Origin: Nitrososphaerota archaeon
GTDB taxonomy: Archaea; Thermoproteota; Nitrososphaeria; Nitrososphaerales; Nitrosopumilaceae
DNA: 64,000 nt
Assembly (NCBI GenBank): GCA_028867785.1
Contig: JAGWFS010000001.1
Coordinates: 267,488 to 331,487 of the forward strand
Reading direction: 5' to 3'
Under the pieces are notes generated by a model. That model did no database searches and had not been told where the DNA came from. It was given only the letters and a program-made list of their open reading frames with translations. Made by a program: the position numbers and the translations under genes. Within the stretch, counting starts at the first letter, position 1. Each line of letters starts with the position of its first letter. Positions 1-64,000 of this stretch are shown here, piece after piece.

Positions 1-525
1 CTGGCCAAGAACCACTGTTGCAGCAGCGCCATTTGTACCAAGGTTTGTTTTTGAATACATCAGCACGCGGTTGTTTTTCATATCAGCAACCCACAAGTTT
101 CCTGCAGAATCAAATGTTATCCCGTCGGGATTGTTAAGCGAAGAGGCAGACAGCTGATCCTCGTCGTTGCTCTTTGATGTAAAGCTGTTCTGGCCAAGAA
201 CCACTGTTGCAGCAGCGCCATTTGTACCAAGGTTTGTTTTTGAATACATCAGCACGCGGTTGTTTTCAGTATCTGCCACCCAGAGGTTTCCGCTCGAGTC
301 AAAAACATTTCCTTGTGGAGAGTTGAGGGTATTTTGTGCAGTGTCCTTTTCCCCTTTTGAAGTGAAATCTGGTTGTCCAAGAACTGTGGCAGCAGACTGT
401 CCATCGATGATCGCCCATGATGCTACAGGCATAATTTCCAATCCCGCCAAGAGAAGCATAAAGGAAAAGACTAGAATGGACTTGCAGAAAGAATCAAAAT
501 GAAAGACAGTAGCACGGCGTGTCAT
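1..525 (-). CDS. NHL-repeat secreted protein (3' end outside window)
   Basis: Reading leftwards from an ATG at 525, the frame is open to the window edge, so the C-terminus is missing. The N-terminus (about 35 residues) is basic and then hydrophobic (FSFMLLLAGLEIMPVASWA), a likely signal peptide. It is followed by NHL-type beta-propeller blades with the signature NLWVADTENNRVLMYSK and VVLGQ. Two successive blades are 63 residues apart and share an exact DNA repeat of at least 77 bp (from 1 and from 190). NHL propellers usually bind protein or carbohydrate outside the cell; the ligand here is unknown. The start overlaps the stop of a small upstream ORF. Confidence 0.8.
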   Translation of the reverse strand, partial: MTRRATVFHFDSFCKSILVFSFMLLLAGLEIMPVASWAIIDGQSAATVLGQPDFTSKGEKDTAQNTLNSPQGNVFDSSGNLWVADTENNRVLMYSKTNLGTNGAAATVVLGQNSFTSKSNDEDQLSASSLNNPDGITFDSAGNLWVADMKNNRVLMYSKTNLGTNGAAATVVLGQ

Positions 526-713
526 ATCATATTTTCCAATGTTCTATTTTCGCAAACCTCCAGTGCCTGATCTCCTGTACAATAATTAATTCCCGGTTGC
601 AGATAGATCTGTCTTTGGTAAAAGATAGGCGGGTAATTTTTGTAAACTCCGTCGTTATCAAGTATCCGGGCTTCTTTTACTTGCTTGTCTACAATGTAAG
701 ATGAAGTTACCAT
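522..713 (-). CDS. Small hypothetical ORF (63 aa) before the NHL gene
   Basis: ATG start at 713; its TGA overlaps the ATG of the downstream NHL protein in an ATGA arrangement, which suggests translational coupling. The product is polar, with no recognisable domain, signal or membrane segment. I do not recognise a family. The coupling is the main argument that it is real; it could also be a chance ORF. Confidence 0.35.
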   Translation of the reverse strand: MVTSSYIVDKQVKEARILDNDGVYKNYPPIFYQRQIYLQPGINYCTGDQALEVCENRTLENMI

Positions 714-1147
714 CCAGGGTTCAGCCTAATGATGTAAGCCGCCGCCCAACTTTAATATTTCTTGCATGTTCAACACAACCAAATCGTTTGGTTTGGTCAC
801 AATACGCAAAATTTGGTGAATATATGCATAAAAAATCATGAAAAGAGGAATATTGCAAGTATTTGAGGATGGGCATATTTTCCAGTTGGCCTCTCGGTTT
901 CTAAAACAATTTAATGAAAAATGCCAAGTAATGCCTCACTAGATATTTCACTGCTTGCATACATACCAAAAGAAAGACTGACGAGACACCGTAATCAGCA
1001 CATAGAAATTTCTGATGTACATCAAAGAGATGGAGCGGAGGTACAATCACAGATATGAGAAAGACAACATATCCATGTTATTGATGGACTATGTGTTAGG
1101 GGCTCAACATCGACAATTGCCTTCAAATAAAGTGTGCCCAATCCCAG
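714..1147. other. Intergenic stretch without a convincing gene
   Basis: AT-rich spacer. The only structure I see is a hairpin at 777-793 (AACCAAA, loop TCG, TTTGGTT), which could be an operator or the end of a transcript. Short ORFs here lack starts and composition that I could support. Confidence 0.5.
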
Positions 1148-1315
1148 TTATTTTAAAATCAGGACAAAACCATCACTTTTTGATTCCAGTCTTACGGCTT
1201 TGTTTTTTGGTAGTCCAAGATAAGTCAATAGATCATCTATTGTAGTGTCATCTTGGAGAGCATATTTTTTTCCTTGAAACTCGACGGATACCGTTTTTTT
1301 GGTTACTGTCTCCAT
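1148..1315 (-). CDS. Small hypothetical protein (55 aa), possibly beta-grasp-like
   Basis: An ATG at 1315 opens a 55-codon frame ending TAA at 1148. The product starts with a predicted beta-hairpin (TVSVEFQGKKYALQDD), then a short helix (TIDDLLTYLGL) and a final strand (GFVLILK). This order loosely resembles half of a ThiS/MoaD-type beta-grasp fold, but there is no terminal Gly-Gly and the size is small, so that resemblance is only suggestive. The upstream DNA has TATA-like sequence and a palindrome (1364-1377). Confidence 0.5.
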   Translation of the reverse strand: METVTKKTVSVEFQGKKYALQDDTTIDDLLTYLGLPKNKAVRLESKSDGFVLILK

Positions 1316-1363
1316 CTGTAATTTTATGATAAATTATCTACTTTATATCCTTTATTATAGATT

Positions 1364-1385
1364 TGATCATATGATCACTTGATCA
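1364..1385. promoter_or_regulatory. Palindrome plus half-site upstream of the small ORF
   Basis: TGATCATATGATCA (1364-1377) is a perfect 14-bp palindrome, followed three bases later by another TGATCA half-site. Placed between the tRNA gene and the small ORF at 1148-1315, it may be an operator; the binding protein is unknown. Confidence 0.35.
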
Positions 1386-1432
1386 TTTTATTCTGATTGT
1401 ATTTATGTGCCTAAAACGGTGTCACTTGTGGT

Positions 1433-1527
1433 GCCAGGTTAGCCAAGCGGTACGGCGACCGCCTCGAGATCACATACAAGGTAGCGGTTGTGCGTCAGCA
1501 CTCAGGGGTTCGAATCCCTTACCTGGC
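1433..1527 (+). tRNA. tRNA-Ser(CGA) with a 14-nt intron
   Basis: The acceptor stem GCCAGGT (1433-1439) pairs with ACCTGGC (1521-1527). The anticodon stem ACCGC (1458-1462) pairs with GCGGT (1484-1488). Anticodon CGA is at 1465-1467, and an extra 14 nt (1469-1482) sit after position 37, the usual archaeal intron site. The long variable arm GTGC/GCAC and the T arm with TTCGAAT confirm a class II serine tRNA. No CCA is encoded. The last ten bases of the gene are part of the predicted attachment site of the neighbouring integrated element. Confidence 0.93.
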
Positions 1528-1529
1528 GC
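1518..1529 (+). repeat. attL candidate, 12-bp direct repeat
   Basis: CTTACCTGGCGC covers the last ten bases of tRNA-Ser plus GC. An exact copy lies at 27395-27406 in the same orientation. Tyrosine recombinases commonly use tRNA 3' ends as attachment sites; the repeat is short, so the assignment rests also on the integrase positions. Confidence 0.6.
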
Positions 1530-1572
1530 TTACCTTTTAGTTTAATTCTCCGACTGCCGTAGTATTGCTCCC

Positions 1573-2775
1573 TTGAGCCAAAAACAGGTTTCAAAGAAAA
1601 AGGAATTTGTAATACATGATTACGATCACAAGATCAGTAACACATACGCTCTGATTGAAAAAGAACTATCGCCTTACAACATCGAACTAATAAAAAAATA
1701 TGATTCAGAACTTGTCAAACAATCTCTTGCAAAAGCGACCAGACTAAAACATCTACAGATACTTTTGAATCTCAGTCGGTTCATAAAAAAAGATTGGAAT
1801 GAAATTACAAAAGACGACATTGACAAACTTGTCATGAGGGTAGTTCAGCTCTATGGCAGCGATTCAGGACAGGAGACAAACACGACATGGGACCACAAGA
1901 AGATTCTGAAAATTTTCTTCAGATGGTTCAAGACAGGTTCCAGAAACTTTAGAGAAGTCGGAGACCCCATTGAAACAAAGTCTGTCAAGTTAAGACCGGT
2001 GAAAGACAACATTGTCCGTGAGGATCTCTTAACGGAAGACGACAGGACAAGACTGTTGTATGCATGTGGTGAAAATGCACGTGATAGAGCTTTCATTGAT
2101 GTTCATTTTGAAGGAGGTACTAGGCCGGGTGAGATTCTCAGCCTCAGGATAAAACATGTAAAATTTGACAGCGTAGGAGCTGTGATAAGCGTAGATGGTA
2201 AAACTGGGCCAAGGCCAATCAGACTCATAAGGTCAGTACCAAATCTTGCAAAGTGGCTCGATGTACATCCTCTCAAAAATAATCCAGAGGCTCCACTTTG
2301 GATGGTTCTTGACAAGTCAAGGTTTGGAGAACCTCTCAACAACTCCGGCGCAAGAGCCCTTCTTCAGAGAAGATGCGAGATGGCACACATGCTAAAACGT
2401 GTCAACCTCAAACTGTTCAGGCATTCTGAAGCCACGCGCTCAGCCAATTTCATGACTGAGGCGCAGATGCGTGTAAGGCATGGATGGACGCCTAGCTCCA
2501 AAATGCCTGCGAGATACGTCCATCTTGTAAGCGCCGATGTGGACCAAGCTTTGTTAAAGCATTATGGGATAGAAAAGGAAGTAGAGAAAACTGTAGTGCT
2601 CCCAAGAAAGTGCACTATCTGTCAAATGCAAAATTCTCCAGAATCTACAACGTGTTCAAATTGTGGAAGACCTTTCGATCTTGCAACTGCAATGAAGATT
2701 GATGATGCTACTGAGTCTCGACTTTCTTCGATTGAAGAGAAGTTGAACTCCTTATTGAGCGCACTTCAGAAATAA
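1573..2775 (+). CDS. Tyrosine recombinase/integrase with zinc ribbon
   Basis: Starts with TTG 45 bp after the tRNA. Catalytic residues are all visible: Arg184 (GGTRPGEIL), Lys210 (DGKTG), Lys280-x-x-Arg283 (KLFRHSEAT, the K-x-x-R form known from SSV-type integrases), His303/Trp305 and nucleophile Tyr315 (MPARYVHL). A C-terminal C-x2-C-x11-C-x2-C zinc ribbon (CTIC...CSNC) and a short coiled coil follow. It most likely excises and integrates element 1 at the adjacent tRNA-Ser. Its architecture matches the second integrase at the far end. Confidence 0.9.
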   Translation: MSQKQVSKKKEFVIHDYDHKISNTYALIEKELSPYNIELIKKYDSELVKQSLAKATRLKHLQILLNLSRFIKKDWNEITKDDIDKLVMRVVQLYGSDSGQETNTTWDHKKILKIFFRWFKTGSRNFREVGDPIETKSVKLRPVKDNIVREDLLTEDDRTRLLYACGENARDRAFIDVHFEGGTRPGEILSLRIKHVKFDSVGAVISVDGKTGPRPIRLIRSVPNLAKWLDVHPLKNNPEAPLWMVLDKSRFGEPLNNSGARALLQRRCEMAHMLKRVNLKLFRHSEATRSANFMTEAQMRVRHGWTPSSKMPARYVHLVSADVDQALLKHYGIEKEVEKTVVLPRKCTICQMQNSPESTTCSNCGRPFDLATAMKIDDATESRLSSIEEKLNSLLSALQK

Positions 2776-2832
2776 TTTTCAATATCTGCTCGCGGATCAA
2801 ATCACAATCAATTCCACATTCTTTGCACTTTG

Positions 2833-3435
2833 TCACATCGCATCTACCTCTGAATCAGAGCCGAGCGTTCTTTTTCTCGGAAAGTTTTGACTTGTGATGG
2901 TATCATAGGCTGCAATGTCGGAAATGACATCCGATGAATCGACTGCAACTCTTTCTGATGGTTGGTTGAATTTATCAACAAATTTATCCTGATTTTGTAA
3001 TTCTGTCGACATAGAGTAGAAATATTCTGGATTATCTTTCATTTCTTCGAACCTTGAGGCTTTCAGCTCTGCCGATTCTTTTTCTACTTCATACATTTCC
3101 TGCGGCATTTCAGAGAGGCTTGTTTCCTTTCTGAACTCGTCAATAGCTTTTTTCAGAATGTTTTCCGTAAGATCATCAAAGTCTTTGAAGTCTGTTTTAT
3201 GTTCTGTATATTGTCTTGCAAGAAACTCCCTGTAGCTTGGATCACTGTCAGAAAGTTTCGAAGGCCCGCTTAGCTCGGACCTGAGTACGCTGCTCTTTAG
3301 TTTCTTGTCGTATTCGCTCTCGGGTTGTGAGAACTGTCGGTAGGGCGCCAATGGGTCACGGTTTTGTAGATATCCAGATCTGCCACCTCTGCCATATCCG
3401 CCAAATCCCTTCGATGACTTGCTCTTGTAACGCAA
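2833..3435 (-). CDS. Hypothetical charged, disordered protein (200 aa), last gene of the E2/E1/HerA operon
   Basis: TTG start placed directly after the TAG stop of the ATPase, with GGAGG eleven bases upstream, so translation is coupled. The N-terminus is rich in Gly, Arg, Ser and Tyr (GFGGYGRGGRSGY), and the rest is highly charged with long helical stretches. I recognise no domain. Its fixed place behind the ATPase suggests an accessory or nucleic-acid-binding partner; that is inference. Confidence 0.75.
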   Translation of the reverse strand: MRYKSKSSKGFGGYGRGGRSGYLQNRDPLAPYRQFSQPESEYDKKLKSSVLRSELSGPSKLSDSDPSYREFLARQYTEHKTDFKDFDDLTENILKKAIDEFRKETSLSEMPQEMYEVEKESAELKASRFEEMKDNPEYFYSMSTELQNQDKFVDKFNQPSERVAVDSSDVISDIAAYDTITSQNFPRKRTLGSDSEVDAM

Positions 3436-5625
3436 CTATCCTGCATCCTCCTTGTTTCCCGACGGTTTCCCAGATTCGCTGTTTTCCGAAATGATGCTAC
3501 CTGATTTCTGCTGATTACCGCTACTTTCCCGTTCCTTTATTATAGAATATAACAACTCTACATAATCGCGTGCTAAACCTACCCATATCCTCTCATGAGG
3601 AATTTCCTTTATTTTCAAGAGACTTGACTTTGCTATCTGTGCGCTTGACTCTTCCTTGTACAAGAGCACTAACTCGTCTGCGTACCCATCAAGGACTTTT
3701 ACCTTATTTTCAATGTCCGTCGTAGTGGTCTCAATTTCTATTACTTTTCTGTAACCGTCTTTTTCTTCATAGATGTCAGTTCTTCGACCGTTGGGTAACA
3801 TTCTCTCAATGCTACCGGTCCAACCCAGTTTCTTATGCTGTCTTCTGATCAAGAATTGAAAATAACGATGCTCATATCCAGGATTAGTGCTAAGGAATCG
3901 CCAGTAAGAAATTCTCTGAGCAGATTTTCCCATAGTCTTGAATATCTCAAGAGTTTTCGGAGTGAGGACAAGATGAGCTCTGACATTTTGTATAACCGGG
4001 AACTTTATGATCCTGATCAAATCTTTTGAAATCAAAAGTTTTTTCACGTCAGCCATCTTGTGCGGTGAAATACCGAGAGCATCCGTTATCTGCTGCTGGT
4101 AGTGAAACTCGTTGTCAAACACATGGCTGAGGATTTTCCAAGCATCGTCAGGCAGTGTAGGTAGATACACATCCGAGCTTCTCTTTTCCACTTGGTGGAG
4201 AAACATCTTCGATTCAATCTCTTGCATCTTCATCTGCAACTTTGTAATGATTGGCTTTGATCTTGCGAGCACCTCGGCCTCTGCGACAAGATCACCCTTG
4301 CTCACCTCCGGAGTTTTCATGACAAACGGTTTCGTCCTGCCCGCAACGTTCACTATCCATGTTCCCTTTTGCAATTTTCCGATGAATTTCTCCTCGTCTT
4401 TTCCAAGACCTATCGAAGATGCCAAATCTTTTTGCAGATTCGATTCTACAACGTTTCCAATTATCTTTGTACCAGCATTGTCTTTGAAAGCGTCCATGAT
4501 TAGATGAGGGAACTGTGTAAGCGCAAACGTTCCCATCAGCAACTCTCTGCTCTGGCTGAAAAAGGTTGTAAGCGGCGGCGGAGATAACTCGCTTGCAACC
4601 AGGCTCTGTTCTTGGCCACTATAAGCTGACAAATGGGCTTCGTCCATAATTGTCATAACAAAGTTATCAAGGAAGAAACCATCTGTGAGAGTAGCCTTCC
4701 GGTTCATCCTGATCTGATTGTGAAGTCTCCGGTAGAACTCGTGCATCATAAACGTCTGGAAGAGGAAACTGGACGTCTCAAAGCGCAGGGGCCACATCTG
4801 TATTACTACCTGCTGGCGGAATAGTTCGTCAATCCTGAAACCATGTCTCACATTTACGACCTTATCGAGTGTATTGCTTATCTGATAGATTCTATTTTCC
4901 GCAACATCAGAATATTCTTTCTTTTTCATAGAAGATTCATTCTGTGCTCTTAGAAACTCTGCAAGATCCTTGAAAGTTATTTCTCCTTTCTTGTCCTCAT
5001 AGATGGTGTCAAGAGATTGTATGATGTAGTTCGGTGTTGCAAGAAGCAATGACTGGGTGTGTGAAAGAACATCGAGTACAACACCCCACCAAAGTCTTCT
5101 GTCCATTCCATCTGGAATGTTTGTCAGAGGATTGAAGGCAATGTCAGACCACCGCAAAAACAGAACATCGTCATATCTTCTTGCAAGAAATGCGTAATCG
5201 TTTTTCCAGTCCGGCATCATGAAGTGAATTTTATTTTTGATCAATTGATCAACAAAATGGACCACTAGGGTAGTCTTACCATGTCCAGAACGGGCAACTG
5301 ACAATATTGACTCACGTAAATTTTCGCATGTGAGACCAAACGGATAGAGCTCGATATCTCCAGCCATCACAGTACCGCTCTGTATGCCATCTCCTTTACT
5401 CTCCTCCTCACTTGGAAAACTCAGAACAGGATTTTTGGAAGACAGTATGTGGTCGGTGTAAGCAGGATCGACCAACGAGTTGATGTCTTGTATGGTATCT
5501 TTTCTTTCATTTTCGTCAAGATACGCAAGTATTCCAAGTAATGATTCTACAGAATCTTTGTCAAAATTTGGGATTCTCGAAATCTTATGCTTTGCCCCAT
5601 CTACGTAACCGTCAAGGTCAAACAT
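3436..5625 (-). CDS. HerA/FtsK-type ATPase with winged helix and PD-(D/E)xK-like tail
   Basis: ATG at 5625 chosen because GAGGT precedes it at good spacing and the previous gene stops two bases before. Walker A is GHGKTT (about residues 114-119) and Walker B is VMTIMDEAH. After the ATPase come a winged-helix-like part (about 490-570) and a segment RRTDIY...KVIEIETTT resembling the D...ExE core of PD-(D/E)xK nucleases of the RPD/IEVET type. The tail is Ser/Gly-rich, disordered and ends in Ala-Gly. Likely a DNA-pumping motor carrying a nuclease or DNA-end-recognition domain. It sits downstream of the E2-like and JAMM-E1 genes. Confidence 0.8.
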   Translation of the reverse strand: MFDLDGYVDGAKHKISRIPNFDKDSVESLLGILAYLDENERKDTIQDINSLVDPAYTDHILSSKNPVLSFPSEEESKGDGIQSGTVMAGDIELYPFGLTCENLRESILSVARSGHGKTTLVVHFVDQLIKNKIHFMMPDWKNDYAFLARRYDDVLFLRWSDIAFNPLTNIPDGMDRRLWWGVVLDVLSHTQSLLLATPNYIIQSLDTIYEDKKGEITFKDLAEFLRAQNESSMKKKEYSDVAENRIYQISNTLDKVVNVRHGFRIDELFRQQVVIQMWPLRFETSSFLFQTFMMHEFYRRLHNQIRMNRKATLTDGFFLDNFVMTIMDEAHLSAYSGQEQSLVASELSPPPLTTFFSQSRELLMGTFALTQFPHLIMDAFKDNAGTKIIGNVVESNLQKDLASSIGLGKDEEKFIGKLQKGTWIVNVAGRTKPFVMKTPEVSKGDLVAEAEVLARSKPIITKLQMKMQEIESKMFLHQVEKRSSDVYLPTLPDDAWKILSHVFDNEFHYQQQITDALGISPHKMADVKKLLISKDLIRIIKFPVIQNVRAHLVLTPKTLEIFKTMGKSAQRISYWRFLSTNPGYEHRYFQFLIRRQHKKLGWTGSIERMLPNGRRTDIYEEKDGYRKVIEIETTTTDIENKVKVLDGYADELVLLYKEESSAQIAKSSLLKIKEIPHERIWVGLARDYVELLYSIIKERESSGNQQKSGSIISENSESGKPSGNKEDAG

Positions 5626-5626
5626 A

Positions 5627-5845
5627 TCACAACCTCTCAAAAATTCTTAGCGAGAGAAATGACATGACCATGACAATTATTCCAATAATAGCTAGTTGCA
5701 GGTAGAAAGAGGGGAAAACTGTGGATAAGATCTGGTTGAAGAAGAGCACCAGTGCCACCGTTATCAGTAAAATTCCAAATCCCATCAGGACCTTCAGAAT
5801 CGTCCCTATCTGGCCAGAATTGTGTCTGCTACTGCTCGAATACAA
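5627..5845 (-). CDS. Small membrane protein (72 aa)
   Basis: A TTG at 5845, overlapping the 3' end of the upstream zinc protein gene, is the most economical start; a longer frame to 5911 would overlap more. Two hydrophobic segments (LMGFGILLITVALVLFF and LAIIGIIVMVMSFL) predict a helical hairpin in the membrane. It could anchor the ATPase or the whole complex at the membrane. No family recognised. Confidence 0.65.
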   Translation of the reverse strand: MYSSSSRHNSGQIGTILKVLMGFGILLITVALVLFFNQILSTVFPSFYLQLAIIGIIVMVMSFLSLRIFERL

Positions 5846-6422
5846 ATCGCTTGATCTCCCCGTCAAGGTGTTGCATGTCCCCTGTGCCGCCCCAGAGCTG
5901 GGAGTAGGCAAAGAGCGCCTCTCGACCCCTCTCGCTCAACCTGTGGCCGCGAATCATGTGGCTTTCAAGATAACCTGAACCTATGAGAAATTGCACAATT
6001 TCCTTGACGTCGTTTTTTGGTATTCCTGAAATCCTGGTTATGTCTCCTTGATTGGTGATGCTGTTAGCGACAATCAGCATGATTTTGAAACCCTGTCTTG
6101 AAAGAGGGTAGATACCCCTCAAACAGTCCGGGCAAATCACTTGCTTTCTGAATTCTATCGAACATTTTTCATCGAGCTTCTTACTGCACCTCTTGCAAAT
6201 CGAAAACGCCGACAGTTGATGCCCGCAGTGATCACATACAGGAACACGCTTGACTTTGACCATGCCGTTTTCTTTTGACATTTCGCTGCTCTCGAGTTTT
6301 CCTTCTTCTGCTATCTCAGTTCGATCCTCTTTGACGATCTTTTTTTCTGATTTTCCATTTTCTAAGTTAGACAGTCTATTTTCAATCTCTCCAAGTTTTC
6401 TCAGAACATCTGATTCTGTCAT
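5829..6422 (-). CDS. Coiled-coil, multi-zinc-knuckle, winged-helix protein
   Basis: Starts at ATG 6422 in a four-base overlap (ATGA) with the JAMM-E1 gene. Residues 1-55 are a charged coiled coil. Residues about 62-105 hold paired metal ligands (CDHC, CKRC, a lone Cys, CPDC), a RING/B-box-like spacing but not a canonical RING. Residues about 110-175 look like a winged helix (GDITRISGIPKNDVKEIVQ). In an operon with E2- and E1-like genes a zinc protein could act as an adaptor or E3-like factor; that is inference. It could instead be a transcription regulator. Confidence 0.75.
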   Translation of the reverse strand: MTESDVLRKLGEIENRLSNLENGKSEKKIVKEDRTEIAEEGKLESSEMSKENGMVKVKRVPVCDHCGHQLSAFSICKRCSKKLDEKCSIEFRKQVICPDCLRGIYPLSRQGFKIMLIVANSITNQGDITRISGIPKNDVKEIVQFLIGSGYLESHMIRGHRLSERGREALFAYSQLWGGTGDMQHLDGEIKRFVFEQ

Positions 6423-7729
6423 TTTCTTTTTCTCCCGAGTTTGTTTTTGATTTTCTCGACTATTTTCCCAGTCTTTGACTCTTCTTCTAATTTTCTCTCT
6501 TCTCTCTTCAACCAGTTTTCATAATCGCAAGTTGCGCAAAGATTTCTTTTCTGAACGTTCAATCTGTCTACTTTTAGATTGTCATAATATCTCACCAGAT
6601 TGAAACTGAACTCTTTACCGAGTAGAAGCCACAGTGCCATCTTTGCCATCATGTTTCCTGGAATGGAGATGTCTGCAATCATTCCCTGTGCTTCTTTGAG
6701 TTCACCATCTTCCAAACCATATTTTCTTTTGAGTGTGTTCTGATCAATTGCAGTACTTGTGAGTTGGAAAATACAATCAAAACATGGGTGATTTTTTCCC
6801 GTAACGCGGAAGACATACGCGCTTTTTGCACCCGCATAAATCCCTCCATAAATTACTGGTTTGTTGATCTCGACGCAGATTGAATTTATGTGATAGTTTA
6901 ATTCCGGATTTCCAGATGATGCGATTACAAGATCACAAGACTCTACAACTGAGCGCAATAACTCGTTATTCTTAATCAGGTCATCATTGACGGTCAAGAC
7001 ATTTGCCAGTGGGTTGTGATTCTGAATATGTTCTGACAGGATCGATGTTTTCGGATTTCCTATCTGTTGGATTCCCCCGGTGTGTCGGATCACATTCACG
7101 AGGGCAAACTCATCCATGTCGCAAAGGACATACTCTCCTATGCCGCTTCCTGCAAGGCCGGTGACAACAGCAGAGCCAAGGGAGCCGCATCCGAGAATCC
7201 CCACGCGCATTTTTTGCAGGGTTTCATTGTTCGTTATCTTGTCTATCCTGGAAACTAGGTCAGACTCGTCAAAATCGTCTGGAATTATCTGCAATGGTAT
7301 TTCTTTAAGGGATTCATCTTTGCCTAGCCCGAACACCCTCATCTCTCCGATGGAAGAGAAGACCCCTATGACAAACCACGGTCTCAAGTTTCTGGCCCGT
7401 TTCAGTTGGTTGAAATCTACACCGCTTGGATTTGGCGACTCTGGCCACGGGTGGGAATGAAAGTCAGACAGATACCTTACCTCGTCATCTATTGCTCTCT
7501 CATGTTCTAGAATTTTTGAGTTAGAAATTTCGTCTGTTGTAAAACTGATGTTATGTCTTTCTGTTCCTGGACCACCACTGACAATTTTTGTTATGACGTA
7601 AACTTTGTTTGTTCTTATCTTTCCGAGTACCATGAAGCCAGTCTCTTTCTTCTCGTTTGCGTATCGTTTCACTTCATCCCTGCACGTCGTCAGATCTTTT
7701 TCTCTGATCAGCACCTTCGATGGATTCAA
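6419..7729 (-). CDS. JAMM isopeptidase - E1-like (ThiF/MoeB) fusion
   Basis: TTG start overlaps the E2-like stop (TTGA). The N-terminal JAB/JAMM domain has Glu29, the motif His91-Ser-His93-Pro and Ser102-x-x-Asp105. The E1 domain has the Rossmann motif GILGCGSLGSAV (about 177-188) and CDMDEFALVNVIRH, the Asp and Asn/Arg typical of adenylating E1 enzymes, and paired CxxC knuckles (CFDC about 316-319; CATC near the C-terminus). JAMM domains cleave isopeptide bonds, and E1 domains adenylate the C-terminus of ubiquitin-like proteins. Fusion of both is known in prokaryotic ubiquitin-like operons. The C-terminal 40 residues are Lys/Glu-rich. Confidence 0.88.
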   Translation of the reverse strand: MNPSKVLIREKDLTTCRDEVKRYANEKKETGFMVLGKIRTNKVYVITKIVSGGPGTERHNISFTTDEISNSKILEHERAIDDEVRYLSDFHSHPWPESPNPSGVDFNQLKRARNLRPWFVIGVFSSIGEMRVFGLGKDESLKEIPLQIIPDDFDESDLVSRIDKITNNETLQKMRVGILGCGSLGSAVVTGLAGSGIGEYVLCDMDEFALVNVIRHTGGIQQIGNPKTSILSEHIQNHNPLANVLTVNDDLIKNNELLRSVVESCDLVIASSGNPELNYHINSICVEINKPVIYGGIYAGAKSAYVFRVTGKNHPCFDCIFQLTSTAIDQNTLKRKYGLEDGELKEAQGMIADISIPGNMMAKMALWLLLGKEFSFNLVRYYDNLKVDRLNVQKRNLCATCDYENWLKREERKLEEESKTGKIVEKIKNKLGRKRK

Positions 7730-8400
7730 CGGAACTGAAAACCTCCAAACTTGATTCTCTCGTTTATTTGTCTGAGAAGATTATCGACATCCTGTGTCGT
7801 AATGTTAACGTCATTTGTTTTTCTGACATAGTATTCCGGATTTCTTCCGTTTCTGTCATTGTAGTAATCATGAAGCCAGAAACACATCTGCACTGCAACC
7901 TTGAGGGCGCTCCAATCTTTTGTCCAGTAATGGATGTAGCACGGCAAGTTTCTCCCGTACCAGTGGCCTTGCATGTATCTCTGATCAAGGTCAGGGTACT
8001 CGACTACAACTTCCATCTTGACAAGAGGGTGCCTGTAATCATAAGTGAGCCTGAGCTTGTGTTCGATCCCGTTGATCCTGACATAGATGATAAAGTAAAC
8101 ATCGCCGGTGGAATAGTTCTGATGGAGACTGACTGGGAAAACTCTGGGAAACTTTTTCATTTCACTCAATTCCAAAATGAGTCTTCTTGCACCATCTGTC
8201 GTTTCGAAAAATTGGTTATGGCCGCCGACAACGTCGACAAAACTGCCGTTGAATATTAAAGAAAAAGGGGTTGTATGGGAGGATGCACCGTATGTGTGCT
8301 TGTCCATCTGTAGGCTCTCCGCAGGAAGAGATTCGACTCCTTCCCCTCGATCCAGATCAATGATCTTTCCTGTCGACTCAAGGACACGCTTATTGCCCAA
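7726..8400 (-). CDS. E2-like (UBC-fold) protein, predicted
   Basis: TTG start at 8400 is supported by GGAGGT six bases upstream. The central part reads as an E2 core: beta strands (VYFIIYVRING, HKLRLTYDYRHPLVKMEVVV), a YPDL turn, a His/Gly flap, then Cys154 in GRNLPCYIHY followed by TKDWSALKVAVQMCFWLHDYY. This matches the layout of prokaryotic E2 proteins, with the catalytic Cys followed by a W...WL..Y helix. It is the first gene of an operon with a JAMM-E1 fusion. The assignment is from pattern only; sequence similarity to known E2 families is low. Confidence 0.6.
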   Translation of the reverse strand: MGNKRVLESTGKIIDLDRGEGVESLPAESLQMDKHTYGASSHTTPFSLIFNGSFVDVVGGHNQFFETTDGARRLILELSEMKKFPRVFPVSLHQNYSTGDVYFIIYVRINGIEHKLRLTYDYRHPLVKMEVVVEYPDLDQRYMQGHWYGRNLPCYIHYWTKDWSALKVAVQMCFWLHDYYNDRNGRNPEYYVRKTNDVNITTQDVDNLLRQINERIKFGGFQFR

Positions 8401-8489
8401 GGCTTACCTCCACGAACCCATTTCCTGAACACAGGAAGAGGGTACCAATTGGTTTCCTCGTGTTCTTCGTTGCTTGTTCAATTTTATTC

Positions 8490-8598
8490 AAGTTATCTTA
8501 TAATAAGTGAACTCTTGTTAATTAAGTTATCTTATTTTGAGTTAACTATCTCGGATCGTATATCAAATATTTAAAGACGTTATCTTACTTTAAGATAG
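8490..8598. promoter_or_regulatory. Three-copy operator in a divergent promoter
   Basis: GTTATCTTA occurs at 8492, 8526 and 8579. Copy three is a perfect inverted repeat (TATCTTA, 3 nt, TAAGATA; 8581-8597) and the other two are imperfect. Copy three lies between the TATA-like AAATATTTAAAG (about 8564-8575) and the ATG of the gene at 8606; copies one and two lie upstream of a TATA-like AATAAAATT for the leftward E2/E1/HerA operon. A shared repressor for both directions is likely; a candidate regulator is the TrmB- or HxlR-like protein nearby. Confidence 0.65.
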
Positions 8599-8605
8599 TG
8601 AGTAC

Positions 8606-9595
8606 ATGAGTATCACCACAAAAAAATCGAAGGGAATAGAATATGTATACTTCCAAGCAGGTGTTGGCAAGACCCTCTATCTAGGCCCAAAAAGTGACTT
8701 GTCTAAAATAAAAGCATCTAATGTCTTAGAAGCTTTGGACTATGTCAAAAAGAGAAATTACGATTATTCAAAATTAGAGGAAAAACTTGTCTTGATGCTT
8801 TCACCAGAAGATAGAGACACATATCTTACTAAGAGAATTCCAGAAGTTCAGACACTGTTAGATAGCGATGTTTCACATTTGTCGGACTCTGTCAAACAAC
8901 AGTACCTTTCAAGAGGTGAACAAAAGGCAGTAGAGCCGACAAGGCTTCGGCGACTTGAACCAGAAATGGAAAAAGATCTAGCAATTCAAAATGTACAAAA
9001 TAACAACTACTACCTTCAAACAATAAAAGCGTATAATATTCCTCCTTTCATTATAGAAAAAATTGCAAGCGATTGTAACTCTAACTTAATTAAAAAAGGA
9101 AAGATCGAAGACCGTTTACGAAGTATGAATGACTCGGCACGAAAATTATTACACCGGGTTTTTGTTGATTGTGAAGATGATCCTGAGGGCATTTATGCTA
9201 ATTACCGCTTTATGGCTTACATTTCAAGCATGTTCTTCAAGTGTGAAATTTTATTAAATGAAAAAATTCCCGGCGCATCAGGCAAGATTCACAAAGTTCC
9301 ATTAGCAGTAAAGAGCAACGGCATGTACATTGCAGTAGCCCTCAACAAATCAAAGGGATACCCGGTTTCTAAGAGAGAAGCAATCAAGTTTTATGAGATG
9401 GTAGATGACATAAAAAAAGGCGAACACGGGAACCATCTTGCCGAAGGAATTCTGGGTTCCTCCGTAGGGTTTGACGGAGAAGCCCTTGTAACTTTAGAAA
9501 AATTAAGCGAATCTCGTAAAAAAGACTCCAAGAATAAAACATATCTCAAAACAGCAAATTTTGAAAATAGAGTATATTCTGTTACTCAATATTGA
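8606..9595 (+). CDS. Hypothetical protein (329 aa), possible degenerate nuclease fold
   Basis: ATG start 8-10 bases after the third operator. No confident family. Residues about 235-310 (VPLAVKSNGMYIAVALNK, then VSKREAIKFYEMV, then SSVGFDGEAL) follow the strand-strand-helix order of restriction-endonuclease-like domains, with the usual Asp and Glu replaced, so any nuclease activity would be lost. The N-terminal half is helical and charged. It is transcribed divergently from the E2/E1/HerA operon under the same operators, so it may act with that system or control it. Confidence 0.75.
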   Translation: MSITTKKSKGIEYVYFQAGVGKTLYLGPKSDLSKIKASNVLEALDYVKKRNYDYSKLEEKLVLMLSPEDRDTYLTKRIPEVQTLLDSDVSHLSDSVKQQYLSRGEQKAVEPTRLRRLEPEMEKDLAIQNVQNNNYYLQTIKAYNIPPFIIEKIASDCNSNLIKKGKIEDRLRSMNDSARKLLHRVFVDCEDDPEGIYANYRFMAYISSMFFKCEILLNEKIPGASGKIHKVPLAVKSNGMYIAVALNKSKGYPVSKREAIKFYEMVDDIKKGEHGNHLAEGILGSSVGFDGEALVTLEKLSESRKKDSKNKTYLKTANFENRVYSVTQY

Positions 9596-9642
9596 GTGCG
9601 TCCCATTCTCTTCACGAAAAAGAAAAACCAAAAAAGCGGGTG

Positions 9643-10008
9643 TCAAATGACGACCCGCACAAACTTTCCGTTCTTCCTCAACTCATCCCTGAAGTGCTCA
9701 ATCAGCACATCCACCTCCCGCAGAATACACTTCCTCTGCGTGAGGTAGTCGTTCGCGAATCGGAGGAACGGCTTCGCCTCTATCTCCTTAGGTCTGTCGC
9801 CGGACATCTCCGCCAGACCCTTGAGCATCAGGCAGTACACCGTGTTGTAGACTTTCGCCTGCGGGACTCCCGCGCACTTCCACAGGTTGCCGGCGGTTGT
9901 TTTGCCGAGAACCTGTAGGGCGAAGAATGTCCTCGCCTCGTACTCGTTCAGACCGAACGCGGCGAACTTCTCCACGATGTCCTTTCCCTTGCCGTTGAGT
10001 TGGAACAT
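9643..10008 (-). CDS. TrmB-like winged-helix regulator (121 aa)
   Basis: GGAGG stands ten bases before the ATG. Residues 10-75 read as a TrmB-type winged helix (FGLNEYEARTFFALQVLGKTT, then VPQAKVYNTVYCLMLKGL). The sugar-binding C-terminal domain of full TrmB proteins is absent; only a short helical tail remains. It probably regulates element genes. GC content is visibly higher here than in neighbouring genes. Confidence 0.8.
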   Translation of the reverse strand: MFQLNGKGKDIVEKFAAFGLNEYEARTFFALQVLGKTTAGNLWKCAGVPQAKVYNTVYCLMLKGLAEMSGDRPKEIEAKPFLRFANDYLTQRKCILREVDVLIEHFRDELRKNGKFVRVVI

Positions 10009-10163
10009 TCAGTTCTCCTCCGATTTTTCGGGGAAGAGGGGGTTGCCCTCCCCTTCTCCTCGACCCGCCAGAGCGCGATTCTCCCGAGAATCTTCCTCTT
10101 CTTCGGGTCTTTCTCTCCTGACTGTATGACTCCAGTCAGCACGGGTTGCTTTCCATTAGCCAT
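9948..10163 (-). CDS. Small basic protein overlapping the TrmB-like gene
   Basis: ATG at 10163 has GGAGGT eight bases upstream. The first 35 residues (ANGKQPVLTGVIQSGEKDPK onwards) look protein-like and basic, but the frame then runs 61 bp into the TrmB gene with Ser/Arg-rich low-complexity sequence. Shifting by one base near 10060 would end the protein in NPLFPEKSEEN just before the TrmB ATG. Either the overlap is real, or the sequence holds a frameshift, or there is programmed shifting. Function unknown. Confidence 0.5.
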   Translation of the reverse strand: MANGKQPVLTGVIQSGEKDPKKRKILGRIALWRVEEKGRATPSSPKNRRRTECSNSTARERTSWRSSPRSV

Positions 10164-10299
10164 CCTCAAACACCTCCGTTCGGTTAATTCCGGAGCCGAG
10201 CCATCTGGTTTCAGCGGAGCGGCCTTTTCTCTGTCAGAAAGAAAAGGGGAAACCAGAATGAGCGAAGGCGGAAAATTCTAAAAAGATAAAATAATTTTT

Positions 10300-10845
10300 C
10301 TAAATTGCACTTTTTTTAGAAACGTCTGGTTGTTTGTTGTTTCTTCCTTTGAAGTAAGAATAAACTGCTACAAAACCTGCAAACATCCCGACTCCGGCTC
10401 CTGCGCCAGGGCCGACTCCAGGAGAAACAAGAACTGGTCCACCGGAAGCATATGTAGGGACGGCAGACAATGCTGATAATGCGGCTATCCAAATGATTGC
10501 CGGCAGCACGCCGAGTATCCCTGCCGTCAGCACGCTCTTCTGTCTCCTGGTCAGAGCGGCAACCAGCATCATGATCATCGAAAGTGTCCATCCTATGATC
10601 AGCATCACCCCTATTCCGGATGCAAAGACTGCTGCCGCATAGCTGACAGGAGAACCGCCCCTGTATGCGCCGGGATTTGATACGACCGAGATCAGCCCGT
10701 ACATGTCAGTCACCGAAATTCCCATAAAACCTGTCCCGCCAAAGCTCAACGTCACCCAGGGGACGAAGCCGCTCGCGAACCACAGTACTACCGCGGCCCA
10801 GAGAAACATCGCCTTGTTCAGAGAAAAGGAGATTGTATAAACCAC
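10300..10845 (-). CDS. Membrane protein with four predicted helices (181 aa)
   Basis: Hydrophobic stretches near residues 12-36, 68-98, 105-130 and 140-165, with a Gly-rich segment (GVGPGAGAGVG) before the last, and a basic tail. No family recognised. Small multi-helix membrane proteins of this kind are common in archaeal plasmids and viruses; the role is unknown. Confidence 0.7.
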   Translation of the reverse strand: MVYTISFSLNKAMFLWAAVVLWFASGFVPWVTLSFGGTGFMGISVTDMYGLISVVSNPGAYRGGSPVSYAAAVFASGIGVMLIIGWTLSMIMMLVAALTRRQKSVLTAGILGVLPAIIWIAALSALSAVPTYASGGPVLVSPGVGPGAGAGVGMFAGFVAVYSYFKGRNNKQPDVSKKSAI

Positions 10846-10954
10846 GGGCAGTCTAGAAACTTATGATATTTAACAGTATAGAATGTACTGTTACAGTCTA
10901 AATCGTATCGTAGGGACATATCTCTGCCGTCGCAGTCATCACTGAAGAGGAAGA

Positions 10955-11251
10955 GTGGAGAAGAGCAAACTCATCAATATCTTGGGCAAACTGTCAAAGA
11001 AAGGTTTCTACGAGATCCTTCTTTTCGTGGGGGAGAAGAAGCAGGTCCACTATTCCGAGGTCCTGGCATATGCTACCAAAAGCAACCTTGTGAGGAGCGA
11101 CGCGACGGTGACGAGGGCCCTTAGCACGTTCACGGGTCTAGGACTGCTCAAAAGAGAGGTGTCGCAGGACACGCCGATAAGGACCACCTACGAGCTGACC
11201 AAGATAGGGAAAGATATAGTCAAGCACCTCAAAGAGATGCAGGGTCTATAG
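10955..11251 (+). CDS. Winged-helix regulator (98 aa), HxlR-like
   Basis: GTG start preceded by a purine-rich stretch. The whole protein fits one winged helix: helices around ILGKLSKKGFYEILLF, a recognition region (ATVTRALSTFTGLGLLKRE) and a wing leading to TYELTKIGKDIVKHL. Probably a transcription regulator of the element. Its target is unknown; the operators at 8490-8598 are one possibility. Confidence 0.75.
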   Translation: MEKSKLINILGKLSKKGFYEILLFVGEKKQVHYSEVLAYATKSNLVRSDATVTRALSTFTGLGLLKREVSQDTPIRTTYELTKIGKDIVKHLKEMQGL

Positions 11252-11328
11252 ATCAAAGATAAATGGGTTGGACATGAACATTTGAAAATAACAAAAATAA
11301 TTTATCAAACAAAAACAATCGGCATGGC

Positions 11329-11727
11329 GTGACGGTCAAGAAAGCCATTGAACTACTCGAGCAGAACAATCGACACCATCTAGAAGACATCAAACTTTAT
11401 GGCGAGGTTCTGAAGAAATACGAAGAATCGAACAAGGCAAGGCCTCCTCACCACGAGCTCGCAAAACAACAGCAGGAAATATTTCTAGGTCTAATCACAA
11501 TGATCAAAGCAACAAAGGAGACCCAGATAAAATTCAACAACGGCATAATCAATCTGCTGACCAAGAAAGTTGAGATGGTGGTGGAGGACAAAGTAAGTTT
11601 TCGAAGAAAGCAGGTCAAAAATCTGCTGCAAGAAGGCTACAAGCAAAAGGAGATTGCACAGAAATTAGGTTGTAGTCTATCTACTGTGGAAAAGGATCTC
11701 AGAACAATACGAAAAGAATTTCATTAA
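11329..11727 (+). CDS. HTH protein (132 aa)
   Basis: GTG start. The N-terminal 90 residues are helical and charged, probably coiled. The C-terminus carries a sigma-region-4/resolvase-like helix-turn-helix (VKNLLQEGYKQKEIAQKLGC, then SLSTVEKDLRTIRKEF). It ends in a four-base overlap with the convergent AbiV-like gene. Likely DNA-binding; partner and target unknown. Confidence 0.7.
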   Translation: MTVKKAIELLEQNNRHHLEDIKLYGEVLKKYEESNKARPPHHELAKQQQEIFLGLITMIKATKETQIKFNNGIINLLTKKVEMVVEDKVSFRRKQVKNLLQEGYKQKEIAQKLGCSLSTVEKDLRTIRKEFH

Positions 11728-12497
11728 TTTGAGAAATATTTGTTCAAAACAGTTCTACCGGCGGTTAATTCTTTTGCTGAGATATCGGTTTTTCTTTCCC
11801 ATTCCTTCATTTCGGTTAAAGTTTTCATGTTTTGATAATGTTTTTTACATGCGTCAAAATACTTTTCTGATTTTATTGTGGAAGATTCTTCTTCATAAGT
11901 AATTTCCCTAAATGGGTTTTCATGAACCTCCATTGCGAATTTTGCTAGCAAATACTTGTGCTCAGCAATGTGAATAATGAAAAGGCTCAGCGTTTTTTGC
12001 TCCTCTTTAGGAATATCGTCAAATGAATCCCATCGGGTCTTCCTTTTATTCCAATTAGAATAAAAACATCGTTCTTTTACAGAACTTAATCTAGAATTAA
12101 TTTCTATTTGTATCTCTTTTAGTTGAATTGCAGATTTACGATCAATGATCGCTTCCAATCCCAAGCTTTTTATCATTTCACCATCTATTTGTAACGAAAG
12201 TTCAGTTTTATCCTTGAGATTTTCTTTTATTCTTTTTTCTGCGTCAGTTAATTTGTAATCATGATTTAGAATATGTTTCCATTCATCGAATGAAATTCCT
12301 ATTCCTATCAACCAATTTTTATCTAAATGATTCGCCTTCGAAGATTCCTCAAATGCTAGAATCGCAAATGGTATAGATGACTGAAATGATTTTTCATTAT
12401 GAAACTTGTTAGCCATATTTAGAAAATATTCTGCATATTTCATAGATAGATGGATTCCACTTCGAAGATTTTCCCATCTAATAAATTCAGATGACAT
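11724..12497 (-). CDS. AbiV-like (HEPN) protein
   Basis: All-helical 257-residue protein. The N-terminus (YAEYFLNMANKFHNEKSFQS then SIPFAILAFEESSKANHL) matches the pattern of AbiV-family abortive infection proteins: a helix with a conserved EE..K and repeated helices. AbiV-type HEPN proteins stop phage growth by acting on RNA or translation. It is the last gene of the leftward cluster with HerA, NurA and the GHKL ATPase, seven bases after the RHH-like gene, so it could be the effector. Catalytic residues could not be fixed by eye. Confidence 0.6.
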   Translation of the reverse strand: MSSEFIRWENLRSGIHLSMKYAEYFLNMANKFHNEKSFQSSIPFAILAFEESSKANHLDKNWLIGIGISFDEWKHILNHDYKLTDAEKRIKENLKDKTELSLQIDGEMIKSLGLEAIIDRKSAIQLKEIQIEINSRLSSVKERCFYSNWNKRKTRWDSFDDIPKEEQKTLSLFIIHIAEHKYLLAKFAMEVHENPFREITYEEESSTIKSEKYFDACKKHYQNMKTLTEMKEWERKTDISAKELTAGRTVLNKYFSN

Positions 12498-12503
12498 ATT
12501 TCA

Positions 12504-13124
12504 TTACTTGAGACTTTTTCTTACTATGTATTCAAGTTTGTCCAGTACGTCATTGATTTCTTTTAGATCAGGAAGATAATGATAGTCAGCATCCGAAATG
12601 GTCAATTCCATAGTGATAGAATTTTCATCTAACGGTTCCTGAAATTCGAATTCGACCTGTTCAGCATCTCCAAAACTTCCCTCCAGTTCTTCTCTCACAC
12701 TTGCTTCAGCATCATCAAGTTTGTCAAGATTCGAAACCTCCTCAAGCGTTCTCTCAACAGAGACCAGCGAACTTCCAGTATTGAACTGGATGTGAACTGC
12801 ATCCATATCAATTTTTTTCTCATCAGTGGTGAGGTACATTCTAAACCAGAATGTCCGTTCCTTGAGATCTATTCCTCCGTCTTCTATGTGATAGTCGTAT
12901 TTGCCCAGAATGCTGTAAACCTCTTCCTCAAGCATCTTTCCATAGTAGGAGCTCCAGAGAGCTCTGTGCAGGACTGTCTTGAATGAATGCTTCTGGGCCT
13001 CTTCTTTGAATCCGGGAGGATATGAAAAACCCTCTATCACATCATTGATGAAAGTGGTTGGCGTCATGTGAAATTCTTTGGCCAGTTCCTTGAGTTTCTT
13101 TGTATCTTTGATTTTGATTTCCAG
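12504..13124 (-). CDS. Ribbon-helix-helix-like protein with acidic C-terminal domain
   Basis: The first ATG is at 13067, but the same frame is open upstream and encodes LEIKIKDTKKLKELAKEF directly before it. Together this gives a strand followed by two helices, as in RHH DNA-binding domains. That makes a non-ATG start likely, for example CTG at 13124 (used here) or ATT at 13145. The rest (about 165 residues) is acidic alpha/beta and not recognised. It lies between the GHKL ATPase and the AbiV-like gene, and may be a regulator or antitoxin-like partner. Confidence 0.6.
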   Translation of the reverse strand: MEIKIKDTKKLKELAKEFHMTPTTFINDVIEGFSYPPGFKEEAQKHSFKTVLHRALWSSYYGKMLEEEVYSILGKYDYHIEDGGIDLKERTFWFRMYLTTDEKKIDMDAVHIQFNTGSSLVSVERTLEEVSNLDKLDDAEASVREELEGSFGDAEQVEFEFQEPLDENSITMELTISDADYHYLPDLKEINDVLDKLEYIVRKSLK

Positions 13125-13140
13125 TTTATTGCACCAACTT

Positions 13141-15336
13141 CTAATGAAAAGTGATCATAAAGGAAGCACTTTGATATTTATTGTTAGAGTCATCTTCTGC
13201 AAGAAATTCAATATTTCCATTGTGTCTTTTCAGAATTTCATGACTGATGAAAAGCCCCAGTCCTCTACCATCTGGTTTGCTTGTTACAAATGGACCGTGA
13301 AAAAGGGCTCTCTTGATGTTTGGTGAAATCTTGGAACCATTATTGCTTATTGTTATGGTCTTGTTTGCTGCGTTAACTACGATGCTTAGTTTTCTATCAT
13401 TCATCTCACTTTTTACATTAAGCCAGTAGGTTGCATTTGCAATCACATTGTCAAGCACCTGTGAAAGGGACGCAGTAGATATTTTTGCAATAAAGTCATC
13501 GCCATCAGGATATTCAATTTGAATCTGGTTATCATTGATGTAGGAAGCATGAGCATCGAGTGACATTTTGATCACTTCTCTAACTTTTACTTCCGGATTT
13601 GCAGCCATTTTTCTGACATATCTTGCAGCCCCCATGAGGATAACCTCATTCTTTAAAGAATCAAAAATATGCCTCAGTGCCTTTATGTTTCTGTCATATG
13701 GGTGTCTTTCTTCCAGAGCCCTCAGGTTTCCGGATAGACCTGCAACCATCCTCTCGAATTCATGCGAGAAGCGTTCTGCTGCAAGTCCTATTCCCATCAG
13801 ATGAAGAAATGCCTCCCGTTTTTCTTCCTGAACTTCTGAAAGTTCTTTGATTGTTTCTGTCATAGAAGCGTTAACTCCGTGTACCTGTTCTTCTAGATCG
13901 TGCAATTTTTCTACAGGAATTTCCACCACGTTGGTTTTGACAGGAATTTCTTGAATTGCTTCAATCTGGGCTTCAGTGGCAGTAGCAGTTTGTGGAGCTG
14001 GAATCTCTACCGTTTTTTGTGGAGATGATTTCATTTCTTCAATCTTCTTTTCCAATTCGTTTAATTTTGTTTTCAATGCCTTTGCGCTTTCTGTAGGTTT
14101 TTTCATACTGGATCTCTGCTCGATGCTTTCAGTTTCCAGAAGTGTGAGAACTCCAAGGGTAAGATCACGCATATCGAAGTAAGCTTCGCCTTCTTGCAGG
14201 CCCTCTCTGTTGGTTTTATCTATCAGGTTTCTATTTTTTTCTTGGGATATTTCCACCTGACCTATTACTTGGTTGTTACCATATTTGTCACCTGGTTGAT
14301 TGGTCCTCCTCAGATCGAGACCAAGCCAGTCGTCTCCACTGTCACCATAAGGAAGAATTCTGAAACCGTCCCTGTAAATGCTCATGCCTGCAAGAATATC
14401 AAGCTGGGCCCTAGTTAGATCATAATTTTTCATATTCTCTGTTCCTCTGAGCCATGCACAGATTACTACTCTGAAAGAGCCACACATCGGATCAAATTTC
14501 TCCCAGTCTTCGTTTACCTGAGACCAGAGGTTGGTATTTTCGACTTTTACTTCCTCTATCTTTCCATCCTTGCTCCTGTTGTAGTAAGTGTATGTAGCCA
14601 TTCCCTTTTCGTCTATCAGACAATCGATTTTAAACTGGAATTTACCAAGTATGTCTCCTCTGTCAAGATCCTCGAGTTCTGGATATTCTTTACATTTGAA
14701 ATGTACTGAGAAATTCTGGATTGCGTTTGTGGGAGAAAGTAGTCTTATCAAGCTTGCTTGGAGTTTCTGAACATCCAGTCGTTTCCATGGAGTTCTTGCT
14801 TCTTTAATTACAAGTCTTGTCCCATGCTTATCACCGGTAAATACCTGTGGCGATTTTTTCTCAAGCGGAAATCCTATTTGATCAAGATAGGAATCAGCCT
14901 TGTCAAAAATATTCCAGTCTATGTTTACATGATACTCTATAGAGCTTCCCTCAGGACGTGTTACCATCTCAAGATATCTTCCAAGTTTCTGCGATGCAAA
15001 TCGTCCGACGCCCTTTTCTCCCAGTGGAAGTCTTCCTTTTTTTGATGGTTTTAGTTTGTCCTTTTCATTTTGTTTTCCTCCATGTGCAGGCTCACACCAG
15101 GGTCCTTTTATTGTAGCCTCATCCATGCCAGTTCCATCATCTTGAATTATAATTTCAGTTCTGGTAGGGTCTGACAGATTCTTTAGCTCTACAGTGACAT
15201 TTTCTGCGTCTGCATCATAACCATTTTTTATTAATTCCATGACACCCACAGTGTTGTCTCTTATGAGATGTTCTCCCAGAATCTTTACCATTCTTGCTAC
15301 TGGTTTCAGATAGAGTTTGTCGTCGCTATCTGTCAT
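13141..15336 (-). CDS. Two-headed GHKL ATPase (MutL/MORC-like N-terminus, histidine-kinase-like C-terminus)
   Basis: N-terminal Bergerat fold: N-box MELIKNGYDADA (Glu34, Asn38), DDGTGM (66-71), GEKGVGRFA (106-114). The middle (150-420) is unassigned. A Pro-interrupted coiled coil follows (about 420-510). The C-terminal part has an H-box-like AERFSHEFERM (His near 525) and a second complete Bergerat fold: VLDNVIANATYWL, ISNNGSKI, GRGLGLFISHEI. GHKL ATPases of the MutL/MORC type are known from restriction-modification operons. The start lies two bases after the HerA stop. It may be the ATP-driven switch of the HerA-NurA machine; no response regulator is nearby. Confidence 0.85.
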   Translation of the reverse strand: MTDSDDKLYLKPVARMVKILGEHLIRDNTVGVMELIKNGYDADAENVTVELKNLSDPTRTEIIIQDDGTGMDEATIKGPWCEPAHGGKQNEKDKLKPSKKGRLPLGEKGVGRFASQKLGRYLEMVTRPEGSSIEYHVNIDWNIFDKADSYLDQIGFPLEKKSPQVFTGDKHGTRLVIKEARTPWKRLDVQKLQASLIRLLSPTNAIQNFSVHFKCKEYPELEDLDRGDILGKFQFKIDCLIDEKGMATYTYYNRSKDGKIEEVKVENTNLWSQVNEDWEKFDPMCGSFRVVICAWLRGTENMKNYDLTRAQLDILAGMSIYRDGFRILPYGDSGDDWLGLDLRRTNQPGDKYGNNQVIGQVEISQEKNRNLIDKTNREGLQEGEAYFDMRDLTLGVLTLLETESIEQRSSMKKPTESAKALKTKLNELEKKIEEMKSSPQKTVEIPAPQTATATEAQIEAIQEIPVKTNVVEIPVEKLHDLEEQVHGVNASMTETIKELSEVQEEKREAFLHLMGIGLAAERFSHEFERMVAGLSGNLRALEERHPYDRNIKALRHIFDSLKNEVILMGAARYVRKMAANPEVKVREVIKMSLDAHASYINDNQIQIEYPDGDDFIAKISTASLSQVLDNVIANATYWLNVKSEMNDRKLSIVVNAANKTITISNNGSKISPNIKRALFHGPFVTSKPDGRGLGLFISHEILKRHNGNIEFLAEDDSNNKYQSASFMITFH

Positions 15337-15338
15337 GT

Positions 15339-16973
15339 TTATTCCTCTACATGTTTTCTTTTACTCATACAGGGCCTTACATTACAGAACATGGGCCTAT
15401 TCTTGAAGAATGAGCTTATGAAAAGACATGTACCCTGTCCGAGTTTTGGAACATCATCCCATACACTGGGATCGACTCCCCCTGTAGAGTTTTTAATTGC
15501 ATCGAGATTTTTCCCACCCGTAGTCTGATGTGCGATTTTGGTATTGCACAGTTCGTATATTTCCGGTGGAAGGTGCGATGGCTGTTGACTGATAAAACAT
15601 AGACTGATCCAGCGTTTACGACCTCTTCTAGATATTTCTCTAAGAACATCAAGTGTCTCCTCCATTCTACTGGCGTTATCTTTGCTCACAAATGTATGAG
15701 CCTCCTCAATTACTATCATCACATTTGGAAGTTCTTTCTTCTTGTCCTTCAGTTTTAATTCGAAAATACTTCGCAGAAGATCCGTTATCACGATATTGTT
15801 TATCTGAAAGTTTGATGATCCACTAAAATCTATCACACTGACTTTGTTTGCCTGGAGAAGTTCACTGTAATCTCCAAGAGTTTCCTTGCTGTCAAATATC
15901 CCGTATCTCTGAACTCTTCTGAGTTTTCTTCGTAGTACATAATAGGAAGCTTTGTTTGTTCTTTCTTCGTTATTTTCCAGAATTGAATCAATCTGTTTTA
16001 TTATATCATCAAGTTTTATTCCAAGAGCAGGACCTCCCTCGAAGCCCTCCATCACACTTTTCACGAAACCTGCACTGGTTTTAGTTTTCTTCTTGGTAGA
16101 GTATTCTTTCTGGGCAAGGTTATGCCATATCTCAAGGAATCGGTCTGTCTGTGCCTGGGTCAGTCCAAGAATTTCTACCAGAATCTGCGGTTCAATATTG
16201 GAAAATCTAATACCGAAAGCTTTTGAATCTGATCTTGATGGTTCTGTTTCTACCGGGTGATACACGTCAAGCGCTCTTACTCCTTCTGGTTTTACACCAA
16301 ATTCCGTGAAAAGATGACCGAGTGATTTCTGCTCTGACGGTTTATCCATATCAACATACTCTCCTTCTACGTCAAGTACGATAACTGCCCAGTTGTGTTT
16401 TGCAGCTTCTTCTATCAGCACCTGACTAGTATTGGTTTTTCCAGATCCTACAGTTCCAAATATTCCAACATTTCTCGGTAATGCAGCATTTTTGTCACTT
16501 GGAATTCTTACTCTAACGCTACTGTAACCGTCAAGCTTTCCTATGTACATATCGCCTGAAAGTTCGAGGAGTTTTTCAATCTGCTCACCTGTCAGGGGGT
16601 AGACAGCTGCCTGTGGTCTTGGTCTTACAAAAGTTCCATGTGTTTTCATCTGTGCAACATCAAGTTCTCCCATTATCTGTGCATAACAGATTCCATGAAA
16701 ATCAGGTCTGAATTTTACTTTACCTGCATGTAGAATTGCAGCCCTTGCAAAAGCAGAATCCTTGCTTACTGCATCAGGAACAAAGAATGGCCCTCTTGAT
16801 ATTCTTGCAAAGAAATCTCGTTTTTTACTGTCAAAATCTGATTCAATTCGGACGTACTGACCACGTCGTATATCATGAAGTGTTTCAGATGGGATCCTTA
16901 CCTCAAGTTCATTACTGTCTGTAGTCCCACCATCGAAGTTGACATAACCTATTGCTTTTTGCTCTTCTACCAT
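15339..16973 (-). CDS. HerA-type hexameric DNA translocase
   Basis: The N-terminal 150 residues fit the HAS barrel. Walker A is VGSGKTN (Lys179), Walker B VMIVIEEAHTF, and a sensor region follows (LCFISQQPSHLPPEIYELCN). Length 544 is normal for HerA. HerA pumps DNA and, with NurA, resects ends in archaeal break repair. Here it overlaps the nuclease gene by one base, the usual HerA-NurA pairing, but in a mobile element next to a methylase, which points to a defence role rather than housekeeping repair. Confidence 0.9.
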   Translation of the reverse strand: MVEEQKAIGYVNFDGGTTDSNELEVRIPSETLHDIRRGQYVRIESDFDSKKRDFFARISRGPFFVPDAVSKDSAFARAAILHAGKVKFRPDFHGICYAQIMGELDVAQMKTHGTFVRPRPQAAVYPLTGEQIEKLLELSGDMYIGKLDGYSSVRVRIPSDKNAALPRNVGIFGTVGSGKTNTSQVLIEEAAKHNWAVIVLDVEGEYVDMDKPSEQKSLGHLFTEFGVKPEGVRALDVYHPVETEPSRSDSKAFGIRFSNIEPQILVEILGLTQAQTDRFLEIWHNLAQKEYSTKKKTKTSAGFVKSVMEGFEGGPALGIKLDDIIKQIDSILENNEERTNKASYYVLRRKLRRVQRYGIFDSKETLGDYSELLQANKVSVIDFSGSSNFQINNIVITDLLRSIFELKLKDKKKELPNVMIVIEEAHTFVSKDNASRMEETLDVLREISRRGRKRWISLCFISQQPSHLPPEIYELCNTKIAHQTTGGKNLDAIKNSTGGVDPSVWDDVPKLGQGTCLFISSFFKNRPMFCNVRPCMSKRKHVEE

Positions 16974-18064
16974 TATTTCACCCTCATCCGTCTTTCACCA
17001 GATTCTCTTAGATAGTTATCTGTCTTTGCAAGCTCCCAGTCGACCATGTGATTGAACTGGGCACCGGAGAAATACTCAGTACAAAGATTATCCGCATAAT
17101 CAATTAAAAGCGGAAATCCCTTTTCCTTCTGAAACATCGAGTCTCTCGCAATTATGGCTGCAGCAAGATCAAAAATATCCTTGTGTGCGTGGAAAACATA
17201 CGGGCGATCACTGATTCTTATGACTCCTATGCGAATCTGTGATGCATAGTCTTTGATAAAATCTTCAACTTTCTTTCTCTCTTCTTCTCTCCATTTGTTG
17301 CTCCAAGCAAGGAAATCGCTTGTGGTAGTAAGATGATGTTCCAGAGTATAATCAGGAGAAGTGAGATATTGTCCATTTTCAATTGCAAGCCCGAAATATG
17401 TGTAGTCCTTGTATGATGATGAAGAAATAATACTCATTACTCGTTTGGAATTGACTATTTTTTTCAGAATATCTAGAGTCACATCAAGAGCACGCAGTCT
17501 TCCAAGACCTGACATGAGCTCAAATGGCAGCAGAGGTCCATGATAGAGAATGTATTTTCCATCAAATTTCGGATTCATTCCGGCCTCGCGTTCCCGGTAC
17601 ATCATTAATCCACGAAGATGCATATCAGATAGATTATCGTCGCTTTCTGCTCGTTGAACTATTCTTTCAAGAACATCATCAGCTTCGTCACGTAAGTTTG
17701 CCTGTGAAATGAAAAAACTATGCTTGATCTGTTCGCCCTGATAATTCACTGCAATGACTCCGATCTGACATCGTACTCCTGAAAGCAGATTGTATTTTGC
17801 CATAGTTGCATCAACACCAACAACACTGCCTTCTGTCAGGAGTTTTTCTGCCCTGTCAAGATTTTCTGAAACATCTTTTACAGTTAATTTCTTGAAGGCG
17901 TCACTTTTTTTGAGATCTGCAATGAGTTTAGCTTCTCGTTTTGAATTTTCTGTAACCTCTTTTGATATGATTGTTGGAACCTGACTACAGAAATCAGAAT
18001 AACTGGTCCATGTTTGTTGCTGGCTTAAAATGTCAGAAAAAGTCATTTTTTTCTCGGTGCTCAT
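16973..18064 (-). CDS. NurA-like nuclease
   Basis: 363 residues. NurA hallmarks are an N-terminal acidic motif (VVGVDATMAK, Asp85), a central helical region, and the C-terminal PLLIDYADNLC motif. NurA is a 5'-3' exonuclease and single-strand endonuclease that works inside a HerA ring. Stop TAA overlaps the HerA ATG. The gene starts 74 bp from the divergent glycosylase gene, so this gap holds both promoters. Confidence 0.8.
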   Translation of the reverse strand: MSTEKKMTFSDILSQQQTWTSYSDFCSQVPTIISKEVTENSKREAKLIADLKKSDAFKKLTVKDVSENLDRAEKLLTEGSVVGVDATMAKYNLLSGVRCQIGVIAVNYQGEQIKHSFFISQANLRDEADDVLERIVQRAESDDNLSDMHLRGLMMYREREAGMNPKFDGKYILYHGPLLPFELMSGLGRLRALDVTLDILKKIVNSKRVMSIISSSSYKDYTYFGLAIENGQYLTSPDYTLEHHLTTTSDFLAWSNKWREEERKKVEDFIKDYASQIRIGVIRISDRPYVFHAHKDIFDLAAAIIARDSMFQKEKGFPLLIDYADNLCTEYFSGAQFNHMVDWELAKTDNYLRESGERRMRVK

Positions 18065-18137
18065 TAAAAATCCTCTTTAAACCTAGATCGTGCAGACTTA
18101 AAAGTTTGCAGATGTTTATGATATTGAATTACGAAAT

Positions 18138-18821
18138 ATGTTTGATAATGATGAAATAATCAAGAAAAAAATAGATAGTAGAAAGGACCAATTTGTAAAT
18201 AATCTAATAAAATGGGCTGCGAAAAATACACCCGAATATCCGTGGAGGAAAACATCTGATTCTTACCGCATACTGGTATCGGAAATGCTTCTGCGAAGAA
18301 CGCGGGCATCCAGTGTAATAGCAATTTATGAAAAATTCATAGAAAAATTTCCGGACATTTCTCATCTTGCAAAAAGCCCCATTAAAGATATAGAGTCATT
18401 GGTAAAATCCCTTGGAATGAAATCTCGATCTTCCAGAATAAAATTTGTTGCAGAATCAATCATGAAAAAATATGCGGGAAAAATACCCTCTGAAGAATCC
18501 GAATTACTTGAAATCATAGGGAAAGGGAGTTTTTACACTGTTAATGCGATAAGGTGTTTTGGGCTGAATAAGAAAGTAGCAATTTTTGATGTCAACGTAA
18601 AAAGAATACTGGAAAGGGTTTTCTCAATAGATTTTGGAAAGGACGCTCACAAGAAAAAGAGCTCGTGGAATCTAGCTTCCTTACTTTTGCCTCAGGAAAA
18701 TGTAAAACAGTACAACTGGGCATTGCTTGACCTTGGTAAATCCATCTGTACCGGAACAAACCCAAAGTGCAGTATCTGTCCACTGAAAACTATCTGTGAC
18801 TATGCATTGGTGAAGAAATAA
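18138..18821 (+). CDS. HhH-GPD DNA glycosylase, T:G-mismatch type (Mig-like)
   Basis: Helix-hairpin-helix (ELLEIIGKGSFYTVNAIRCF) with Tyr133, and catalytic Asp151 (FDVNVKR). The Tyr-to-Asp spacing of 18 equals that of Tyr126/Asp144 in Mig of Methanothermobacter, as I recall them. Endonuclease III has Lys at the Tyr position. The C-terminal [4Fe-4S] motif C-x6-C-x2-C-x5-C (204, 211, 214, 220) is intact. Mig-type enzymes remove T formed by deamination of 5-methylcytosine. The gene overlaps the 3' end of the convergent m5C methylase by 32 bp, a fitting partner. Confidence 0.87.
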   Translation: MFDNDEIIKKKIDSRKDQFVNNLIKWAAKNTPEYPWRKTSDSYRILVSEMLLRRTRASSVIAIYEKFIEKFPDISHLAKSPIKDIESLVKSLGMKSRSSRIKFVAESIMKKYAGKIPSEESELLEIIGKGSFYTVNAIRCFGLNKKVAIFDVNVKRILERVFSIDFGKDAHKKKSSWNLASLLLPQENVKQYNWALLDLGKSICTGTNPKCSICPLKTICDYALVKK

Positions 18822-19971
18822 CGCGTTGACTAATAGGAATTTTCATCGTATCCATAATTGCAACTGCTACTGCTTTTGCGAAAAGTGGCGGCACAGCATT
18901 TCCTATCTGTCTGAACTGGTGTGTCATATGTCCATGAAAGACATAACCATCATCAAATGACTGTAAGCGCGCAGCCTCTCTGGGCGTAAGACTACGATTC
19001 TGTTTTCCATCCGGATGTATGAACATCAATCCGTCCTTGGCAAGATGTGCAAGAATTGTAGAAGATGGCCTATTCCAGTATTGTTTCTTGTACTTGTCTT
19101 CAAAGATGTCTTTTCTATAAGGATTGAATCTTTCAGGTAAATCGCTAATCCACTGACCGGGTTTTAGCATGCTGAATATTTTCAAATCTCTCTTGTTATG
19201 AATCCTAGCAAAATGATTGAACACCCCGCTGGAACCGCGACGTCTTTCATACTGGTACTGGCTTCTTGCTTTTCTGGTATATCTGCTGAACTCTTTTCCC
19301 TCATCAGCATGCAGAAAAGGAAGATCAGATATGGCAGTACGCACCGTTTCATATGGCTTTCCACCTCTTGGAATATCTCCATCTTCTGGATCAAAATGAG
19401 TCTGTTTGACTTGTGGATTTGGAAGACCCAGTCTGTTTCCAATCACAAGACATCTTTTTCTAGATTGCGGTACTCCAAATTTCACTACATCTTCATCGTA
19501 AAAGTCAACATTGTAGGTATTTTTCAAATCGTGTTCAATTGATTTTTTGATTACTCCGTCTTCAATGTAGGTCATCCTTCTTACGTTTTCCATAACGAAA
19601 AATGATGGTTTCATTTCTAGTATGATTCTGATAAACTCCTTGTAAAGCTGATTGAGTGGATGTTTTGATGTCCTCGGTGAACCCAGTGATTTTAGCTTAC
19701 CAACTGCAACGGTGCTAAAGCCCTGGCAGGGTGGCCCTCCAACAATGATGTCAACTCCATCATGTCCAGTTTTTTTCTTGATAAATTCTGCATCAATATT
19801 TTCAATGCTTTCAACTATTCCACATCCATGCCTTGCAGTGTATGTTGCAATTGCATTTTTGTCATTGTCAACACCAAGAATTATCTCGTAACCTGCCTGT
19901 CGGAAACCCTCCGAGAGGCCCCCGGCACCACAGAAGAAGTCTGCAACTGTCAGTGTATCGGAGTTTTTCAT
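18790..19971 (-). CDS. DNA cytosine-5 methyltransferase
   Basis: All main m5C motifs are present: I (FFCGAGGLSEGF), IV with catalytic Cys82 (GGPPCQGFS), VI (ENVRR), VIII (QSRKRCLVIGNR) and X (RQIGNAVPPL). The target-recognition region lies at about 250-320. The protein is intact at 393 residues. No classical restriction endonuclease gene adjoins it; downstream are the glycosylase, then NurA, HerA and GHKL ATPase. It probably marks host DNA as self for that cluster. Recognition site unknown. Confidence 0.93.
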   Translation of the reverse strand: MKNSDTLTVADFFCGAGGLSEGFRQAGYEIILGVDNDKNAIATYTARHGCGIVESIENIDAEFIKKKTGHDGVDIIVGGPPCQGFSTVAVGKLKSLGSPRTSKHPLNQLYKEFIRIILEMKPSFFVMENVRRMTYIEDGVIKKSIEHDLKNTYNVDFYDEDVVKFGVPQSRKRCLVIGNRLGLPNPQVKQTHFDPEDGDIPRGGKPYETVRTAISDLPFLHADEGKEFSRYTRKARSQYQYERRRGSSGVFNHFARIHNKRDLKIFSMLKPGQWISDLPERFNPYRKDIFEDKYKKQYWNRPSSTILAHLAKDGLMFIHPDGKQNRSLTPREAARLQSFDDGYVFHGHMTHQFRQIGNAVPPLFAKAVAVAIMDTMKIPISQRVISSPMHSHR

Positions 19972-20035
19972 AATATAGACCTGGATTTCCGGAAATTAAT
20001 AAGTTCCAGACAGGCTACAAAATTAGGCAATGTGA

Positions 20036-20419
20036 TCAAATTTTCCTGAACAAATCCCTGCAAAGCCTGTCAAATTCTCTTTTGTCATAGAAACCATATT
20101 TTTTCATGTACTCGTGTTTCAGATGGATTACGTTCTGTCTCTTCCAGACTTGGTACCTTGCCTCATACAATTTGCCTGCAAGCTTGCTATCTGCAAGAAG
20201 GTCCTCTTCTGACATCACGTCCCAGTTTCTTGACACATATCCGGAGACAAACCCAAAGATGTCTATGTCGTACAGCATAATTTCGCCAAATCTGGAATAT
20301 GGGTCATAGTTTCTGACCTCTCCCCTTATCTTCCCGTGAGGATCAACAACGTATCCTTCTCTTTGTTCATCTCTGATGGAATCCTCTCCTGTATTCTCTG
20401 ATCTTCTTCTGGGCCTCAT
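20036..20419 (-). CDS. Hypothetical protein (127 aa)
   Basis: The frame is open to 20467, but an ATG at 20419 reduces overlap with the upstream DUF2958 gene to 53 bp. The product is polar, with a basic N-terminus (MRPRRRSEN) and a helical C-terminus (KHEYMKKYGFYDKREFDRLC). No family recognised. Same direction as DUF2958 and the HerA-type gene, so probably one operon. Confidence 0.6.
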   Translation of the reverse strand: MRPRRRSENTGEDSIRDEQREGYVVDPHGKIRGEVRNYDPYSRFGEIMLYDIDIFGFVSGYVSRNWDVMSEEDLLADSKLAGKLYEARYQVWKRQNVIHLKHEYMKKYGFYDKREFDRLCRDLFRKI

Positions 20420-20672
20420 CAAAGGTACATGGCTTCCACTCCCTATCCAATTTCGCGTTATTGTCAATCAGCTCTTCAATGCTGATGTAGCCCCATTCTG
20501 CAAAGTTATCATCATTCAGATTCGCGTAACCAAACGCAAGATTCTCTTTTCTATCAAGCTCCGAGATTAACCAGTAGAAACCAACGTGTGGAATGTCCCA
20601 CTTTTGGTAGATAATTTTCTTTTCAAATGGAATTCCGTCTGTTTCATACAGTTTTGGTATTTCGTCAACCAC
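20367..20672 (-). CDS. DUF2958 family protein
   Basis: GTG start with AGAGGTGAG upstream, inside a tight operon with the HerA-type ATPase. The sequence (PKLYETDGIPFEKKIIYQKW, HVGFYWLISELDRKENLAFG, FAEWGYISIEEL) agrees closely with DUF2958, a short protein typical of plasmids and integrative elements. Biochemical role unknown. Confidence 0.8.
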   Translation of the reverse strand: MVDEIPKLYETDGIPFEKKIIYQKWDIPHVGFYWLISELDRKENLAFGYANLNDDNFAEWGYISIEELIDNNAKLDREWKPCTFDEAQKKIREYRRGFHQR

Positions 20673-20687
20673 ATACTCACCTCTTTA

Positions 20688-22490
20688 TCAGATGTCCTCC
20701 AATTCGTTTCGAGCCGGCATCTTTCCAACCAAGGTTGGCACATTCTCTATTTGTGAAAACAAAACTTTGTCTGACTTGTTTTGAGCTGAAAGAGTCTGTA
20801 ATAGCTTCTTGTTGTCAGAGCAGACAATCACCTTGTCAAACTTCTGGACATTCCGTGCAATGTTGGAGTGCACGTCAGACTTTCCAAGCTCAACCTCTAT
20901 GATAGTCCTGATCTTTGGAATTTCTATGTCGGGGCCTTCCAAAATGTTTGTTGTAACATCGAATCCTTTTTCCTGGATTTTTTCAACAAGCCAGTTCACA
21001 TAATATTGGTGTCTTACACTGGGAATCTTTCCAATCTTCTGGTAGAGAATCGTCGGCGTGCCTCTGCCTACCCTGGCCTTCTCTATCTCAATTTTCTTTT
21101 TCTGGGTCAAAGAATCTACAGCCTTGTAGTATCTCTTATCATTCCATCCAAGCGACACTCTCCTTTTTCTGACAGAGATGAAGGGTTCACTCTCTATGTT
21201 TTCAAGGAAAGTCTTCTCATCCGCCTCCTCCGCGTCCTCTGCCGCTGCTTCTGTTGCAGCAGCTGCTGCATCATATGTTGCAACTGCAGTTGCAACAGTG
21301 GTTGTTGGTGCATCAAACTCCGCAGCAGTCATGACAAATGGCTCATGCCCGGACGTACACACAATGGCAGCCCGCCTGGGCAGCCTGACGAACCTGTCCG
21401 AGAGGAACTCATATTCCACGTAGTCCATGAAGCCGGCAGCCTCGGAAATCAGCTTGATGTCCTCCTGGTGCTGGAGCCTGAACGACACTTTTGTGTTCAT
21501 GTTCTTGAAGATGTCCTTCTCTATGTTGCTAGGTGACTGGGTTATCAGGACCAGGCCGCATCCCCTCTTTCGTAATCTTGTTGCAAACTCTGTAGCAGGC
21601 CATGATTCTGTCACGACAATCTTTTGCAGAATCTTGGGAACAAGCAACTGCGCCTCGTCTGCCACAAAAATATTGGAGACCCAGTCACATGTTCCACGAT
21701 TCAGCATCTTTCTCAGAAAATAGGTCGTTATCGTGTTGTAGATCAAACGCAGCTCACTACCGTAAGCCACAAGCTTGTCAAGTTCATGCAAATCGATTAT
21801 GATGTTGTGATCATCGAGGTTGTTGAAATCCGGACTGGATTTTTTGCAAAAGAAAATTTCTTTCAATGGAGAGCGCATGAATGGATCGAGTCTTACTAGC
21901 AGTGCAGTCTTTGTCTTGTCAAGTGCAGTTAGTTTCTGTTTGTTGTAGTTCTTGATATTTCTGATTACCTCCTCCATGTTGTGGCTTTCGTTGATTGCCT
22001 CCTGTAAAACAAAGTTCATCTGCGCGGACAAATCGACGTATTCTTTCTCAATTCCCTTGAAAACGGTCTCGCGGAATAGTTCCCTGATTAGTGCCGGGTC
22101 TCCAAGATCAAACGGATTTATCTTCAGATTCTTGTCCACAGAAAAATACTCTGTCAAATTTTTCATCTTTGGAATGATGTTCTTCCATTCTCCTTCTACG
22201 TCAACAACCAGAAGTCTGATTGGATGTGTGGATACGTGGTTTTCTATTTTCACCGCAAGATTCATTGCAAATCTTGTCTTGCCGGTGCCGGTCTGTCCAG
22301 TGATCAGAAGATGTTCTGAAAGATAGTTTACGGGAAAGTTGAAAGGCAGACCATTTGACAGCTCGCCAACATTGAGGCCCCAATAGTCCAGAATCGGGGA
22401 GTTCTCGATCCTGAACCTCACTAGCTTGCACTTGGGGCAGAATCTTCTTTCTCTTACAAAGTTACCGCATATGCAATACCAGTCCTTCAT
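20688..22490 (-). CDS. HerA/VirB4-type ATPase with zinc ribbon and PD-(D/E)xK-like tail
   Basis: N-terminal zinc ribbon (CICGNF...CPKCKL), Walker A GQTGTGKTR (about residues 67-75), Walker B NIFVADEAQ, then an Ala-rich linker, a winged-helix-like region (about 440-500) and a tail with GPDIEIPKIRTIIEVELGK. The tail fits the PD...ExE pattern of a restriction-type nuclease domain. The same order occurs in the ATPase at 3436-5625. Likely moves DNA; could serve transfer of the element or defence. Confidence 0.82.
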   Translation of the reverse strand: MKDWYCICGNFVRERRFCPKCKLVRFRIENSPILDYWGLNVGELSNGLPFNFPVNYLSEHLLITGQTGTGKTRFAMNLAVKIENHVSTHPIRLLVVDVEGEWKNIIPKMKNLTEYFSVDKNLKINPFDLGDPALIRELFRETVFKGIEKEYVDLSAQMNFVLQEAINESHNMEEVIRNIKNYNKQKLTALDKTKTALLVRLDPFMRSPLKEIFFCKKSSPDFNNLDDHNIIIDLHELDKLVAYGSELRLIYNTITTYFLRKMLNRGTCDWVSNIFVADEAQLLVPKILQKIVVTESWPATEFATRLRKRGCGLVLITQSPSNIEKDIFKNMNTKVSFRLQHQEDIKLISEAAGFMDYVEYEFLSDRFVRLPRRAAIVCTSGHEPFVMTAAEFDAPTTTVATAVATYDAAAAATEAAAEDAEEADEKTFLENIESEPFISVRKRRVSLGWNDKRYYKAVDSLTQKKKIEIEKARVGRGTPTILYQKIGKIPSVRHQYYVNWLVEKIQEKGFDVTTNILEGPDIEIPKIRTIIEVELGKSDVHSNIARNVQKFDKVIVCSDNKKLLQTLSAQNKSDKVLFSQIENVPTLVGKMPARNELEDI

Positions 22491-22565
22491 TACGAAGAAA
22501 GTGTAATCAGATTAAAACCGCTTTACGTGTGTATTTTTCCGATAGATTTGTTGTAATGACAACAA

Positions 22566-23357
22566 CTATGATAGTAATTCTGTTAAGGATTCTCGTAATT
22601 CTTCCATTATGGTTTCCAATGGAGGAAGTGGTTCTCTACTGAGTCTTGTCAGACCAAATTCCAAAAATGGCATCAATGTGGCAACAATTCCTTCTGGAAA
22701 GAATTGCTCGATATCGGTAAATGGAGTCCCCTCGATCTTCATTTTTTCCAAAAAAATCTTCTTAATCTTTTCTTTATCAAAACCCTGGGTCTTTAATAGT
22801 CGCCAAACATCATAGTAATCTCGAATTTTTCCTCTCTGTATTATGGTGCGCATTTTTTCTGCAAGAATTTCATCTAGTGTATATACCTCCACGTCAAATT
22901 CTGGATAATCGTAGGTCTGTGGAACCTTCAGTCTTTCAAAATCATATGATTTATTCTCTTTTGTTATTTCTAATTTCACAGTGTCTTTTCCAAGAGGCCC
23001 ATTATACTGAAATTTACTCTGAAGCCACCCCTCGTTTGAATATGGCCTCTTTTTCAGTTTCACTTCCATGCCTATTTTGTCTTTGATGATTTCTGGTACC
23101 TCTGTCTCAAGAACTTTTTCTATATCTTCCGGTTTTATTTCTTCAAATATTGTGAAATCAAGATCTTCTGAGAGTCGCCATTTCTCAGAGAAATATATTT
23201 TAGAAAGAGATGTACCTCCTTTGAAAATGAGTTTTTTTCCTATGGAACTTTTGGAAATCGCATATAGCAGCCATCCTAGCGCATAGTCTTTAGTGATTAC
23301 CATGGGATCGATTTTTTTATCACCAGCCCTCCTCATTATGTTGTCTTTACTCAACAT
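22566..23357 (-). CDS. abiEii: AbiEii/AbiGii nucleotidyltransferase toxin
   Basis: Nucleotidyltransferase signature FKGGTSLSK, then LSEDLDF with the metal-binding acidic residues, and YTLDEILAEKMRTI typical of the AbiEii family. AbiEii-type toxins are nucleotidyltransferases that block tRNA function. The gene starts one base after the AbiEi stop, as expected for this type IV toxin-antitoxin pair. Length 263 fits the family and no inactivating change is visible. Confidence 0.9.
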   Translation of the reverse strand: MLSKDNIMRRAGDKKIDPMVITKDYALGWLLYAISKSSIGKKLIFKGGTSLSKIYFSEKWRLSEDLDFTIFEEIKPEDIEKVLETEVPEIIKDKIGMEVKLKKRPYSNEGWLQSKFQYNGPLGKDTVKLEITKENKSYDFERLKVPQTYDYPEFDVEVYTLDEILAEKMRTIIQRGKIRDYYDVWRLLKTQGFDKEKIKKIFLEKMKIEGTPFTDIEQFFPEGIVATLMPFLEFGLTRLSREPLPPLETIMEELRESLTELLS

Positions 23358-23358
23358 G

Positions 23359-24174
23359 CTAGTATCCTCTCCAACCCGTCAATTCTTTTCTAGTTCTGTT
23401 TATGATCAAACCAAATCTTTTGGAATATTCTAGTGCTTTCTTTGGTCCTGTTGGATCTAACCACATGAATCCTTTGATATCGCCCAGAACTTTCTTGTTC
23501 ATCTTCGAATCTATCTCAAGTATGTTAAGTATATACATGAGTCTCCTGATTACAACATTATTCCTAATTTTTTCTGAATGCTCTACAATTTTTGTAAAAT
23601 CAATTTCATCCTGTGCTTCCCACATGCCTTTGACAACTTCATCAATACCGCCGCAATACTTTGGATAACTCAGACAATCAACAATTGTCTTTTCTCTTGA
23701 TGACACTTTGAACTTCTCTCCTCCTATCTCTTCTTCTACCATGTCAAAAAATTTGTTTTTGGATAATGTGATGAATTTGAATCTGAATGAACCGTTTTCT
23801 AAATTTCTCTTTCTTTTAGTTGTAACAACAAAGGTCATACTCGGGACCTGTTCTGTCATCCCCCAGTAATTCAGTGCAGACCAGAATCCTATGTAATATG
23901 GATCGACAATTTTTGATGCTATGACAAAAGGCATTTCCGCCCATTTGCCTTCATATCCAGCTTTTGCAGGTATCAGTAGATATTTTCCTCTCTCTATCTC
24001 TTCTATCCTACCTTTCTTTCTTAGTCTGTACAACACATTCTTTACTGACGCATCGGTAGATCCCAAAATCCTGTGGGCATCACCTGTCTTGAATATGCCT
24101 TTTCTTTCTTCCTCTAGTGTGAATAGTAACTTCAGTTCTTTCGACCCGAGCAGTTTTAATCCTTTTGTAACCAT
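23359..24174 (-). CDS. abiEi: AbiEi antitoxin and autorepressor
   Basis: ATG at 24174 is preferred to an in-frame TTG at 24189. N-terminal winged helix (GDAHRILGSTDASVKNVLYR then LRKKGRIEEIERGKYLLI) followed by the AbiEi C-terminal antitoxin domain (YYIGFWSALNYWGMTEQVP and REKTIVDCLSYPKYCGGI). AbiEi binds inverted repeats at its own promoter; two 45-bp repeats overlap and precede this start. Confidence 0.88.
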   Translation of the reverse strand: MVTKGLKLLGSKELKLLFTLEEERKGIFKTGDAHRILGSTDASVKNVLYRLRKKGRIEEIERGKYLLIPAKAGYEGKWAEMPFVIASKIVDPYYIGFWSALNYWGMTEQVPSMTFVVTTKRKRNLENGSFRFKFITLSKNKFFDMVEEEIGGEKFKVSSREKTIVDCLSYPKYCGGIDEVVKGMWEAQDEIDFTKIVEHSEKIRNNVVIRRLMYILNILEIDSKMNKKVLGDIKGFMWLDPTGPKKALEYSKRFGLIINRTRKELTGWRGY

Positions 24175-24269
24175 AGTCTTGCCTAACAAGACTTTAGTTA
24201 CATAAGTATTAAAATATATTCCTTGTAACTATAGTCTCGTCTAACAAGACTTTCGTTACATAAGTATTA
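24167..24269. repeat. Tandem 45-bp operator repeats of the AbiE operon
   Basis: Two direct copies (24167-24211 and 24225-24269, 41 of 45 identical, 58-bp period). The first copy contains the inverted repeat GTCTTG-CCTAA-CAAGAC and an outer pair GTAAC/GTTAC; the second has one changed base in the left arm. The first copy overlaps the AbiEi start codon, so binding would block initiation. Confidence 0.85.
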
Positions 24270-24298
24270 TAGTTAATACACGAATGGTGGGGGGGGTA

Positions 24299-24523
24299 CT
24301 ACCATATCTCCGTACATATCCAACAAAGCCTATGAAGAAAGGGCTGCTGCTGCCTCATGACTACTTTGGTCTCTAGGTGTAACATGCAACAGATCTCCTG
24401 GCACCGGTCGCAAGTGCGCTTGCAATTGCTACATGTGCTACTCTTGCATGTCTTGCACTGACCATCTATCTGGTCCCTTGCAACGAGGGAATTGCAGATC
24501 CTGCATTGCCACAGTTCGCTCAT
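24299..24523 (-). CDS. Cys-rich zinc-binding microprotein (74 aa)
   Basis: Starts ATGA-overlapped with the preceding microprotein gene. Contains CRIC, CKTC, CSNC, CDRC, CC, His and CWIC: enough ligands for three zinc ions, in a spacing reminiscent of B-box/RING-like fingers but not a known family to me. Possible protein-protein adaptor. Confidence 0.7.
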   Translation of the reverse strand: MSELWQCRICNSLVARDQIDGQCKTCKSSTCSNCKRTCDRCQEICCMLHLETKVVMRQQQPFLHRLCWICTEIW

Positions 24524-24699
24524 TTGCCGGCCTCCATCCTTTCAGTAAAACATTTGGGACACAGAAGATCATCATCTATCAATTGTAAACATTTTCCACA
24601 TCCATTCTTCCAGCACTTGCTACAGACTCCGAGACCGTTGTAGGAGTTGAGCGAGTGACCGCACGACAATGTTACAGTTTCAAAATCACCTATCATCTT
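24520..24699 (-). CDS. Zinc-binding microprotein (59 aa)
   Basis: ATG at 24699 chosen because GGAGG lies ten bases upstream; a longer frame to 24789 has no such support and overlaps another gene. Ligands: Cys-Gly-His, CSKC, CGKC, CPKC. Overlaps its neighbours at both ends by a few bases, forming a three-gene microprotein operon. Function unknown. Confidence 0.7.
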   Translation of the reverse strand, partial: KMIGDFETVTLSCGHSLNSYNGLGVCSKCWKNGCGKCLQLIDDDLLCPKCFTERMEAGK

Positions 24700-24823
24700 C
24701 ACATTCCTCCAGATCAACAAAAGCGCCACACTTGTCGCAAATCGGAAAGTTTTCCCAGAAATGAATCCCGTGATCTTCTTCGTCTCCACGATACTCCTTG
24801 CATCTTGTGCAGAATCCTCGCAT
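24686..24823 (-). CDS. Zinc-ribbon microprotein (45 aa)
   Basis: Found in a different frame from the longer ORF at the same place. ATG at 24823 directly follows an in-frame stop. The product has CTRC and CDKC knuckles 25 residues apart (MRGFCTRCKEY ... FPICDKCGAFVD) and an acidic tail. First gene of the microprotein operon, overlapping the next by 14 bp. Confidence 0.65.
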   Translation of the reverse strand: MRGFCTRCKEYRGDEEDHGIHFWENFPICDKCGAFVDLEECEDDR

Positions 24824-25068
24824 TCAGAACTTTCTGCACAAGGAACAGCTACTAGGTTCCGTCTGTAATTTTCCGTTAACTATTTCCGTACTGAAAACAA
24901 ATATTCTGAAAGAAAAATTACGGGTAATCTGTTGGATGCTTTAATCTGAAATGAGTGTGACTCCGGGTCCACTGAACCTCAGGTTAAGTGTCCTAACTGA
25001 AATCTGTCGGAAACATATCGGCAAGTTTCAGACGCAGAACAGATTGTCTTGCGATACCAGGTGGTTGC
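24824..25068. other. Spacer between microprotein operon and integrase 2
   Basis: AT-rich DNA between divergent genes. It must hold both promoters; I see no tRNA, repeat or further ORF that I can support. Confidence 0.4.
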
Positions 25069-26265
25069 ATGAGCAGAGCTGAGCTGATCTATCCTATACA
25101 GAAGGGAATTGAAAGAGAACTGCGCAGAGTTGAGAATGATTCTTTCAACAGTGAAATTCTTGTTCGTTACTACAAAGTGAGGACAACACAAGCAAGACGA
25201 ACAACTATTCTAGCAGACTTCATCAGACTCAACCAGATATCGAAGATGTTGAACAAAAAATTCGAGGATGCTACAGTTCAAGATATTGAAAATCTCATCT
25301 TTGAAATAGACTGTCTCAAAAATGCTGACAGCACCAAAAACAAGTACCGGAAGGTACTGAAAGCGTTCTACAGGTGGATGAGAAGATGCGCGCCGAGGGA
25401 GTATCCTCCGGAGGTCAAATGGATAACACTGAAGAAGGTGCCTATGGTGACGGTCACGCCGCTGGACATCCCGTCGTTTGAGACGGCAGTCAGAATCACA
25501 GAATGCGCCTCCAACCTCAGGGACAAAGCGCTCTTCCAGTGCAAACTCGATGCTGGGTGCAGGATTGGGGAAGTATTGACACCGAAGATAGGGGAGGTCG
25601 AGTTCAATGATGTGGGGGCAATTATTCATGCAGATGGGAAAACAGGAAAGGCTCCATTGATCCTGACCTGGTCTGCAAAAATACTCGCGCAATGGTTGAA
25701 CGCACATCCGTTCAAAAACAATCCGGATGCTCCTCTCTGGCCGACTTTTGACAGATCGGAACCACTCCAACTTTCGTACGCCGCCGCACTGCGGGCTTTC
25801 CAGAAATGCGTCAAGAAGTCTGGCTATCCGAAAAGGATGTGGCCGCATCTTCTGAAACACGTTTCCTCTACTGAAGATTCTGAAAAAGGTCTGTCAGATT
25901 CGTACAAAAGATACAAGCATCACTGGACTCCGAATTCTAGGATGCCGCAGGTCTACGAGCATCTGTCGAATTCTGTAATTCGCAGGATACAGAATGAGAC
26001 ATGGGACAAGGTCATCGGGATCAAGAAAACATCTGATGCCAATGAAAAACCCGTGGAGGTGTTAAAGAAATGCAACAGGTGTGAATTTGAAAATCCAAGA
26101 GATTCATTATACTGTAACCGATGTGCATTCCCTCTTGCAGAGATGGAACAAGTTGTGGAAAAGAGAATTAAATTGCAACAGATGTTGCATTCCCTAATTG
26201 CTGATCCGCAAGAGCTGGAGAATCTTAGAAGTTATCTTGCAGAAAGACGACATGAAAAATCCTGA
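25069..26265 (+). CDS. Tyrosine recombinase with zinc ribbon; box II Arg replaced by Lys
   Basis: Same architecture as the integrase at 1573: N-terminal SAM-like domain, catalytic domain, and C-terminal ribbon C-x2-C-x11-C-x2-C (CNRC...CNRC). Arg165 (AGCRIGEVL), Lys191 (DGKTG), His285/Trp286 and Tyr296 (MPQVYEHLS) are present. The second catalytic Arg of H-x-x-R is Lys263 (HLLKHVSST, codon AAA), one base from AGA. Arg-to-Lys here usually cripples cleavage, so this may be a decaying copy. Start ATG after AGGTGGT. Confidence 0.88.
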   Translation: MSRAELIYPIQKGIERELRRVENDSFNSEILVRYYKVRTTQARRTTILADFIRLNQISKMLNKKFEDATVQDIENLIFEIDCLKNADSTKNKYRKVLKAFYRWMRRCAPREYPPEVKWITLKKVPMVTVTPLDIPSFETAVRITECASNLRDKALFQCKLDAGCRIGEVLTPKIGEVEFNDVGAIIHADGKTGKAPLILTWSAKILAQWLNAHPFKNNPDAPLWPTFDRSEPLQLSYAAALRAFQKCVKKSGYPKRMWPHLLKHVSSTEDSEKGLSDSYKRYKHHWTPNSRMPQVYEHLSNSVIRRIQNETWDKVIGIKKTSDANEKPVEVLKKCNRCEFENPRDSLYCNRCAFPLAEMEQVVEKRIKLQQMLHSLIADPQELENLRSYLAERRHEKS

Positions 26266-26361
26266 TTACAAAAAGCGTGTCAAAAGCGTGAGAAAGTAAT
26301 TTTCTTCTATCGGAAATCTACACCAATAGACTATAAGCTGACCAAACCAACTTTTTGAAAG

Positions 26362-27345
26362 ATGGTAAGTAAAATTATCATCGATGAGGGCGTGTTCGAT
26401 GAATGCTTCACGCCGGAATCACTTGTCTGCAGGGAAGGACAAGCAAGAGAAATTGCTCGATGTCTTGCTCCTATAAAGTCTGGAAAATTCGCAAAAAGCC
26501 TCTACATCCATGGTCCGCCAGGAATTGGAAAGACTTCGGTTGCGAAATGGATTTTACGCGAACATTTTGAAAATAACTCGGCATATGTCAACTGTTGGAG
26601 TAAAAGAACATCACACAAGATCATGGAAGATATTCTGTTACAGGCAGGACATGTGATTCATGGAAGAGAATCAACAAGCGAACTGATAAAAAAATTCGAG
26701 AAATCAAAAAAGAAACTTGTCGTATGTCTTGACGAGTCTGATCATATCAAAGACATTGATGTTCTCTATACTCTTGCAAGAAACTCATGCACGGTGATGA
26801 TCATATCAAATCGCGAGTTCTCTCCTACAGACATGGATTACAGAATCAGCTCTAGTCTATCGTTTGATGAAATAGAGTTCAAGCCATACAACAGAGAAGA
26901 AATCCTGAACATATTGAAGGAGCGAGCCACATGTGGCATGAGGCCAGGGTCTGTGGACAACAACATCATGTCTGTAGTGGCCGGCATGAGCAACGGGGAT
27001 GCGAGGATAGGGTTGCAGATCATGAGGTCAGCAGCTAGGGACGCGGAGCTGAAGAACTTGGATGTGGTGACACTCGAGGAGATCAAGAACGCTTCAAAAT
27101 CTACAAGAAAGTACAGGTTGTCCTATGTGCTTGGCACGCTGAACATCGAGCAGAGAATAATCTACGAGATACTTCTGAAGAACAAGGTCATGGACTCGGG
27201 TCAATTGTTTGAGGAATACAGGAGGGTCTCTACGAATAATCCGACTGACAGGACTTACAGGAACTACATGCAGAGAATGAAGGAACTTGGACTGGTAAAG
27301 GAACACGGCAGCCACCGATGGAAAAGATTTGAGATCGCTCTTTAA
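26362..27345 (+). CDS. Orc1/Cdc6-like AAA+ protein
   Basis: Walker A GPPGIGKTS (about 51-59), Walker B VVCLDESDHI, sensor-1 MIISNRE, a lid region, and a C-terminal winged helix (LNIEQRIIYEILLKNK, MQRMKELGLV). At 327 residues it is shorter than chromosomal Orc1/Cdc6 (about 400). It is the last gene before the right att copy, so it is probably the element's own replication initiator or helicase loader. No clear origin repeats seen next to it. Confidence 0.85.
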   Translation: MVSKIIIDEGVFDECFTPESLVCREGQAREIARCLAPIKSGKFAKSLYIHGPPGIGKTSVAKWILREHFENNSAYVNCWSKRTSHKIMEDILLQAGHVIHGRESTSELIKKFEKSKKKLVVCLDESDHIKDIDVLYTLARNSCTVMIISNREFSPTDMDYRISSSLSFDEIEFKPYNREEILNILKERATCGMRPGSVDNNIMSVVAGMSNGDARIGLQIMRSAARDAELKNLDVVTLEEIKNASKSTRKYRLSYVLGTLNIEQRIIYEILLKNKVMDSGQLFEEYRRVSTNNPTDRTYRNYMQRMKELGLVKEHGSHRWKRFEIAL

Positions 27346-27394
27346 GTCATTTTTATAGCTATGAGGCAGGGTGTCAAACTTTTCACACTATGCA

Positions 27395-27406
27395 CTTACC
27401 TGGCGC
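27395..27406 (+). repeat. attR candidate, 12-bp direct repeat
   Basis: CTTACCTGGCGC, identical to the tRNA-Ser 3' end (1518-1529). It lies 49 bp after the Orc1/Cdc6-like stop and just before conserved chromosomal genes. Confidence 0.6.
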
Positions 27407-27451
27407 CTTTGATTTTTTTAATGAATCAATTTCAGACAAAATGCGGCAAAT

Positions 27452-27760
27452 TCAGTCATATTTTGGACCAAGCATTTCGCCACTTTTCACGTTCTGATCC
27501 CATCTTCCTTTTATCCCCCGGAATATGGCGTATCCGCCCCCTCCAATAAGGGACAAAGCCAGAGCTAGATAGAGAAGCGCGTCGCGCTCTACTTGCGCGC
27601 AGTTTACATGTACAGCCGTACCTGTTGAATAGTCATAACAGTCGTCAAACTGGGTCGCCTGCATTGCCATCTGGCTATACTGTGAACCGCCTATGCTTGC
27701 CACATAAAACCCTGCAAATATGACGACAGAGCCTACCATTACAAGCCTAATGTCGCTCAC
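27452..27760 (-). CDS. Small membrane protein with two helices (102 aa)
   Basis: GTG start. Hydrophobic segments near residues 5-25 and 60-82 flank a loop with two Cys (DDCYDY...VNCAQ) that could form a disulphide outside the cell. Family not recognised; composition fits the chromosomal part of the window. Confidence 0.7.
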   Translation of the reverse strand: MSDIRLVMVGSVVIFAGFYVASIGGSQYSQMAMQATQFDDCYDYSTGTAVHVNCAQVERDALLYLALALSLIGGGGYAIFRGIKGRWDQNVKSGEMLGPKYD

Positions 27761-27817
27761 ATGATGGTTTTGTCATGCATAATATTTAACGTTGTAAGAT
27801 CATACCTTAGTTATACC

Positions 27818-29092
27818 ATGGTATTCGGATTTGGGAAAAAGAAAACAGTTGAAGTGCCAGATCCAGTACAACAAAGAGCTGTATCGTTACATGAGATTCC
27901 GCAAATCATAAAAGAGTTTGAGATCCCACGCATTTCAAACATACTACAGGGAGCCCTGCAGCTAAAGACAAGGGTAGAAACCAACCAAAAAAACATACAT
28001 GAATTGATCTTGCATTTAGAGTCAGACGACCTGAAGCTTGATGATGTCGACAAGAGTCTAAAGACAGTTGGAAAGAGAGGCAAGGACGCAGTGGTATCCA
28101 CCATTAAAAAAGAGACCACGGCCAAACTAACAAGTATAGAAAAATACGAAGATGTGTTATCTCTCAATAACGAGATAAATCAGATACTCAGGAGGATGGG
28201 CGATGTGCTTGGGCTTCATACTAGAGTAATGCATGTTTTTGCAAGAAAATACGCGGACAAGTTAAAAGAGGAAATTGGCGATCTGGCACAAAATAGAAAT
28301 TCCCTACAGAGGCTAATAACTGAGCATGAAAATTTCAAATCTAGTGCCAATTCCATATTAGAGGCCATACAGAAAATTCATGATTTTAAAAAAGAAACAG
28401 TACAGAAAGAACACAGGTCAAACGAGATCACAAGAGAGAAAAGCGAGACGGCGGACGCCATTACAAGACTTGAGCAAGACATATTAGAATTAAAATCCAG
28501 ACCGGAATACAGTCAATTTCTAGAGATAAAACAAAAGATAGATTCCATGTCGCATGAAAAGCACGAGATAAGAGACAAGATAGGCGCACAATTCTCCAAG
28601 ATTTCAAGGCCGCTCAACAAATACAGCTATGTATCATCATTTGACAAACCAATGAGAAAGATCATGGAAGAAATTATTGCCGATCCCTACGATGCACTAT
28701 CTCCTGAAAACAAGGAATCCGTCATAGAAATTCTTCAGGCAGTCACCAAATCAGTCGTGGCTGGAAATGTCTCGGTAAAAGATTCTGACAGATCTGCCGA
28801 ACTAGTAGAAGAAACAATAGAGAGACTCGATGAGTTTTTGGGGCTCAAGTCTGCATATGCAAAGAAAATATCAGATCTTGAAGACAAGCTAGGCATATTT
28901 GACGCAAAAAAGATAGAAGAAAAGGAAAAAGACATTGAAAAAGCAAGATCAAACATGATAGGCCTCGAAACATCACACAAAAAACTGGAAAAAGAGATTT
29001 CTGAAAACCGCATACAATTGGATTCCACAAGGATAGAACTGGAAAAGAGTCTGACCCATCTAAATAAAGGCAAAGTCATCGTAAAAATCTAA
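27818..29092 (+). CDS. Long coiled-coil protein (424 aa)
   Basis: ATG at 27818 follows a TATA-like AATATTTAAC at a distance typical for leaderless archaeal mRNA; a longer frame to 27761 lacks this. After MVFGFGKKK the protein is almost entirely charged helix with heptads (residues 60-300 and 330-420). No ATPase motif, so it is not an SMC/Rad50 arm. Role unknown; structural or division-related functions are possible. Confidence 0.75.
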   Translation: MVFGFGKKKTVEVPDPVQQRAVSLHEIPQIIKEFEIPRISNILQGALQLKTRVETNQKNIHELILHLESDDLKLDDVDKSLKTVGKRGKDAVVSTIKKETTAKLTSIEKYEDVLSLNNEINQILRRMGDVLGLHTRVMHVFARKYADKLKEEIGDLAQNRNSLQRLITEHENFKSSANSILEAIQKIHDFKKETVQKEHRSNEITREKSETADAITRLEQDILELKSRPEYSQFLEIKQKIDSMSHEKHEIRDKIGAQFSKISRPLNKYSYVSSFDKPMRKIMEEIIADPYDALSPENKESVIEILQAVTKSVVAGNVSVKDSDRSAELVEETIERLDEFLGLKSAYAKKISDLEDKLGIFDAKKIEEKEKDIEKARSNMIGLETSHKKLEKEISENRIQLDSTRIELEKSLTHLNKGKVIVKI

Positions 29093-29131
29093 AGATTACA
29101 TCGTCTGGTTCTAAGGTTAATTAGTTTCCAT

Positions 29132-29560
29132 GTGAAAGCAATTCCTGTGATCTTCAAAAAAACACAGAGACCACAACGTAAAGTGGTCATGACAGAGCAA
29201 GCTCGGAACGGAATTCTGACGTACTGCAAGATGAATCATCCAAACGAAGGCATCCTCATTCTACGTGGAGCATACAAGAAGGGACAAGTATTTGTAGACG
29301 GCCTTGTGATACCGCCATTCTCCCATACCGGCCCCACATTTGCAGGCTTTCCACATACGTTTTTACCCCTAGACCCAAGTTATGTAGGCACTGTACATTC
29401 ACATCCAACTGGAGAAGCCAAGCCTTCAGTTACAGACTTGCACAATTTTTTTGGCTTTGTTTCAATAATTGTGCAGTCTCCTTATGAAGACGGGGATTTG
29501 TTTGCATATGACAGGGATGGAAAATTACTTGAAATGACAGTGATTTTGGAGAAAAGCTGA
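29132..29560 (+). CDS. Archaeal MPN/JAMM metalloprotease-like protein
   Basis: GTG start. Glu in NEGILIL and the full JAMM motif HSHPTGEAKPSVTD (HxHP, Ser, Asp) bind a catalytic zinc. Single-domain JAMM proteins in archaea are deconjugases or maturases for small-modifier proteins (SAMP-like) or cysteine synthesis. It lies outside element 1 and is a separate gene from the element's JAMM-E1 fusion. Confidence 0.85.
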   Translation: MKAIPVIFKKTQRPQRKVVMTEQARNGILTYCKMNHPNEGILILRGAYKKGQVFVDGLVIPPFSHTGPTFAGFPHTFLPLDPSYVGTVHSHPTGEAKPSVTDLHNFFGFVSIIVQSPYEDGDLFAYDRDGKLLEMTVILEKS

Positions 29561-29593
29561 CAAAAATTTATAAGCTTTTTGCTATAACATGTA

Positions 29594-29908
29594 ATGTTGA
29601 TAAACTACAAGACATATCTTATCTTCCTTTTTGGATCACTTGCAGTTAGCATTGGATTGCAGATGCTTTTGCCATGGCCATATGGCCTGATAGCGGCACT
29701 TGCCATTTTCATCGTATTCCCGCTGTTCTTGAGAAACAGAGCGCTCAAGAGGATGGGAGGCTTGGGTACAGATGCCGGAACTGGCGGGGGAGGAGGATTT
29801 TTCGGCCAAGGTCAGGGGGTCAGATACATCTGTCTTGCATGCAACAACAGGTTCAAGGGCGGCATTTGTCCAAGATGTGGCTCTAAGATGAAAAGGGCCG
29901 ACTTTTAG
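29594..29908 (+). CDS. Membrane-anchored zinc-ribbon protein (104 aa)
   Basis: ATG start. Two N-terminal hydrophobic segments (about 9-25 and 30-45), a Gly-rich linker (GTGGGGGFFGQGQG) and a C-terminal zinc ribbon C-x2-C-x8-C-x2-C (CLAC...CPRC). Function unknown. Confidence 0.7.
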   Translation: MLINYKTYLIFLFGSLAVSIGLQMLLPWPYGLIAALAIFIVFPLFLRNRALKRMGGLGTDAGTGGGGGFFGQGQGVRYICLACNNRFKGGICPRCGSKMKRADF

Positions 29909-29916
29909 AAAAAGAA

Positions 29917-30246
29917 ATGACGCTTGAAGATCTTAGGCAGAAGGCGCTATTTCAAAATACGATAGATACTTGGATAATGCTGTGTGAGGAAAACAAAGCA
30001 GAGTGGTACTCTCCTGAGGATTACAAGAGATTCATGGCACATCTATTTCAAAACGGACTAAAGTTGCAAAAGTTTCCCTTATGCATAAAAGAATCCGGCG
30101 GAATGTACCAACGGGGAAAGGACAAGACCCAGTTTGCAGAGTCTCTTTCCCAGTCTACCGATCCTAATGCGGCAGCATATACCATCAGGCTTAGCGATGA
30201 AACAATAAAGATAATTCGTCAGTTCAATGCTAGCGTCGTAGCTTAG
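29917..30246 (+). CDS. Hypothetical protein (109 aa)
   Basis: ATG start eight bases after the previous stop. Mostly helical and soluble, with a central Gly-Gly loop (ESGGMYQRG). No domain recognised. Its 3' end overlaps the convergent ABC permease by 17 bp. Confidence 0.65.
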   Translation: MTLEDLRQKALFQNTIDTWIMLCEENKAEWYSPEDYKRFMAHLFQNGLKLQKFPLCIKESGGMYQRGKDKTQFAESLSQSTDPNAAAYTIRLSDETIKIIRQFNASVVA

Positions 30247-31588
30247 GATTAACTATAGAATCCATCGCATGTCCAATAAAGACAAAGGCAAGTCCTGTTA
30301 TTGCAATCATTATGCCCGGTGGCAGTATCCACCACCACAACCCTCTCTCTGCAGCGCCATACACGCTTGCATCATGCAGTATCTGTCCCCATGTTGGAAA
30401 CGTTGGATCTACAAGACCCAGGAAGCTCAGTCCTGCCTCAGTCGTTATTGCTGCTGGAACTGATATGGCAATGCTTGCAAACGCATAGGGGAGGAGTTGT
30501 GGCAACACATGCTTGAATATTATCTTAAAGTCTTTTTGCCCCATGAGTTTTGAAGCTTCAATGTATTGAAGTGTCTTTATCTGCATGGCCATGCTTCTCG
30601 ATACCTTGGCTATCCCCACCCATCCAAACACTACCAAGAATCCCACTATGAGAAATATGCTATTGCCTATGGTCACAGCGAGAATTATCAAAAGCGGCAA
30701 GGCAGGCATTGCATAGATAACATCATTGAAGCGCATCATCACTTCATCGGTTGTTCTTCCTTTGAAGCCAGCAAAGACTCCATAGACTAGGCCTAACACT
30801 ACAGAGCCTATCGAGACAGTTATGCCAATAAACAGCGCAAGCGGAGTTCCCCACAAGATTCCAACTGCCAAATCGCGCCTCAGCTCATCGGTTCCCATAA
30901 GTCCATACACCTTACCACCCAGAACGAATTGTGATTGATCAAGTGCCGCCTTTCCGGATACGGAATACAGTGTAACTTTGAATACGTAATTCCCCTTTAG
31001 GACGTTATTTTTAGCAAGGTCTGAAAAGACAAGATCTTGTGAAGGAATGGAATCCGTAGGAAACAAGAAGGCAATGTTATTTTGAACATTCTTCCTCACA
31101 GAGTTGTCTGTAGAAAACATCATCCCCTGAAACGTAGCCTCCTCAGCAGAGGCCGGCAGGGACGCAGACATCAGTATCGAGCTTATGCCATCAGGCCGGA
31201 TTACAGAAAGCTGTACAAGTGGTGAGCCACTGTATTTAGCTGTGTAGCTATAGATAAAATCACTTGGAAAGGAATCGTACTTGTAATCTGTTACAAATAC
31301 GTCTGTAACAACATATAGGTTGCCAGATTCCTGATGGAATTCCTGCGGTTTCAGAATCAGGTGTTCTGGAATCTTTTGTGGAAGAAAGTAGTTCACCCAG
31401 GCAGGCAGTGCTGATTTTGGATACACAAGCCAGCTTGCTGGATCGTTCCACTCCCTGAAAGTATAAGCAGGGATGGCGACAAAAGCGGCCACAGACATGC
31501 AGAGCAACACGGCTATGATGCCCATTCCCATTAGTGCAATGTTGTTTTTTGTAAATTCTTTCCAGATTTCCTTTGAAGAAAAACTCAT
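30230..31588 (-). CDS. Oligopeptide/dipeptide ABC transporter permease, OppC/DppC type
   Basis: 452 residues with one N-terminal helix, an unusually long external segment (about 45-230) and five C-terminal helices. The EAA loop is visible (ASKLMGQKDFKIIFKHVLPQ). Starts in a four-base overlap with the OppB-type gene. It imports peptides or related solutes with the neighbouring permease and binding protein; the ATPase genes are not in the window. Confidence 0.9.
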   Translation of the reverse strand: MSFSSKEIWKEFTKNNIALMGMGIIAVLLCMSVAAFVAIPAYTFREWNDPASWLVYPKSALPAWVNYFLPQKIPEHLILKPQEFHQESGNLYVVTDVFVTDYKYDSFPSDFIYSYTAKYSGSPLVQLSVIRPDGISSILMSASLPASAEEATFQGMMFSTDNSVRKNVQNNIAFLFPTDSIPSQDLVFSDLAKNNVLKGNYVFKVTLYSVSGKAALDQSQFVLGGKVYGLMGTDELRRDLAVGILWGTPLALFIGITVSIGSVVLGLVYGVFAGFKGRTTDEVMMRFNDVIYAMPALPLLIILAVTIGNSIFLIVGFLVVFGWVGIAKVSRSMAMQIKTLQYIEASKLMGQKDFKIIFKHVLPQLLPYAFASIAISVPAAITTEAGLSFLGLVDPTFPTWGQILHDASVYGAAERGLWWWILPPGIMIAITGLAFVFIGHAMDSIVNPKLRR

Positions 31589-32637
31589 TGCCTTCTCACC
31601 CTAGGATCAAAATATCCATACAAGAGATCTGCAAGAAATATGCTCACAAGAAAGAATGCAGTCAGCACATAGGTCGCTCCTATTATTACAGGTAAATCAA
31701 GTACGCTTATTGCTTCATAGTACAGCCTTCCCATTCCAGGCCAGTCAAATACCGCTTCAGTTATTATCGCGCCGCCAAGAGATCCAGACAGGCTCAGGGC
31801 AAGCACGGTCACTATTGGCGGGGCGGCATTTTTCAATGCATGACGGTACAGTATCTTTTTTTCATCAACTCCGGCAGCCCTCTTTGCCATGATAAAATCT
31901 TCTTGCAAAACTCCAACGAGAAAGTTTCGAACAAGGTAGGCCCACGAACCAAATCCAATCAAGACTAGCGTTATCAACGGAAGTGTCATGTGATACAGAA
32001 GAGACAGGAGGTATCCAGGATCTGCAGGTGAGATTTCTGGAGTCGCTCTTGCTGGAAATATCGGATACACAAACGCAAACAGAAAGATCATTATCAGTCC
32101 CACCCACCAGACAGGAAAGCTACTGCTTATTATGGCAAAGCCGGAGGTTATTTTGTCAATTTTTGAATTAACCTTGCTTGCAGCAACAGCACCAATCAAT
32201 ATACCAACTAGCGAAACTATTGCAGTAGCAGTGGTAAAGAGCAGAATCGTTCTTGGAAGTTTTTCAAGTATAATGTCTTTTACAGCAGAAGAGCCGGTAT
32301 CGCTTGTGAGAAACTTGGCATGGCCAAAGTCAAGTGTCAGTATTTTGTACATGGAAAGCCCAAGCCTTTGAGGAGTATACCAAGGCTGGTCAAGGCCAAG
32401 TGCCACAATTCTCTGCTTGATCTGATTTTGAACGTATGCGTCAAGCTGTTCTGGAGTTTTGAAGCTTGATACTAGATTTTTGTTGTTTGTTACCTGTTGT
32501 CTCATCTCAAGAGACACGTTCTGCTTCAGTATGGCATCCATGTTAGAACCTACAAGCGCAACGGTTATCAAAAGCGTGGCCATCAGGACGCCAAACATGG
32601 TAATTGCCCGTTTTACAAGATATTTTTTAAATCCCAT
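31585..32637 (-). CDS. Oligopeptide/dipeptide ABC transporter permease, OppB/DppB type
   Basis: 350 residues, six helices, with the EAA loop AKRAAGVDEKKILYRHALKN. First helix ITMFGVLMATLLITVALVGS. It forms the translocation pore with the OppC-type protein; the gene follows the binding-protein gene directly. Confidence 0.9.
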   Translation of the reverse strand: MGFKKYLVKRAITMFGVLMATLLITVALVGSNMDAILKQNVSLEMRQQVTNNKNLVSSFKTPEQLDAYVQNQIKQRIVALGLDQPWYTPQRLGLSMYKILTLDFGHAKFLTSDTGSSAVKDIILEKLPRTILLFTTATAIVSLVGILIGAVAASKVNSKIDKITSGFAIISSSFPVWWVGLIMIFLFAFVYPIFPARATPEISPADPGYLLSLLYHMTLPLITLVLIGFGSWAYLVRNFLVGVLQEDFIMAKRAAGVDEKKILYRHALKNAAPPIVTVLALSLSGSLGGAIITEAVFDWPGMGRLYYEAISVLDLPVIIGATYVLTAFFLVSIFLADLLYGYFDPRVRRQ

Positions 32638-32638
32638 A

Positions 32639-35110
32639 TTATTTTTGCCCCTCCCTCATGATCCTTTTTCTTCGCATTCTTGCATATGCAAGTACAATTG
32701 CCACAGCTATAGCTGCAATCGGAATGACAATGTAGTTGGAATCTCCATTTGTGACTTGCGCGGGCGGGTTAATATTCTCAACCGGAATTATGTTCACTTC
32801 CCGGGTCGCAAGAAAACTGGTGTCAAACATATCAGGTCTGTATGCGTCGTTTGAGACGGTAAACACTTTGAGATCATTTGCTCCGTTTGTAAAGTTACTA
32901 GTTTTTTCTGCAGGAACAGTGATGATAAAGCTTCCATTGCCAGAATTTTGGACTCCATGATATACAATCTGACCCCGTGCATTGATAAAATAATAATACA
33001 CATCAGAGTTAGAGGTTGCCAATGCCGGAATATCAAGCTCCTTTCCCATAGTTACATCAGTCGGTACGTCTATCTTCTCCATTTTTGGAAGATGCACCTG
33101 CTCAAATTTCTTCCAATATCCTGCTCCAAACGGATATGTCGAATCATTAAATGATTTTATTAGAATCGTTCTTGCTTCTGGGAGATAACTGTCAAGGTAA
33201 AACGGGCCATTACTTATCATTGCATTTCCATGCCTGTCTATCCACGATATGGTGGAATTGTATCTCAAATCACAGTAACTAGGATCAACGAGTCCGGCCA
33301 ATGCCACAGGCACTTTATTATCTTTTTCAAACTCTTGAAGGTTTGATTTCATTATCTGCGCGTCTTTTGGAACTATGAGTGATAGCCAGTCAATATTTTT
33401 GCTTATTGCGTCAGATCTTGAAAATGCGAGCTTGCCGTCTGTGACGGATTTTTCCATGGCGTACATTATTCCCCATGGCATGTCGGGCCAGACTTGGGCT
33501 GAATCTGCAATCTCGTTTTCATCAAAATGCCAATAATCCTGGTACACTTCAATTGTATCATTATCAATAACTCGTATTCCTATCAACGTCTTTGCAGCTT
33601 GATTTGCCTTTGGGGAGTATTCAGAGTCAAATGTTTTTGTTTGGGACGCTTGGTCTGCACCCCATTGATATAGAAAATAAATTCCATACAGGACATCATT
33701 CATGTCCATCGGTCTACCATTATGCCAATTACTAAATTTCATATGAAATGTCACCTTGCTGGTTGACTTGACACCAAGCCCGACCTGAACCCATTTTTGT
33801 TGTTGTGGATCCCATCTGATGGCATCACTTGGAACATCAAGTTTTCCCAGGGGGCCCGCAGTCTTGACCTGCCACTCTGTTCTTATCGGAATTGTTATTC
33901 CCGTGTATGGATTTTTAAAATCACCTGGATCAACGACAGAAGACGATATCTCTTGGCTGTAAGAGTCTGTAAATCCAGCTATTGGGTTCCACGCACCCTG
34001 GTAAATCTGACCCACGCCAATTTTTAATGTATCAGAGCCATCCCGCGAGTTGATTGGCGTGAATCTGCTCGTAATGCCGGCGCCAAAGTCATTGATTATT
34101 CCCTGTACTTTCTTGTTGGCAACGCGTTGGTCTACCTGAGCTGCAAGAAATATTCTCACCGATTCCCGCATTCCTTGTTCCACTCCTTTGTTTAGCAATT
34201 CGGCCCGGGTTTCAGACGAAGTAAAGTTGCCTACAAAAATTGCCTGGGATATAGAATCAAGTGTGGAATTTTTATAATTCCAATACGCAGGATTGTTAAA
34301 GCCAGGCATGTTTGAAAACCATGGAGCGTACATCTGGGCAAGTATTACAGAGTCGTATCTTACAAATCCTCCAATGGTATATCCTTCCGTATAGATATTC
34401 CACTGCATGTCTGCCGGATTTGAGCCATATACTACGGAAAACGCCTTTGACAAGTCTCCATAGTCTGTTTTCACCACGAATCCAATTTTTTGCAATTGAG
34501 AGGAAAGGATTTCCCCTATTGATTTTCTTATCTGATCATCATTTCGGATAAATATCGTAATCTCTATTGGTTTTGATTTATAGTACCACTTGCCATCAAT
34601 TTTCTGCGCGCCAGCTTTTGTCAGTCCATCAGAGATCATTTGTTCTGCAAGCACAGGATTATACTGAAAGTCAAACGATTGAAGTGTTCCCAGAATCAAA
34701 AGATAGTCGGGATCGTATGGCTTGTATGCAGATATCATTTGCGAACCATATCCGTTTAGTATCTCATCTACAATCATGTTTCGGTCAACCAAATAGTTTA
34801 GTGCGTAGCGCACTTCCCTAATTGAAAACGGATTGAATTTTTCAGACGGGGCCGGGTTTACAAGAAGACTGTATTCTGTACCGGTTGACTGGAATACGTT
34901 TAGATCCTGCCGCAATTGCGAATCAATCCGACCCGATGGAATTGCAGGATAGTAAATGTCTAGATTTCCATTTTTTACTTCTTCGATAGCAGTGTTTGCG
35001 TTAGAATATTGTGTGAATTCTACCTTGTCCACATAAGTCCCCTTTTCTCCAAAAGAAACTTTTGATCCTAAAATGAAGAGTGCTAGTACAACAACTAGCA
35101 ATAATTTCAT
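32639..35110 (-). CDS. Extracellular solute-binding protein, family 5 (peptide type)
   Basis: 823 residues: signal sequence (LLLVVVLALFILGSKVSF), SBP family 5 body (REVRYALNYLVDRNMIVDEI is typical) and a C-terminal membrane anchor (YIVIPIAAIAVAIVLAYA) with a basic stop. Longer than most family members because of an added C-terminal beta domain (about 660-780). TATA-like GTTATATACGG lies upstream near 35130. First gene of the three-gene transporter operon. Confidence 0.9.
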   Translation of the reverse strand: MKLLLVVVLALFILGSKVSFGEKGTYVDKVEFTQYSNANTAIEEVKNGNLDIYYPAIPSGRIDSQLRQDLNVFQSTGTEYSLLVNPAPSEKFNPFSIREVRYALNYLVDRNMIVDEILNGYGSQMISAYKPYDPDYLLILGTLQSFDFQYNPVLAEQMISDGLTKAGAQKIDGKWYYKSKPIEITIFIRNDDQIRKSIGEILSSQLQKIGFVVKTDYGDLSKAFSVVYGSNPADMQWNIYTEGYTIGGFVRYDSVILAQMYAPWFSNMPGFNNPAYWNYKNSTLDSISQAIFVGNFTSSETRAELLNKGVEQGMRESVRIFLAAQVDQRVANKKVQGIINDFGAGITSRFTPINSRDGSDTLKIGVGQIYQGAWNPIAGFTDSYSQEISSSVVDPGDFKNPYTGITIPIRTEWQVKTAGPLGKLDVPSDAIRWDPQQQKWVQVGLGVKSTSKVTFHMKFSNWHNGRPMDMNDVLYGIYFLYQWGADQASQTKTFDSEYSPKANQAAKTLIGIRVIDNDTIEVYQDYWHFDENEIADSAQVWPDMPWGIMYAMEKSVTDGKLAFSRSDAISKNIDWLSLIVPKDAQIMKSNLQEFEKDNKVPVALAGLVDPSYCDLRYNSTISWIDRHGNAMISNGPFYLDSYLPEARTILIKSFNDSTYPFGAGYWKKFEQVHLPKMEKIDVPTDVTMGKELDIPALATSNSDVYYYFINARGQIVYHGVQNSGNGSFIITVPAEKTSNFTNGANDLKVFTVSNDAYRPDMFDTSFLATREVNIIPVENINPPAQVTNGDSNYIVIPIAAIAVAIVLAYARMRRKRIMREGQK

Positions 35111-35269
35111 AATTTGCTTTGATGTAAACCGTATATAACCATGGCCTATACATCTTGGAGAACTAGGAAAATAAAATGCAAAAACAAAGCTCTTGCAGCA
35201 ATTATTATCAGAGCCTGATCTTTATGTACAATAATTAGCATTTTATAAACAGAAGATGAACGCCTCCCG

Positions 35270-35890
35270 TTGAATCTGCAGACGCTTGTAAGAGCAATAC
35301 AGGGGATAATTCCTGGAGGGATGTCTGTAACAGATTTTTCAATGGCAACGCAGACAAATGAAGATACCGCAGTAAAAATTCTGGATAACCTGATGCAGAA
35401 CGGGATAGGTACGTATGAAGACAGCCTGATCCGATTTGAGGAGCAGGACAGGTTGAAGACGAGCATACTTGCAATCACCATGGGGGCTCCAATTGACGAA
35501 GTCTCCAGATTTCTCAAATGGCAGGATTTTGAATCCCTTGCAGCTGAGATACTTGAAAGTAGGGATTTTGAGACTACCCGCAATGTCATATTTACAAAAC
35601 CCAGAATGCAGATCGACGTCATTGGTATAAAATCAGGGATAGCGGTTTTGATAGACTGCAAACACTGGAACAAGATGAGCCAATCTGCCCTAGAGCAAGC
35701 TGTCAAAAAACAGGTGGAACGCACCAGACATTTCGTATCAAAGGAAAAGGTCCAGGCAGCCATACCTGCCATTGTTACGCTATACCAGCATGAAACCAGA
35801 TTCATTGAACGGATACCCGTAATTCCCATACATCAGCTAGATGCGTTTTGCGAGGAATTCTACGACAACATGGAAGGGTTTTACACTTGA
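35270..35890 (+). CDS. Mrr-like restriction-endonuclease-fold protein with winged helix
   Basis: TTG start about 25 bp after a TATA-like TTTTATAAAC, so probably leaderless. Residues 1-85 look like a winged helix. Residues 90-180 have the nuclease core: DFESLAAEIL, then MQIDVIGIKSGIAVLIDCKH (Asp ... Asp-Cys-Lys, the D...DxK of PD-(D/E)xK). Such archaeal proteins may act in DNA repair or restriction. Convergent with DUF2070 by a ten-base overlap. Confidence 0.75.
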   Translation: MNLQTLVRAIQGIIPGGMSVTDFSMATQTNEDTAVKILDNLMQNGIGTYEDSLIRFEEQDRLKTSILAITMGAPIDEVSRFLKWQDFESLAAEILESRDFETTRNVIFTKPRMQIDVIGIKSGIAVLIDCKHWNKMSQSALEQAVKKQVERTRHFVSKEKVQAAIPAIVTLYQHETRFIERIPVIPIHQLDAFCEEFYDNMEGFYT

Positions 35891-37620
35891 AGCATAGTAT
35901 AAAAGAAAAACGCGGTGGTTACCACAAGGAATCCCTGTGTCATGCGCATTGCCCTGTCAAGTGCCTTTGAATAATCTTCAAACTGCTTTGCACCCATGAC
36001 CTTTACGCTGGTTTCGTGCGCAAGTAATTCAAACGACGCGGCAGATACATTTTGTTCTGCTTTTCTGGCAAGTTGTAAAAACCATGATTTGGCATCGTCG
36101 GCTTTTGCAAGGCTCCCAAATTCAAAATACCCATGTTTGTTTCTGGCATTTCTTGACTTGTAATGGGTATCAGAGGTGCAGATCTCAAGCAGGTTACATT
36201 CATTTTTCGTAAAGTAGTTTGCAATTTCTTCTCGCAGGCCATTTACCATGTTGTTGGCATCAGCCCATCCAAGAAAGAATGTCTCGCCACCTATCTTCAT
36301 GCACATGATTGCTATCTTTCCCGGTCCTAGATCGTCTGTCTCAATTTTCAGGTCTGAGGAGTTTGCAAATCCAATCTCAATTGGCATTGCATCTTTTGTT
36401 ATCAGGGTATCCAGGTTTGACTTGGCTGCCTTTAGAAGATCATCTGCGTCCAGTTGTGAAATTTCTTCACCCATTGCATTATGACTGTCAACAATTAGAA
36501 CACGCTCAAATCCGCGATTTTTCCCATATTGTTCAAGCTCTGTCTTTACAGAAGCAGGAACATCCTCCATGCCATGCGGAGATAGAGAAAGAACAAGCAC
36601 GGCGGTCTTGCCAAACAACAATCCTACTGTTCTGGCATTGTTTACTTGAACCGTCACAGGCTTGGTACAGCTAAATCCCTGTTGCACGGTAGAACTTGTC
36701 TGCAGGCTTGCAAGATACTGTTCCACTTGAGATTTTGATGGAAGGTTAAGAGAATGGTCTGACACGCTGTGCATTACCATGGCAGACGAATCCAGGTTCT
36801 TGTAAATCAGATAAGTGATGTTGCTCCCTCCTATAGGATGGAATGGCCCGGGATGAACGTCTGGCAAAACTAGTCTGCAATTGTTATTTTTTGTTTTAAA
36901 CAGAATCTGAAATGTCGAAACCTTTGAGTGCTGCGATCGTTCTTCCATCATTGTTTCCATGTCTGACGGATCATTTCTTGTCAATGCTGCAACATATGCT
37001 TGGAGAAATGTGTGCGTGCGTGAAAGTTTTCCGGTAGCCCTGTCTGTGAGTATTGTCCATCCCGTACCAAGAAAGATGAAAACCAAGCCAAATCCGACCG
37101 CTCTTGGATCAGAGAGCATTTGGAACCAATGGTCCACAGGTACAAATGTCAAGAACATTGCTAGGGGCTGCACCAAACACATGGCCAATGCAGTCTTTAT
37201 TTTTGTCCCAATTACTGATGTGTATATCCCTATTCGAAAACTGGCAAAAAGAAGCATCCCTTCAGCGATGTACACTTCAGACAAGTGCGGTTTTGAAAAG
37301 GCGTAAACAGACAGCAAACCTCCAATTACCGTGACTAGCCAAAGAAGATTCCCAAATGCAGAAATATGCAGAGCTTTCGAGTAATCGGTCTTTAGCAGTT
37401 TAAAATCAACAAATTGAGCTGCAATGAGCACTGCAACTGTTGTTGGTATGCTGATGGCAAGGTCATCTGCCGACTTGAAGTAGTAAAGAGAAGACAAGGA
37501 AACTATTACTGATGCAATAACAATTGAAATTGCAAACGAGGCGTATTGGGAAGACGGAGTGAATGTTGTAAGAGTATACCGTTTGTGTATACGAGATACA
37601 CTGTCAGAGCTATCGGTCAT
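35881..37620 (-). CDS. DUF2070 family membrane protein
   Basis: ATG at 37620 overlaps the Sec61-beta stop (ATGA) and is preferred to a GTG at 37647. The N-terminal 190 residues hold about six membrane segments, followed by a large soluble domain with conserved motifs (VLPDVHPGPFHPIGGSN, DSHNAMGEEISQLD) and a final helix. DUF2070 is an archaeal family of unknown function with motifs suggestive of metal or phosphate chemistry. Confidence 0.85.
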   Translation of the reverse strand: MTDSSDSVSRIHKRYTLTTFTPSSQYASFAISIVIASVIVSLSSLYYFKSADDLAISIPTTVAVLIAAQFVDFKLLKTDYSKALHISAFGNLLWLVTVIGGLLSVYAFSKPHLSEVYIAEGMLLFASFRIGIYTSVIGTKIKTALAMCLVQPLAMFLTFVPVDHWFQMLSDPRAVGFGLVFIFLGTGWTILTDRATGKLSRTHTFLQAYVAALTRNDPSDMETMMEERSQHSKVSTFQILFKTKNNNCRLVLPDVHPGPFHPIGGSNITYLIYKNLDSSAMVMHSVSDHSLNLPSKSQVEQYLASLQTSSTVQQGFSCTKPVTVQVNNARTVGLLFGKTAVLVLSLSPHGMEDVPASVKTELEQYGKNRGFERVLIVDSHNAMGEEISQLDADDLLKAAKSNLDTLITKDAMPIEIGFANSSDLKIETDDLGPGKIAIMCMKIGGETFFLGWADANNMVNGLREEIANYFTKNECNLLEICTSDTHYKSRNARNKHGYFEFGSLAKADDAKSWFLQLARKAEQNVSAASFELLAHETSVKVMGAKQFEDYSKALDRAMRMTQGFLVVTTAFFFYTMLQV

Positions 37621-37781
37621 GGTGAGAAAAATATTTTTAAAATCCACGACATGGCGATAAGTGCACTTGGAATAGCTACTACTATCTCCGGTTTTAGTTT
37701 GTATCCCTTGGTCTCATCTTCAAAGAATCTCAGAAGACCTGCGCTTGATGCGGGCAGTGGTGCAGATTTCTTACTACTCAT
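37617..37781 (-). CDS. Sec61-beta / SecG-like translocon subunit
   Basis: A 54-residue protein read from ATG 37781: Ser/Pro-rich start (MSSKKSAPLPASSAGLLRFF), the conserved FEDETKGYKLKPEIVV and one C-terminal membrane helix (PSALIAMSWILKIFF). This is the classic archaeal Sec61-beta layout. It supports protein export through SecYE. Stop overlaps the DUF2070 start. Confidence 0.92.
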   Translation of the reverse strand: MSSKKSAPLPASSAGLLRFFEDETKGYKLKPEIVVAIPSALIAMSWILKIFFSP

Positions 37782-37820
37782 GATACAATTTTGACGCTTG
37801 TTTAAATAAATACCTTGTGG

Positions 37821-38162
37821 CTATAGATTCTTGAGTCGCTCCTTAAGTGTGATTATATCGTTGATCGACTTGAGGATCTCCTGCTGCTTGACATGATCTT
37901 TCTCACTCTCTAGTTCATCGGTAAGATCTTTTAGTTTTTGATCGAGTTTGTCGTATGGCGTAGAGGAGGTTTCCGTTTTATCTTGTGGTTTTTTTATGTC
38001 TTGTAAAATTTTTTCTTCTCTGGCTTCTTTGCCACAATTTACACAAAGTGCGTTGCCGTCCATCATTACCCGCACACCCTTACAATATGGGCAGGGATCA
38101 CTTACTAGGGTAGCTCCCTTTAGAAGCATCTCCACAGCTTTTTTTGTAAGATCTTTTGACAT
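37821..38162 (-). CDS. SSSCA1/autoantigen p27-family zinc-ribbon protein
   Basis: ATG at 38162 (MSKDLTKKAVEMLLKGATLV) is the family start; an upstream TTG-type extension is not needed. Zinc ribbon C-x2-C-x14-C-x2-C (CPYC...CVNC) is followed by a coiled coil. Conserved in archaea; role unclear. Its promoter lies next to the left end of element 2, 37 bp from the att repeat. Confidence 0.85.
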   Translation of the reverse strand: MSKDLTKKAVEMLLKGATLVSDPCPYCKGVRVMMDGNALCVNCGKEAREEKILQDIKKPQDKTETSSTPYDKLDQKLKDLTDELESEKDHVKQQEILKSINDIITLKERLKNL

Positions 38163-38198
38163 GTTTTGAGTTACTTTATCTGCATAAAAAAAGATACA

Positions 38199-38214
38199 TG
38201 TGAACAAGGCTTAA
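38199..38214 (+). repeat. Left att repeat of element 2 (16 bp)
   Basis: Exact copy of 49766-49781. It lies 37 bp upstream of the SSSCA1-family start. Confidence 0.8.
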
Positions 38215-38258
38215 AGTAATGCAAATCCTACTATGAATAGCCCTAAACTTCCTGCGTA

Positions 38259-38807
38259 TTAACTTTGTATGTTAACTCCAAAAGAAGTCAATATTCGTGG
38301 CACTTCCTTTATAAATTTCACAATCAAAGGCGCGTTCTCAATACATAATTTGACGGCTGAGCCTATGACATCATCAGAAAATTTTAGAGTTTTAATTATT
38401 CCTTTAAACTCCTGAGCCTGAGGACTCGCACTTACTTTATCAAGATGAGGCTGAATTTTCTCCAATGGTGTACCGATCTGCTTTCTATATTCAAAAATCC
38501 CGTCTTCTGTAATAACAATTCCTTCGACCCTGTGTTTCATTTCTTGTAATTTATTCGTCTGCTCTTCTTCCGGCAAATTCAGATTATCTATAACTGGAAC
38601 ATATTCAGATACTTCTCTTGTTGTGTTTTCTATATACTTGGCATCGGTTAATTGTTTTATAGCACTATCAAAATCATTCGACCCTGTCATAGAATCAAAA
38701 GATGCATTACAAAGTTTTTTCAATAAATCTTTTCTAGGAATCGGAACATTCTGATTGTACAAATAAGATAGAATCCATGTAACAACTGAAGTTTTAATAT
38801 CCATCAA
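38259..38807 (-). CDS. Hypothetical winged-helix-like protein (182 aa)
   Basis: N-terminal helices (VVTWILSYLYNQNVPIPRKD, DFDSAIKQLTDAKYIENT) resemble a winged helix; the rest is helical with a final amphipathic segment. No family recognised. First gene inside the left end of element 2. Confidence 0.65.
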   Translation of the reverse strand: MMDIKTSVVTWILSYLYNQNVPIPRKDLLKKLCNASFDSMTGSNDFDSAIKQLTDAKYIENTTREVSEYVPVIDNLNLPEEEQTNKLQEMKHRVEGIVITEDGIFEYRKQIGTPLEKIQPHLDKVSASPQAQEFKGIIKTLKFSDDVIGSAVKLCIENAPLIVKFIKEVPRILTSFGVNIQS

Positions 38808-38872
38808 AATTAAATTGGATATTCAATATATAAACAAAAACCTTTTCTGCCCAGAAATACGAGCTTGGAAAT

Positions 38873-39328
38873 ATGCAAGATAATATCACATTAGCCTCAA
38901 TTTATCGTCTTACCGCTGTAAATTTCTGGGAAAGTGCAAAGAAGCTAGATATGACACTTGAAAAACGTAATGATGGATCTCCTACCAAAGTCACTGCAAT
39001 ACCTTTCTACTTCTTGATTTCTCACGCTGTTGAATTGTTTCTTAAATCAGCATTATTAAAAAGAGGTTTTACTGAAAATGATATTAAAAAGTATGATTAC
39101 CGACACGATCTTGATTCACTTCTGGTAGCATTACAGAAAAAGGATGTAAATGTGTCCCCCGAAACAGTGACTATGATAAATGGTCTTAATGTGCTACACA
39201 AGACTCATGCTCTCAGATATGATGCCCTCCTAAAAAGCGGGAAAAAATTCTGGCCACCTACTCACCTTTTGCTCCAAATGCACGATGAATTGCTCTCATT
39301 GACTAGAATTTCTACTCATAACTCTTAA
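38873..39328 (+). CDS. HEPN-like protein (151 aa)
   Basis: Helical bundle with FLISHAVELFLKSALLKRGF and YRHDLDSLLVAL, the pattern seen in HEPN-type proteins that pair with nucleotidyltransferases or act as RNases. The strict R-x4-6-H catalytic motif is not evident, so activity is doubtful. Divergent from the gene at 38259; that pair may work together. Confidence 0.55.
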   Translation: MQDNITLASIYRLTAVNFWESAKKLDMTLEKRNDGSPTKVTAIPFYFLISHAVELFLKSALLKRGFTENDIKKYDYRHDLDSLLVALQKKDVNVSPETVTMINGLNVLHKTHALRYDALLKSGKKFWPPTHLLLQMHDELLSLTRISTHNS

Positions 39329-39377
39329 TTTTCACTTGCCCAACTTGTTTTTATCTTCGTTCACATCCCAAAATCCG

Positions 39378-39450
39378 GTCTTTCGTCAATTAGCGCAGAC
39401 GTGGAGTAATGTATCTATGGAGCGAGTTGGAGCGTAAGACTGGAAAGACC
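39378..39450. other. Possible structured RNA or operator
   Basis: GGTCTTTC (39378-39385) and GAAAGACC (39443-39450) are perfect inverted arms around GC-richer sequence than the surroundings, between two genes. It could be a small RNA or a transcript end; evidence is weak. Confidence 0.3.
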
Positions 39451-39461
39451 CTCTGCACTAA

Positions 39462-40694
39462 TCATATGCCTCTTAAATGTCTTCTTTCTTTTAATTTCTG
39501 GATATCTTGAGTTTCTTGATAATCGACTTCTGTAGCCAAAGCATCTTGTCTAGGATGGTGTGTCAGTTTTTCCTGTTCGGCTAAATCGCGTTCAGTATCC
39601 GAATTCTTTTTTTTATCCGACCTAATTTTCCCTATTTCGTATATAGTTGCTATTGCTTCTTCATACCTTGCTAACTTTAAAAGACAATCAAGTCTTAGAA
39701 ATAAAGTGTTGATATTATTAGAATCATTTTTTAAAACAATATTAGCAGAGGTTAACAGAACATATGCACTGGCTTCTAATTCTTTGTAGAATTTATCTAA
39801 GTTACTATATAACGGATATAGAAAACACAACTCGTAATTTACATGACTTGTTACAGAACGAACTACTTCGGAATGATAATCTATGCTTGGGTTAGAATAT
39901 TTTTTATTATAGATCTCAATCTTCTCATTCAGATCATTAACTAACTTATTATATTCAGGTATCTTTTCAGAAACTCTCTCTAAAGTTTTTATGATTTCCT
40001 CATTTATCTTATCAATCATCTTACCATATTTCTTAACAAGATATCGTGGGTCGTAGACTTTTTCCCCGCTACCTTTACATATCCAACAAGTTTCATTACG
40101 AGATTCTATTTTGTACTTTGAGTAATGTGGTTGAAAATCAGGACCATTATACATTGGACCCACTCCTATTTTATACGTGGCATTTGCTATGCCTTCACCC
40201 AAGCAATTTTCACATGTAAAACAAGGAAACTTTCTGCCATCAATGAAAACTTTTTCTTCTAATTTTGGTATGGGTTTTAGAATTGAGGGTACAAGTGGTT
40301 CTATTATGGATATAGTTTCTTGTTTATCATTGTTATTACCAAATCGTTTAAAAAATCCTTTAAATCCACTCGGTTTTTGTTCATGTAAACTTTCCTTATT
40401 GTGGGATTCAGCATTTGTAAATCCTGAATTCATGACTAGGTTATACTTGTCATTACTAATGTTATCGTTGAATAAGTCCTTAGGAGTTTTCTTAATCAAT
40501 TTTTTTGCCGTCGTAAGAGTAATAATTTCTTCAAAAACGGTAGGCCTCATAGCCCATAATAGAAAAAACCCTATACTTTGTTTTAGCTGAATTGATTCCA
40601 AATCCTCATTTGTTATTTCGTTACCTTTCATCGCTAAAAAATTCCAAATGTCATCCCACGGTCCGTCAAATACCTGTCTTATCCACTCTTCCAA
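39462..40694 (-). CDS. Protein with DnaJ-type CxxCxGxG knuckles and TPR-like C-terminus (410 aa)
   Basis: Two CxxCxGxG motifs (CENCLGEG and CWICKGSG), about 40 residues apart near residues 162-205, match half of a DnaJ zinc domain. No J-domain is present. The C-terminal 150 residues are helical repeats, TPR-like (NINTLFLRLDCLLKLARYEE). May be a chaperone-like adaptor; function unknown. Confidence 0.65.
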   Translation of the reverse strand: MEEWIRQVFDGPWDDIWNFLAMKGNEITNEDLESIQLKQSIGFFLLWAMRPTVFEEIITLTTAKKLIKKTPKDLFNDNISNDKYNLVMNSGFTNAESHNKESLHEQKPSGFKGFFKRFGNNNDKQETISIIEPLVPSILKPIPKLEEKVFIDGRKFPCFTCENCLGEGIANATYKIGVGPMYNGPDFQPHYSKYKIESRNETCWICKGSGEKVYDPRYLVKKYGKMIDKINEEIIKTLERVSEKIPEYNKLVNDLNEKIEIYNKKYSNPSIDYHSEVVRSVTSHVNYELCFLYPLYSNLDKFYKELEASAYVLLTSANIVLKNDSNNINTLFLRLDCLLKLARYEEAIATIYEIGKIRSDKKKNSDTERDLAEQEKLTHHPRQDALATEVDYQETQDIQKLKERRHLRGI

Positions 40695-40740
40695 ATTTTA
40701 TCATCCTGTAATAACCCTGACTTTTACTAAAACATTCTTA

Positions 40741-41137
40741 GAAACCCCTGCCAAACGACTATCTATAAGACTAGATAAAACCTGACCCACTATGGTTCCT
40801 CATCTGTTCCCTCCTTTCTTTATCCAGCTCGCTAGTTCCATAGGGGTTGAAAGGTTTACCATGTGTATTAGAATAAGAACTAGCTCCTCTCCCCCATATT
40901 ACGGAAGCTATGATGGGACCGACCACTAACCCACTAAAACCTATCAATAATACAGATATGACTAAATCAGCACGTATCCACAAGACTAGAGCTTCTGGAA
41001 TTCCTACGAAGTATCCAACAAATATGAAAAAACCAATCAAATTTCTATATTTTCCCACAAACCACCTCGCCTATCCCTGATTAATAAGCATATTATTCAA
41101 ACTAACATGACATTGAAACCCCTGCCAAACGACTATC
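40741..41137 (+). repeat. 23-bp direct repeat flanking the small membrane gene
   Basis: The unit starting GAAACCCCTGCCAAACGACT (23 bp) occurs at 40741-40763 and 41115-41137. Each copy runs into a short hairpin of different sequence (TATCTA/TAGATA; TCAAC-gaa-GTTGA). A shorter relative (CATTGAAACCC plus hairpin CTCAAC/GTTGAG) lies near 43412-43435. Confidence 0.7.
40771..41058 (-). CDS. Small membrane protein (95 aa)
   Basis: Hydrophobic segments at about 8-27 and 32-58, then a polar Ser/Asn-rich tail. No family recognised. Its start faces the structured RNA candidate, and the shared gap holds AT-rich promoter-like DNA. Confidence 0.6.
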   Translation of the reverse strand: MGKYRNLIGFFIFVGYFVGIPEALVLWIRADLVISVLLIGFSGLVVGPIIASVIWGRGASSYSNTHGKPFNPYGTSELDKERREQMRNHSGSGFI

Positions 41138-41545
41138 AACGAAGTTGAAGGAGTGCGGAGCGAAGCGGAGACCCCTGACGAGCCGACATATATCCGAGCG
41201 AAGCGAGGACGAGCCACCCGAAGGGTGGCGAAGCCCGAACGAGCCTACGTGAGTAGGCGAGTGAGTGGTATATGGAGGGAAGATGAGTAGGGGATGAGTC
41301 TCACTCATCATCCTACGAACCCTGAGCGAAGCGAGGGGCGAAGGCTTGCAGTATCGCAAAGAGGGGTGTCATCGTCAGATGACGGGGTGAATTTGCGAAC
41401 GAAGAGCCAAAGTCTTTCCTCCATATGGCATAGCATCAGGAGCGCAAGCGACGATGCTTAGGTATATGTCGGCGAGTCATAATTATGGGAGCATAGTCTC
41501 AAGAGGGGGTGTCCTGAAGGGACGGGGTGAATTGAGACGGAGCAT
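41113..41545 (+). ncRNA. Large ornate structured RNA candidate (about 430 nt)
   Basis: No convincing ORF covers this. A closing helix TGAC-GA-GCCGACATATA (41176-41192) pairs with TATATGTCGGC-GA-GTCA (41463-41479), including a tandem G-A mismatch. Inside it are 41270-41278/41418-41426 (9 bp), hairpins 41213-41229 (7 bp, GAA loop), 41243-41258 (GTGA loop), 41287-41316, 41320-41338 and 41432-41458 (GCAA loop). Tandem GA pairs recur in several stems. All helices are compatible. GNRA loops and G-A pairs are on the + strand, fixing orientation. A TATA-like ATTAATAAGCATATTATT lies at about 41080-41097. Ends are approximate. Confidence 0.75.
41354..41538 (+). repeat. Two copies of an RNA motif with compensatory changes
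   Basis: Copy A 41354-41398: TCGCAAA/TTTGCGA encloses AGGGG-T-GTCATC/GATGAC-GGGGTGAA. Copy B 41496-41538: GTCTCAA/TTGAGAC encloses AGGGGG-T-GTCC/GGAC-GGGGTGAA. Both helices change sequence yet keep pairing, while the internal-loop bases stay constant. Confidence 0.75.
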
Positions 41546-41606
41546 GTTAACACAATTTCATAAATTCGGTGACAAATAATAAAAACCCGCCCGTTGCAAA
41601 GAAGAC

Positions 41607-41667
41607 GCTCTCAGGGGCACAAGAAGCCTGTGAAACAACGTACGTACGGGGCTTCCAACCTGAGAGC
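41607..41667 (+). other. Nested inverted repeat next to origin-like DNA
   Basis: GCTCTCAGG (41607-41615) pairs with CCTGAGAGC (41659-41667), enclosing GAAGCC (41623-41628) with GGCTTC (41650-41655). Separate from the ornate RNA. Could be a transcript element, a terminator without T-run, or part of an origin. Confidence 0.5.
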
Positions 41668-41672
41668 AGTAA

Positions 41673-41767
41673 TACTAACCATGTACTAACTTGTACTAAT
41701 TATGTCTTAAGGCATGCACGTGCATGCCTCGAAAGCGACACATTAATTAAATTCTATAGTACTATAG
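41673..41767. other. Origin-like or control region: short iterons and palindromes
   Basis: TACTAA repeats at 41673, 41684 and 41694 (one helical turn apart). A perfect 20-bp palindrome lies at 41710-41729 (AGGCATGCACGTGCATGCCT), followed by AT-rich DNA (ATTAATTAAATT) and a 14-bp palindrome CTATAGTACTATAG at 41754-41767. This order is typical of plasmid origins or strong operator-promoter regions. The small gene at 41784 begins directly after. Confidence 0.5.
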
Positions 41768-41783
41768 TAATATAGTGAAAAGG

Positions 41784-41888
41784 ATGCAACAACCAAAGAA
41801 AGAATGGGAAGAACGCCATTATCGGATAGCAAAAGAATCTGATGAGAAGTTCAAGACCCACACTAAAGATCAAGAAATAGATATTTAA
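41784..41888 (+). CDS. Charged microprotein (34 aa)
   Basis: ATG preceded by GAAAAGG. Product MQQPKKEWEERHYRIAKESD and onward is all polar helix. Too short to classify. Position just after the origin-like region suggests an element regulator, but it may be a chance ORF. Confidence 0.4.
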   Translation: MQQPKKEWEERHYRIAKESDEKFKTHTKDQEIDI

Positions 41889-41910
41889 TCCTAGATTTTT
41901 CTATAACTGC

Positions 41911-42180
41911 ATGCCAGTTTTTTGGAAATGTAAAACAACGACGTGGTCACAATATTATAAAACCATCGAGTACATATCAGACCCATCGATAGACCTCATA
42001 GAGCAATTCAAAAAAGAAATAGTAAACATCGCCGATCCCAAAACTCACAAAGATTACGTTCCATGCAATCATGTAGAGCGAAGTAGGTGGCATCTATTAT
42101 TCATTCTTGGTAGCAGAGTAGAGATCATAGTAAAACCAGACAAAGACATTCTCTATTTTGTTTATTGTGCTGACATCTAA
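41911..42180 (+). CDS. Hypothetical protein (89 aa)
   Basis: ATG start. Small alpha/beta protein with Trp/Tyr-rich N-terminus (WKCKTTTWSQYYKTIEYISD) and a C-terminal strand (YFVYCADI). No family recognised. Ends in a four-base overlap with the convergent membrane gene. Confidence 0.55.
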   Translation: MPVFWKCKTTTWSQYYKTIEYISDPSIDLIEQFKKEIVNIADPKTHKDYVPCNHVERSRWHLLFILGSRVEIIVKPDKDILYFVYCADI

Positions 42181-42419
42181 GTAAATAATGCCGCATTAAG
42201 GATTTCATATCCTATTCCGCCTATTATCAAAACGAATCCTATTAACACTCCTTTTCTCCTTCTCTCAAATTTTTTTTCCTCCTCAACTTTTATCATCTCG
42301 AAACTATTTTTTCTTATTCTATTCAAAATCCATTCGAAATTTAGATTTTCAACATACGTAAGAAGAAAAACACCAACAAACTGTGGAAGAAATCCCAGAC
42401 AAATTAACCAAAACTGCAT
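42177..42419 (-). CDS. Small membrane protein with two helices (80 aa)
   Basis: Hydrophobic segments at about 2-22 and 57-77 separated by a charged coiled stretch (EMIKVEEEKKFERRRK). No family recognised. Confidence 0.6.
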   Translation of the reverse strand: MQFWLICLGFLPQFVGVFLLTYVENLNFEWILNRIRKNSFEMIKVEEEKKFERRRKGVLIGFVLIIGGIGYEILNAALFT

Positions 42420-42462
42420 ATATTTACTGCAAGTTTCAAATATTAAAACAAAATGTTAAGCG

Positions 42463-42512
42463 CTCCGAGAAAAGACCTCGTTGCCTCATAGACACATTCG
42501 GCTGACTCGGAG
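42463..42512. other. Inverted repeat in a gene-poor stretch
   Basis: CTCCGAG (42463-42469) pairs with CTCGGAG (42506-42512). The surrounding 42450-42605 is richer in GC than its AT-rich flanks and has no ORF; it may be a small RNA. Weak evidence. Confidence 0.3.
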
Positions 42513-42620
42513 AGGTTACAGCTCACGATCTTAGGACTGCAAGAAGGTCAAGTTAACGCGTTGGAACCAATGTTCATAACCAGCAGGTTTAATGCTTCGA
42601 CGAATTAAAATAAAATACAA

Positions 42621-43124
42621 ATGGGGATACGAATAAAATCAAAATCAGATGAATTTACCTTAAGAGACCTTTCAGAATTTCTAAATTGTTTAGATAACAT
42701 ATACAAAGCGGAGGTATTATTGTTACAGCATAAGAAAATCGAGACTCCTTATTTTTATAGAAAAAAACTAAAAGACTCTGAATCTATTTTTGTTGGTGAA
42801 ATATCAAAAAAGTCACCTTTTGATATAACGATAGTCCCAACTATAACATATGATGGTATTGCGGCGACAATACTTAGCATTATTCAAATCATAATAGCCG
42901 TGAAATCAATATGTAAAGATAAAAACAATGATAAAAGCAAAGCTGAGAAAGAAAGAAGAAGAACCATACTAAAAACTGAATTTGAACGTAAACAAGTAAG
43001 ACGATATGATGGTGTTATCGAAGAAGAGAGTATAAAATTGACTTATTCTAAGATTGAAATGGATGAAGTAGATATTGAAGATAAAGACTATGAAAAATAT
43101 TTTGGCAAAAAGCCACATGATTAG
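42621..43124 (+). CDS. Hypothetical membrane-associated protein (167 aa)
   Basis: ATG start. N-terminal alpha/beta part (LRDLSEFLNCLDNIYKAEVL), one hydrophobic helix (about 77-95, AATILSIIQIIIAVKSI), then a strongly charged tail. Layout resembles small effector-like proteins with a membrane helix, but no family is recognised. Confidence 0.6.
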   Translation: MGIRIKSKSDEFTLRDLSEFLNCLDNIYKAEVLLLQHKKIETPYFYRKKLKDSESIFVGEISKKSPFDITIVPTITYDGIAATILSIIQIIIAVKSICKDKNNDKSKAEKERRRTILKTEFERKQVRRYDGVIEEESIKLTYSKIEMDEVDIEDKDYEKYFGKKPHD

Positions 43125-43172
43125 AGTACATTGGTAAAGTTAAAGTGAAAGATCAGCGCTAGTTTACTTGGT

Positions 43173-43400
43173 GTGAAAATGGAAACGCCAAACCGAAACG
43201 GCTTTGAGACAAGAAGAGCAGAGATACACCAAGTTCTTACCTGGTGTCAGAAATGCGGAAGGCTATCTGCGACCATACCTGTCAAACAGAAATTCAGGTG
43301 TGCATATTGCGGAGTCTGGTCTTACGCAAACATCCATGTAAGAGGGTACAAGGTTGTGTATTTCAACCAAAAAAGACCCTCTCTCTTCCTAAGAAAGTAA
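43173..43400 (+). CDS. Zinc-ribbon protein (75 aa)
   Basis: GTG start. C-x2-C...C-x2-C ribbon (CQKC and CAYC) in a basic protein. Likely nucleic-acid binding. No family recognised. Confidence 0.6.
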   Translation: MKMETPNRNGFETRRAEIHQVLTWCQKCGRLSATIPVKQKFRCAYCGVWSYANIHVRGYKVVYFNQKRPSLFLRK

Positions 43401-43469
43401 CACCGTAGAGCGACATTGAAACCCTCAACAATCCAGTTGAGCCAAGTAGGTGTTCGCTCACCCACATAA

Positions 43470-43631
43470 TTACAGGCTAAGAATGGTGGGTTTCAGATCC
43501 AAATGATAACTCTTCTGTCCCACTACTGCAACAATATGACCGCAACTGGCAACATACCAATCTATTCTACCTTTTACCATCACGCCATACTCTCTAGCCA
43601 GTTCCTCTCTAATCAGTTCACTACTTATCAT
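43470..43631 (-). CDS. Small protein (53 aa), last gene of a zinc-finger operon
   Basis: ATG overlaps the stop of the C2H2 gene (ATGA) and GAGGTGAT lies eight bases upstream. Product begins MISSELIREELAREYGVMVK with one Cys-Gly-His. Not recognised. Confidence 0.65.
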   Translation of the reverse strand: MISSELIREELAREYGVMVKGRIDWYVASCGHIVAVVGQKSYHLDLKPTILSL

Positions 43632-43735
43632 CGATATATCACCTCGATATGATGTACGTGTATTCTCTTATGCTCGCGCCAATCTGCAATCTTGTGGAAT
43701 AATTGGTCGCAATACGGACACTGATAGACCTTCAT
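43628..43735 (-). CDS. Single C2H2 zinc-finger microprotein (35 aa)
   Basis: ATG at 43735 overlaps the previous stop (ATGA). Almost the whole protein is one finger C-x2-C-x12-H-x3-H (CPYCDQLFHKIADWREHKRI...). C2H2 microproteins are common in archaeal viruses and plasmids as DNA-binding regulators. Confidence 0.75.
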   Translation of the reverse strand: MKVYQCPYCDQLFHKIADWREHKRIHVHHIEVIYR

Positions 43736-43974
43736 TGCTGGCTCACCTTCATGTGTATAGTCTTGATATGATGCGCCAGATTCTCGCCAGAGAAATAACG
43801 ATGAGAGCAATAGTTACAAGTAAATCTTGGTTGCTCTCTCTGGTCGTCTCCTACCTTTGCATACTCTTCAATCAGATGCGAGATGAAATCGCTAGGGCTT
43901 AGTTTCTTTGACCCGCACAACTTCATCAATTCCGCGAAGATTCTCGGACTCAAGTTTATTTTCATAGTTTTCAC
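43732..43974 (-). CDS. RHH plus C2H2 zinc-finger protein (80 aa)
   Basis: GTG at 43974 overlaps the upstream TGA (GTGA). N-terminal ribbon-helix-helix (MKINLSPRIFAELMKLCGSK, LSPSDFISHLIEEYAKV) followed by one C2H2 finger (CNYCSHRYFSGENLAHHIKT). A fusion of two DNA-binding modules; probable element regulator. Confidence 0.75.
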   Translation of the reverse strand: MKTMKINLSPRIFAELMKLCGSKKLSPSDFISHLIEEYAKVGDDQREQPRFTCNYCSHRYFSGENLAHHIKTIHMKVSQQ

Positions 43975-44117
43975 CGGTACTCATAACGCCTTTTGATATT
44001 CTTAATCCTCTTAACACATGGCACACAGATTCTAACCTCTTCATAATAAACCGAATGTGGTACAGATTTCGTCTTAATTGGTTTCTTGCACACTACACAT
44101 ATCTCGGATACAGCCAC
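43971..44117 (-). CDS. Zinc-ribbon microprotein (48 aa)
   Basis: GTG start at 44117. Two CxxC knuckles (CVVCKKP and CVPCVKR) and a basic tail. First gene of the four-gene overlapping operon running to 43470. Confidence 0.65.
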   Translation of the reverse strand: MAVSEICVVCKKPIKTKSVPHSVYYEEVRICVPCVKRIKNIKRRYEYR

Positions 44118-44182
44118 TCAATCACTATATCATTTTGAAAGCATAGTTCTAAATACCCACACTACGACTTGCATTTACTTTG

Positions 44183-44506
44183 CTAAATCTTCACTTTTCG
44201 TAGTGCTACAAACATCACAAGACAGAAAACCGGAACTGAGACTGCAAAAAGCAAAGGCGATTCTAACTGAGATGACATTCCAAAGGTAATGATGACAGGA
44301 ACAATTGCTGCGGATGCAATCACTATTGCCCATATTGCTTTGATGATAATTACAAACCAGCCAACAAGATTTTGTCTTTGTCTAAATACATTGTAATGTT
44401 GTTGTAACCAAGTCTTGTTTCGCACCGCCTTGAACCAGACTACAAGACATATGCATGCAAAAGCCAGAGGAGAGCCTAGAGCTGCATAAATCCCAAAATC
44501 ATCCAT
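44183..44506 (-). CDS. Membrane protein with three helices (107 aa)
   Basis: Hydrophobic stretches at about 5-27, 48-72 and 82-102. Starts within the 3' end of the preceding membrane gene. Probably one operon with the HerA-like ATPase. No family recognised. Confidence 0.7.
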   Translation of the reverse strand: MDDFGIYAALGSPLAFACICLVVWFKAVRNKTWLQQHYNVFRQRQNLVGWFVIIIKAIWAIVIASAAIVPVIITFGMSSQLESPLLFAVSVPVFCLVMFVALRKVKI

Positions 44507-44841
44507 GTTCCAAACAGCCCTCGATGAGTCTCTATCAGATATATCGTACTAGTGATAGACCAGACAAACAGCATACTGCCGATTATAATAACAGGAATCA
44601 GAACAGGCAAGACTCGAAGCCACGTCCGCCATGTCCTGCGTCCATCAGCATCTACTATCCATTCTGCTCTAGCACCGCGCCTTATCCACACAAAGACAGA
44701 ATATCCAAGAACTGTTACAAGAAACAACACTAGCCCCCCTATACTTAGAACAATGAGAGAGATCCACATGCCAGCGATTAGCCCTATGGCTATTCCCAAC
44801 AATCTTAATCGGTCAAGCCAGAGTCTAGCGAGGTGGCTCAT
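44476..44841 (-). CDS. Membrane protein with three to four helices (121 aa)
   Basis: Hydrophobic stretches at about 14-50, 72-97 and 105-121, with a basic loop (WIRRGARAEW). Overlaps the ATPase gene by 17 bp and the next gene by 31 bp, so co-translation is likely. No family recognised. Confidence 0.7.
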   Translation of the reverse strand: MSHLARLWLDRLRLLGIAIGLIAGMWISLIVLSIGGLVLFLVTVLGYSVFVWIRRGARAEWIVDADGRRTWRTWLRVLPVLIPVIIIGSMLFVWSITSTIYLIETHRGLFGTWMILGFMQL

Positions 44842-46672
44842 TTCTCAAACTCCTAATCAAGTCTGCCAGTTCCGGCAAACAACAAACAAAAAATCGTCCT
44901 TCTATACCATCGACAACACTCAATGTTGCCTCGTAATGTTTCTGCACATCTCTGTTGACGCAAACAATTATTGCGGATTTGGTAAACTGTATCTTGTTTT
45001 GCAACTTTGTAACGTCATCTTTTTTATCATGCTGGAATCCTGTCTTGAAATCGTAAAAAGCCGTTGCACTTTCCAAGTCCCACCCTTGATTGCCCCTATA
45101 CTCTGAAATTATAGGCTCTATACTCTCGACAACTCTCTTAATCCTCGCAACTCCGTCTTCATGAAGCGGTGTCTCTACATTTCCTTCCTGTATGAAATAA
45201 TACTTTCTTGGTTTGATGTCCTTCTCTGTGATAAAACTAATGACTCTAACTTTCTTGTTGCCAAGAAGACTTTTCAAAGAATCCTTGAACGTTATCCTAT
45301 CTTTTGATTTGTTGTCAATGCCAATTTTTTTAGAAATTTCATTTCCATAAAGGGGACTCTCTTTTTCAAGAAGTTCTACGATTTTGCTTTCAATCTCTTT
45401 TCTATCTAGTCTTGGCTCTGGCGTCTGTTCTGGTAAAGTTTTAGGCTCTTCTTTCTTCTCTTCTTCCTTGATTTCTGCCTCATTTCGAACACTTGGAATA
45501 GGTTTGCCTATCCACTGAAAAATCGGTATAAAGTGGTCGTCATAGTGTTGCTTGATATCGATAAACTCAAAATTTTTTAGGTTTCTGACTGTATAGCGTA
45601 GCATATCGCTTGCAACAAGCCCGAGGTCTGCAAAGTCAGTTGTGTTAAAGACAAATTGCATACCCATATTCCCGCGTATGCCATATGGAATATCTGAAAG
45701 AAATTGTGATAAAATCCAGAGCCCACCACTGAAGGCTCGACCCATACGCGCCATGTTATTTAGCACTGAATAATTCGACACGTCACCTTTTTCTTTGGCG
45801 TGAACTAACCTGTGCGACTCGTCAATCACAAGAATAAAGTCCATCTCGTTGCTTGCGACCATCTGCTCAAGTGAGATTGCTATTAGCAGATTGGAATAGA
45901 AAACCAAACTATCTCCGTCTAATCCGGAAAAGTCCCATACTACGTTAGATTTTTCAATCTTCCAGTCGCGAACAACTGTGACTTGGGAAAATTCTTTCAT
46001 TCGGAAAAGCAATCCTTCTATTGCCAACTTGTACTCGCTTGTCTTCCTCAACTTCTCTAATCGTTCGATGGCATCATCAAATGACCGAAGAGGTGGATTG
46101 CATAGGTTTGTCAAGATGTTTTTTATGGCATCGGCATTAATCCCAACGCTTGTTATGTTGGAGCAGGTCAATAGAACGCTATTGATAAAATATTTTGGAG
46201 AATATGCAAACGGGTCAGGCAACCCGACACGAGAGACATCTATTATCTTAAAACCTTCTAACGAAGTCCACAGATCATACATCTTGGGTGAGATAACCCA
46301 CGCCTTGTAGTAGCCTTCCTCAACTCGTTTTTCTAACAACTTCCAGCCAAGGAAACTTTTACCAGAGCCTGCCGCACCTGTGATACTCAGATTTCTATTT
46401 GTGCGCGGTTCTTTGAATTCAACTGGTGTAAAATCCATGTAGGGCAAGGGGTCAACTTCTCTTGGTTTGAGGTCTTCGCGTACTGGCATGATGCGTTCAA
46501 ACGTTCCGTTGGCTAGTTTTATCACACCCCACACCGAGGCTATGTGATACATGGTGTCTTTCAGTCTGCTTGGAATGCCAAAAAAGAACCTACGTATTCT
46601 CTCAAAAAGTGTGAGTCTTCGTTCAATCAATTTTTGCCATCTCGTCTTCCTAAAATCACCAGTACTGGACAA
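44825..46672 (-). CDS. HerA/FtsK-type ATPase with winged helix and nuclease-like tail (element 2)
   Basis: TTG start. Walker A GAAGSGKS (about residues 98-105), Walker B FILVIDESHRL, sensor ARMGRAFSGGLWILSQ. A charged linker (about 405-425), a winged-helix region (about 428-490) and a tail with GWDLESATAFYDFKTGF, which could be a D...DxK nuclease core. The order matches the two long ATPases in element 1. Flanking membrane genes suggest DNA movement at the membrane. Confidence 0.8.
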   Translation of the reverse strand: MSSTGDFRKTRWQKLIERRLTLFERIRRFFFGIPSRLKDTMYHIASVWGVIKLANGTFERIMPVREDLKPREVDPLPYMDFTPVEFKEPRTNRNLSITGAAGSGKSFLGWKLLEKRVEEGYYKAWVISPKMYDLWTSLEGFKIIDVSRVGLPDPFAYSPKYFINSVLLTCSNITSVGINADAIKNILTNLCNPPLRSFDDAIERLEKLRKTSEYKLAIEGLLFRMKEFSQVTVVRDWKIEKSNVVWDFSGLDGDSLVFYSNLLIAISLEQMVASNEMDFILVIDESHRLVHAKEKGDVSNYSVLNNMARMGRAFSGGLWILSQFLSDIPYGIRGNMGMQFVFNTTDFADLGLVASDMLRYTVRNLKNFEFIDIKQHYDDHFIPIFQWIGKPIPSVRNEAEIKEEEKKEEPKTLPEQTPEPRLDRKEIESKIVELLEKESPLYGNEISKKIGIDNKSKDRITFKDSLKSLLGNKKVRVISFITEKDIKPRKYYFIQEGNVETPLHEDGVARIKRVVESIEPIISEYRGNQGWDLESATAFYDFKTGFQHDKKDDVTKLQNKIQFTKSAIIVCVNRDVQKHYEATLSVVDGIEGRFFVCCLPELADLIRSLRNEPPR

Positions 46673-46700
46673 CCATATTGAATGACTAAATATTTAGAAC

Positions 46701-46961
46701 TTAGCATATTCCCGCTGCTTCCTTTTTTGCTTCGATTTTCTTGATTGCTTGCAAAATCCTGCGTCGAAACTCGTCGTCAGTCATGACTTGAACCCTATCG
46801 TAATACTCGCCCACTTGGTTGTAGTCTGTGGGGTTAAGCTCCATATCTTGAGCCATTTGCTCTAGTACTAAACAATCTACATCTCCTATGCTCAAGAGTT
46901 GCTCGATGCGTTTCTTTAGCCACCTTCGCAGTTGGGGAAAGTAAAAATCAAAATTGCTCAT
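46701..46961 (-). CDS. Hypothetical protein (86 aa)
   Basis: Helical, charged (YFPQLRRWLKKRIEQLLSIG at the start; FRRRILQAIKKIEAKKEA at the end). Overlaps the upstream gene by four bases. No family recognised; sits between the secreted protein and the ATPase. Confidence 0.65.
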   Translation of the reverse strand: MSNFDFYFPQLRRWLKKRIEQLLSIGDVDCLVLEQMAQDMELNPTDYNQVGEYYDRVQVMTDDEFRRRILQAIKKIEAKKEAAGIC

Positions 46962-47737
46962 GTCTGATTTTCCCAGTCGTGTGGTTTGCTTCTCTTTTTT
47001 TCCTCGATTGCTGCCCTTAATTTCTCTAGAAATGGGTAGAGTTGTTTTCTCTCGACAACTTTTGTGATAAAATCTGAAGCGAATTTGGAGTTTTGTAACA
47101 TATCCATTAATTCCTCTGATCTTGGCTTTGGTGGCTTGGGTTTAGTCATATAGGCACCAAAAATTTTCCATCCGTATATGGAACCAAAGAACGCTATGAT
47201 TATTGCAATTATTCCCTCGAAAATGGTATACTCTTTTGGTTGAGGATTACTAGTCGGAACTTGTGGAGTTGTAATTTTAGTTTCAATTTTTGTTGTATTG
47301 ATGCTTGGAGAACCTTTTACTACCTTTACCTCAGCGATGTTTGAATAGTCAACTTCATCATTTACATCGTAAATTGCTAATCTGAATCGATGAATTCCGC
47401 TTGAATTATCTCCTGCGTTGAAGTGAAAGAACTGATTACTTCCGTCATTTGTTAATGCGCCGTTGGATACAGCAAGCCAGTTGTTACCATCCCTAGGCTG
47501 AAAATTCTCGTACCAAACAAAATTGAATGGTATAGTGCCCCCATGTATATGCCCTGCATCAGTAATTGTGTCATTAGTATATTCCATAATTGTATCTTTA
47601 TCAGGAATAATCGAAATCTGACCCGTTAGTAACGTGGTGCTAGGCAAGTTTACAATATTTGAGTTCTGTGCATAAGCAAAATGGAAAAGGATTACAGAAA
47701 TTATCAAAAAAATAGTTAGTGTATGCATTGTTTTCAT
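46958..47737 (-). CDS. Exported Ig-like protein with membrane anchor (259 aa)
   Basis: ATG at 47737 overlaps the upstream stop and opens a clear signal peptide (MHTLTIFLIISVILFHFAYA). A beta-sandwich domain follows (about 30-150, with FNFVWYENFQP and HRFRLAIYDVND), then a Thr/Pro-rich stretch, a membrane helix (EGIIAIIIAFFGSIYGW) and a basic cytoplasmic tail. Could face the outside of the cell as part of a transfer or surface-exclusion apparatus; inference. Confidence 0.75.
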   Translation of the reverse strand: MKTMHTLTIFLIISVILFHFAYAQNSNIVNLPSTTLLTGQISIIPDKDTIMEYTNDTITDAGHIHGGTIPFNFVWYENFQPRDGNNWLAVSNGALTNDGSNQFFHFNAGDNSSGIHRFRLAIYDVNDEVDYSNIAEVKVVKGSPSINTTKIETKITTPQVPTSNPQPKEYTIFEGIIAIIIAFFGSIYGWKIFGAYMTKPKPPKPRSEELMDMLQNSKFASDFITKVVERKQLYPFLEKLRAAIEEKKRSKPHDWENQT

Positions 47738-47868
47738 GCAGTCATCATCCTTCGAAGCAACCCAATTGCGCACTGATACTTTTCAAAGTCTGTATGTCCT
47801 TTCTCACCTTTCTCACTCCGGATTTTTTTTCCACAAAAAAGACATATGTTGGGTTTATACTCCAACAC
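47734..47868 (-). CDS. Zinc-binding microprotein (44 aa)
   Basis: GTG at 47868 (or TTG at 47865) with GGAGG upstream. CLFC...GH...C ligands and a basic C-terminus (LLRRMM). Overlaps both neighbours. Missed by length-limited gene calling. Confidence 0.6.
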   Translation of the reverse strand: MLEYKPNICLFCGKKIRSEKGEKGHTDFEKYQCAIGLLRRMMTA

Positions 47869-48031
47869 CACCGCCCTCCTCAGAAGATTTTGACCTGCCT
47901 CTCACAGACCATAAAGCCAGCGTTCCTATGGTCTCACCCTGTAGGTTCTTGAGCACACCAGACCACGTAGGCATACGCTTCTGTGTAGAGCTGTCTGAAA
48001 CTTCCTTTGTTTTGTTTGTAGAATTGCTCAT
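47855..48031 (-). CDS. Small Ser/Gly-rich protein (58 aa)
   Basis: ATG at 48031. Polar, with a central WSGVLKNLQGETIGTLALWS and a Gly-rich end. First gene of the HerA/membrane operon of element 2. Not recognised. Confidence 0.5.
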   Translation of the reverse strand: MSNSTNKTKEVSDSSTQKRMPTWSGVLKNLQGETIGTLALWSVRGRSKSSEEGGGVGV

Positions 48032-48173
48032 GCGTATGATATAGTACCAATTATTTTAAGATGGCATGTTTTTCGTTCATCATCAGACAAACGTTCGACA
48101 CATACCAAACAAGTAATCGTTTTATTCCAAACTAATAGTAAATGTTTTAAAGAAAAAATCACTTATCATATTC

Positions 48174-48650
48174 GTGGAAGATTCTAATCTAGCAAAGATA
48201 TTGGAGATTTTAAATAAAAATAAAAACCCAATTACACAAAAACAAATAGTGGTCGAAACGAAAGTTTCAAAGGCTACAGTTTCAGAAATATTAAAAAAAC
48301 TTGTGGCTGAAAAGGATGTTGAGAGAATACAATCACCCTATGACCAGTTGAAATACAAACTAAGCCTTGATAGCAATAGGAATAATCTTTTCTTTTCTGA
48401 GCCTGATTATGATTCATACACTGACATTAGAAAAATAATATTGAAAATTACAACTCAGAAACGCATAGATTGGTTTGAGAATGTAGTGTTTAACAAGAGA
48501 AATACAAAATTTGATTATCCATACAGACGTTTATTTACAAAAAGAGCCCAAGAGATTTACTCTGAATTTAAAAAAAAGAGCCCGAGACTTGCCGAGAAAC
48601 TTAGAACTGAAATGATTGACGAATTAAAAGAAGAATATAGAAAATACTAA
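48174..48650 (+). CDS. Winged-helix regulator (158 aa)
   Basis: GTG start shortly after a TATA-like AAATGTTTTAAAG. N-terminal winged helix (ITQKQIVVETKVSKATVSEI, then LKKLVAEKDVERI) and a helical basic C-terminal half. Divergent from the HerA operon, so probably its regulator. 3' end overlaps the convergent integrase by four bases. Confidence 0.75.
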   Translation: MEDSNLAKILEILNKNKNPITQKQIVVETKVSKATVSEILKKLVAEKDVERIQSPYDQLKYKLSLDSNRNNLFFSEPDYDSYTDIRKIILKITTQKRIDWFENVVFNKRNTKFDYPYRRLFTKRAQEIYSEFKKKSPRLAEKLRTEMIDELKEEYRKY

Positions 48651-49735
48651 TCTTTCTTACCTAACAACTCATACAAACCTCTAATCTGTTCCTGAGTCTC
48701 TCTGTGTTTTGTTTCAAGTTCTACGATACGCTTATCCTTTTCCGATTCCAATAACTCAGCTTTTTTCTCAGCATTCTCCGCCCTAATCCTCTGGCGTTCT
48801 CCGTCAGATACAATTAACTCAGGCATTATCTTTAGCCATGCGTCAAACAGGTTCTCTCTAGTAGGTCTGAAATAACTAGGATCTAAATCAATTTGATGCC
48901 CTAACAATCTTTCGCCTACACTATATGGAATATCCTTATTCAGTTTGATTATAGTCCCGTATCTTTTACGCAATCCATGGACTCCCATTATATTGTACCT
49001 GCTTTCAGTAATCTTTTTCCTTACACTTGTCTTCCTGATAACTCTCTGCATAACCTGCCTTAGTGCCTCTAAACCCATGGGTTTTACCTTTTGTATTCCT
49101 ACTTGATAACTTGCCCTAAACAAAGGCGACTCTTCATTAAGGTATTCTCCATCCCTTTTTCTTTTCTCTAAATATTCATCCAATACTTTAGATGCCTCTG
49201 GAGTAAGGAAAGTTTGATATTCTTCATTTGAACCCTCATAGATTTTTATGCATTTGCAATTATGAGACATATTCTCAACATGTTTTAGTTTCAGTTCAGG
49301 AATAGCTCCTAATCTACAACCTGTAGAAGCAAGAAAGTGTACGAGTGTCCTTCCTCGTAAATGCTCTCCTTCTAACATCTTTTTAACATCCTCGGTTTGA
49401 TATGCCAGATGACCACTTTTCTTTACTTGTGTTGGCACCATTCTCTTTATTTTGTCCCAGTTGAGAATTTTATCATTCATGGAAAAGAATAACTGCAAAC
49501 TGGCTACTATTGGTTGAAATGAGTTGGGCGAAATCCTACTTCTAAGATAAAAGACATAATCTTCCACCATTTCTTGCAATGCGGATTCCCTAAGTTGGAG
49601 TATGCCATCGCCGTTTTTGATTTTAGACCAATTCAAAAATCTATTAAAGTGATAAAGATAACTTTTCTTGGTTGCCTCTGATCGTACATATTTCTCAAAG
49701 ACTAGAAGGCTTCTATCCATACCACATGTCACCAC
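48647..49735 (-). CDS. Tyrosine recombinase/integrase of element 2
   Basis: Complete catalytic set: Arg141 (STGCRLGAIPEL), Lys in the beta-hairpin (KCIKIYEG), His253-x-x-Arg256 (GVHGLRKRYGT), His280 (LLGH) and Tyr288 (DPSYFRP). A coiled coil ends the protein, and no zinc ribbon is present, unlike the two element-1 enzymes. GTG start after AGAGGT, 31 bp from the right att repeat. Confidence 0.9.
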   Translation of the reverse strand: MVTCGMDRSLLVFEKYVRSEATKKSYLYHFNRFLNWSKIKNGDGILQLRESALQEMVEDYVFYLRSRISPNSFQPIVASLQLFFSMNDKILNWDKIKRMVPTQVKKSGHLAYQTEDVKKMLEGEHLRGRTLVHFLASTGCRLGAIPELKLKHVENMSHNCKCIKIYEGSNEEYQTFLTPEASKVLDEYLEKRKRDGEYLNEESPLFRASYQVGIQKVKPMGLEALRQVMQRVIRKTSVRKKITESRYNIMGVHGLRKRYGTIIKLNKDIPYSVGERLLGHQIDLDPSYFRPTRENLFDAWLKIMPELIVSDGERQRIRAENAEKKAELLESEKDKRIVELETKHRETQEQIRGLYELLGKKD

Positions 49736-49765
49736 TTACCTCTATTAATGTATGGAAACAGTCTG

Positions 49766-49781
49766 TGTGAACAAGGCTTAA
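49766..49781 (+). repeat. Right att repeat of element 2 (16 bp)
   Basis: TGTGAACAAGGCTTAA, identical to 38199-38214. Followed by TAGTAGG and the aIF1 start 27 bp later, so it overlaps the likely aIF1 promoter (TTAATA). Confidence 0.8.
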
Positions 49782-49808
49782 TAGTAGGACTACGGCTTTT
49801 TATCTCGA

Positions 49809-50117
49809 ATGGCGGTAATCTGCAATACTTGCGGACTTCCTAACGATTTATGTGCCTGCGGCGAACTCGAGAAAGATCAGACTCAGATTGTAGTTCGGAT
49901 TGAAGAACGACGCTTTAGAAAAAAAGGTACTATGATTGAGGGGGTTAATCCAAAAATGAATGATCTTGGAAGAGTAGTCAGGGAATTGAAGGCAAGATAT
50001 GCTTGCGGCGGAACAGTCAAAGACGGATACATCTTCCTGCAAGGAGATCACAGGGATACAATCAAGGGTACCCTGGTAAAACTCGGATTTCCAGAATCAA
50101 GCATAGAAGTTCACTGA
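49809..50117 (+). CDS. Translation initiation factor aIF1 (SUI1 family)
   Basis: ATG start on a probably near-leaderless transcript. N-terminal zinc knuckle (CNTCGLPNDLCACGE) and the SUI1 core (YACGGTVKDGYIFLQGDHRD, VKLGFPESSIEV). aIF1 controls start-codon selection on the small ribosomal subunit. Intact at 102 residues, next to the right end of element 2. Confidence 0.95.
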   Translation: MAVICNTCGLPNDLCACGELEKDQTQIVVRIEERRFRKKGTMIEGVNPKMNDLGRVVRELKARYACGGTVKDGYIFLQGDHRDTIKGTLVKLGFPESSIEVH

Positions 50118-50124
50118 ATGAAAC

Positions 50125-51126
50125 TTGTTACACATAGATAAAGCAACCAGAGTTCTATCCATTCCCTATGCTGCATTTGTATCTGTAATTTTTGGAATAA
50201 TGATCTTATCTTTTCCCATAGGGGCATACATCGTCTTTGACTCTGACGTTGGAAATAACATAAACTTTCAATATCCTTTAGACGGACTCAACTTTTTTGT
50301 AGCGGGAATCGGCTACAAGATGCCAATCTCTTTTCAGCTTGGAGATGCTTTCATCGTTGCATGGTCAGCTTATGCAGTATTGTTTTCCATCTCATTTTTA
50401 GGCCCGCTTGGCAGTTTAACCAGAACATTAACTGGAGTGATGTCAGAAGGGTGGCGCGGACTCAAAGAAAATGGTCTGGTCAATACTATAACATGGCTTT
50501 CCATACTGATACTGCTTTCAGTCATGATAGATTTTGTGCAACAGAGTTTTGGTGTAAAGATAGAACCCCCACAGTTCCAAAATGGATTGATTCAATTTTT
50601 CCAGATTACGGCATCTCCTCTTACAGAAGAGATAGGATTCAGGGTATTTCTCATAGGAGTGCCTCTGTTTCTCATCTTCTCCCATAGATCATCGTGGAAA
50701 CTTTTCTTCAAGTCACTGTGGAGACCTGCTGCATACTTGCACATAACAGACTACAAAAGAACAATTGCAATAATAATTACGGTTGGCATATTTTTTGGTG
50801 CGGCCCACATAATTTCCGGAACACCGTGGAGCCCGGGAAAAATAACCCAAGCGGCAGTAGCTGGAATCATAATAGGATGGGTTTATGTCAGATATGGCTT
50901 GGCCCCCGCCGTGCTAATTCACTGGGGGACAAATTATTTCATTTATTCATACCTGTTTTTCATATCAACACTAAGCCAGACATCCATAACATCAGAAATT
51001 TCAAATCCTTTTTCTGACACACTTGAGCAATTGCTTCTAGTCACAGGCACCATAGCAATGGCCATCAAAATTCTCCATTACATAAAGGCAAAGCGAGAAC
51101 AACTGCAATCCCCGACAGAGATATGA
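50125..51126 (+). CDS. CPBP-family intramembrane metalloprotease
   Basis: TTG start eight bases after the aIF1 stop. About eight membrane helices. CPBP (CAAX protease and bacteriocin-processing) motifs are present: TEEIGFR (EExxxR), FGAAHIISG (His) and HWGTN (HxxxN). Substrate unknown. In other organisms the family processes prenylated proteins or confers peptide immunity. Confidence 0.85.
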   Translation: MLHIDKATRVLSIPYAAFVSVIFGIMILSFPIGAYIVFDSDVGNNINFQYPLDGLNFFVAGIGYKMPISFQLGDAFIVAWSAYAVLFSISFLGPLGSLTRTLTGVMSEGWRGLKENGLVNTITWLSILILLSVMIDFVQQSFGVKIEPPQFQNGLIQFFQITASPLTEEIGFRVFLIGVPLFLIFSHRSSWKLFFKSLWRPAAYLHITDYKRTIAIIITVGIFFGAAHIISGTPWSPGKITQAAVAGIIIGWVYVRYGLAPAVLIHWGTNYFIYSYLFFISTLSQTSITSEISNPFSDTLEQLLLVTGTIAMAIKILHYIKAKREQLQSPTEI

Positions 51127-51132
51127 GAATCA

Positions 51133-51768
51133 TCAAGCCAGAGCATTGCTGAGCAATCTTGACACTGGCAAATCATAACTCATTATCATATTCAGATCAG
51201 ATTGATCATCCACGTCCAACATCATTCTCCTGATAAGAACAAGAGCGGGTGCTGCGTTTCTCATCTCTGCAGTGTTTAGGTGTATTTTGTAGCTGTCCTC
51301 GTCATAATGGGTTTCCATGACATTTGCTGGCGACCTAAACAGGGCATTAGTGCCGTCGAATCTTCGCGAGGGCACTACAAGCACGCATCTATCTTGAAGT
51401 CTAAAGTTCAACAAGGTACGAATGTCTTCTGCTTGAATCAGTGGTATGTCCTGAGGCAAAACTATCGTAGAGTCAAAACCCTCTTTTAACAGATAGTCAT
51501 CTGCAAGTTTTACGGCATTATTAACCCCAAGCTCTTCGTGGTCATAGATTCCCACTGCAGAAAACTTTTTCCCAATACCAAGTGCGGTGTCATCTCTGCT
51601 CACAATCAGAGTTTTTTCTACAATTTCAGATTGCGATAATGCTCCCAGTACAGACTCTAGCATAACTCTACAGATTTTTTCAGTTTTTTCAGTAGATAAA
51701 TTGAGGCGAGTTTTTGCCCTTGAAAAAGTCTTCACGGGAACTATTGCGCCTATTCTCAAGTCAGACAT
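51133..51768 (-). CDS. cofC: 2-phospho-L-lactate guanylyltransferase
   Basis: 211 residues with nucleotidyltransferase motifs (AIVPVKTFSRAKTRL; LPQDIPLI; SRRFDGTNALFRSP), matching CofC. It activates 2-phospholactate (or phosphoenolpyruvate) with GTP for coenzyme F420 synthesis. Overlaps cofD by eight bases. Confidence 0.92.
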   Translation of the reverse strand: MSDLRIGAIVPVKTFSRAKTRLNLSTEKTEKICRVMLESVLGALSQSEIVEKTLIVSRDDTALGIGKKFSAVGIYDHEELGVNNAVKLADDYLLKEGFDSTIVLPQDIPLIQAEDIRTLLNFRLQDRCVLVVPSRRFDGTNALFRSPANVMETHYDEDSYKIHLNTAEMRNAAPALVLIRRMMLDVDDQSDLNMIMSYDLPVSRLLSNALA

Positions 51769-52681
51769 GCATTTGTTTCAAAATGAAAGATGCAAGAGCC
51801 TCTTCGTCCTTCTTTTCTTTCATTTTTATCTTTGTTTCATACACTTTCATGTCCAAGTTCTCAATCTTTCTGGTATGAAGCTTGTCAGCAGAGTCGATTA
51901 TAATATGTGATGCCACTTCAGAATACATCTTGGCAAGGCCGTATACTGATACTTCGATTCCTGCAGCTTCCAAGTATTTTGCTGCAGGCCCGCTTATTGC
52001 AGAACCACCTATGAGAGGACTTACAACTACGACTTTTTTCTTCGACTTGGCAAGCTCTTTTCGAATTCCTTTGATGGATAATATCGGACCAATGCTGGTC
52101 AGCGGGTTACCCGGTGCAATAATTACTAATTTTGAATCATGAATTGCGTTTACTGCGGCAGGGTTTGCGCGTGCCTTGTCTGCACCAAGATATTTTATTC
52201 CTTCAACCTTGTCCTGACCCTTGTATTTTACCCAGAACTCCTGCAGGTGCAGATCTCCCTTGTTTGTTACTATCCTAGTTTCAACACTATTGTCTGTTAC
52301 AGGGATTATCTTTGTGTCGACTGCAAATTTTTGGCACATCCATTCGGTAATATCTGAGAGATTTTTCCCATTCTTTAGCATATTAGTTCTCATCAGATGC
52401 ATGGAAGCGTCTCTATCACCCACCTTGAACCAAGTCTCCTCCCCAAGCATCTCCATCTGGCGCAAAAACCCAAACGTATCTTTCTTTATTCCCCATCCCC
52501 TGTCAGTGTCAAGAATATCTGCAAGTCCGTAAAGCATCGTATCAATATCAGGACAAATGTAAAGTCCGTACAGCCAGTAATTATCCCCAACGTTTGAGAT
52601 TACAGAAAGGTCTCGTGTTTGAGAAGCTATTCCTCTGACAAGTTTTACAGAGCCTGTTCCTCCCGCAAGAATCGTTATCAT
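51761..52681 (-). CDS. cofD: 2-phospho-L-lactate transferase
   Basis: 306 residues: ILAGGTGSVKLVRGI at the start, SNVGDNYWLYGLYICPDIDT, and IIAPGNPLTSIGPIL. These are the CofD signatures. It joins the CofC product to Fo, giving F420-0. Forms a two-gene F420 operon with cofC. Confidence 0.95.
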   Translation of the reverse strand: MITILAGGTGSVKLVRGIASQTRDLSVISNVGDNYWLYGLYICPDIDTMLYGLADILDTDRGWGIKKDTFGFLRQMEMLGEETWFKVGDRDASMHLMRTNMLKNGKNLSDITEWMCQKFAVDTKIIPVTDNSVETRIVTNKGDLHLQEFWVKYKGQDKVEGIKYLGADKARANPAAVNAIHDSKLVIIAPGNPLTSIGPILSIKGIRKELAKSKKKVVVVSPLIGGSAISGPAAKYLEAAGIEVSVYGLAKMYSEVASHIIIDSADKLHTRKIENLDMKVYETKIKMKEKKDEEALASFILKQMHV

Positions 52682-52752
52682 TTTTGAGATCTCCGCAAGT
52701 TACTAAGATGCCAAACATATTACTCTTGCCAATAAAAATTCAAAAATCACAT

Positions 52753-54018
52753 ATGCAAAAAACAATGCTAAGATTTATTAGCGACTCGGAGAGTACTCGG
52801 AACGTGACTAGGAGACTATTAGTTACGTCAGTATTAACAAGTTTGTTACTTTTCGGTGCAGTGTCTCCCAGTTTTGCAACAGTTAATTTTAGCGCCACAT
52901 TGCCGATGGCAGGAAATCCCATCAATCCAACTTATGATTTTGAAAAAAGTTTCTACATTGACTATCCTGCAGGAAGCAAGTTGCAAACAATACTTCAGGG
53001 CAAAAACATGACGATAACATTCGAGGATAATTCGACAAGTGATCCTGCTCTCAAAACTTTCATGCAGCAGATTAATACAGATATCGTATCAAATGAACAT
53101 AGCACGGCAGTCATGACCAACTTGGTTGTCGATTACCAATTACTCATAAATGGATACTCGGATCATGCGTCTTTTGATTACAAAGTGATACTTTCCCCCA
53201 CAGTAACAGGTTATGTCCTGAACAAAGCCAGCGGAGATATACCTCAGACATTTGACGCATCATGGATGGCATTTAATGCCAGCGCACCAGTCACGATAAA
53301 CACCAACCAATACGGCCCAATAGAAATCAACTATCCAATAGATTCGATCAAAACCCAACTGCCGGACCTTTACAACGCACTAAAGGGAACAGGCGCATTC
53401 ACAGTATTCCAGAGTCCAAACTTGCTTGATGCAACAGGGTTATTCAGCGAGCAGCCGGTGAACAAATGGGACGCCCTCTTCGATCCAGCATACACCCTGA
53501 CAGAGACAGCAGGATACGGATACAAGGGACAAAAGATTGCAGTTACCACTTTCTCATCAGGCCTTAGCAATGCGTTCTCAGGCGCATTGCATGTAAACAA
53601 CATTGATGAAGACTTTACCGGTTCTGACGGCGTAAAATACCACATTTCAACAAAAGAGCAGGCCAATGCAGGAACAGTCAATGTTGAAGGCCATGCAAAT
53701 GCAAACCAAGTTCAAGGAGGATGGACGTTTACAACCACTGCAGAAGCTTCGTCAAACACTAGTACGACTACAGCTGGAGGCACATCTACCATGATGGTAT
53801 ACGGAATGGCTGGCTTTGCCGGAGTCATAGCTGTTGTAATATTCATCTGGAGCAACAAAAAGATGAAACAAGTAGTCCACGAAGTCGACACCGGGCCCAT
53901 ACAATATGAGACACGAAAACACTGGGCCGATAAATTCGATGACGAACCAAGCGGCGCAGTAAGCTCAGACAGCCAGCCAAGCAGTCCAGACGACAGACCA
54001 AGAAGGTCAGCCATCTAA
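52753..54018 (+). CDS. Surface protein with signal peptide and C-terminal membrane anchor
   Basis: ATG at 52753 gives a good signal peptide (VTSVLTSLLLFGAVSPSFA); the frame is open further upstream to 52684. The middle 330 residues are beta-rich, and near the end lie a Thr/Ser-rich stalk, a membrane helix (MVYGMAGFAGVIAVVIFIW) and a basic/polar tail. Family not recognised beyond its archaeal surface-protein look. Confidence 0.8.
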   Translation: MQKTMLRFISDSESTRNVTRRLLVTSVLTSLLLFGAVSPSFATVNFSATLPMAGNPINPTYDFEKSFYIDYPAGSKLQTILQGKNMTITFEDNSTSDPALKTFMQQINTDIVSNEHSTAVMTNLVVDYQLLINGYSDHASFDYKVILSPTVTGYVLNKASGDIPQTFDASWMAFNASAPVTINTNQYGPIEINYPIDSIKTQLPDLYNALKGTGAFTVFQSPNLLDATGLFSEQPVNKWDALFDPAYTLTETAGYGYKGQKIAVTTFSSGLSNAFSGALHVNNIDEDFTGSDGVKYHISTKEQANAGTVNVEGHANANQVQGGWTFTTTAEASSNTSTTTAGGTSTMMVYGMAGFAGVIAVVIFIWSNKKMKQVVHEVDTGPIQYETRKHWADKFDDEPSGAVSSDSQPSSPDDRPRRSAI

Positions 54019-54367
54019 AAACTATCTACAAACAAAAAAAGTGCGCGCCAGCCGTAACCCTCCTTCTGTTTTACGAGATTCAGCTATGCGGCCTACCTAA
54101 ACAAAGTGCAGCGCTTGTTGTTTGATTTGGCCTTTCTCCATGTGGTACAGATTTTTCATTCCGTTACCGGGAATCTCAGGCATTACCATCACAGTACGCC
54201 CCAGTTCGGATAGATTTCTGTTCTGTTTCCAGTCATCTCTGACTATCCGTCTCCGGATCACATTTGCTGCATGGAGGGAGGAGTTTCCTCTGCCGAAGCA
54301 GCGCCTCGTTCACCGGCTCGCACTACAGGCAAGTCAGACAAGATTCTATTTTAGCATTGGCAATATG
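54019..54367. other. Intergenic stretch, no secure gene
   Basis: Between a surface-protein gene and the convergent APC transporter. A leftward 55-codon frame exists (ending near 54116) but has no good start signal; the rightward frame across it runs into the transporter gene antisense. I see no RNA gene or repeat. Confidence 0.4.
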
Positions 54368-56698
54368 CTACATTTTTGGTGCAAAATAGTCTTCGTGAGG
54401 GGTTGCCCCTTTCCTAGACTTGACAATTGCATAAGCCATGTGATATACTTTGTAAATAAAACGGTTCTCCCTAAGTCTCGGGGCAATCACACTCCAAAAG
54501 TACCTGGCCCTTATTTTTGAGAATCTGGAATCACGCACTACGAATACGCTGTATTTTGATTTTTCAACAATTGCCATGGTCTTTGGACTGAACGCCTGCT
54601 CGGGTTGGTTTCCAGCCCCAACTATGACGATTTCAGGATCCTGATTAAGATTGCGCAACAGATCTTTGGTCACATCCACGCTTGTCGGATAGATTCTTTC
54701 AACTGGGACTTTTTTCAGATCAAGATCAAACATTTTTTCGTTTATTCTGCTCAAGATGTCCCGTTCTTCTTCAGGTGACTCGACAACGCCTCTTACGATT
54801 CTTATTTTGCTATTCATTGAATTTGAAAAAGAGTTTGCAATTTCAAGCCCCAGATCAGAATGTCTGCCCTTGTCATATGCGACAACTATGTTCGAAAGCT
54901 CCTTTTCGAATTCTTTTTTGATGCTTACTCCCATAATGTCACACGTGGTAAGAGAGAGCAGTTTTCTGTTGTTTTTAAGATCATAGAAATCCATCACGAG
55001 AAGATTGATCCCTTGCTCTTCGGCAGTAGCAAGGATCGCCTCCGTTGTATCGTGCGACAGCCTTACAAGATACCTATATTCTGAGAATCCCGGTCTTGTC
55101 TTCAGTTCGTCAAAAGACTTCATGATTGGTTCGGCAAAACCATGCGCCATGGAAAGTGGAATCTGTATTGGTATTGTTGCCACGTTCAGCAGAGATATTT
55201 CGCCATCTTTTGATTTGGCTATGGACGATGCAATGGTGACAAGCTTTTCAATTGTTTTCTTGTTGAATACTACCATTATACGGTAATCTTTTCTCTGTTG
55301 TGGGCCAATGTTTGCAACGAGGGGTGCATAGTGCTCTATCTCTTTTTTTGCAATGTATAGTTTGTATATTGAAAATCCTATCAATATCCACACTACAGCT
55401 ATTGCCCAGCTAATCGGATTGTATATCAAAAGAAATATTGCAAGTCCGGCCTTGGCAAAAATTCCTATCAATGGCATGAGAGGAAACACGGGAATCTTGA
55501 ATCCATAGTCAAGCTTGTTCCCATAGAGTCTTCGAATATTTATTCCAGCCCAGTTGACCTGCGTGAAAAGAAATAGAAACATGACTCCTGCCACAAGTGC
55601 AAGCTGTTCCAGAGGCAGCCAGGTCGCCATTATCAGCATGATAAAGCCAGAAGCTATGATTGCAAAATGTGGCGTGTGAAATTTAGGATGTATTGAGCTG
55701 AATATGTATGGGAGGTTGTACTGCCTCCCCATGGCAAATGATACTCTGCTTGAAGAAAAAGTGGTTGCGCTCAGTGCTGCAATACTTGATACCAATCCAC
55801 CTACAAAGACAAGAATGGTTCCATACGGTATGAGATATTGTGCGGCTTTTCCAATCCCCAGGTCTTGGTAGCCTCCTATGTATTTCCATACCTCGCTTCC
55901 AACGACGTCGGGTTTTAGTCCTCCAACAAAGACAAACGTAAACACAACGTAAAGTGCAGTCACCGCCCCAAGCGCTATGAAGATTGCCTTTGGTATGTTC
56001 TTCTTTGGATTTTTTACTTCCTCTCCTGTTTGTACAATTATTTCATATCCTTCAAATGCGATATAGGTAATTCCCATTGCCAAAATGAATCCAGTCATCC
56101 CATGAGGTACAAAATTATGAAAGTTTTCGGCCCAGTTAGGATTGACAAAACCCAGTGCAAACAAACCTGACACTATGAGAATTACAATTATTACAAGTTG
56201 AGCAATTGTAAGCCCGTTTCCCACACGTCCTGTCAGCGATGCTCCGCGATAGTTCACATATGTGAATATCACTATTGATGCCACCGCGATTATTTTTCCC
56301 AGAGGTATACCGCCATATTCCGGCGCAACACCCAAGCTTGTAAGCAGGCTACCAAAAAAATCGCCGATTGAAACAGCATACAAGCTGCCTGCAATCATGT
56401 GCCCAAACCAGGCAATCCATCCGCTGATGAATGCGTTGGGTCTTGGCAGGCCTTCCTTTACCCATCTGTATCCGCCTCCTGCTTCTGGAAAGGCAGACCC
56501 GAGTTCGGCATATGTTAGTGCGGTAAAGAAACTTACAACGCCGCTGATTGCAAAAACAATGATAAGAGAAGGACCTGATTCATTCATGGCAGGTCCGACC
56601 AAGTTAAAGATGGCTCCTCCTATCATAGCAGCAATCCCAATCATGGTTATATCCAGCAAAGATAGGCTTCGGACTAGTCCTGAATGCTCGGTTGTCAT
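54368..56698 (-). CDS. APC-family amino acid permease with C-terminal Usp-like domain
   Basis: 776 residues. Residues 1-450 hold about 12 membrane helices with APC-superfamily features (IGAAIGGAIFNLVG-type first helix, FTALTYAELGSAFPEAGGGY, IAFEGYEIIVQTGEEVKNP). Residues about 470-740 hold two universal-stress-protein-like units (MVVFNKKTIEKLVTIASSIA; NIVVAYDKGRHSDLGLEIAN; EIVIVGAGNQPE). Likely imports amino acids or amines, with nucleotide- or stress-responsive control. Confidence 0.9.
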   Translation of the reverse strand: MTTEHSGLVRSLSLLDITMIGIAAMIGGAIFNLVGPAMNESGPSLIIVFAISGVVSFFTALTYAELGSAFPEAGGGYRWVKEGLPRPNAFISGWIAWFGHMIAGSLYAVSIGDFFGSLLTSLGVAPEYGGIPLGKIIAVASIVIFTYVNYRGASLTGRVGNGLTIAQLVIIVILIVSGLFALGFVNPNWAENFHNFVPHGMTGFILAMGITYIAFEGYEIIVQTGEEVKNPKKNIPKAIFIALGAVTALYVVFTFVFVGGLKPDVVGSEVWKYIGGYQDLGIGKAAQYLIPYGTILVFVGGLVSSIAALSATTFSSSRVSFAMGRQYNLPYIFSSIHPKFHTPHFAIIASGFIMLIMATWLPLEQLALVAGVMFLFLFTQVNWAGINIRRLYGNKLDYGFKIPVFPLMPLIGIFAKAGLAIFLLIYNPISWAIAVVWILIGFSIYKLYIAKKEIEHYAPLVANIGPQQRKDYRIMVVFNKKTIEKLVTIASSIAKSKDGEISLLNVATIPIQIPLSMAHGFAEPIMKSFDELKTRPGFSEYRYLVRLSHDTTEAILATAEEQGINLLVMDFYDLKNNRKLLSLTTCDIMGVSIKKEFEKELSNIVVAYDKGRHSDLGLEIANSFSNSMNSKIRIVRGVVESPEEERDILSRINEKMFDLDLKKVPVERIYPTSVDVTKDLLRNLNQDPEIVIVGAGNQPEQAFSPKTMAIVEKSKYSVFVVRDSRFSKIRARYFWSVIAPRLRENRFIYKVYHMAYAIVKSRKGATPHEDYFAPKM

Positions 56699-56841
56699 GT
56701 AAACCTATCCGTGTGGAAAAAATGCTCGCATAAATCTCTACCCGTGTAAAGCTTGACTATGAGATAGTGTTTGACGCCCCAGAAAGACGTATTAGTTCGA
56801 TTTTACGCCACCCAAAATCAAATCCAAGTATACTCCGGATC

Positions 56842-57348
56842 TCAGTATGAAGACACGGATCCAAGTCCATAGTCATCAGATATTTCGCGTATTTTTTCTT
56901 GAGTTTCTGCATTTGAATAATCTTTTAGCAGGTCACGGTTTAGCTCAAAAAACGTATGCCCCCACTTGAACTTGTTGAGTATGGCATGGGCCTGATCATC
57001 AAGACTCATGATGAAAAGAGCGGCTGCAATAGATTCTGCCGTAGTAAGTTTTCCAATCTTGGCATAGTTTACTGGATTTCCGGCAAGCAGTGGAGGTAGC
57101 TTGCGAGAAAACCCCGAAAAATTTCTGGCAAATGTTTTTTGTGCCAGCTCCCAAGAGCAATCAATTGCAGTGATAGAGCCTGCAAGACTCCCGTCCTTTT
57201 TCAGTACTGTTTTTTCAGCAAATGGATGCAGAACTATTGTTTCCTGAACAGTCCTCCTTACTTGTCTAGCTAGACCAAATTTTACCAGTTTTGCTGCAGT
57301 GCATTTGGTCGGATCGTCTTGCCGCAACATGAAGACTTGGACTTCCAT
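56842..57348 (-). CDS. Tsr3/DUF367 rRNA aminocarboxypropyltransferase
   Basis: 168 residues with the family motifs VFMLRQDDPTKCTAAKLVKF, ITAIDCSWE, RKLPPLLAGNPVNYAKIGKL and FKWGHTFFELN. Tsr3 transfers the acp group from SAM to a hypermodified pseudouridine in small-subunit rRNA. Single gene, intact. Confidence 0.9.
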   Translation of the reverse strand: MEVQVFMLRQDDPTKCTAAKLVKFGLARQVRRTVQETIVLHPFAEKTVLKKDGSLAGSITAIDCSWELAQKTFARNFSGFSRKLPPLLAGNPVNYAKIGKLTTAESIAAALFIMSLDDQAHAILNKFKWGHTFFELNRDLLKDYSNAETQEKIREISDDYGLGSVSSY

Positions 57349-57409
57349 TGTATCACAGTACCTATTGGAGAATAAATTGCATGATATCTGGAATTGATGG
57401 AGTCAACTG

Positions 57410-60400
57410 TTATTGTGCCAGGTAAGTTACCTGATAGTAGAATCTAGATACCTGGTTATTCTTGATTATATTTGCATGCCATTGGCCATCAGTAATTGAA
57501 TCGTTTGCGTTGGTCGGAAGAATGCTGAATTGTTGTATTCTCTGGTTTGCGCCGGAATATCCGACCAGGAACGATTCGCTTCCTATTTGCACGTTCTGGT
57601 AACTTGATCCCATATGATAGGTGGATTGCGATATCTTGCAGTCTGCAGTAAGGCCAATTATACACGTGCCATCAGGAGAGATTATCTTCATGCTTACTGA
57701 GTTTTCATCTCCCGGGTTTACTCGAAGCAAGCCATCTATCTCTCGTGGATAAAATGTCTGATTGCCGGCCATCTTTTTACTCAGGTTTATTGTAATTGCA
57801 GAATCCGAGATCATGCTTTCCTTGTCTACAATCGTGTATGAGGTAAGGCTTTTTTGTGTGGGCCCGACACTTGTTGGAATCGTGGTCAATTCCTGTGGTG
57901 CTTGGGTTGCGTTTGCAGGCGGGGATGTTACCTGAGTGGCATTAGTTGTCTGTGTAACATTGCTAGCAGATGTTGCATTTTCCACAGGCAGTTGATTAAC
58001 TACTTGATAGTATGCGTTATAGCTTCCAAATGGCACTTGAGCCACTATGGTGTAATTTCCAACAGATTTGGATTTTGGAATTACATAGTCGTAGCTAAAT
58101 GAACCATATTGATCAAAGCGTGCGGTTGCATGTTGTAGCGTGTTGCCTTTTTCCGATACAGCCTGTCCTTCGCTTACTATCGTATCATTTGCAAGTCCAA
58201 ATGTAAGGTATGCATTGTCAATTGATATGATATAGCTTGTCCTGCCCGTAATCAGGACCGTCTGTCCTGGCAGATATTTTTCATGATCTGTAGTTATGAA
58301 GAGCTGGAGAGGTCCTGAGCCTACCGTGTATGGATTTGTCACATCAAACGTTATTGTGGAACTATATGTAAGATACTGGGCATAGATTTTGTAGGTTCCT
58401 GCAGCCCATGCTCCGGGCTGCATTGGTACCGATACGTGAAATTGTCCGCCCTGATTCAGGGTGGCTGCATAGCGGTATGCTTCCTGCCCTGTTTGTGTGT
58501 AAATTGAAATCTGGACTTGGCTGTTTGAATACTGGGCAGCTACATTGGATTGCGGCAGCGTCTGCCCTGAAATGTTTACCACGTCGCTGTTGGAATAGCT
58601 TGGCTTGTCAGTCTCTATGGCAAACGGCGTGATCGCGGTTTGATTTTGCGGGTTTGGTGATACCTGGAAGAACAGTTGCGAGTTTCCATAGTCCGAGTTG
58701 ATTGTTATGGCGTATATGCCGTAAAGGCTGGTCTGATATGTTGCACCAAATGACGCTGCCCTGTTGGTAGTAAATGTGGAAGCGGTGTTATATGCGGCCC
58801 GTGACGGTATTGTCCAGTCCCATGAAAACAACCCATTATTCAAGGTTATAGGAGCAGTAATCGTACCACCATCAGGCTTTAAGAGGGTCAGAGTATACGC
58901 GGAAGTTCCTGTCAGGCTTGATAATCTGCCAGTCAGATGCACTGTATCTCCAACTCCGTACACTTGCTTATCAATACTAGCAGCAAGTTTAGAAACTGTT
59001 GAAAGTGGATCCTGTATTGAAAAAGATGTCGAGGTAGCAAGTGAGTTATACGTTGCTTTAAGTGTGTAGTTACCTTGTGCGAATATGCCTCTTTGAAGGG
59101 TTTGCGTAACAAGGAAATGACCGTTAGCGTCCGGATAGGCATAATATGTAAGTGGAGCTGGCGCAGTGTTCTTGGCGACAAATATGTTCGCAGCTGGATT
59201 TTGATATGTCAATACAGGATATCCCGTTGAATTAATCACAACAATGTTTACACTTGTTCCTCCGCTGCCAGTTTGACTAAGAATGTTTTTTACTTGTCCG
59301 GAGATCGATATGTTATCTCCAATATTATACGATGTTTTATCAGTAGCGATATAAAATGGAGAGGTTGTCGATTGGTATGTTGAAGGGTTTTGTGCTACAG
59401 CAAAATCAGCTTCCGCTTGCCCAAATCCCGATGTCAAGATAGCCCGATAATTTCCTAAACCGGATTGTGAACCGGGAATTACAAGTTTGTATACAAATGT
59501 ACCATCAGACTGGACATTGACAAAAGTCTGCGTGGTACTAGTGTTTGGAACAATGCCTCTATTTCCAATTTGGCTGGTGCCAGAAGAACTAGTCAGAAAA
59601 GACTGTATTATTTGCAGACTAGGATTCAATCCATTATTTTGAAGTCCCATGGCATTTATGCGTCCACTAATTGTAACTGTCTCTCCTAGTCCATACACCG
59701 GTTTGTCAGTAGACATAATCACTGGGGTAGATTGTGTTGGTTGAGTTGCCAGAATGAAGGAAGTGGTAGATTTTGCCGTACCATAAGTTGCAATAATATT
59801 ATAAGTTCCGTAAACTGGAGATATGCTGTTTATCATAATTCCCGAAGCACTGGAGTGTGATTGATACTGGCTGTAGGTTGTAAAGTGGCCCTGAGCATCA
59901 GGATAGAGGTTTCCTTGATATATCATCGTACCATTTGGATCATAGACTTTGTAAGCAACAGGTGTCAGGGGTATTACCTGAGAAACGTTTCCACTAAGTG
60001 TGATTGGTTGTAAGAGAGTATAGCTTGGTTTATCCGTATACACAGACAATGTAACTGCAGAAGCTTGTGTTGGCGGAACAAATGGCATAGAGCTAAGCAT
60101 GAAACTGGTTGATGTAGTAATAGTCCCATATGATGCAGAGACGGTATACGTTCCCTCTTGGAATCCGGTAACCTGGCTTGTCGTCAACGACGTGCTAAAC
60201 TGCATGCTGTTGCCCGGATACATGGTGAATGTTTTTTGAAAGCCTGCAGGTCCTGACACTACCAGGTTGACGGATAGTGGATAACCCAGGATTGGGTTGT
60301 TTAGAAGTGTTGAGACTTTACCGCTGATTGTTACAGTGTCTCCAAAAACATAGCTTGTCTTGTCTGTAGAAACCGTCATTGTATTGACAGAGGATGTGGT

Positions 60401-60922
60401 GGCAGCAGGGGGCTGTCCGTTAGATGATCCGGGAGTTGCTGCTTTGAATACCCAGTCATTTGAAGAGCCTGTATCGTATCCGTCATACATCCTTTGCCAG
60501 GAGCTGCTTCCGCTCTGAGAGTCTGTCAATGAAGGAGTTTGATCAATTACCGTACCGTTGTTGTTTTTCAGTTGTATTGTCGCACCCGCATGTGGAAACC
60601 ACAGAGGACCTGAAGTCAGTATCATGAATTGCTTGCTCTGGATAATTGTATTGCCTGGCACCGTGTAGACTTGTTTGAGTCCGGTTGTAGCGCCAACTGT
60701 CCATCCCGCAATGTTTACAGCAGAGCTGGTCGGATTGTACAGTTCCACCCAGTCTATAGGATATTTGGTGTCATCTCCCACTGGGTTGGTATCAGCTTCG
60801 TTTATGACCACATGATTTGCCACTGGCGAGACCTGCCCCAGAGCAGAAGAGTGTACAAGTAAAACTAGAACTAAAAAGATAACAATAGTGTAGGATCCCA
60901 AGTATCTCATCTGTGCTACCAT
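57410..60922 (-). CDS. Large secreted protein: lamin-tail domain plus beta-sandwich repeats (1170 aa)
   Basis: Signal peptide (TIVIFLVLVLLVHSSALG), then a lamin-tail domain (VVINEADTNPVGDD, PIDWVELYNPTSSAVNIAGW, FMILTSG) at about 37-125. Next come about seven repeats beginning TDKxSYxxGDxVxISGxV, each about 110-130 residues, of the Ig-like/MG2 kind. A Thr/Asn-rich linker and a compact C-terminal domain end the protein. Probably a cell-surface fibre or S-layer-associated protein. Confidence 0.85.
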   Translation of the reverse strand: MVAQMRYLGSYTIVIFLVLVLLVHSSALGQVSPVANHVVINEADTNPVGDDTKYPIDWVELYNPTSSAVNIAGWTVGATTGLKQVYTVPGNTIIQSKQFMILTSGPLWFPHAGATIQLKNNNGTVIDQTPSLTDSQSGSSSWQRMYDGYDTGSSNDWVFKAATPGSSNGQPPAATTSSVNTMTVSTDKTSYVFGDTVTISGKVSTLLNNPILGYPLSVNLVVSGPAGFQKTFTMYPGNSMQFSTSLTTSQVTGFQEGTYTVSASYGTITTSTSFMLSSMPFVPPTQASAVTLSVYTDKPSYTLLQPITLSGNVSQVIPLTPVAYKVYDPNGTMIYQGNLYPDAQGHFTTYSQYQSHSSASGIMINSISPVYGTYNIIATYGTAKSTTSFILATQPTQSTPVIMSTDKPVYGLGETVTISGRINAMGLQNNGLNPSLQIIQSFLTSSSGTSQIGNRGIVPNTSTTQTFVNVQSDGTFVYKLVIPGSQSGLGNYRAILTSGFGQAEADFAVAQNPSTYQSTTSPFYIATDKTSYNIGDNISISGQVKNILSQTGSGGTSVNIVVINSTGYPVLTYQNPAANIFVAKNTAPAPLTYYAYPDANGHFLVTQTLQRGIFAQGNYTLKATYNSLATSTSFSIQDPLSTVSKLAASIDKQVYGVGDTVHLTGRLSSLTGTSAYTLTLLKPDGGTITAPITLNNGLFSWDWTIPSRAAYNTASTFTTNRAASFGATYQTSLYGIYAITINSDYGNSQLFFQVSPNPQNQTAITPFAIETDKPSYSNSDVVNISGQTLPQSNVAAQYSNSQVQISIYTQTGQEAYRYAATLNQGGQFHVSVPMQPGAWAAGTYKIYAQYLTYSSTITFDVTNPYTVGSGPLQLFITTDHEKYLPGQTVLITGRTSYIISIDNAYLTFGLANDTIVSEGQAVSEKGNTLQHATARFDQYGSFSYDYVIPKSKSVGNYTIVAQVPFGSYNAYYQVVNQLPVENATSASNVTQTTNATQVTSPPANATQAPQELTTIPTSVGPTQKSLTSYTIVDKESMISDSAITINLSKKMAGNQTFYPREIDGLLRVNPGDENSVSMKIISPDGTCIIGLTADCKISQSTYHMGSSYQNVQIGSESFLVGYSGANQRIQQFSILPTNANDSITDGQWHANIIKNNQVSRFYYQVTYLAQ

Positions 60923-61062
60923 TTCATCGTAGAGATTGCAATTTTAGGTATTGATTGTGGAAAAGTTGAGCTAGTTGTTAATCCCCAATATGCCATTGAC
61001 TTCACTGGTTAGAATAGCCTCAAATTCATTATAAGCTGTGCGTACAATTTATCTCCCCGTTC

Positions 61063-61311
61063 TTAGATGTCCTTTACACCATCACAGTTTGGGCATTTGT
61101 TCTGGTTTATCCTAGCTCCGCAGACTACACACACACCTTCCCCCACAGCTTTTTGGATTTGCTTCTTCCTGTGTTTAACGAACATATGAATCCCAAAGTA
61201 TGTTACAACTGCAACGATTACGGAATACACGGGAGCTATAAACGGCAGCAGGCCTATCATCAGAAAGAAGACCCCTAGGATCAACAGGATCTCGCGTCTT
61301 TCAAACCCCAA
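61063..61311 (-). CDS. Small membrane protein with C-terminal zinc ribbon (82 aa)
   Basis: TTG start. Two helices (about 9-25 and 27-43), then a basic stretch and a ribbon C-x2-C-x7-C-x2-C (CVVC...CPNC). Same layout as the gene at 29594. Function unknown. Confidence 0.7.
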   Translation of the reverse strand: MGFERREILLILGVFFLMIGLLPFIAPVYSVIVAVVTYFGIHMFVKHRKKQIQKAVGEGVCVVCGARINQNKCPNCDGVKDI

Positions 61312-61545
61312 GTTGCCTTGTGATGAAAAAATTTCAATAAATAGTTATGCCAGGCTCCGAGTCACTGAATTAACATTCATCTATCAATCATGTCTCTAAC
61401 TCTTCTTCATCGCCTGACTATCATAATTTGTGAAAGTCAGATAATAATCAATGGATGACAGGCCCATATTGTTGTAAAACAGAACAATTTGGTACCACTG
61501 GGATTAGTGGTATACCTAAATTCTCAATCTTCGGCGGTATTTTCA

Positions 61546-62205
61546 TCAAGGCGCCCGGATTGCAGGTTTGTATTCTACAGTAGCATTCACAAAACCGATA
61601 ATCTGATTTTCAATAAATCCTGATACATGACAGGAAGCCGCAGCAATGGTACTAATCGAAATATCTTGCGGTCTTATCTGTAAAGAGTTCAGGCCTACTG
61701 CAATATACACATCGCCTCCCCTGTTATAACATCCAAAAAAATTCATTGCATAGATTCCTCTTGCATCTGGTTTTGCAGTGTATGAATAAACAACTGTATA
61801 GTTTTCGCCATTCTTGTGAGGAATCAGGATTGGATCTACAGATACAGAAAGTAAAGAACCTGACAACGGTTTGTAGTTTGTCCTGTTATATACTGAGAGA
61901 TTGTTTGCAATGTTTACCATACCGGGATAATCCCATGTTGAAAAATATTTTACATAAATCTGTGCCGTTGAACCTGGCCTCATAAAGAATACTGGCCTAT
62001 GGTAATCTAGGGCAGGATATGGATCCGGAGGCATCGGAGTGAACTGGCCTGAAGGAATAATGATTTTGTGATATACTTGCGAAGAATATACATGATGAGC
62101 GGTCAATGATGGAATTCCAAGAAGGATTACAATTATGACAGCTAGAATCAGTGCAGTTATCGCTGCAACCTTGACAGACTTGCTCGTTGTGTTTTGTCGT
62201 GACAT
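61546..62205 (-). CDS. Membrane-anchored extracellular protein (219 aa)
   Basis: N-terminal basic residues and one long hydrophobic helix (VAAITALILAVIIVILLGIP), a signal anchor. The outer part is beta-rich (FMRPGSTAQIYVKYFSTWDY; YTVVYSYTAKPDARGIYAMN) with two Cys that may form a disulphide (FGCYN, ASCHV). No family recognised. Confidence 0.75.
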   Translation of the reverse strand: MSRQNTTSKSVKVAAITALILAVIIVILLGIPSLTAHHVYSSQVYHKIIIPSGQFTPMPPDPYPALDYHRPVFFMRPGSTAQIYVKYFSTWDYPGMVNIANNLSVYNRTNYKPLSGSLLSVSVDPILIPHKNGENYTVVYSYTAKPDARGIYAMNFFGCYNRGGDVYIAVGLNSLQIRPQDISISTIAAASCHVSGFIENQIIGFVNATVEYKPAIRAP

Positions 62206-62286
62206 TTTTTGTCAATTCTAAACTACATGTAGAGACTATAACTTTTGATTAAATTGGAATTTAATCCAATTTGGTTTTAGAACAAT

Positions 62287-62595
62287 TTGAAAATTCCAGA
62301 ATTTAAAATAAAAGATGAAGATACGATAATTCTAAAGAACAAAATAATGATCTTGTGGAAAATACCCAAACTTACGACTACTCAGGCATCCAATTTGTTG
62401 AAAATAGACTGGATTCGCAGTATCAATGACCTGTGTGCTCTTACAAAAAAACATCCGTATACTATTGGAGACAAGGGAAAATTCCTGCGATGCGAGCATT
62501 GTGCTGGAATTATCAGTCAAATAAAGGATTTAGTGCAAAGTCTTCAGTCCTACAAAATACACAATCCTAGAATCATAAGAAAACTCATTACATGA
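62287..62595 (+). CDS. Hypothetical protein (102 aa)
   Basis: TTG start. Mixed helical protein with a CEHC pair (about residue 70) and a Cys at about 50, possibly a zinc site. No family recognised. Confidence 0.6.
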   Translation: MKIPEFKIKDEDTIILKNKIMILWKIPKLTTTQASNLLKIDWIRSINDLCALTKKHPYTIGDKGKFLRCEHCAGIISQIKDLVQSLQSYKIHNPRIIRKLIT

Positions 62596-62614
62596 CATAA
62601 TTGCGTATAATCCT

Positions 62615-63193
62615 GTGTTTGAACTAATCGTATTTTTCACTTCATTCAAGTATATCTTTGTCGAGGGTGGAGAACAGGCACTTGTAGGAATAGGAGTAGC
62701 AAGTAGAATCGGATTAAAACAGACTCTGAAAATTACTGCGTTTGGTATTGTAGTTGGAATTATTCTGTATTTTGTTTTTCTAAAGTTTGCAAGTTTTGTT
62801 CCTACAAATATACTTGAAATTGCTCTAGGTATAGGATTGTTATTTTTTAGTGGATTGATGTTCAAGGAATTTTTTGAAGACGAAACTAAAGTAGACACGA
62901 CAAAGCACAAGATAACTTACTTTTACATAGCCATGCTTGAAGCAGTAGAAAATTCAGTTGCATTGGCTACCTTTAGTCTGATTCAACTTGAAAGTGCCTT
63001 GACAGGATTTGCTATTGCAATAGGACTTATTATTGGGCTGTTATTGCTTGGAACTGTAAAGAAAGTACCCTTACGAATCACCAGATTAATAGCAGGAATA
63101 CTTCTTACTAGTACAGCAATTCCGCTGATCATATACGGTTTGAACGTTCCATCTCCTGAGGTTTTGCATTGGTTGATTCCGCCATTGCGCTAA
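62615..63193 (+). CDS. Membrane protein resembling the FTR1/COG4280 permease group
   Basis: GTG start. Six to seven helices; first helix carries FVEGGEQALVGIG and a later one YIAMLEAVENSVALATF. Paired Glu motifs inside helices recall the REGLE motifs of FTR1 iron permeases. Likely a metal-ion transporter; substrate uncertain. Confidence 0.65.
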   Translation: MFELIVFFTSFKYIFVEGGEQALVGIGVASRIGLKQTLKITAFGIVVGIILYFVFLKFASFVPTNILEIALGIGLLFFSGLMFKEFFEDETKVDTTKHKITYFYIAMLEAVENSVALATFSLIQLESALTGFAIAIGLIIGLLLLGTVKKVPLRITRLIAGILLTSTAIPLIIYGLNVPSPEVLHWLIPPLR

Positions 63194-63282
63194 GAATTTT
63201 CAGTTAATTTAAGGAACTGTCAAGCTGATGTTGGTTTTTTAACCTGTAAAAAATAGTCGGCTCACTTTTAATCGATAGTACT

Positions 63283-63390
63283 TCAGCAACAACATAGACC
63301 AGATGCTGAACAGGTAGGACAATACTTTGGAGATTTTGATTTCTTACATTCAGAAGGAAAACATCCACAATCAGCACATTTGATTTCCAT
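63283..63390 (-). CDS. Cys-rich microprotein (35 aa, nine Cys)
   Basis: ATG at 63390; a TATA-like TATTTAAATAAC lies about 25 bp upstream. Product contains C5, C8, C10, C15, C24, C27 and a final CCC. The density is metallothionein-like, or two tight zinc sites. Too short for standard gene calling. Confidence 0.6.
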   Translation of the reverse strand: MEIKCADCGCFPSECKKSKSPKYCPTCSASGLCCC

Positions 63391-63705
63391 GAGCTTCACT
63401 TACATGTCAAGTTATTTAAATACATTTTACTCTGATCCCATATCGTTTGAAACGTTCTGTCAGGATTGCAATCATTTCAGGTATAGCAGTTGCCGCAAAT
63501 AAACCATAATTATAATCCAAAAAAAAGGTCAAATGAATCCACGCTGTCTCCCCATTCTTATGTATCTGTTCAATGAATCAAATTATAATCCATAAAATGT
63601 AATAATATTTTGTGATCGCAATAGAAGACCAGTCTGTAACAATTTTTTCTTACACGAAGGAAAGCTACGCGTTTGTTAAATAATAAAAAATTTTTCCACC
63701 TTGCA
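63391..63705. promoter_or_regulatory. Promoter region of the secreted protein
   Basis: AT-rich gap. AATTATAATCCA occurs twice (about 63507 and 63575), and TTAAATAATAAAAAA (about 63676-63690) is a good TATA candidate for the gene at 63706. No ORF or RNA gene supported. Confidence 0.45.
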
Positions 63706-64000
63706 ATGAGACTAAGATCCAACGGAATGGCACATGCCAAGAAAAAGTCCTTGGCAATGTTTGGAACCGGCCTGATGTTGATGGTGTTGACACTCACACC
63801 ACTCGGCGGTACGCAACCATCATTTGCTACAGGAAACGGAGCTCCAAGCGGTCCCCACTACAACCTAAACATCAATGGAGTAAGCAATACAGCAAACTTC
63901 CCTACGGCTGATAAAAGCGGAGGAAATGTAATTTTTGTTCCATTGCATGGACACTGCGACATTGGTCTTACTGAGGGTTCATCATTTTATGTCTTGGACA
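63706..64000 (+). CDS. Secreted protein (N-terminal part; runs off window)
   Basis: ATG at 63706; basic start, then a hydrophobic signal (SLAMFGTGLMLMVLTLTPLG) and a cleavage-like SFA. The mature start GNGAPSGPHYNLNINGV resembles exported archaeal proteins with cupredoxin-like or beta-sandwich folds. HGHCDIG could bind metal. C-terminus lies outside the window. Confidence 0.75.
   Translation, partial: MRLRSNGMAHAKKKSLAMFGTGLMLMVLTLTPLGGTQPSFATGNGAPSGPHYNLNINGVSNTANFPTADKSGGNVIFVPLHGHCDIGLTEGSSFYVLD

Follow-up and report, generated by a model that had tools for sequence, protein, structure and literature searches.

What are genes of a ubiquitin-type conjugation pathway doing at the front of an operon that encodes a putative DNA motor in a thaumarchaeal genome? 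The 64-kb stretch of DNA analyzed here (the window) was originally predicted to carry six leftward genes in which a conjugation cascade controls or tags a DNA-translocating nuclease of a mobile element, possibly a new defense or transfer system. All six open reading frames at 2833-8400 are present at the predicted positions and tightly packed, and the identities assigned to them are supported, that of the E2-like protein moderately. They lie among the following features.

1573..2775, + strand: tyrosine-recombinase integrase with a zinc ribbon, convergent with the operon (Pfam Phage_integrase, 8e-9)
2833..3435, - strand: low-complexity/helical protein, 200 aa, with conserved N terminus KGFGG..SGY...DPLA.YR; homologs in L011, L012, L063, and L064
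3436..5640, - strand: HerA/FtsK-family ATPase, 734 aa, with a winged helix and restriction-endonuclease-like tail (residues 477-698)
5627..5866, - strand: two-helix membrane protein, assigned from its hydrophobic sequence and from homologs in L011, L012, L063, and L066
5829..6422, - strand: coiled-coil/cysteine-rich (zinc)/winged-helix protein, 197 aa, a member of the constant core
6419..7729, - strand: JAMM-E1 fusion, 436 aa, with an N-terminal JAMM/JAB domain and a C-terminal ThiF/E1 domain with CxxC...CxxC and without a crossover-loop cysteine
7726..8400, - strand: E2 (UBC)-like protein, 224 aa, with candidate catalytic C154 in GHWYxxxxPCYIHxW
8484..8587, no strand: divergent promoter region with three TAAGATAAC repeats
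8606..9595, + strand: divergent gene, whose N-terminal part is found at the equivalent place in L063, L064, and L065
9643..10008, - strand: TrmB-type regulator at the far end (Pfam TrmB, 1.6e-13), a position shared with L011, L012, L063, and L064

The E2-like and JAMM-E1 genes overlap by 4 nt (TTGA, 7726-7729), as do the JAMM-E1 and zinc-protein genes (ATGA, 6419-6422); the zinc-protein and membrane-protein genes also overlap, the membrane-protein gene overlaps the HerA gene by 14 nt, and the HerA gene and the last gene abut at 3436/3435. Because of these overlapping and abutting junctions, the six genes are read as one transcription unit. The start of the membrane-protein gene, a TTG at 5866 or 5845 in a frame open to 5911, was chosen by comparison with homologs. 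All three copies of TAAGATAAC in the window fall inside 8484-8587, with a chance expectation of 0.62 for the whole window, and the repeats are a possible operator.

Structural comparison moderately supports the E2-like fold proposed for the 7726-8400 product. Among the 50 best PDB fold matches of its AF2 model, 43 are E2 enzymes (UFC1, Ubc15, UbcH7, and Ubc9), although the best E is only 0.07 and the model itself is weak (pLDDT 55.6, with 65-78 in the core). Sequence-family searches, Pfam included, returned no match, and neither did profile-profile comparison with two Cap2 E2 domains. The E2-type motif, including C154, is invariant in all three homologs.

The 6419-7729 product has Pfam matches to Prok-JAB (5e-5, residues 24-123) and ThiF (1e-31, residues 167-394). 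Its JAMM signature (Glu plus HxHx7-8SxxD) consists of E29 and the motif HSHPWPESPNPSGVD at residue 91, and E29 and HSHPW...PSGxD are kept in all three homologs. The adenylation (Rossmann) part of the E1 domain is present; the best PDB relative is UBA5 (4e-15), with MccB, ThiF, and MoeB also among the PDB relatives, and the closest HMM models are CBASS E1-E2 models. However, at the crossover-loop position of the UBA5 and Cap2 catalytic cysteine, all three homologs have Asp or Glu. The JAMM-E1 fusion of the predicted cascade is present and the E2-like fold moderately supported. A conventional thioester cascade appears doubtful because the E1 is without the thioester cysteine. The JAMM-E1 could then be a processing or adenylating enzyme of the MccB/MoeB kind, acting in peptide maturation or sulfur transfer with the E2-like protein as its binding partner; this would suit the Asp/Glu substitution, the PDB relatives, and the lack of an encoded ubiquitin-like protein (Ubl). 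We nonetheless consider it highly improbable, as the JAMM motif and the E2 cysteine with its neighboring His and Trp are invariant, which fits tag conjugation and removal.

The DUF87/HerA Pfam match in 3436-5640 (5.5e-5, 23.8 bits) lies just above the cut-off of 23.2, and the protein carries Walker A (ARSGHGKTT, 116) and Walker B (IMDEAH, 331) motifs. At the subfamily level, the protein resembles CedD, mad8, and HerA models only weakly; even its top NCBIfam match, to CedD (4.6e-5), falls far short of the cut-off for that family. The restriction-endonuclease-like (REase-like) tail inferred earlier is borne out by its AF2 model (pLDDT 90), which matches wHTH and REase-like folds. Within it lies an RRxD...ExE...ENK motif (619-646; D622...E635xE637...K646), whose lysine is off the usual PD-(D/E)xK place. 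A replication-relaxation (Replic_Relax) reading of the tail was rejected, with no Pfam match at E 1, and so was the HerA C terminus as a CBASS-like tag, as it ends in Gly in the window and L011 and in Asp in L012. The zinc/winged-helix protein gave only weak B-box/RING matches, and a role for it as an E3 was dropped because its homologs are present in elements both with and without E2/E1.

The identical six-gene order beside an integrase is found at G225:C66 (L011) and G025:C1 (L012), both from a second genus, giving six-gene synteny across three genomes and two genera. Five of the genes are about 46-66% identical to these homologs, the last gene 33-36%. The original prediction was to fall if the 7726-8400 product showed no UBC fold, or if JAMM-E1 genes were never found with this ATPase; since the fold matches, although from a weak model, are mostly E2 enzymes and HerA accompanies JAMM-E1 in three of three carriers in the neighborhood survey, neither was the case.

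The relationship between the two sets of genes differs from that first proposed. A core of zinc-protein, membrane-protein, and HerA genes occurs without E2/E1 in four of seven family loci, in other thaumarchaeal integrase elements, where the front position holds an AAA+ gene or a member of a different protein family, unrelated to the E2/E1 cassette. Between L011 and L012, HerA is 95% identical, E1 70%, E2 66%, and the integrase 63%, with matching DNA boundaries; because the core overall is 85-95% identical and E2/E1 and integrase only 60-70%, the cassette has been exchanged as a module. By these comparisons, the machine is the constant core of the element and the putative tagging genes are an exchangeable front cassette. 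The ATPase module is therefore not built around the conjugation cascade, since it occurs without E2/E1 and the cassette is exchanged independently. Cores without the cassette, its recombination apart from the core, and its replacement by unrelated front genes would also suit a reading of E2 and JAMM-E1 as independent cargo, serving host manipulation or counter-defense and not acting on HerA. We regard this as rather unlikely: in all three E2 carriers found (the window, L011, and L012), the HerA core follows immediately downstream, with genes that overlap by 4 nt, and searches of 250 genomes from the family, 300 from the class, and 300 from the phylum turned up no E2 away from the core.

The mobile setting that was predicted is supported by the integrase and a sporadic distribution, both features of integrative elements. 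The nearest relative of the integrase is that of L063 (E 3e-165), and a tRNA gene adjoins the integrase in four loci. E2 and HerA are absent from every other same-genus genome among those listed in the searches, and the distribution is therefore sporadic. No att duplication or attachment repeats were found in the flanks examined, no relaxase or pilus genes were recognized adjoining the operon, and no VirB4/VirD4 pair, TadC/VirB6, or pilins were recognized in the loci read, where part of the neighboring ORFs was profile-searched. Scans of IMG/VR with E1, HerA, and E2 alignments gave no relatives, and a genome-contig scan with narrow patterns gave the G225 copy only. Plasmids yielded no E2 and weak HerA matches, the plasmid E1 matches inspected being CBASS Cap2 or MoeB/ThiF-type genes, and phages yielded ThiF-like proteins only.

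We note that a defense-like gene cluster lies downstream, at 13-20 kb of the window; the genes flanking L011 and L012 are ordinary or metabolic, and no consistent defense-island setting was seen across loci. In a defense or element-exclusion system, HerA would feed invader DNA to the nuclease tail, with the cassette arming or restraining it as Cap2/Cap3 prime CBASS. Such a system would agree with the proximity of the E1 domain to CBASS models, the weak HerA matches to mad8 and defense HerA models, and the downstream cluster, and modular exchange is compatible with an arms race. We judge it somewhat unlikely, however, given the flanks of L011 and L012, a core that travels with integrases behind a front module replaceable by AAA+ or unrelated genes, and PADLOC models without a strong match, the generic E1 domain excepted. 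The relatives point to the machine of an integrative element.

We tentatively favor, at close to even confidence, a membrane-linked DNA machine of an integrative element, probably regulated by a conjugation cassette that is optional and unconventional. The window element would be one variant within a family of thaumarchaeal integrative elements. Its core (zinc/winged-helix protein, membrane protein, HerA with its DNA-binding and nuclease-like tail, and low-complexity protein) most likely forms a membrane-linked DNA-translocating machine that would handle the element's own DNA, for transfer or segregation. The E2-like protein and JAMM-E1 probably join the C terminus of a protein to targets in a reversible reaction: adenylation is expected of the E1, the activated C terminus is probably handed straight to C154 of the E2, a route proposed because the E1 is without the usual thioester cysteine, and the JAMM domain would mature or remove the tag. 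The same substitution may make the E1 unfit for a thioester cascade, a point against this explanation. As originally noted, no CD-NTase and no Gly-Gly-ended protein is recognized in the operon, and no Ubl or Gly-Gly-ended product is found among the operon proteins of the three loci; the tag would thus not be operon-encoded. Its best candidates are host ubiquitin-like domains. In a search that covered ThiS only, host ThiS-type domains were found solely inside fusions with an internal Gly-Gly (Gly-Gly-Ser), Ubl-E1 and Ubl-Cgi121, from which JAMM could release them at that site; an archaeal JAMM cleaves pro-ubiquitin and a ubiquitin fusion (PMC5654768). The cassette would most likely switch the HerA machine or mark element proteins. 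The fully specified version, in which a cassette whose E1 has no catalytic cysteine puts a reversible tag, released from host Ubl fusions, on the HerA-nuclease machine and so switches transfer or excision, is unlikely.

Several known systems resemble parts of this operon. The type 6e operon of Iyer et al. 2006, with poly-Ubl, E2/RWD-like, JAB-E1 fusion, and metal-binding proteins (PMC1779556), likewise has JAB at the E1 N terminus and a separate E2-fold protein and zinc-finger protein, all in one operon. However, type 6e is bacterial, with a poly-Ubl gene, a cysteine-less E2-like domain, and no HerA, whereas the window operon is without Ubl and its E2 candidate keeps the invariant C154. Type II CBASS (PMC10097602) likewise combines E1, E2, and JAB activities in an operon that encodes no di-glycine Ubl, and its E1 is closest by HMM score; unlike CBASS, with its Cap2 E2-E1 and Cap3 JAB, the window operon has no CD-NTase or cyclic-nucleotide effector, its E2 is a separate gene, its JAB is fused to E1, and its E1 lacks the catalytic cysteine. 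Unlike Bil and type 6d, the operons of the three loci have no stand-alone ubiquitin-like protein beside E1, E2, and JAB. The Caldiarchaeum subterraneum ubiquitin operon (PMC5654768) also places archaeal E1, E2, zinc-domain protein, and JAMM protease close together, but that cluster is cellular and encodes ubiquitin and a RING E3, whereas the operon analyzed here belongs to a mobile element and has a HerA machine and no Ubl. In the UFM1 pathway, UBA5 is the top sequence relative of the E1 in the PDB, and UFC1, in which the classical HPN motif is also missing, is the best E2 fold match; UBA5, however, has a catalytic cysteine, UFM1 is missing in the present operon, and the similarity is distant. 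The DNA-import ATPases CedB and CedD (PMC11868833, PMC9905601) are HerA/FtsK-superfamily ATPases linked to membrane proteins, as here, but the window operon has a different gene set, and its ATPase a different (winged-helix and REase-like) tail. The cryptic integrated elements of Thaumarchaeota (PMC6563490) are similarly small, integrase-bearing, and of mostly unknown content, with the tRNA adjacency seen in four of the present loci; that survey makes no mention of ubiquitin, ThiF, or JAB. We did not find an earlier description of a rare thaumarchaeal element that pairs two ubiquitin-type tagging genes with a DNA-pumping, nuclease-like machine.

Until now, the E1/E2/JAB sets of prokaryotes have been associated with sulfur chemistry, ubiquitin-like systems of the cell, and phage defense. 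In these archaeal mobile elements, such a set precedes a DNA motor, is replaceable there by unrelated genes, and would have to function with neither a thioester cysteine in the E1 nor a modifier of its own. It offers a small, testable case for recruitment of ubiquitin-type chemistry, and a handle on DNA movement by cryptic thaumarchaeal elements. If HerA is indeed tagged by way of host Ubl fusions, DNA mobility in archaea would be subject to a layer of control by protein conjugation.

The six leftward genes that the original prediction placed at 2833-8400 proved to be a single unit, in which neighbours overlap or abut throughout, and the JAMM motif and both Walker motifs (A and B) are intact in the window proteins.

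Pfam matches of two operon genes
6419-7729, minus strand, JAMM-E1 gene (ThiF 1e-31, Prok-JAB 5e-5)
3436-5640, minus strand, HerA ATPase gene (HerA/DUF87 5.5e-5)

The window is part of a 392-kb contig in a 2.5-Mb genome whose relatives, among them a Nitrosotenuis MAG, mark it as thaumarchaeal. An E2 protein search of 300 class genomes returned two relatives, at loci L011 (genome G225) and L012 (genome G025), with all six genes present and ordered as in the window; profiles run against 250 genomes of the family and 300 of the phylum yielded no further E2 copies. Amino-acid identities between the window and L011 are 52% (E2), 66% (E1), 46% (zinc protein), 55% (HerA) and 33% (last protein). At L011 and L012 an integrase gene overlaps the last operon gene on the same strand; the window integrase is a different one, convergent with that gene.

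Profile searches also recovered HerA relatives without E2, in G225 (contig C48, 948 bits), G054, G112, G083 and G296; in the 250 family genomes there are seven HerA loci in six genomes, three of the seven with E2/E1. At loci without E2/E1 the front gene is a different one: it encodes an AAA+ ATPase in L063 and, in L064, L065, L066 and L070, a member of a family of proteins about 200 aa long. Behind it come the zinc protein and HerA, usually with the membrane protein between them, and often the low-complexity protein as well. The HerA machine is the constant part of these elements. In L065 (G112), an in-frame TAG interrupts the HerA homolog (8241-10325), through decay or sequencing error. Five loci carry a TrmB-type gene at their far end, and in four a tRNA gene adjoins the integrase; element ends are not fixed because no attachment repeats were found in the flanks searched. 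A conserved small ORF (MANGKQPVLTGVIQSGEKDPKKRKILGRIALWR; 9948-10169) lies directly upstream of the TrmB-type gene, and also occurs in L011, L012, L063 and L064. Three TAAGATAAC repeats, with no other copies in the window, cluster in the divergent promoter (8484-8587) and are a probable operator.

Between L011 and L012, core DNA is mostly 85-95% identical. To one side of it identity drops to 60-70% across E2 and most of E1, with an intermediate value in the 3' part of E1, and there is an equal drop across the integrase at the opposite side. The proteins behave similarly (HerA 95%, zinc protein 90%, E1 70%, E2 66%, integrase 63%). From the window to L011, E1 has diverged less than HerA (66% against 55% identity), so recombination explains this contrast better than rate does: E2/E1 cassettes and integrases have been exchanged against a common core.

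The E2 candidate has no sequence-family match, and its structure model is weak (pLDDT 55.6). Nonetheless, E2 enzymes make up 43 of its 50 best PDB fold matches, with UFC1 on top, and an E2 fold is quite probable; we go no further because the matches score only modestly (best E, 0.07) and comparing profiles with two Cap2 E2 domains produced no match. Cys154 sits within an invariant GHWYxxxxPCYIHxW.

The best solved relative of the E1 domain is UBA5, the E1 partner of UFC1, whose catalytic cysteine is that in GVCAASLPTT. E1 residues GLEDGELKEAQ align with this segment, as do Cap2 VACGG and AGCGE at the cysteine position, which is Asp or Glu in all three family E1s; therefore the usual E1 thioester cannot form at this site. 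The tag is also missing, in that no operon protein has a Gly end conserved across all three E2/E1 elements. A ThiS search of the host genome found such domains only within two fusions, a Ubl-E1 (...AVAGGSELSS...) and a second (...VVHGGSKRAN...) consistent with the Ubl-Cgi121 arrangement reported from thaumarchaea (PMC2948915). An archaeal JAMM enzyme cuts pro-ubiquitin and a ubiquitin-GFP fusion (PMC5654768), and we hypothesize that the JAMM of the element would release host Ubl from its fusions.

The model of HerA residues 477-698 is confident (pLDDT 90) and shows a winged helix followed by a domain resembling restriction endonucleases, with fold matches to MarR regulators, Can2/Cdn1 nucleases, the R2 retrotransposon protein and AF1548. 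The tail motif is RRxD...ExE...DxExK, and the lysine of the predicted nuclease motif may have moved. ATPase sequence matches to CedD, mad8 and HerA models are weak throughout and settle the choice for neither transfer nor defence. The main rival, that the operon is a defence system, draws on the E1 domain being nearest to CBASS models (CBASS E1-E2, 98 bits, then ThiF and 6A-MBL), whereas the L011 and L012 flanks contain no defence islands.

Among known systems, Iyer type 6e (PMC1779556) has the same JAB-E1 order, but its E2 is inactive and it includes poly-Ubl; type II CBASS (PMC10097602) and the Caldiarchaeum ubiquitin operon (PMC5654768) also share parts with the window operon. The window combination is absent from all three, and is provisionally novel within the open-access literature. 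Ubiquitin, ThiF and JAB all go unmentioned in the main survey of integrated elements in thaumarchaea (PMC6563490).

The window has other features. A second element-like set (20688-27345) comprises a HerA-type ATPase that has a zinc ribbon and a C-terminal extension of its own (NCBIfam CedD 7e-19, VirB4 4e-16), an AbiE-resembling pair, toxin-antitoxin by appearance, an integrase and an AAA+ gene resembling Orc1/Cdc6; the combination of ATPase, integrase and AAA+ recurs in L066, immediately adjoining a HerA-core element. A defence-island-like cluster (13141-19971) encodes a GHKL/MutL-like ATPase, HerA, a NurA-like partner, a base-excision-type glycosylase and a DNA cytosine methyltransferase; these were named by reading, and only the HerA has a profile match. 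Elsewhere are a second JAMM-domain protein, outside the operon and adjoining a coiled-coil gene (29132-29560), another AAA/HerA-like ATPase gene with a C-terminal extension (44825-46672; Pfam AAA_10 1e-5), a third integrase (48647-49735) and, at the left end (1-303), two 114-nt direct copies, 89% identical and 189 nt apart.

The locus is most likely an integrative element carrying a membrane-linked HerA-nuclease machine, with an optional conjugation cassette that would probably regulate it.

What the first reader, a model, noticed from the sequence alone, without database searches (positions are those of the whole stretch)
41113..41545. Ornate structured RNA candidate in element 2
All helices found are nested without conflict: a long closing helix with tandem G-A pairs, an inner 9-bp helix, five or more hairpins with GNRA or GAA loops, and tandem G-A pairs in many stems. 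The 5' side has a TATA-like box. It covers over 400 nt without an ORF. I cannot assign it to GOLLD, ROOL, OLE, HEARO, group II introns or RNase P from memory.
Basis: seen in the sequence. Interest (0 to 1): 0.88.

Follow-up and report, generated by a model that had tools for sequence, protein, structure and literature searches.

The report
New structured RNA in archaeal cassettes
A roughly 430-base stretch in an ammonia-oxidising archaeon folds into an elaborate structure that evolution has kept in related genomes; it matches no catalogued RNA family and usually sits just in front of a toxin-antitoxin gene pair, and what it does is not known.

Summary
Window 41116-41543 (+) is a structured element with no Rfam match. 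Homologues (15 loci, one pair near-identical) lie in 10 of 37 genomes of the same genus (Nitrosotalea-like) and in none of the other 213 family genomes searched. Six full-length members keep the same core (helix P1, helix P2, two G-rich "receptor" hairpins M1 and M2) through heavy sequence change: 19 of 29 core pairs changed on both sides and 96.6% of cells still pair (71.9% after shuffling). The window copy lies inside an integrated element flanked by 16-bp repeats (38199-38214, 49766-49781) with a tyrosine integrase.

Six of 11 copies of the commonest antitoxin that lack the RNA keep a fragment like its 3' end at the same place. Four independent loci have the RNA but no such operon.

Best reading: a new family of autonomous structured noncoding RNA carried by mobile toxin-antitoxin cassettes. 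Its neighbours' toxins differ, so it is unlikely to be a toxin-specific antitoxin. Mechanism is inferred; transcription was not tested; a cis leader or a single-stranded-DNA site is not excluded.

The parts
41116..41543 (+). structured RNA element, full conserved extent (428 nt)
   Evidence: homologues; folding; covariation
41116..41176 (+). 5' domain, nearly invariant sequence; hairpin hp0 41136-41140/41144-41148 with GAA loop; C-runs 41118-41123 and 41171-41176
   Evidence: 45 invariant columns among 7 loci; hp0: 3 of 5 positions change on both sides among 8 loci; model R2
41177..41192 (+). helix P1, 5' strand (GAC-GA-GCCGACATATA)
   Evidence: 42 of 42 own pairs in the 7-bp core over 6 loci, all 7 positions changed on both sides
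41463..41478 (+). helix P1, 3' strand
41269..41283 (+). helix P2, 5' strand
   Evidence: 48 of 48 own pairs in the 8-bp core over 6 loci, 5 of 8 positions changed on both sides
41413..41427 (+). helix P2, 3' strand
41354..41398 (+). G-rich receptor hairpin M1: outer helix TCGCAAA/TTTGCGA, GAGGGG...GGGGTGAA internal loop, variable inner hairpin
   Evidence: alignment A1 and model R1; outer helix 5 of 7 positions changed on both sides
41496..41543 (+). G-rich receptor hairpin M2 (GTCTCAA/TTGAGAC) and 3' end GGAGC
   Evidence: outer helix 2 of 7 positions changed on both sides
40741..40763 (+). exact 23-nt second copy of the RNA's 5' end (GAAACCCCTGCCAAACGACTATC), 374 nt upstream, without the rest of the RNA
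41784..41888 (+). 34-codon antitoxin-like ORF (MQQPKK...) behind a promoter/palindrome block resembling that of the relatives' MQRA antitoxins
   Evidence: inference by position and leader similarity
41911..42180 (+). 89-aa ORF in toxin position; no Pfam or NCBIfam match
38199..49781 (.). integrated mobile element holding the RNA: 16-bp exact direct repeats at both ends, tyrosine integrase 48647-49735 (-), AAA-like ATPase 44825-46672 (-)
   Evidence: repeats; PF00589 E 1.3e-6; AAA_10 E 9.7e-6, just below cut-off

Best explanation
Shown: a conserved, strand-biased secondary structure of 342-431 nt in its six full-length members, patchily present in one archaeal genus, at different chromosomal places, usually right upstream of an antitoxin-toxin pair. 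Inferred: it is transcribed as an autonomous structured noncoding RNA gene. Its invariant 5' domain carries two C-runs (ACCCCU) that can dock into the G-runs (AGGGGU) of the M1 and M2 hairpins, within one molecule or between molecules, giving a compact RNA or RNP. The toxin-antitoxin genes act as an addiction or defence cargo that helps the cassette persist. Because the same RNA stands before ParE/RelE-like, PemK-like and GNAT neighbours, it is unlikely to neutralise one toxin; it more likely serves the cassette itself. Identity as a conserved structured element is about 0.9 likely; the autonomous-gene mechanism is the weaker part.
For: No Rfam hit. Core covariation: 96.6% of 174 cells paired against 71.9% shuffled, 19 of 29 pairs changed on both sides, 0 of 500 shuffles as high, slid partners 37.5-43.2%. 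Strands of one genome fit each other better than those of other genomes: P1 42 of 42 against a swapped mean of 23.4; P2 48 of 48 against 37.9; M1 outer 37 of 42 against 25.9. + strand: 19 of 22 2x2 loops are GA/GA, the - strand has UC/UC in 9 of 10; G-U pairs 8, A-C mismatches 2. Different genomic neighbours, so the unit moves: near pheS, thiL/rps11, sucC/D-like genes, tRNAs (gene names by my reading of the translations). Toxin-antitoxin-like genes next to it at 10 of 14 independent loci. Full-length RNA without a co-oriented toxin-antitoxin in G345/G403 and G200 argues for autonomy. A promoter-like block CTTCAACCTTTAATTTTC is shared upstream of six loci whose flanks otherwise differ.
Against: No transcript data. 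Only six full-length sequences; helices were picked by eye and the blocks were put in register by me. C-run/G-run docking is not proven: own partners are not significantly better than swapped ones (fractions 0.079 to 0.432), with one suggestive compensated change in G345. Fold z-scores are as extreme or more so on the - strand in 6 of 10 members, so z does not set the strand. Two truncated members fold no better than chance or nearly so (G279:C55 z -0.13, G132 z -1.64). The antitoxin outlives the RNA: 11 copies lack it, so the RNA is dispensable for them. The window's own operon is putative: neither protein matches a family (the 34-codon ORF was not searched).
Confidence: 0.55

Rival explanations
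1. Cis-acting leader: the structure is the 5' untranslated region or an upstream regulator of the toxin-antitoxin operon and tunes its expression.
For: Same strand and close upstream at 10 of 14 independent loci; six antitoxin copies without the RNA keep a GAATTGAGAC-like piece at the RNA's 3' end position, which could be a retained regulatory part.
Against: The antitoxin genes have their own TATA-like box and palindromic operator between RNA and start codon (sequence; function inferred). RNA without a co-oriented toxin-antitoxin in G345/G403, G200, G279:C32 and G279:C125. 400 nt with distant closing helices is large for a leader.
Confidence: 0.25
2. Folded single-stranded DNA: the palindromes act as DNA, as a recombination or replication site that moves the cassette.
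For: Many C(GAA)G mini-hairpins, a motif noted for stability in DNA (recalled; one search gave only search listings); the 5' end is duplicated exactly around a 374-nt insert; cassette-like junction sequences nearby in relatives.
Against: Folded as DNA, z -5.10 against -8.62 as RNA (slightly different ends); no recombinase is shared by the carrying loci among the ORFs listed within about 3 kb (by eye, no HMM search); a promoter-like block precedes six loci.
Confidence: 0.12
3. Not an RNA gene: GA-rich palindromic repeats or a protein gene on the - strand.
For: Stop-free stretches of 64-130 codons on the - strand in six members; one runs on into a zinc-ribbon-like ORF in G183.
Against: Element lengths differ by amounts that are not all multiples of three (428, 431, 407, 392, 375, 342); compensatory two-sided changes; no - strand ORF of 70 codons or more listed across the element in G244, and none in its first 370 nt in G200. 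No codon-level test was made.
Confidence: 0.04
4. Relic RNA partner of a transposon (omega RNA, bridge RNA, intron) whose protein was lost.
For: Mobile context and patchy presence.
Against: No Rfam match to such families (one sub-threshold group II fragment of 10.3 bits on the opposite strand of the locus); no IscB, TnpB, reverse transcriptase or IS110 noticed among neighbour ORFs (by eye, no HMM search).
Confidence: 0.04

Closest known systems
GOLLD, ROOL and OLE large ornate RNAs (PMC12286853, passages seen)
   Same: several hundred nt, elaborate conserved structure, function poorly understood, potential inter-segment docking
   Different: no Rfam match; archaeal not bacterial; coupled to toxin-antitoxin-like genes; multimerisation not tested
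Type III toxin-antitoxin (ToxIN, CptIN; search listing and recall)
   Same: noncoding RNA directly upstream of a toxin operon
   Different: an antitoxin-like protein ORF is present; the neighbouring toxins are of several unrelated families; not short tandem repeats
Type II toxin-antitoxin cassettes (ParE/RelE, PemK/MazF, GNAT; recalled as a kind)
   Same: small ORF plus toxin-like gene behind a palindromic operator-like sequence
   Different: preceded by a large conserved RNA element

Membership tests
Rfam 15 families (4227 models; that they include GOLLD, ROOL, OLE, HEARO and group I introns is recalled) | covariance-model score above gathering threshold | tested here: not met
   Window scan hits only RNase P (54043-54321) and a tRNA elsewhere; permissive scans of the element and two homologues give noise only
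Type III toxin-antitoxin | downstream toxin of ToxN/CptN/TenpN type | tested here: not met
   Neighbour toxins are ParE/RelE-like (Pfam E 3.7e-4 and NCBIfam E 1.5e-4, both below cut-off), PemK (37.9 bits, cut-off 23.1) and GNAT (28.3 bits, cut-off 20.7); the window's own candidate matches nothing
Type III toxin-antitoxin | RNA made of short tandem repeats | tested here: not met
   The repeat finder over 40600-41800 gave three two-copy direct-repeat families (23, 16 and 15 nt) and no tandem array
Type II toxin-antitoxin (the neighbour genes) | protein antitoxin and recognised toxin in one operon | tested here: inconclusive
   PemK and GNAT neighbours pass Pfam cut-offs; ParE-like ones do not; the antitoxin and the window's toxin candidate match no family
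IS110 bridge RNA / IscB omega RNA / TnpB reRNA | adjacent recombinase or nuclease gene | tested here: inconclusive
   None noticed among ORFs listed around ten loci, but no HMM search was made for these proteins
Large ornate RNAs as a loose kind | long conserved structure supported by covariation | tested here: met
Large ornate RNAs as a loose kind | abundant transcript | not testable with these tools
   no expression data

The most novel reading that the evidence does not exclude
A new kind of mobile archaeal unit in which a constant, autonomous structured RNA is the platform and exchangeable toxin-antitoxin genes are its keeper, with the RNA assembling into a particle by docking its C-run arms into G-rich receptor hairpins within or between molecules.
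Probability: 0.2. Interest if true: 0.88.

Novelty: new variant of a known kind. Interest (0 to 1): 0.7.

Why it matters
Three paper searches combining structured or noncoding RNA with Nitrosotalea, Thaumarchaeota or archaeal ornate RNAs returned no paper describing such an RNA. This family comes with a covariation-supported model and a defined genomic partner, so its function could be tested. A constant RNA with exchangeable toxins would be an unusual relation between a noncoding RNA and toxin-antitoxin modules.

Tried and rejected
Bacterial hits of the G-motif pattern: expected mostly by chance; five were followed up and each is single-copy in its genome, so treated as unrelated. Viral contigs: pattern scans and a toxin search gave no family member. 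Order-level BLAST hits outside the genus (G187, G124 and others) are coding sequence or short chance matches. Weak model hits in G043, G168, G248, G183:C66 and G132:C77 show no surrounding RNA and were dropped; the remaining weak ones were not inspected. C-run/G-run pairing was tested by swapping and is not significant. Strand by fold z-score: not informative. The antisense ORF was considered and set aside without a codon-level test. Whether the 374-nt insert between the 23-nt repeats is itself a mobile unit was not resolved.

Full report
What was checked. The stretch was read, scanned against Rfam and folded. Rfam finds only archaeal RNase P at 54043-54321 (-) and a tRNA at 1433-1528 (+) in the whole window. 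The fold is far better than dinucleotide shuffles (z -8.62, 0 of 100).

Homologues. BLAST of 41100-41560 over 400 genomes of the order gave real relatives only in the window's own genus; short hits in other groups proved to be coding or chance. A whole-collection pattern scan found the same genomes by name: Thaumarchaeota archaeon REEA16, REEA25, REEA26, Centralia_MAG_119, Nitrosopumilaceae archaeon JOPF033 and Candidatus Nitrosotalea sp. sed-bin190. Their correspondence with G handles rests on equal contig lengths and sequences. A model of the G-rich hairpin (R1) searched in 250 family genomes gave matches with E below 1e-4 only in nine genomes of this genus (G000, G183, G200, G202, G244, G261, G279, G345, G403), with a weaker one in G132. 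A model of the 5' domain (R2) matched 8 of 250, all in the genus; it missed G200 and G261, which lack most of that domain. Together: 10 of 37 genus genomes and 0 of the other 213. I count 15 loci, 14 independent because G345 and G403 are near-identical: window, G244:C111, G244:C110 (3' end only, contig edge), G183:C16, G202, G345/G403, G261 (5' domain shortened), G200, G279:C96 right, G279:C96 left (partial), G279:C55, G279:C32, G279:C125, G132:C11 (decayed). Six are full-length: window, G244, G202, G345, G261, G200.

Structure. Folding each member alone shows the common plan. The 5' domain has a nearly invariant sequence, a GAA-looped hairpin and two ACCCCU runs. P1 closes a large domain, P2 lies inside it, and M1 lies within P2; M2 follows P1. 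M1 and M2 share AAGAGGGGTG-hairpin-CGGGGTGAATT. Between genomes P1 is rewritten (for example GCCGACA/TGTCGGC, GTTGGCA/TGCCGAC, ACGAAAT/ATTTCGT, CAACGGC/GCCGTTG) and always pairs. Counted on six rows: 29 pairs, 96.6% of 174 cells paired (shuffled 71.9%), 19 pairs changed on both sides (shuffled 9.9), 0 of 500 shuffles as high, 37.5-43.2% when partners are slid. Swapping 3' strands between genomes breaks P1 (42 to 23.4 of 42), P2 (48 to 37.9 of 48) and M1 (37 to 25.9 of 42). The helices were chosen by eye and the rows put in register by me, which favours the model; the swap test is less exposed to this because every strand stays at its own place.

Which strand, RNA or DNA. On the + strand 19 of 22 2x2 internal loops are tandem GA, and wobble pairs outnumber A-C mismatches 8 to 2. 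Raw energy is lower on + in 11 of 11 sequences, but shuffled z-scores are as extreme or more so on - in 6 of 10 (G403 left out as a near copy), so z is no evidence. DNA parameters give z -5.10 for the window element. I favour RNA; single-stranded DNA is not excluded.

Docking idea. The ACCCCU runs are complementary to the AGGGGU runs of both receptors. G345 shows AUCCCU with AGGGAU in M1, a compensated change. Over all members, however, own partners are not significantly better than swapped ones (fractions 0.079 to 0.432). It stays a hypothesis.

Neighbours. Downstream on the same strand, 10 of 14 independent loci have a short antitoxin-like ORF: window (putative), G244:C111, G244:C110, G183, G202, G261, G279:C96 right and left, G279:C55, G132. 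Most share an MQRA start. The following gene is ParE/RelE-like (below cut-off in Pfam and NCBIfam), PemK (above cut-off; its G244 relative by BLAST), GNAT (above cut-off), unclassified in the window, cut off by the contig end in G279:C96 right, or replaced by an ORF that I read as transposase-like in G132 (not searched). Four loci lack it: G345/G403, G200, G279:C32, G279:C125. A small MPRxEY protein lies near the RNA in G345/G403, G279:C125 and G279:C96; I take it for ribbon-helix-helix-like, but Pfam did not match it. Searching the commonest antitoxin gave 11 copies without the RNA. Six of them (G000:C261, G183:C36, G132:C24, G165, G400, G403:C11) keep a GAATTGAGAC-like piece of the RNA's 3' end at about the same distance, by eye; five do not (two in G258, G337, G165 second copy, G000:C111 at 117.6 kb). 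So RNA and operon were probably together more often than now, and the RNA can be lost first. At thiL/rps11, six genomes have a 30-bp gap, while G183 and G400 hold the antitoxin-toxin unit with the RNA fragment there between copies of TGTTTT; other genomes hold other sequence there or could not be read.

The window copy. It lies in an integrated element bounded by an exact 16-bp repeat at 38199-38214 and 49766-49781, with a tyrosine integrase (PF00589, E 1.3e-6). This fits the thaumarchaeal integrated elements with short attachment repeats described in PMC6563490 (passages seen). The RNA's first 23 nt, counted from 41115, recur exactly at 40741-40763.

Literature. Searches: Nitrosotalea with noncoding RNA (0 papers); ROOL, GOLLD and archaea (1 paper, passages); Thaumarchaeota, structured RNA and covariation (0); wider terms (listings only); Nitrosotalea with toxin-antitoxin (4, listing only apart from PMC6563490); tandem GA (0). 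The library holds open-licence papers only, so this is weak evidence of absence.

Verdict. A real, new family of structured element, most likely RNA, with strong covariation and a repeated link to toxin-antitoxin cassettes. Its function and its transcription are open.

Noticed in passing
L447 (G087:C1) sites at 4323, 4827, 5654, 6489; L448 (G345:C203); L449 (G132:C82); L450 (G000:C33): A junction sequence GAACAAATGTTTTTTAGTCAACTGCAATCCAGTGGTCTAAA recurs between genes at roughly 0.5-3.6 kb steps, same orientation within a run; its core pattern (up to 2 mismatches) is in 20 of 37 genus genomes and 0 times in the reversed-pattern control. It looks like gene-cassette arrays (integron-like) or a shared promoter block of a gene family; the G345 RNA starts shortly after such a junction.
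   Followed up: partly
window 40741-41137: Exact 23-nt repeat of the RNA's 5' end flanks a unit (374 nt start to start) with a 95-codon - strand ORF (40771-41058), as if something had inserted into the RNA's 5' end.
   Followed up: partly
window 38199-49781: Integrated mobile element with 16-bp direct repeats, tyrosine integrase, AAA-like ATPase and small zinc-finger-like proteins.
   Followed up: partly
window 41560-41740: A second structured stretch between the RNA and the antitoxin-like ORF (z -3.67), with palindromic hairpins.
   Followed up: no
L319 835-1200: In G279:C125 the RNA lies convergent with and close to a tRNA-Phe gene.
   Followed up: no
window 1433-1528: Rfam finds a 96-nt tRNA match that ARAGORN missed, possibly intron-containing.
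   Followed up: no
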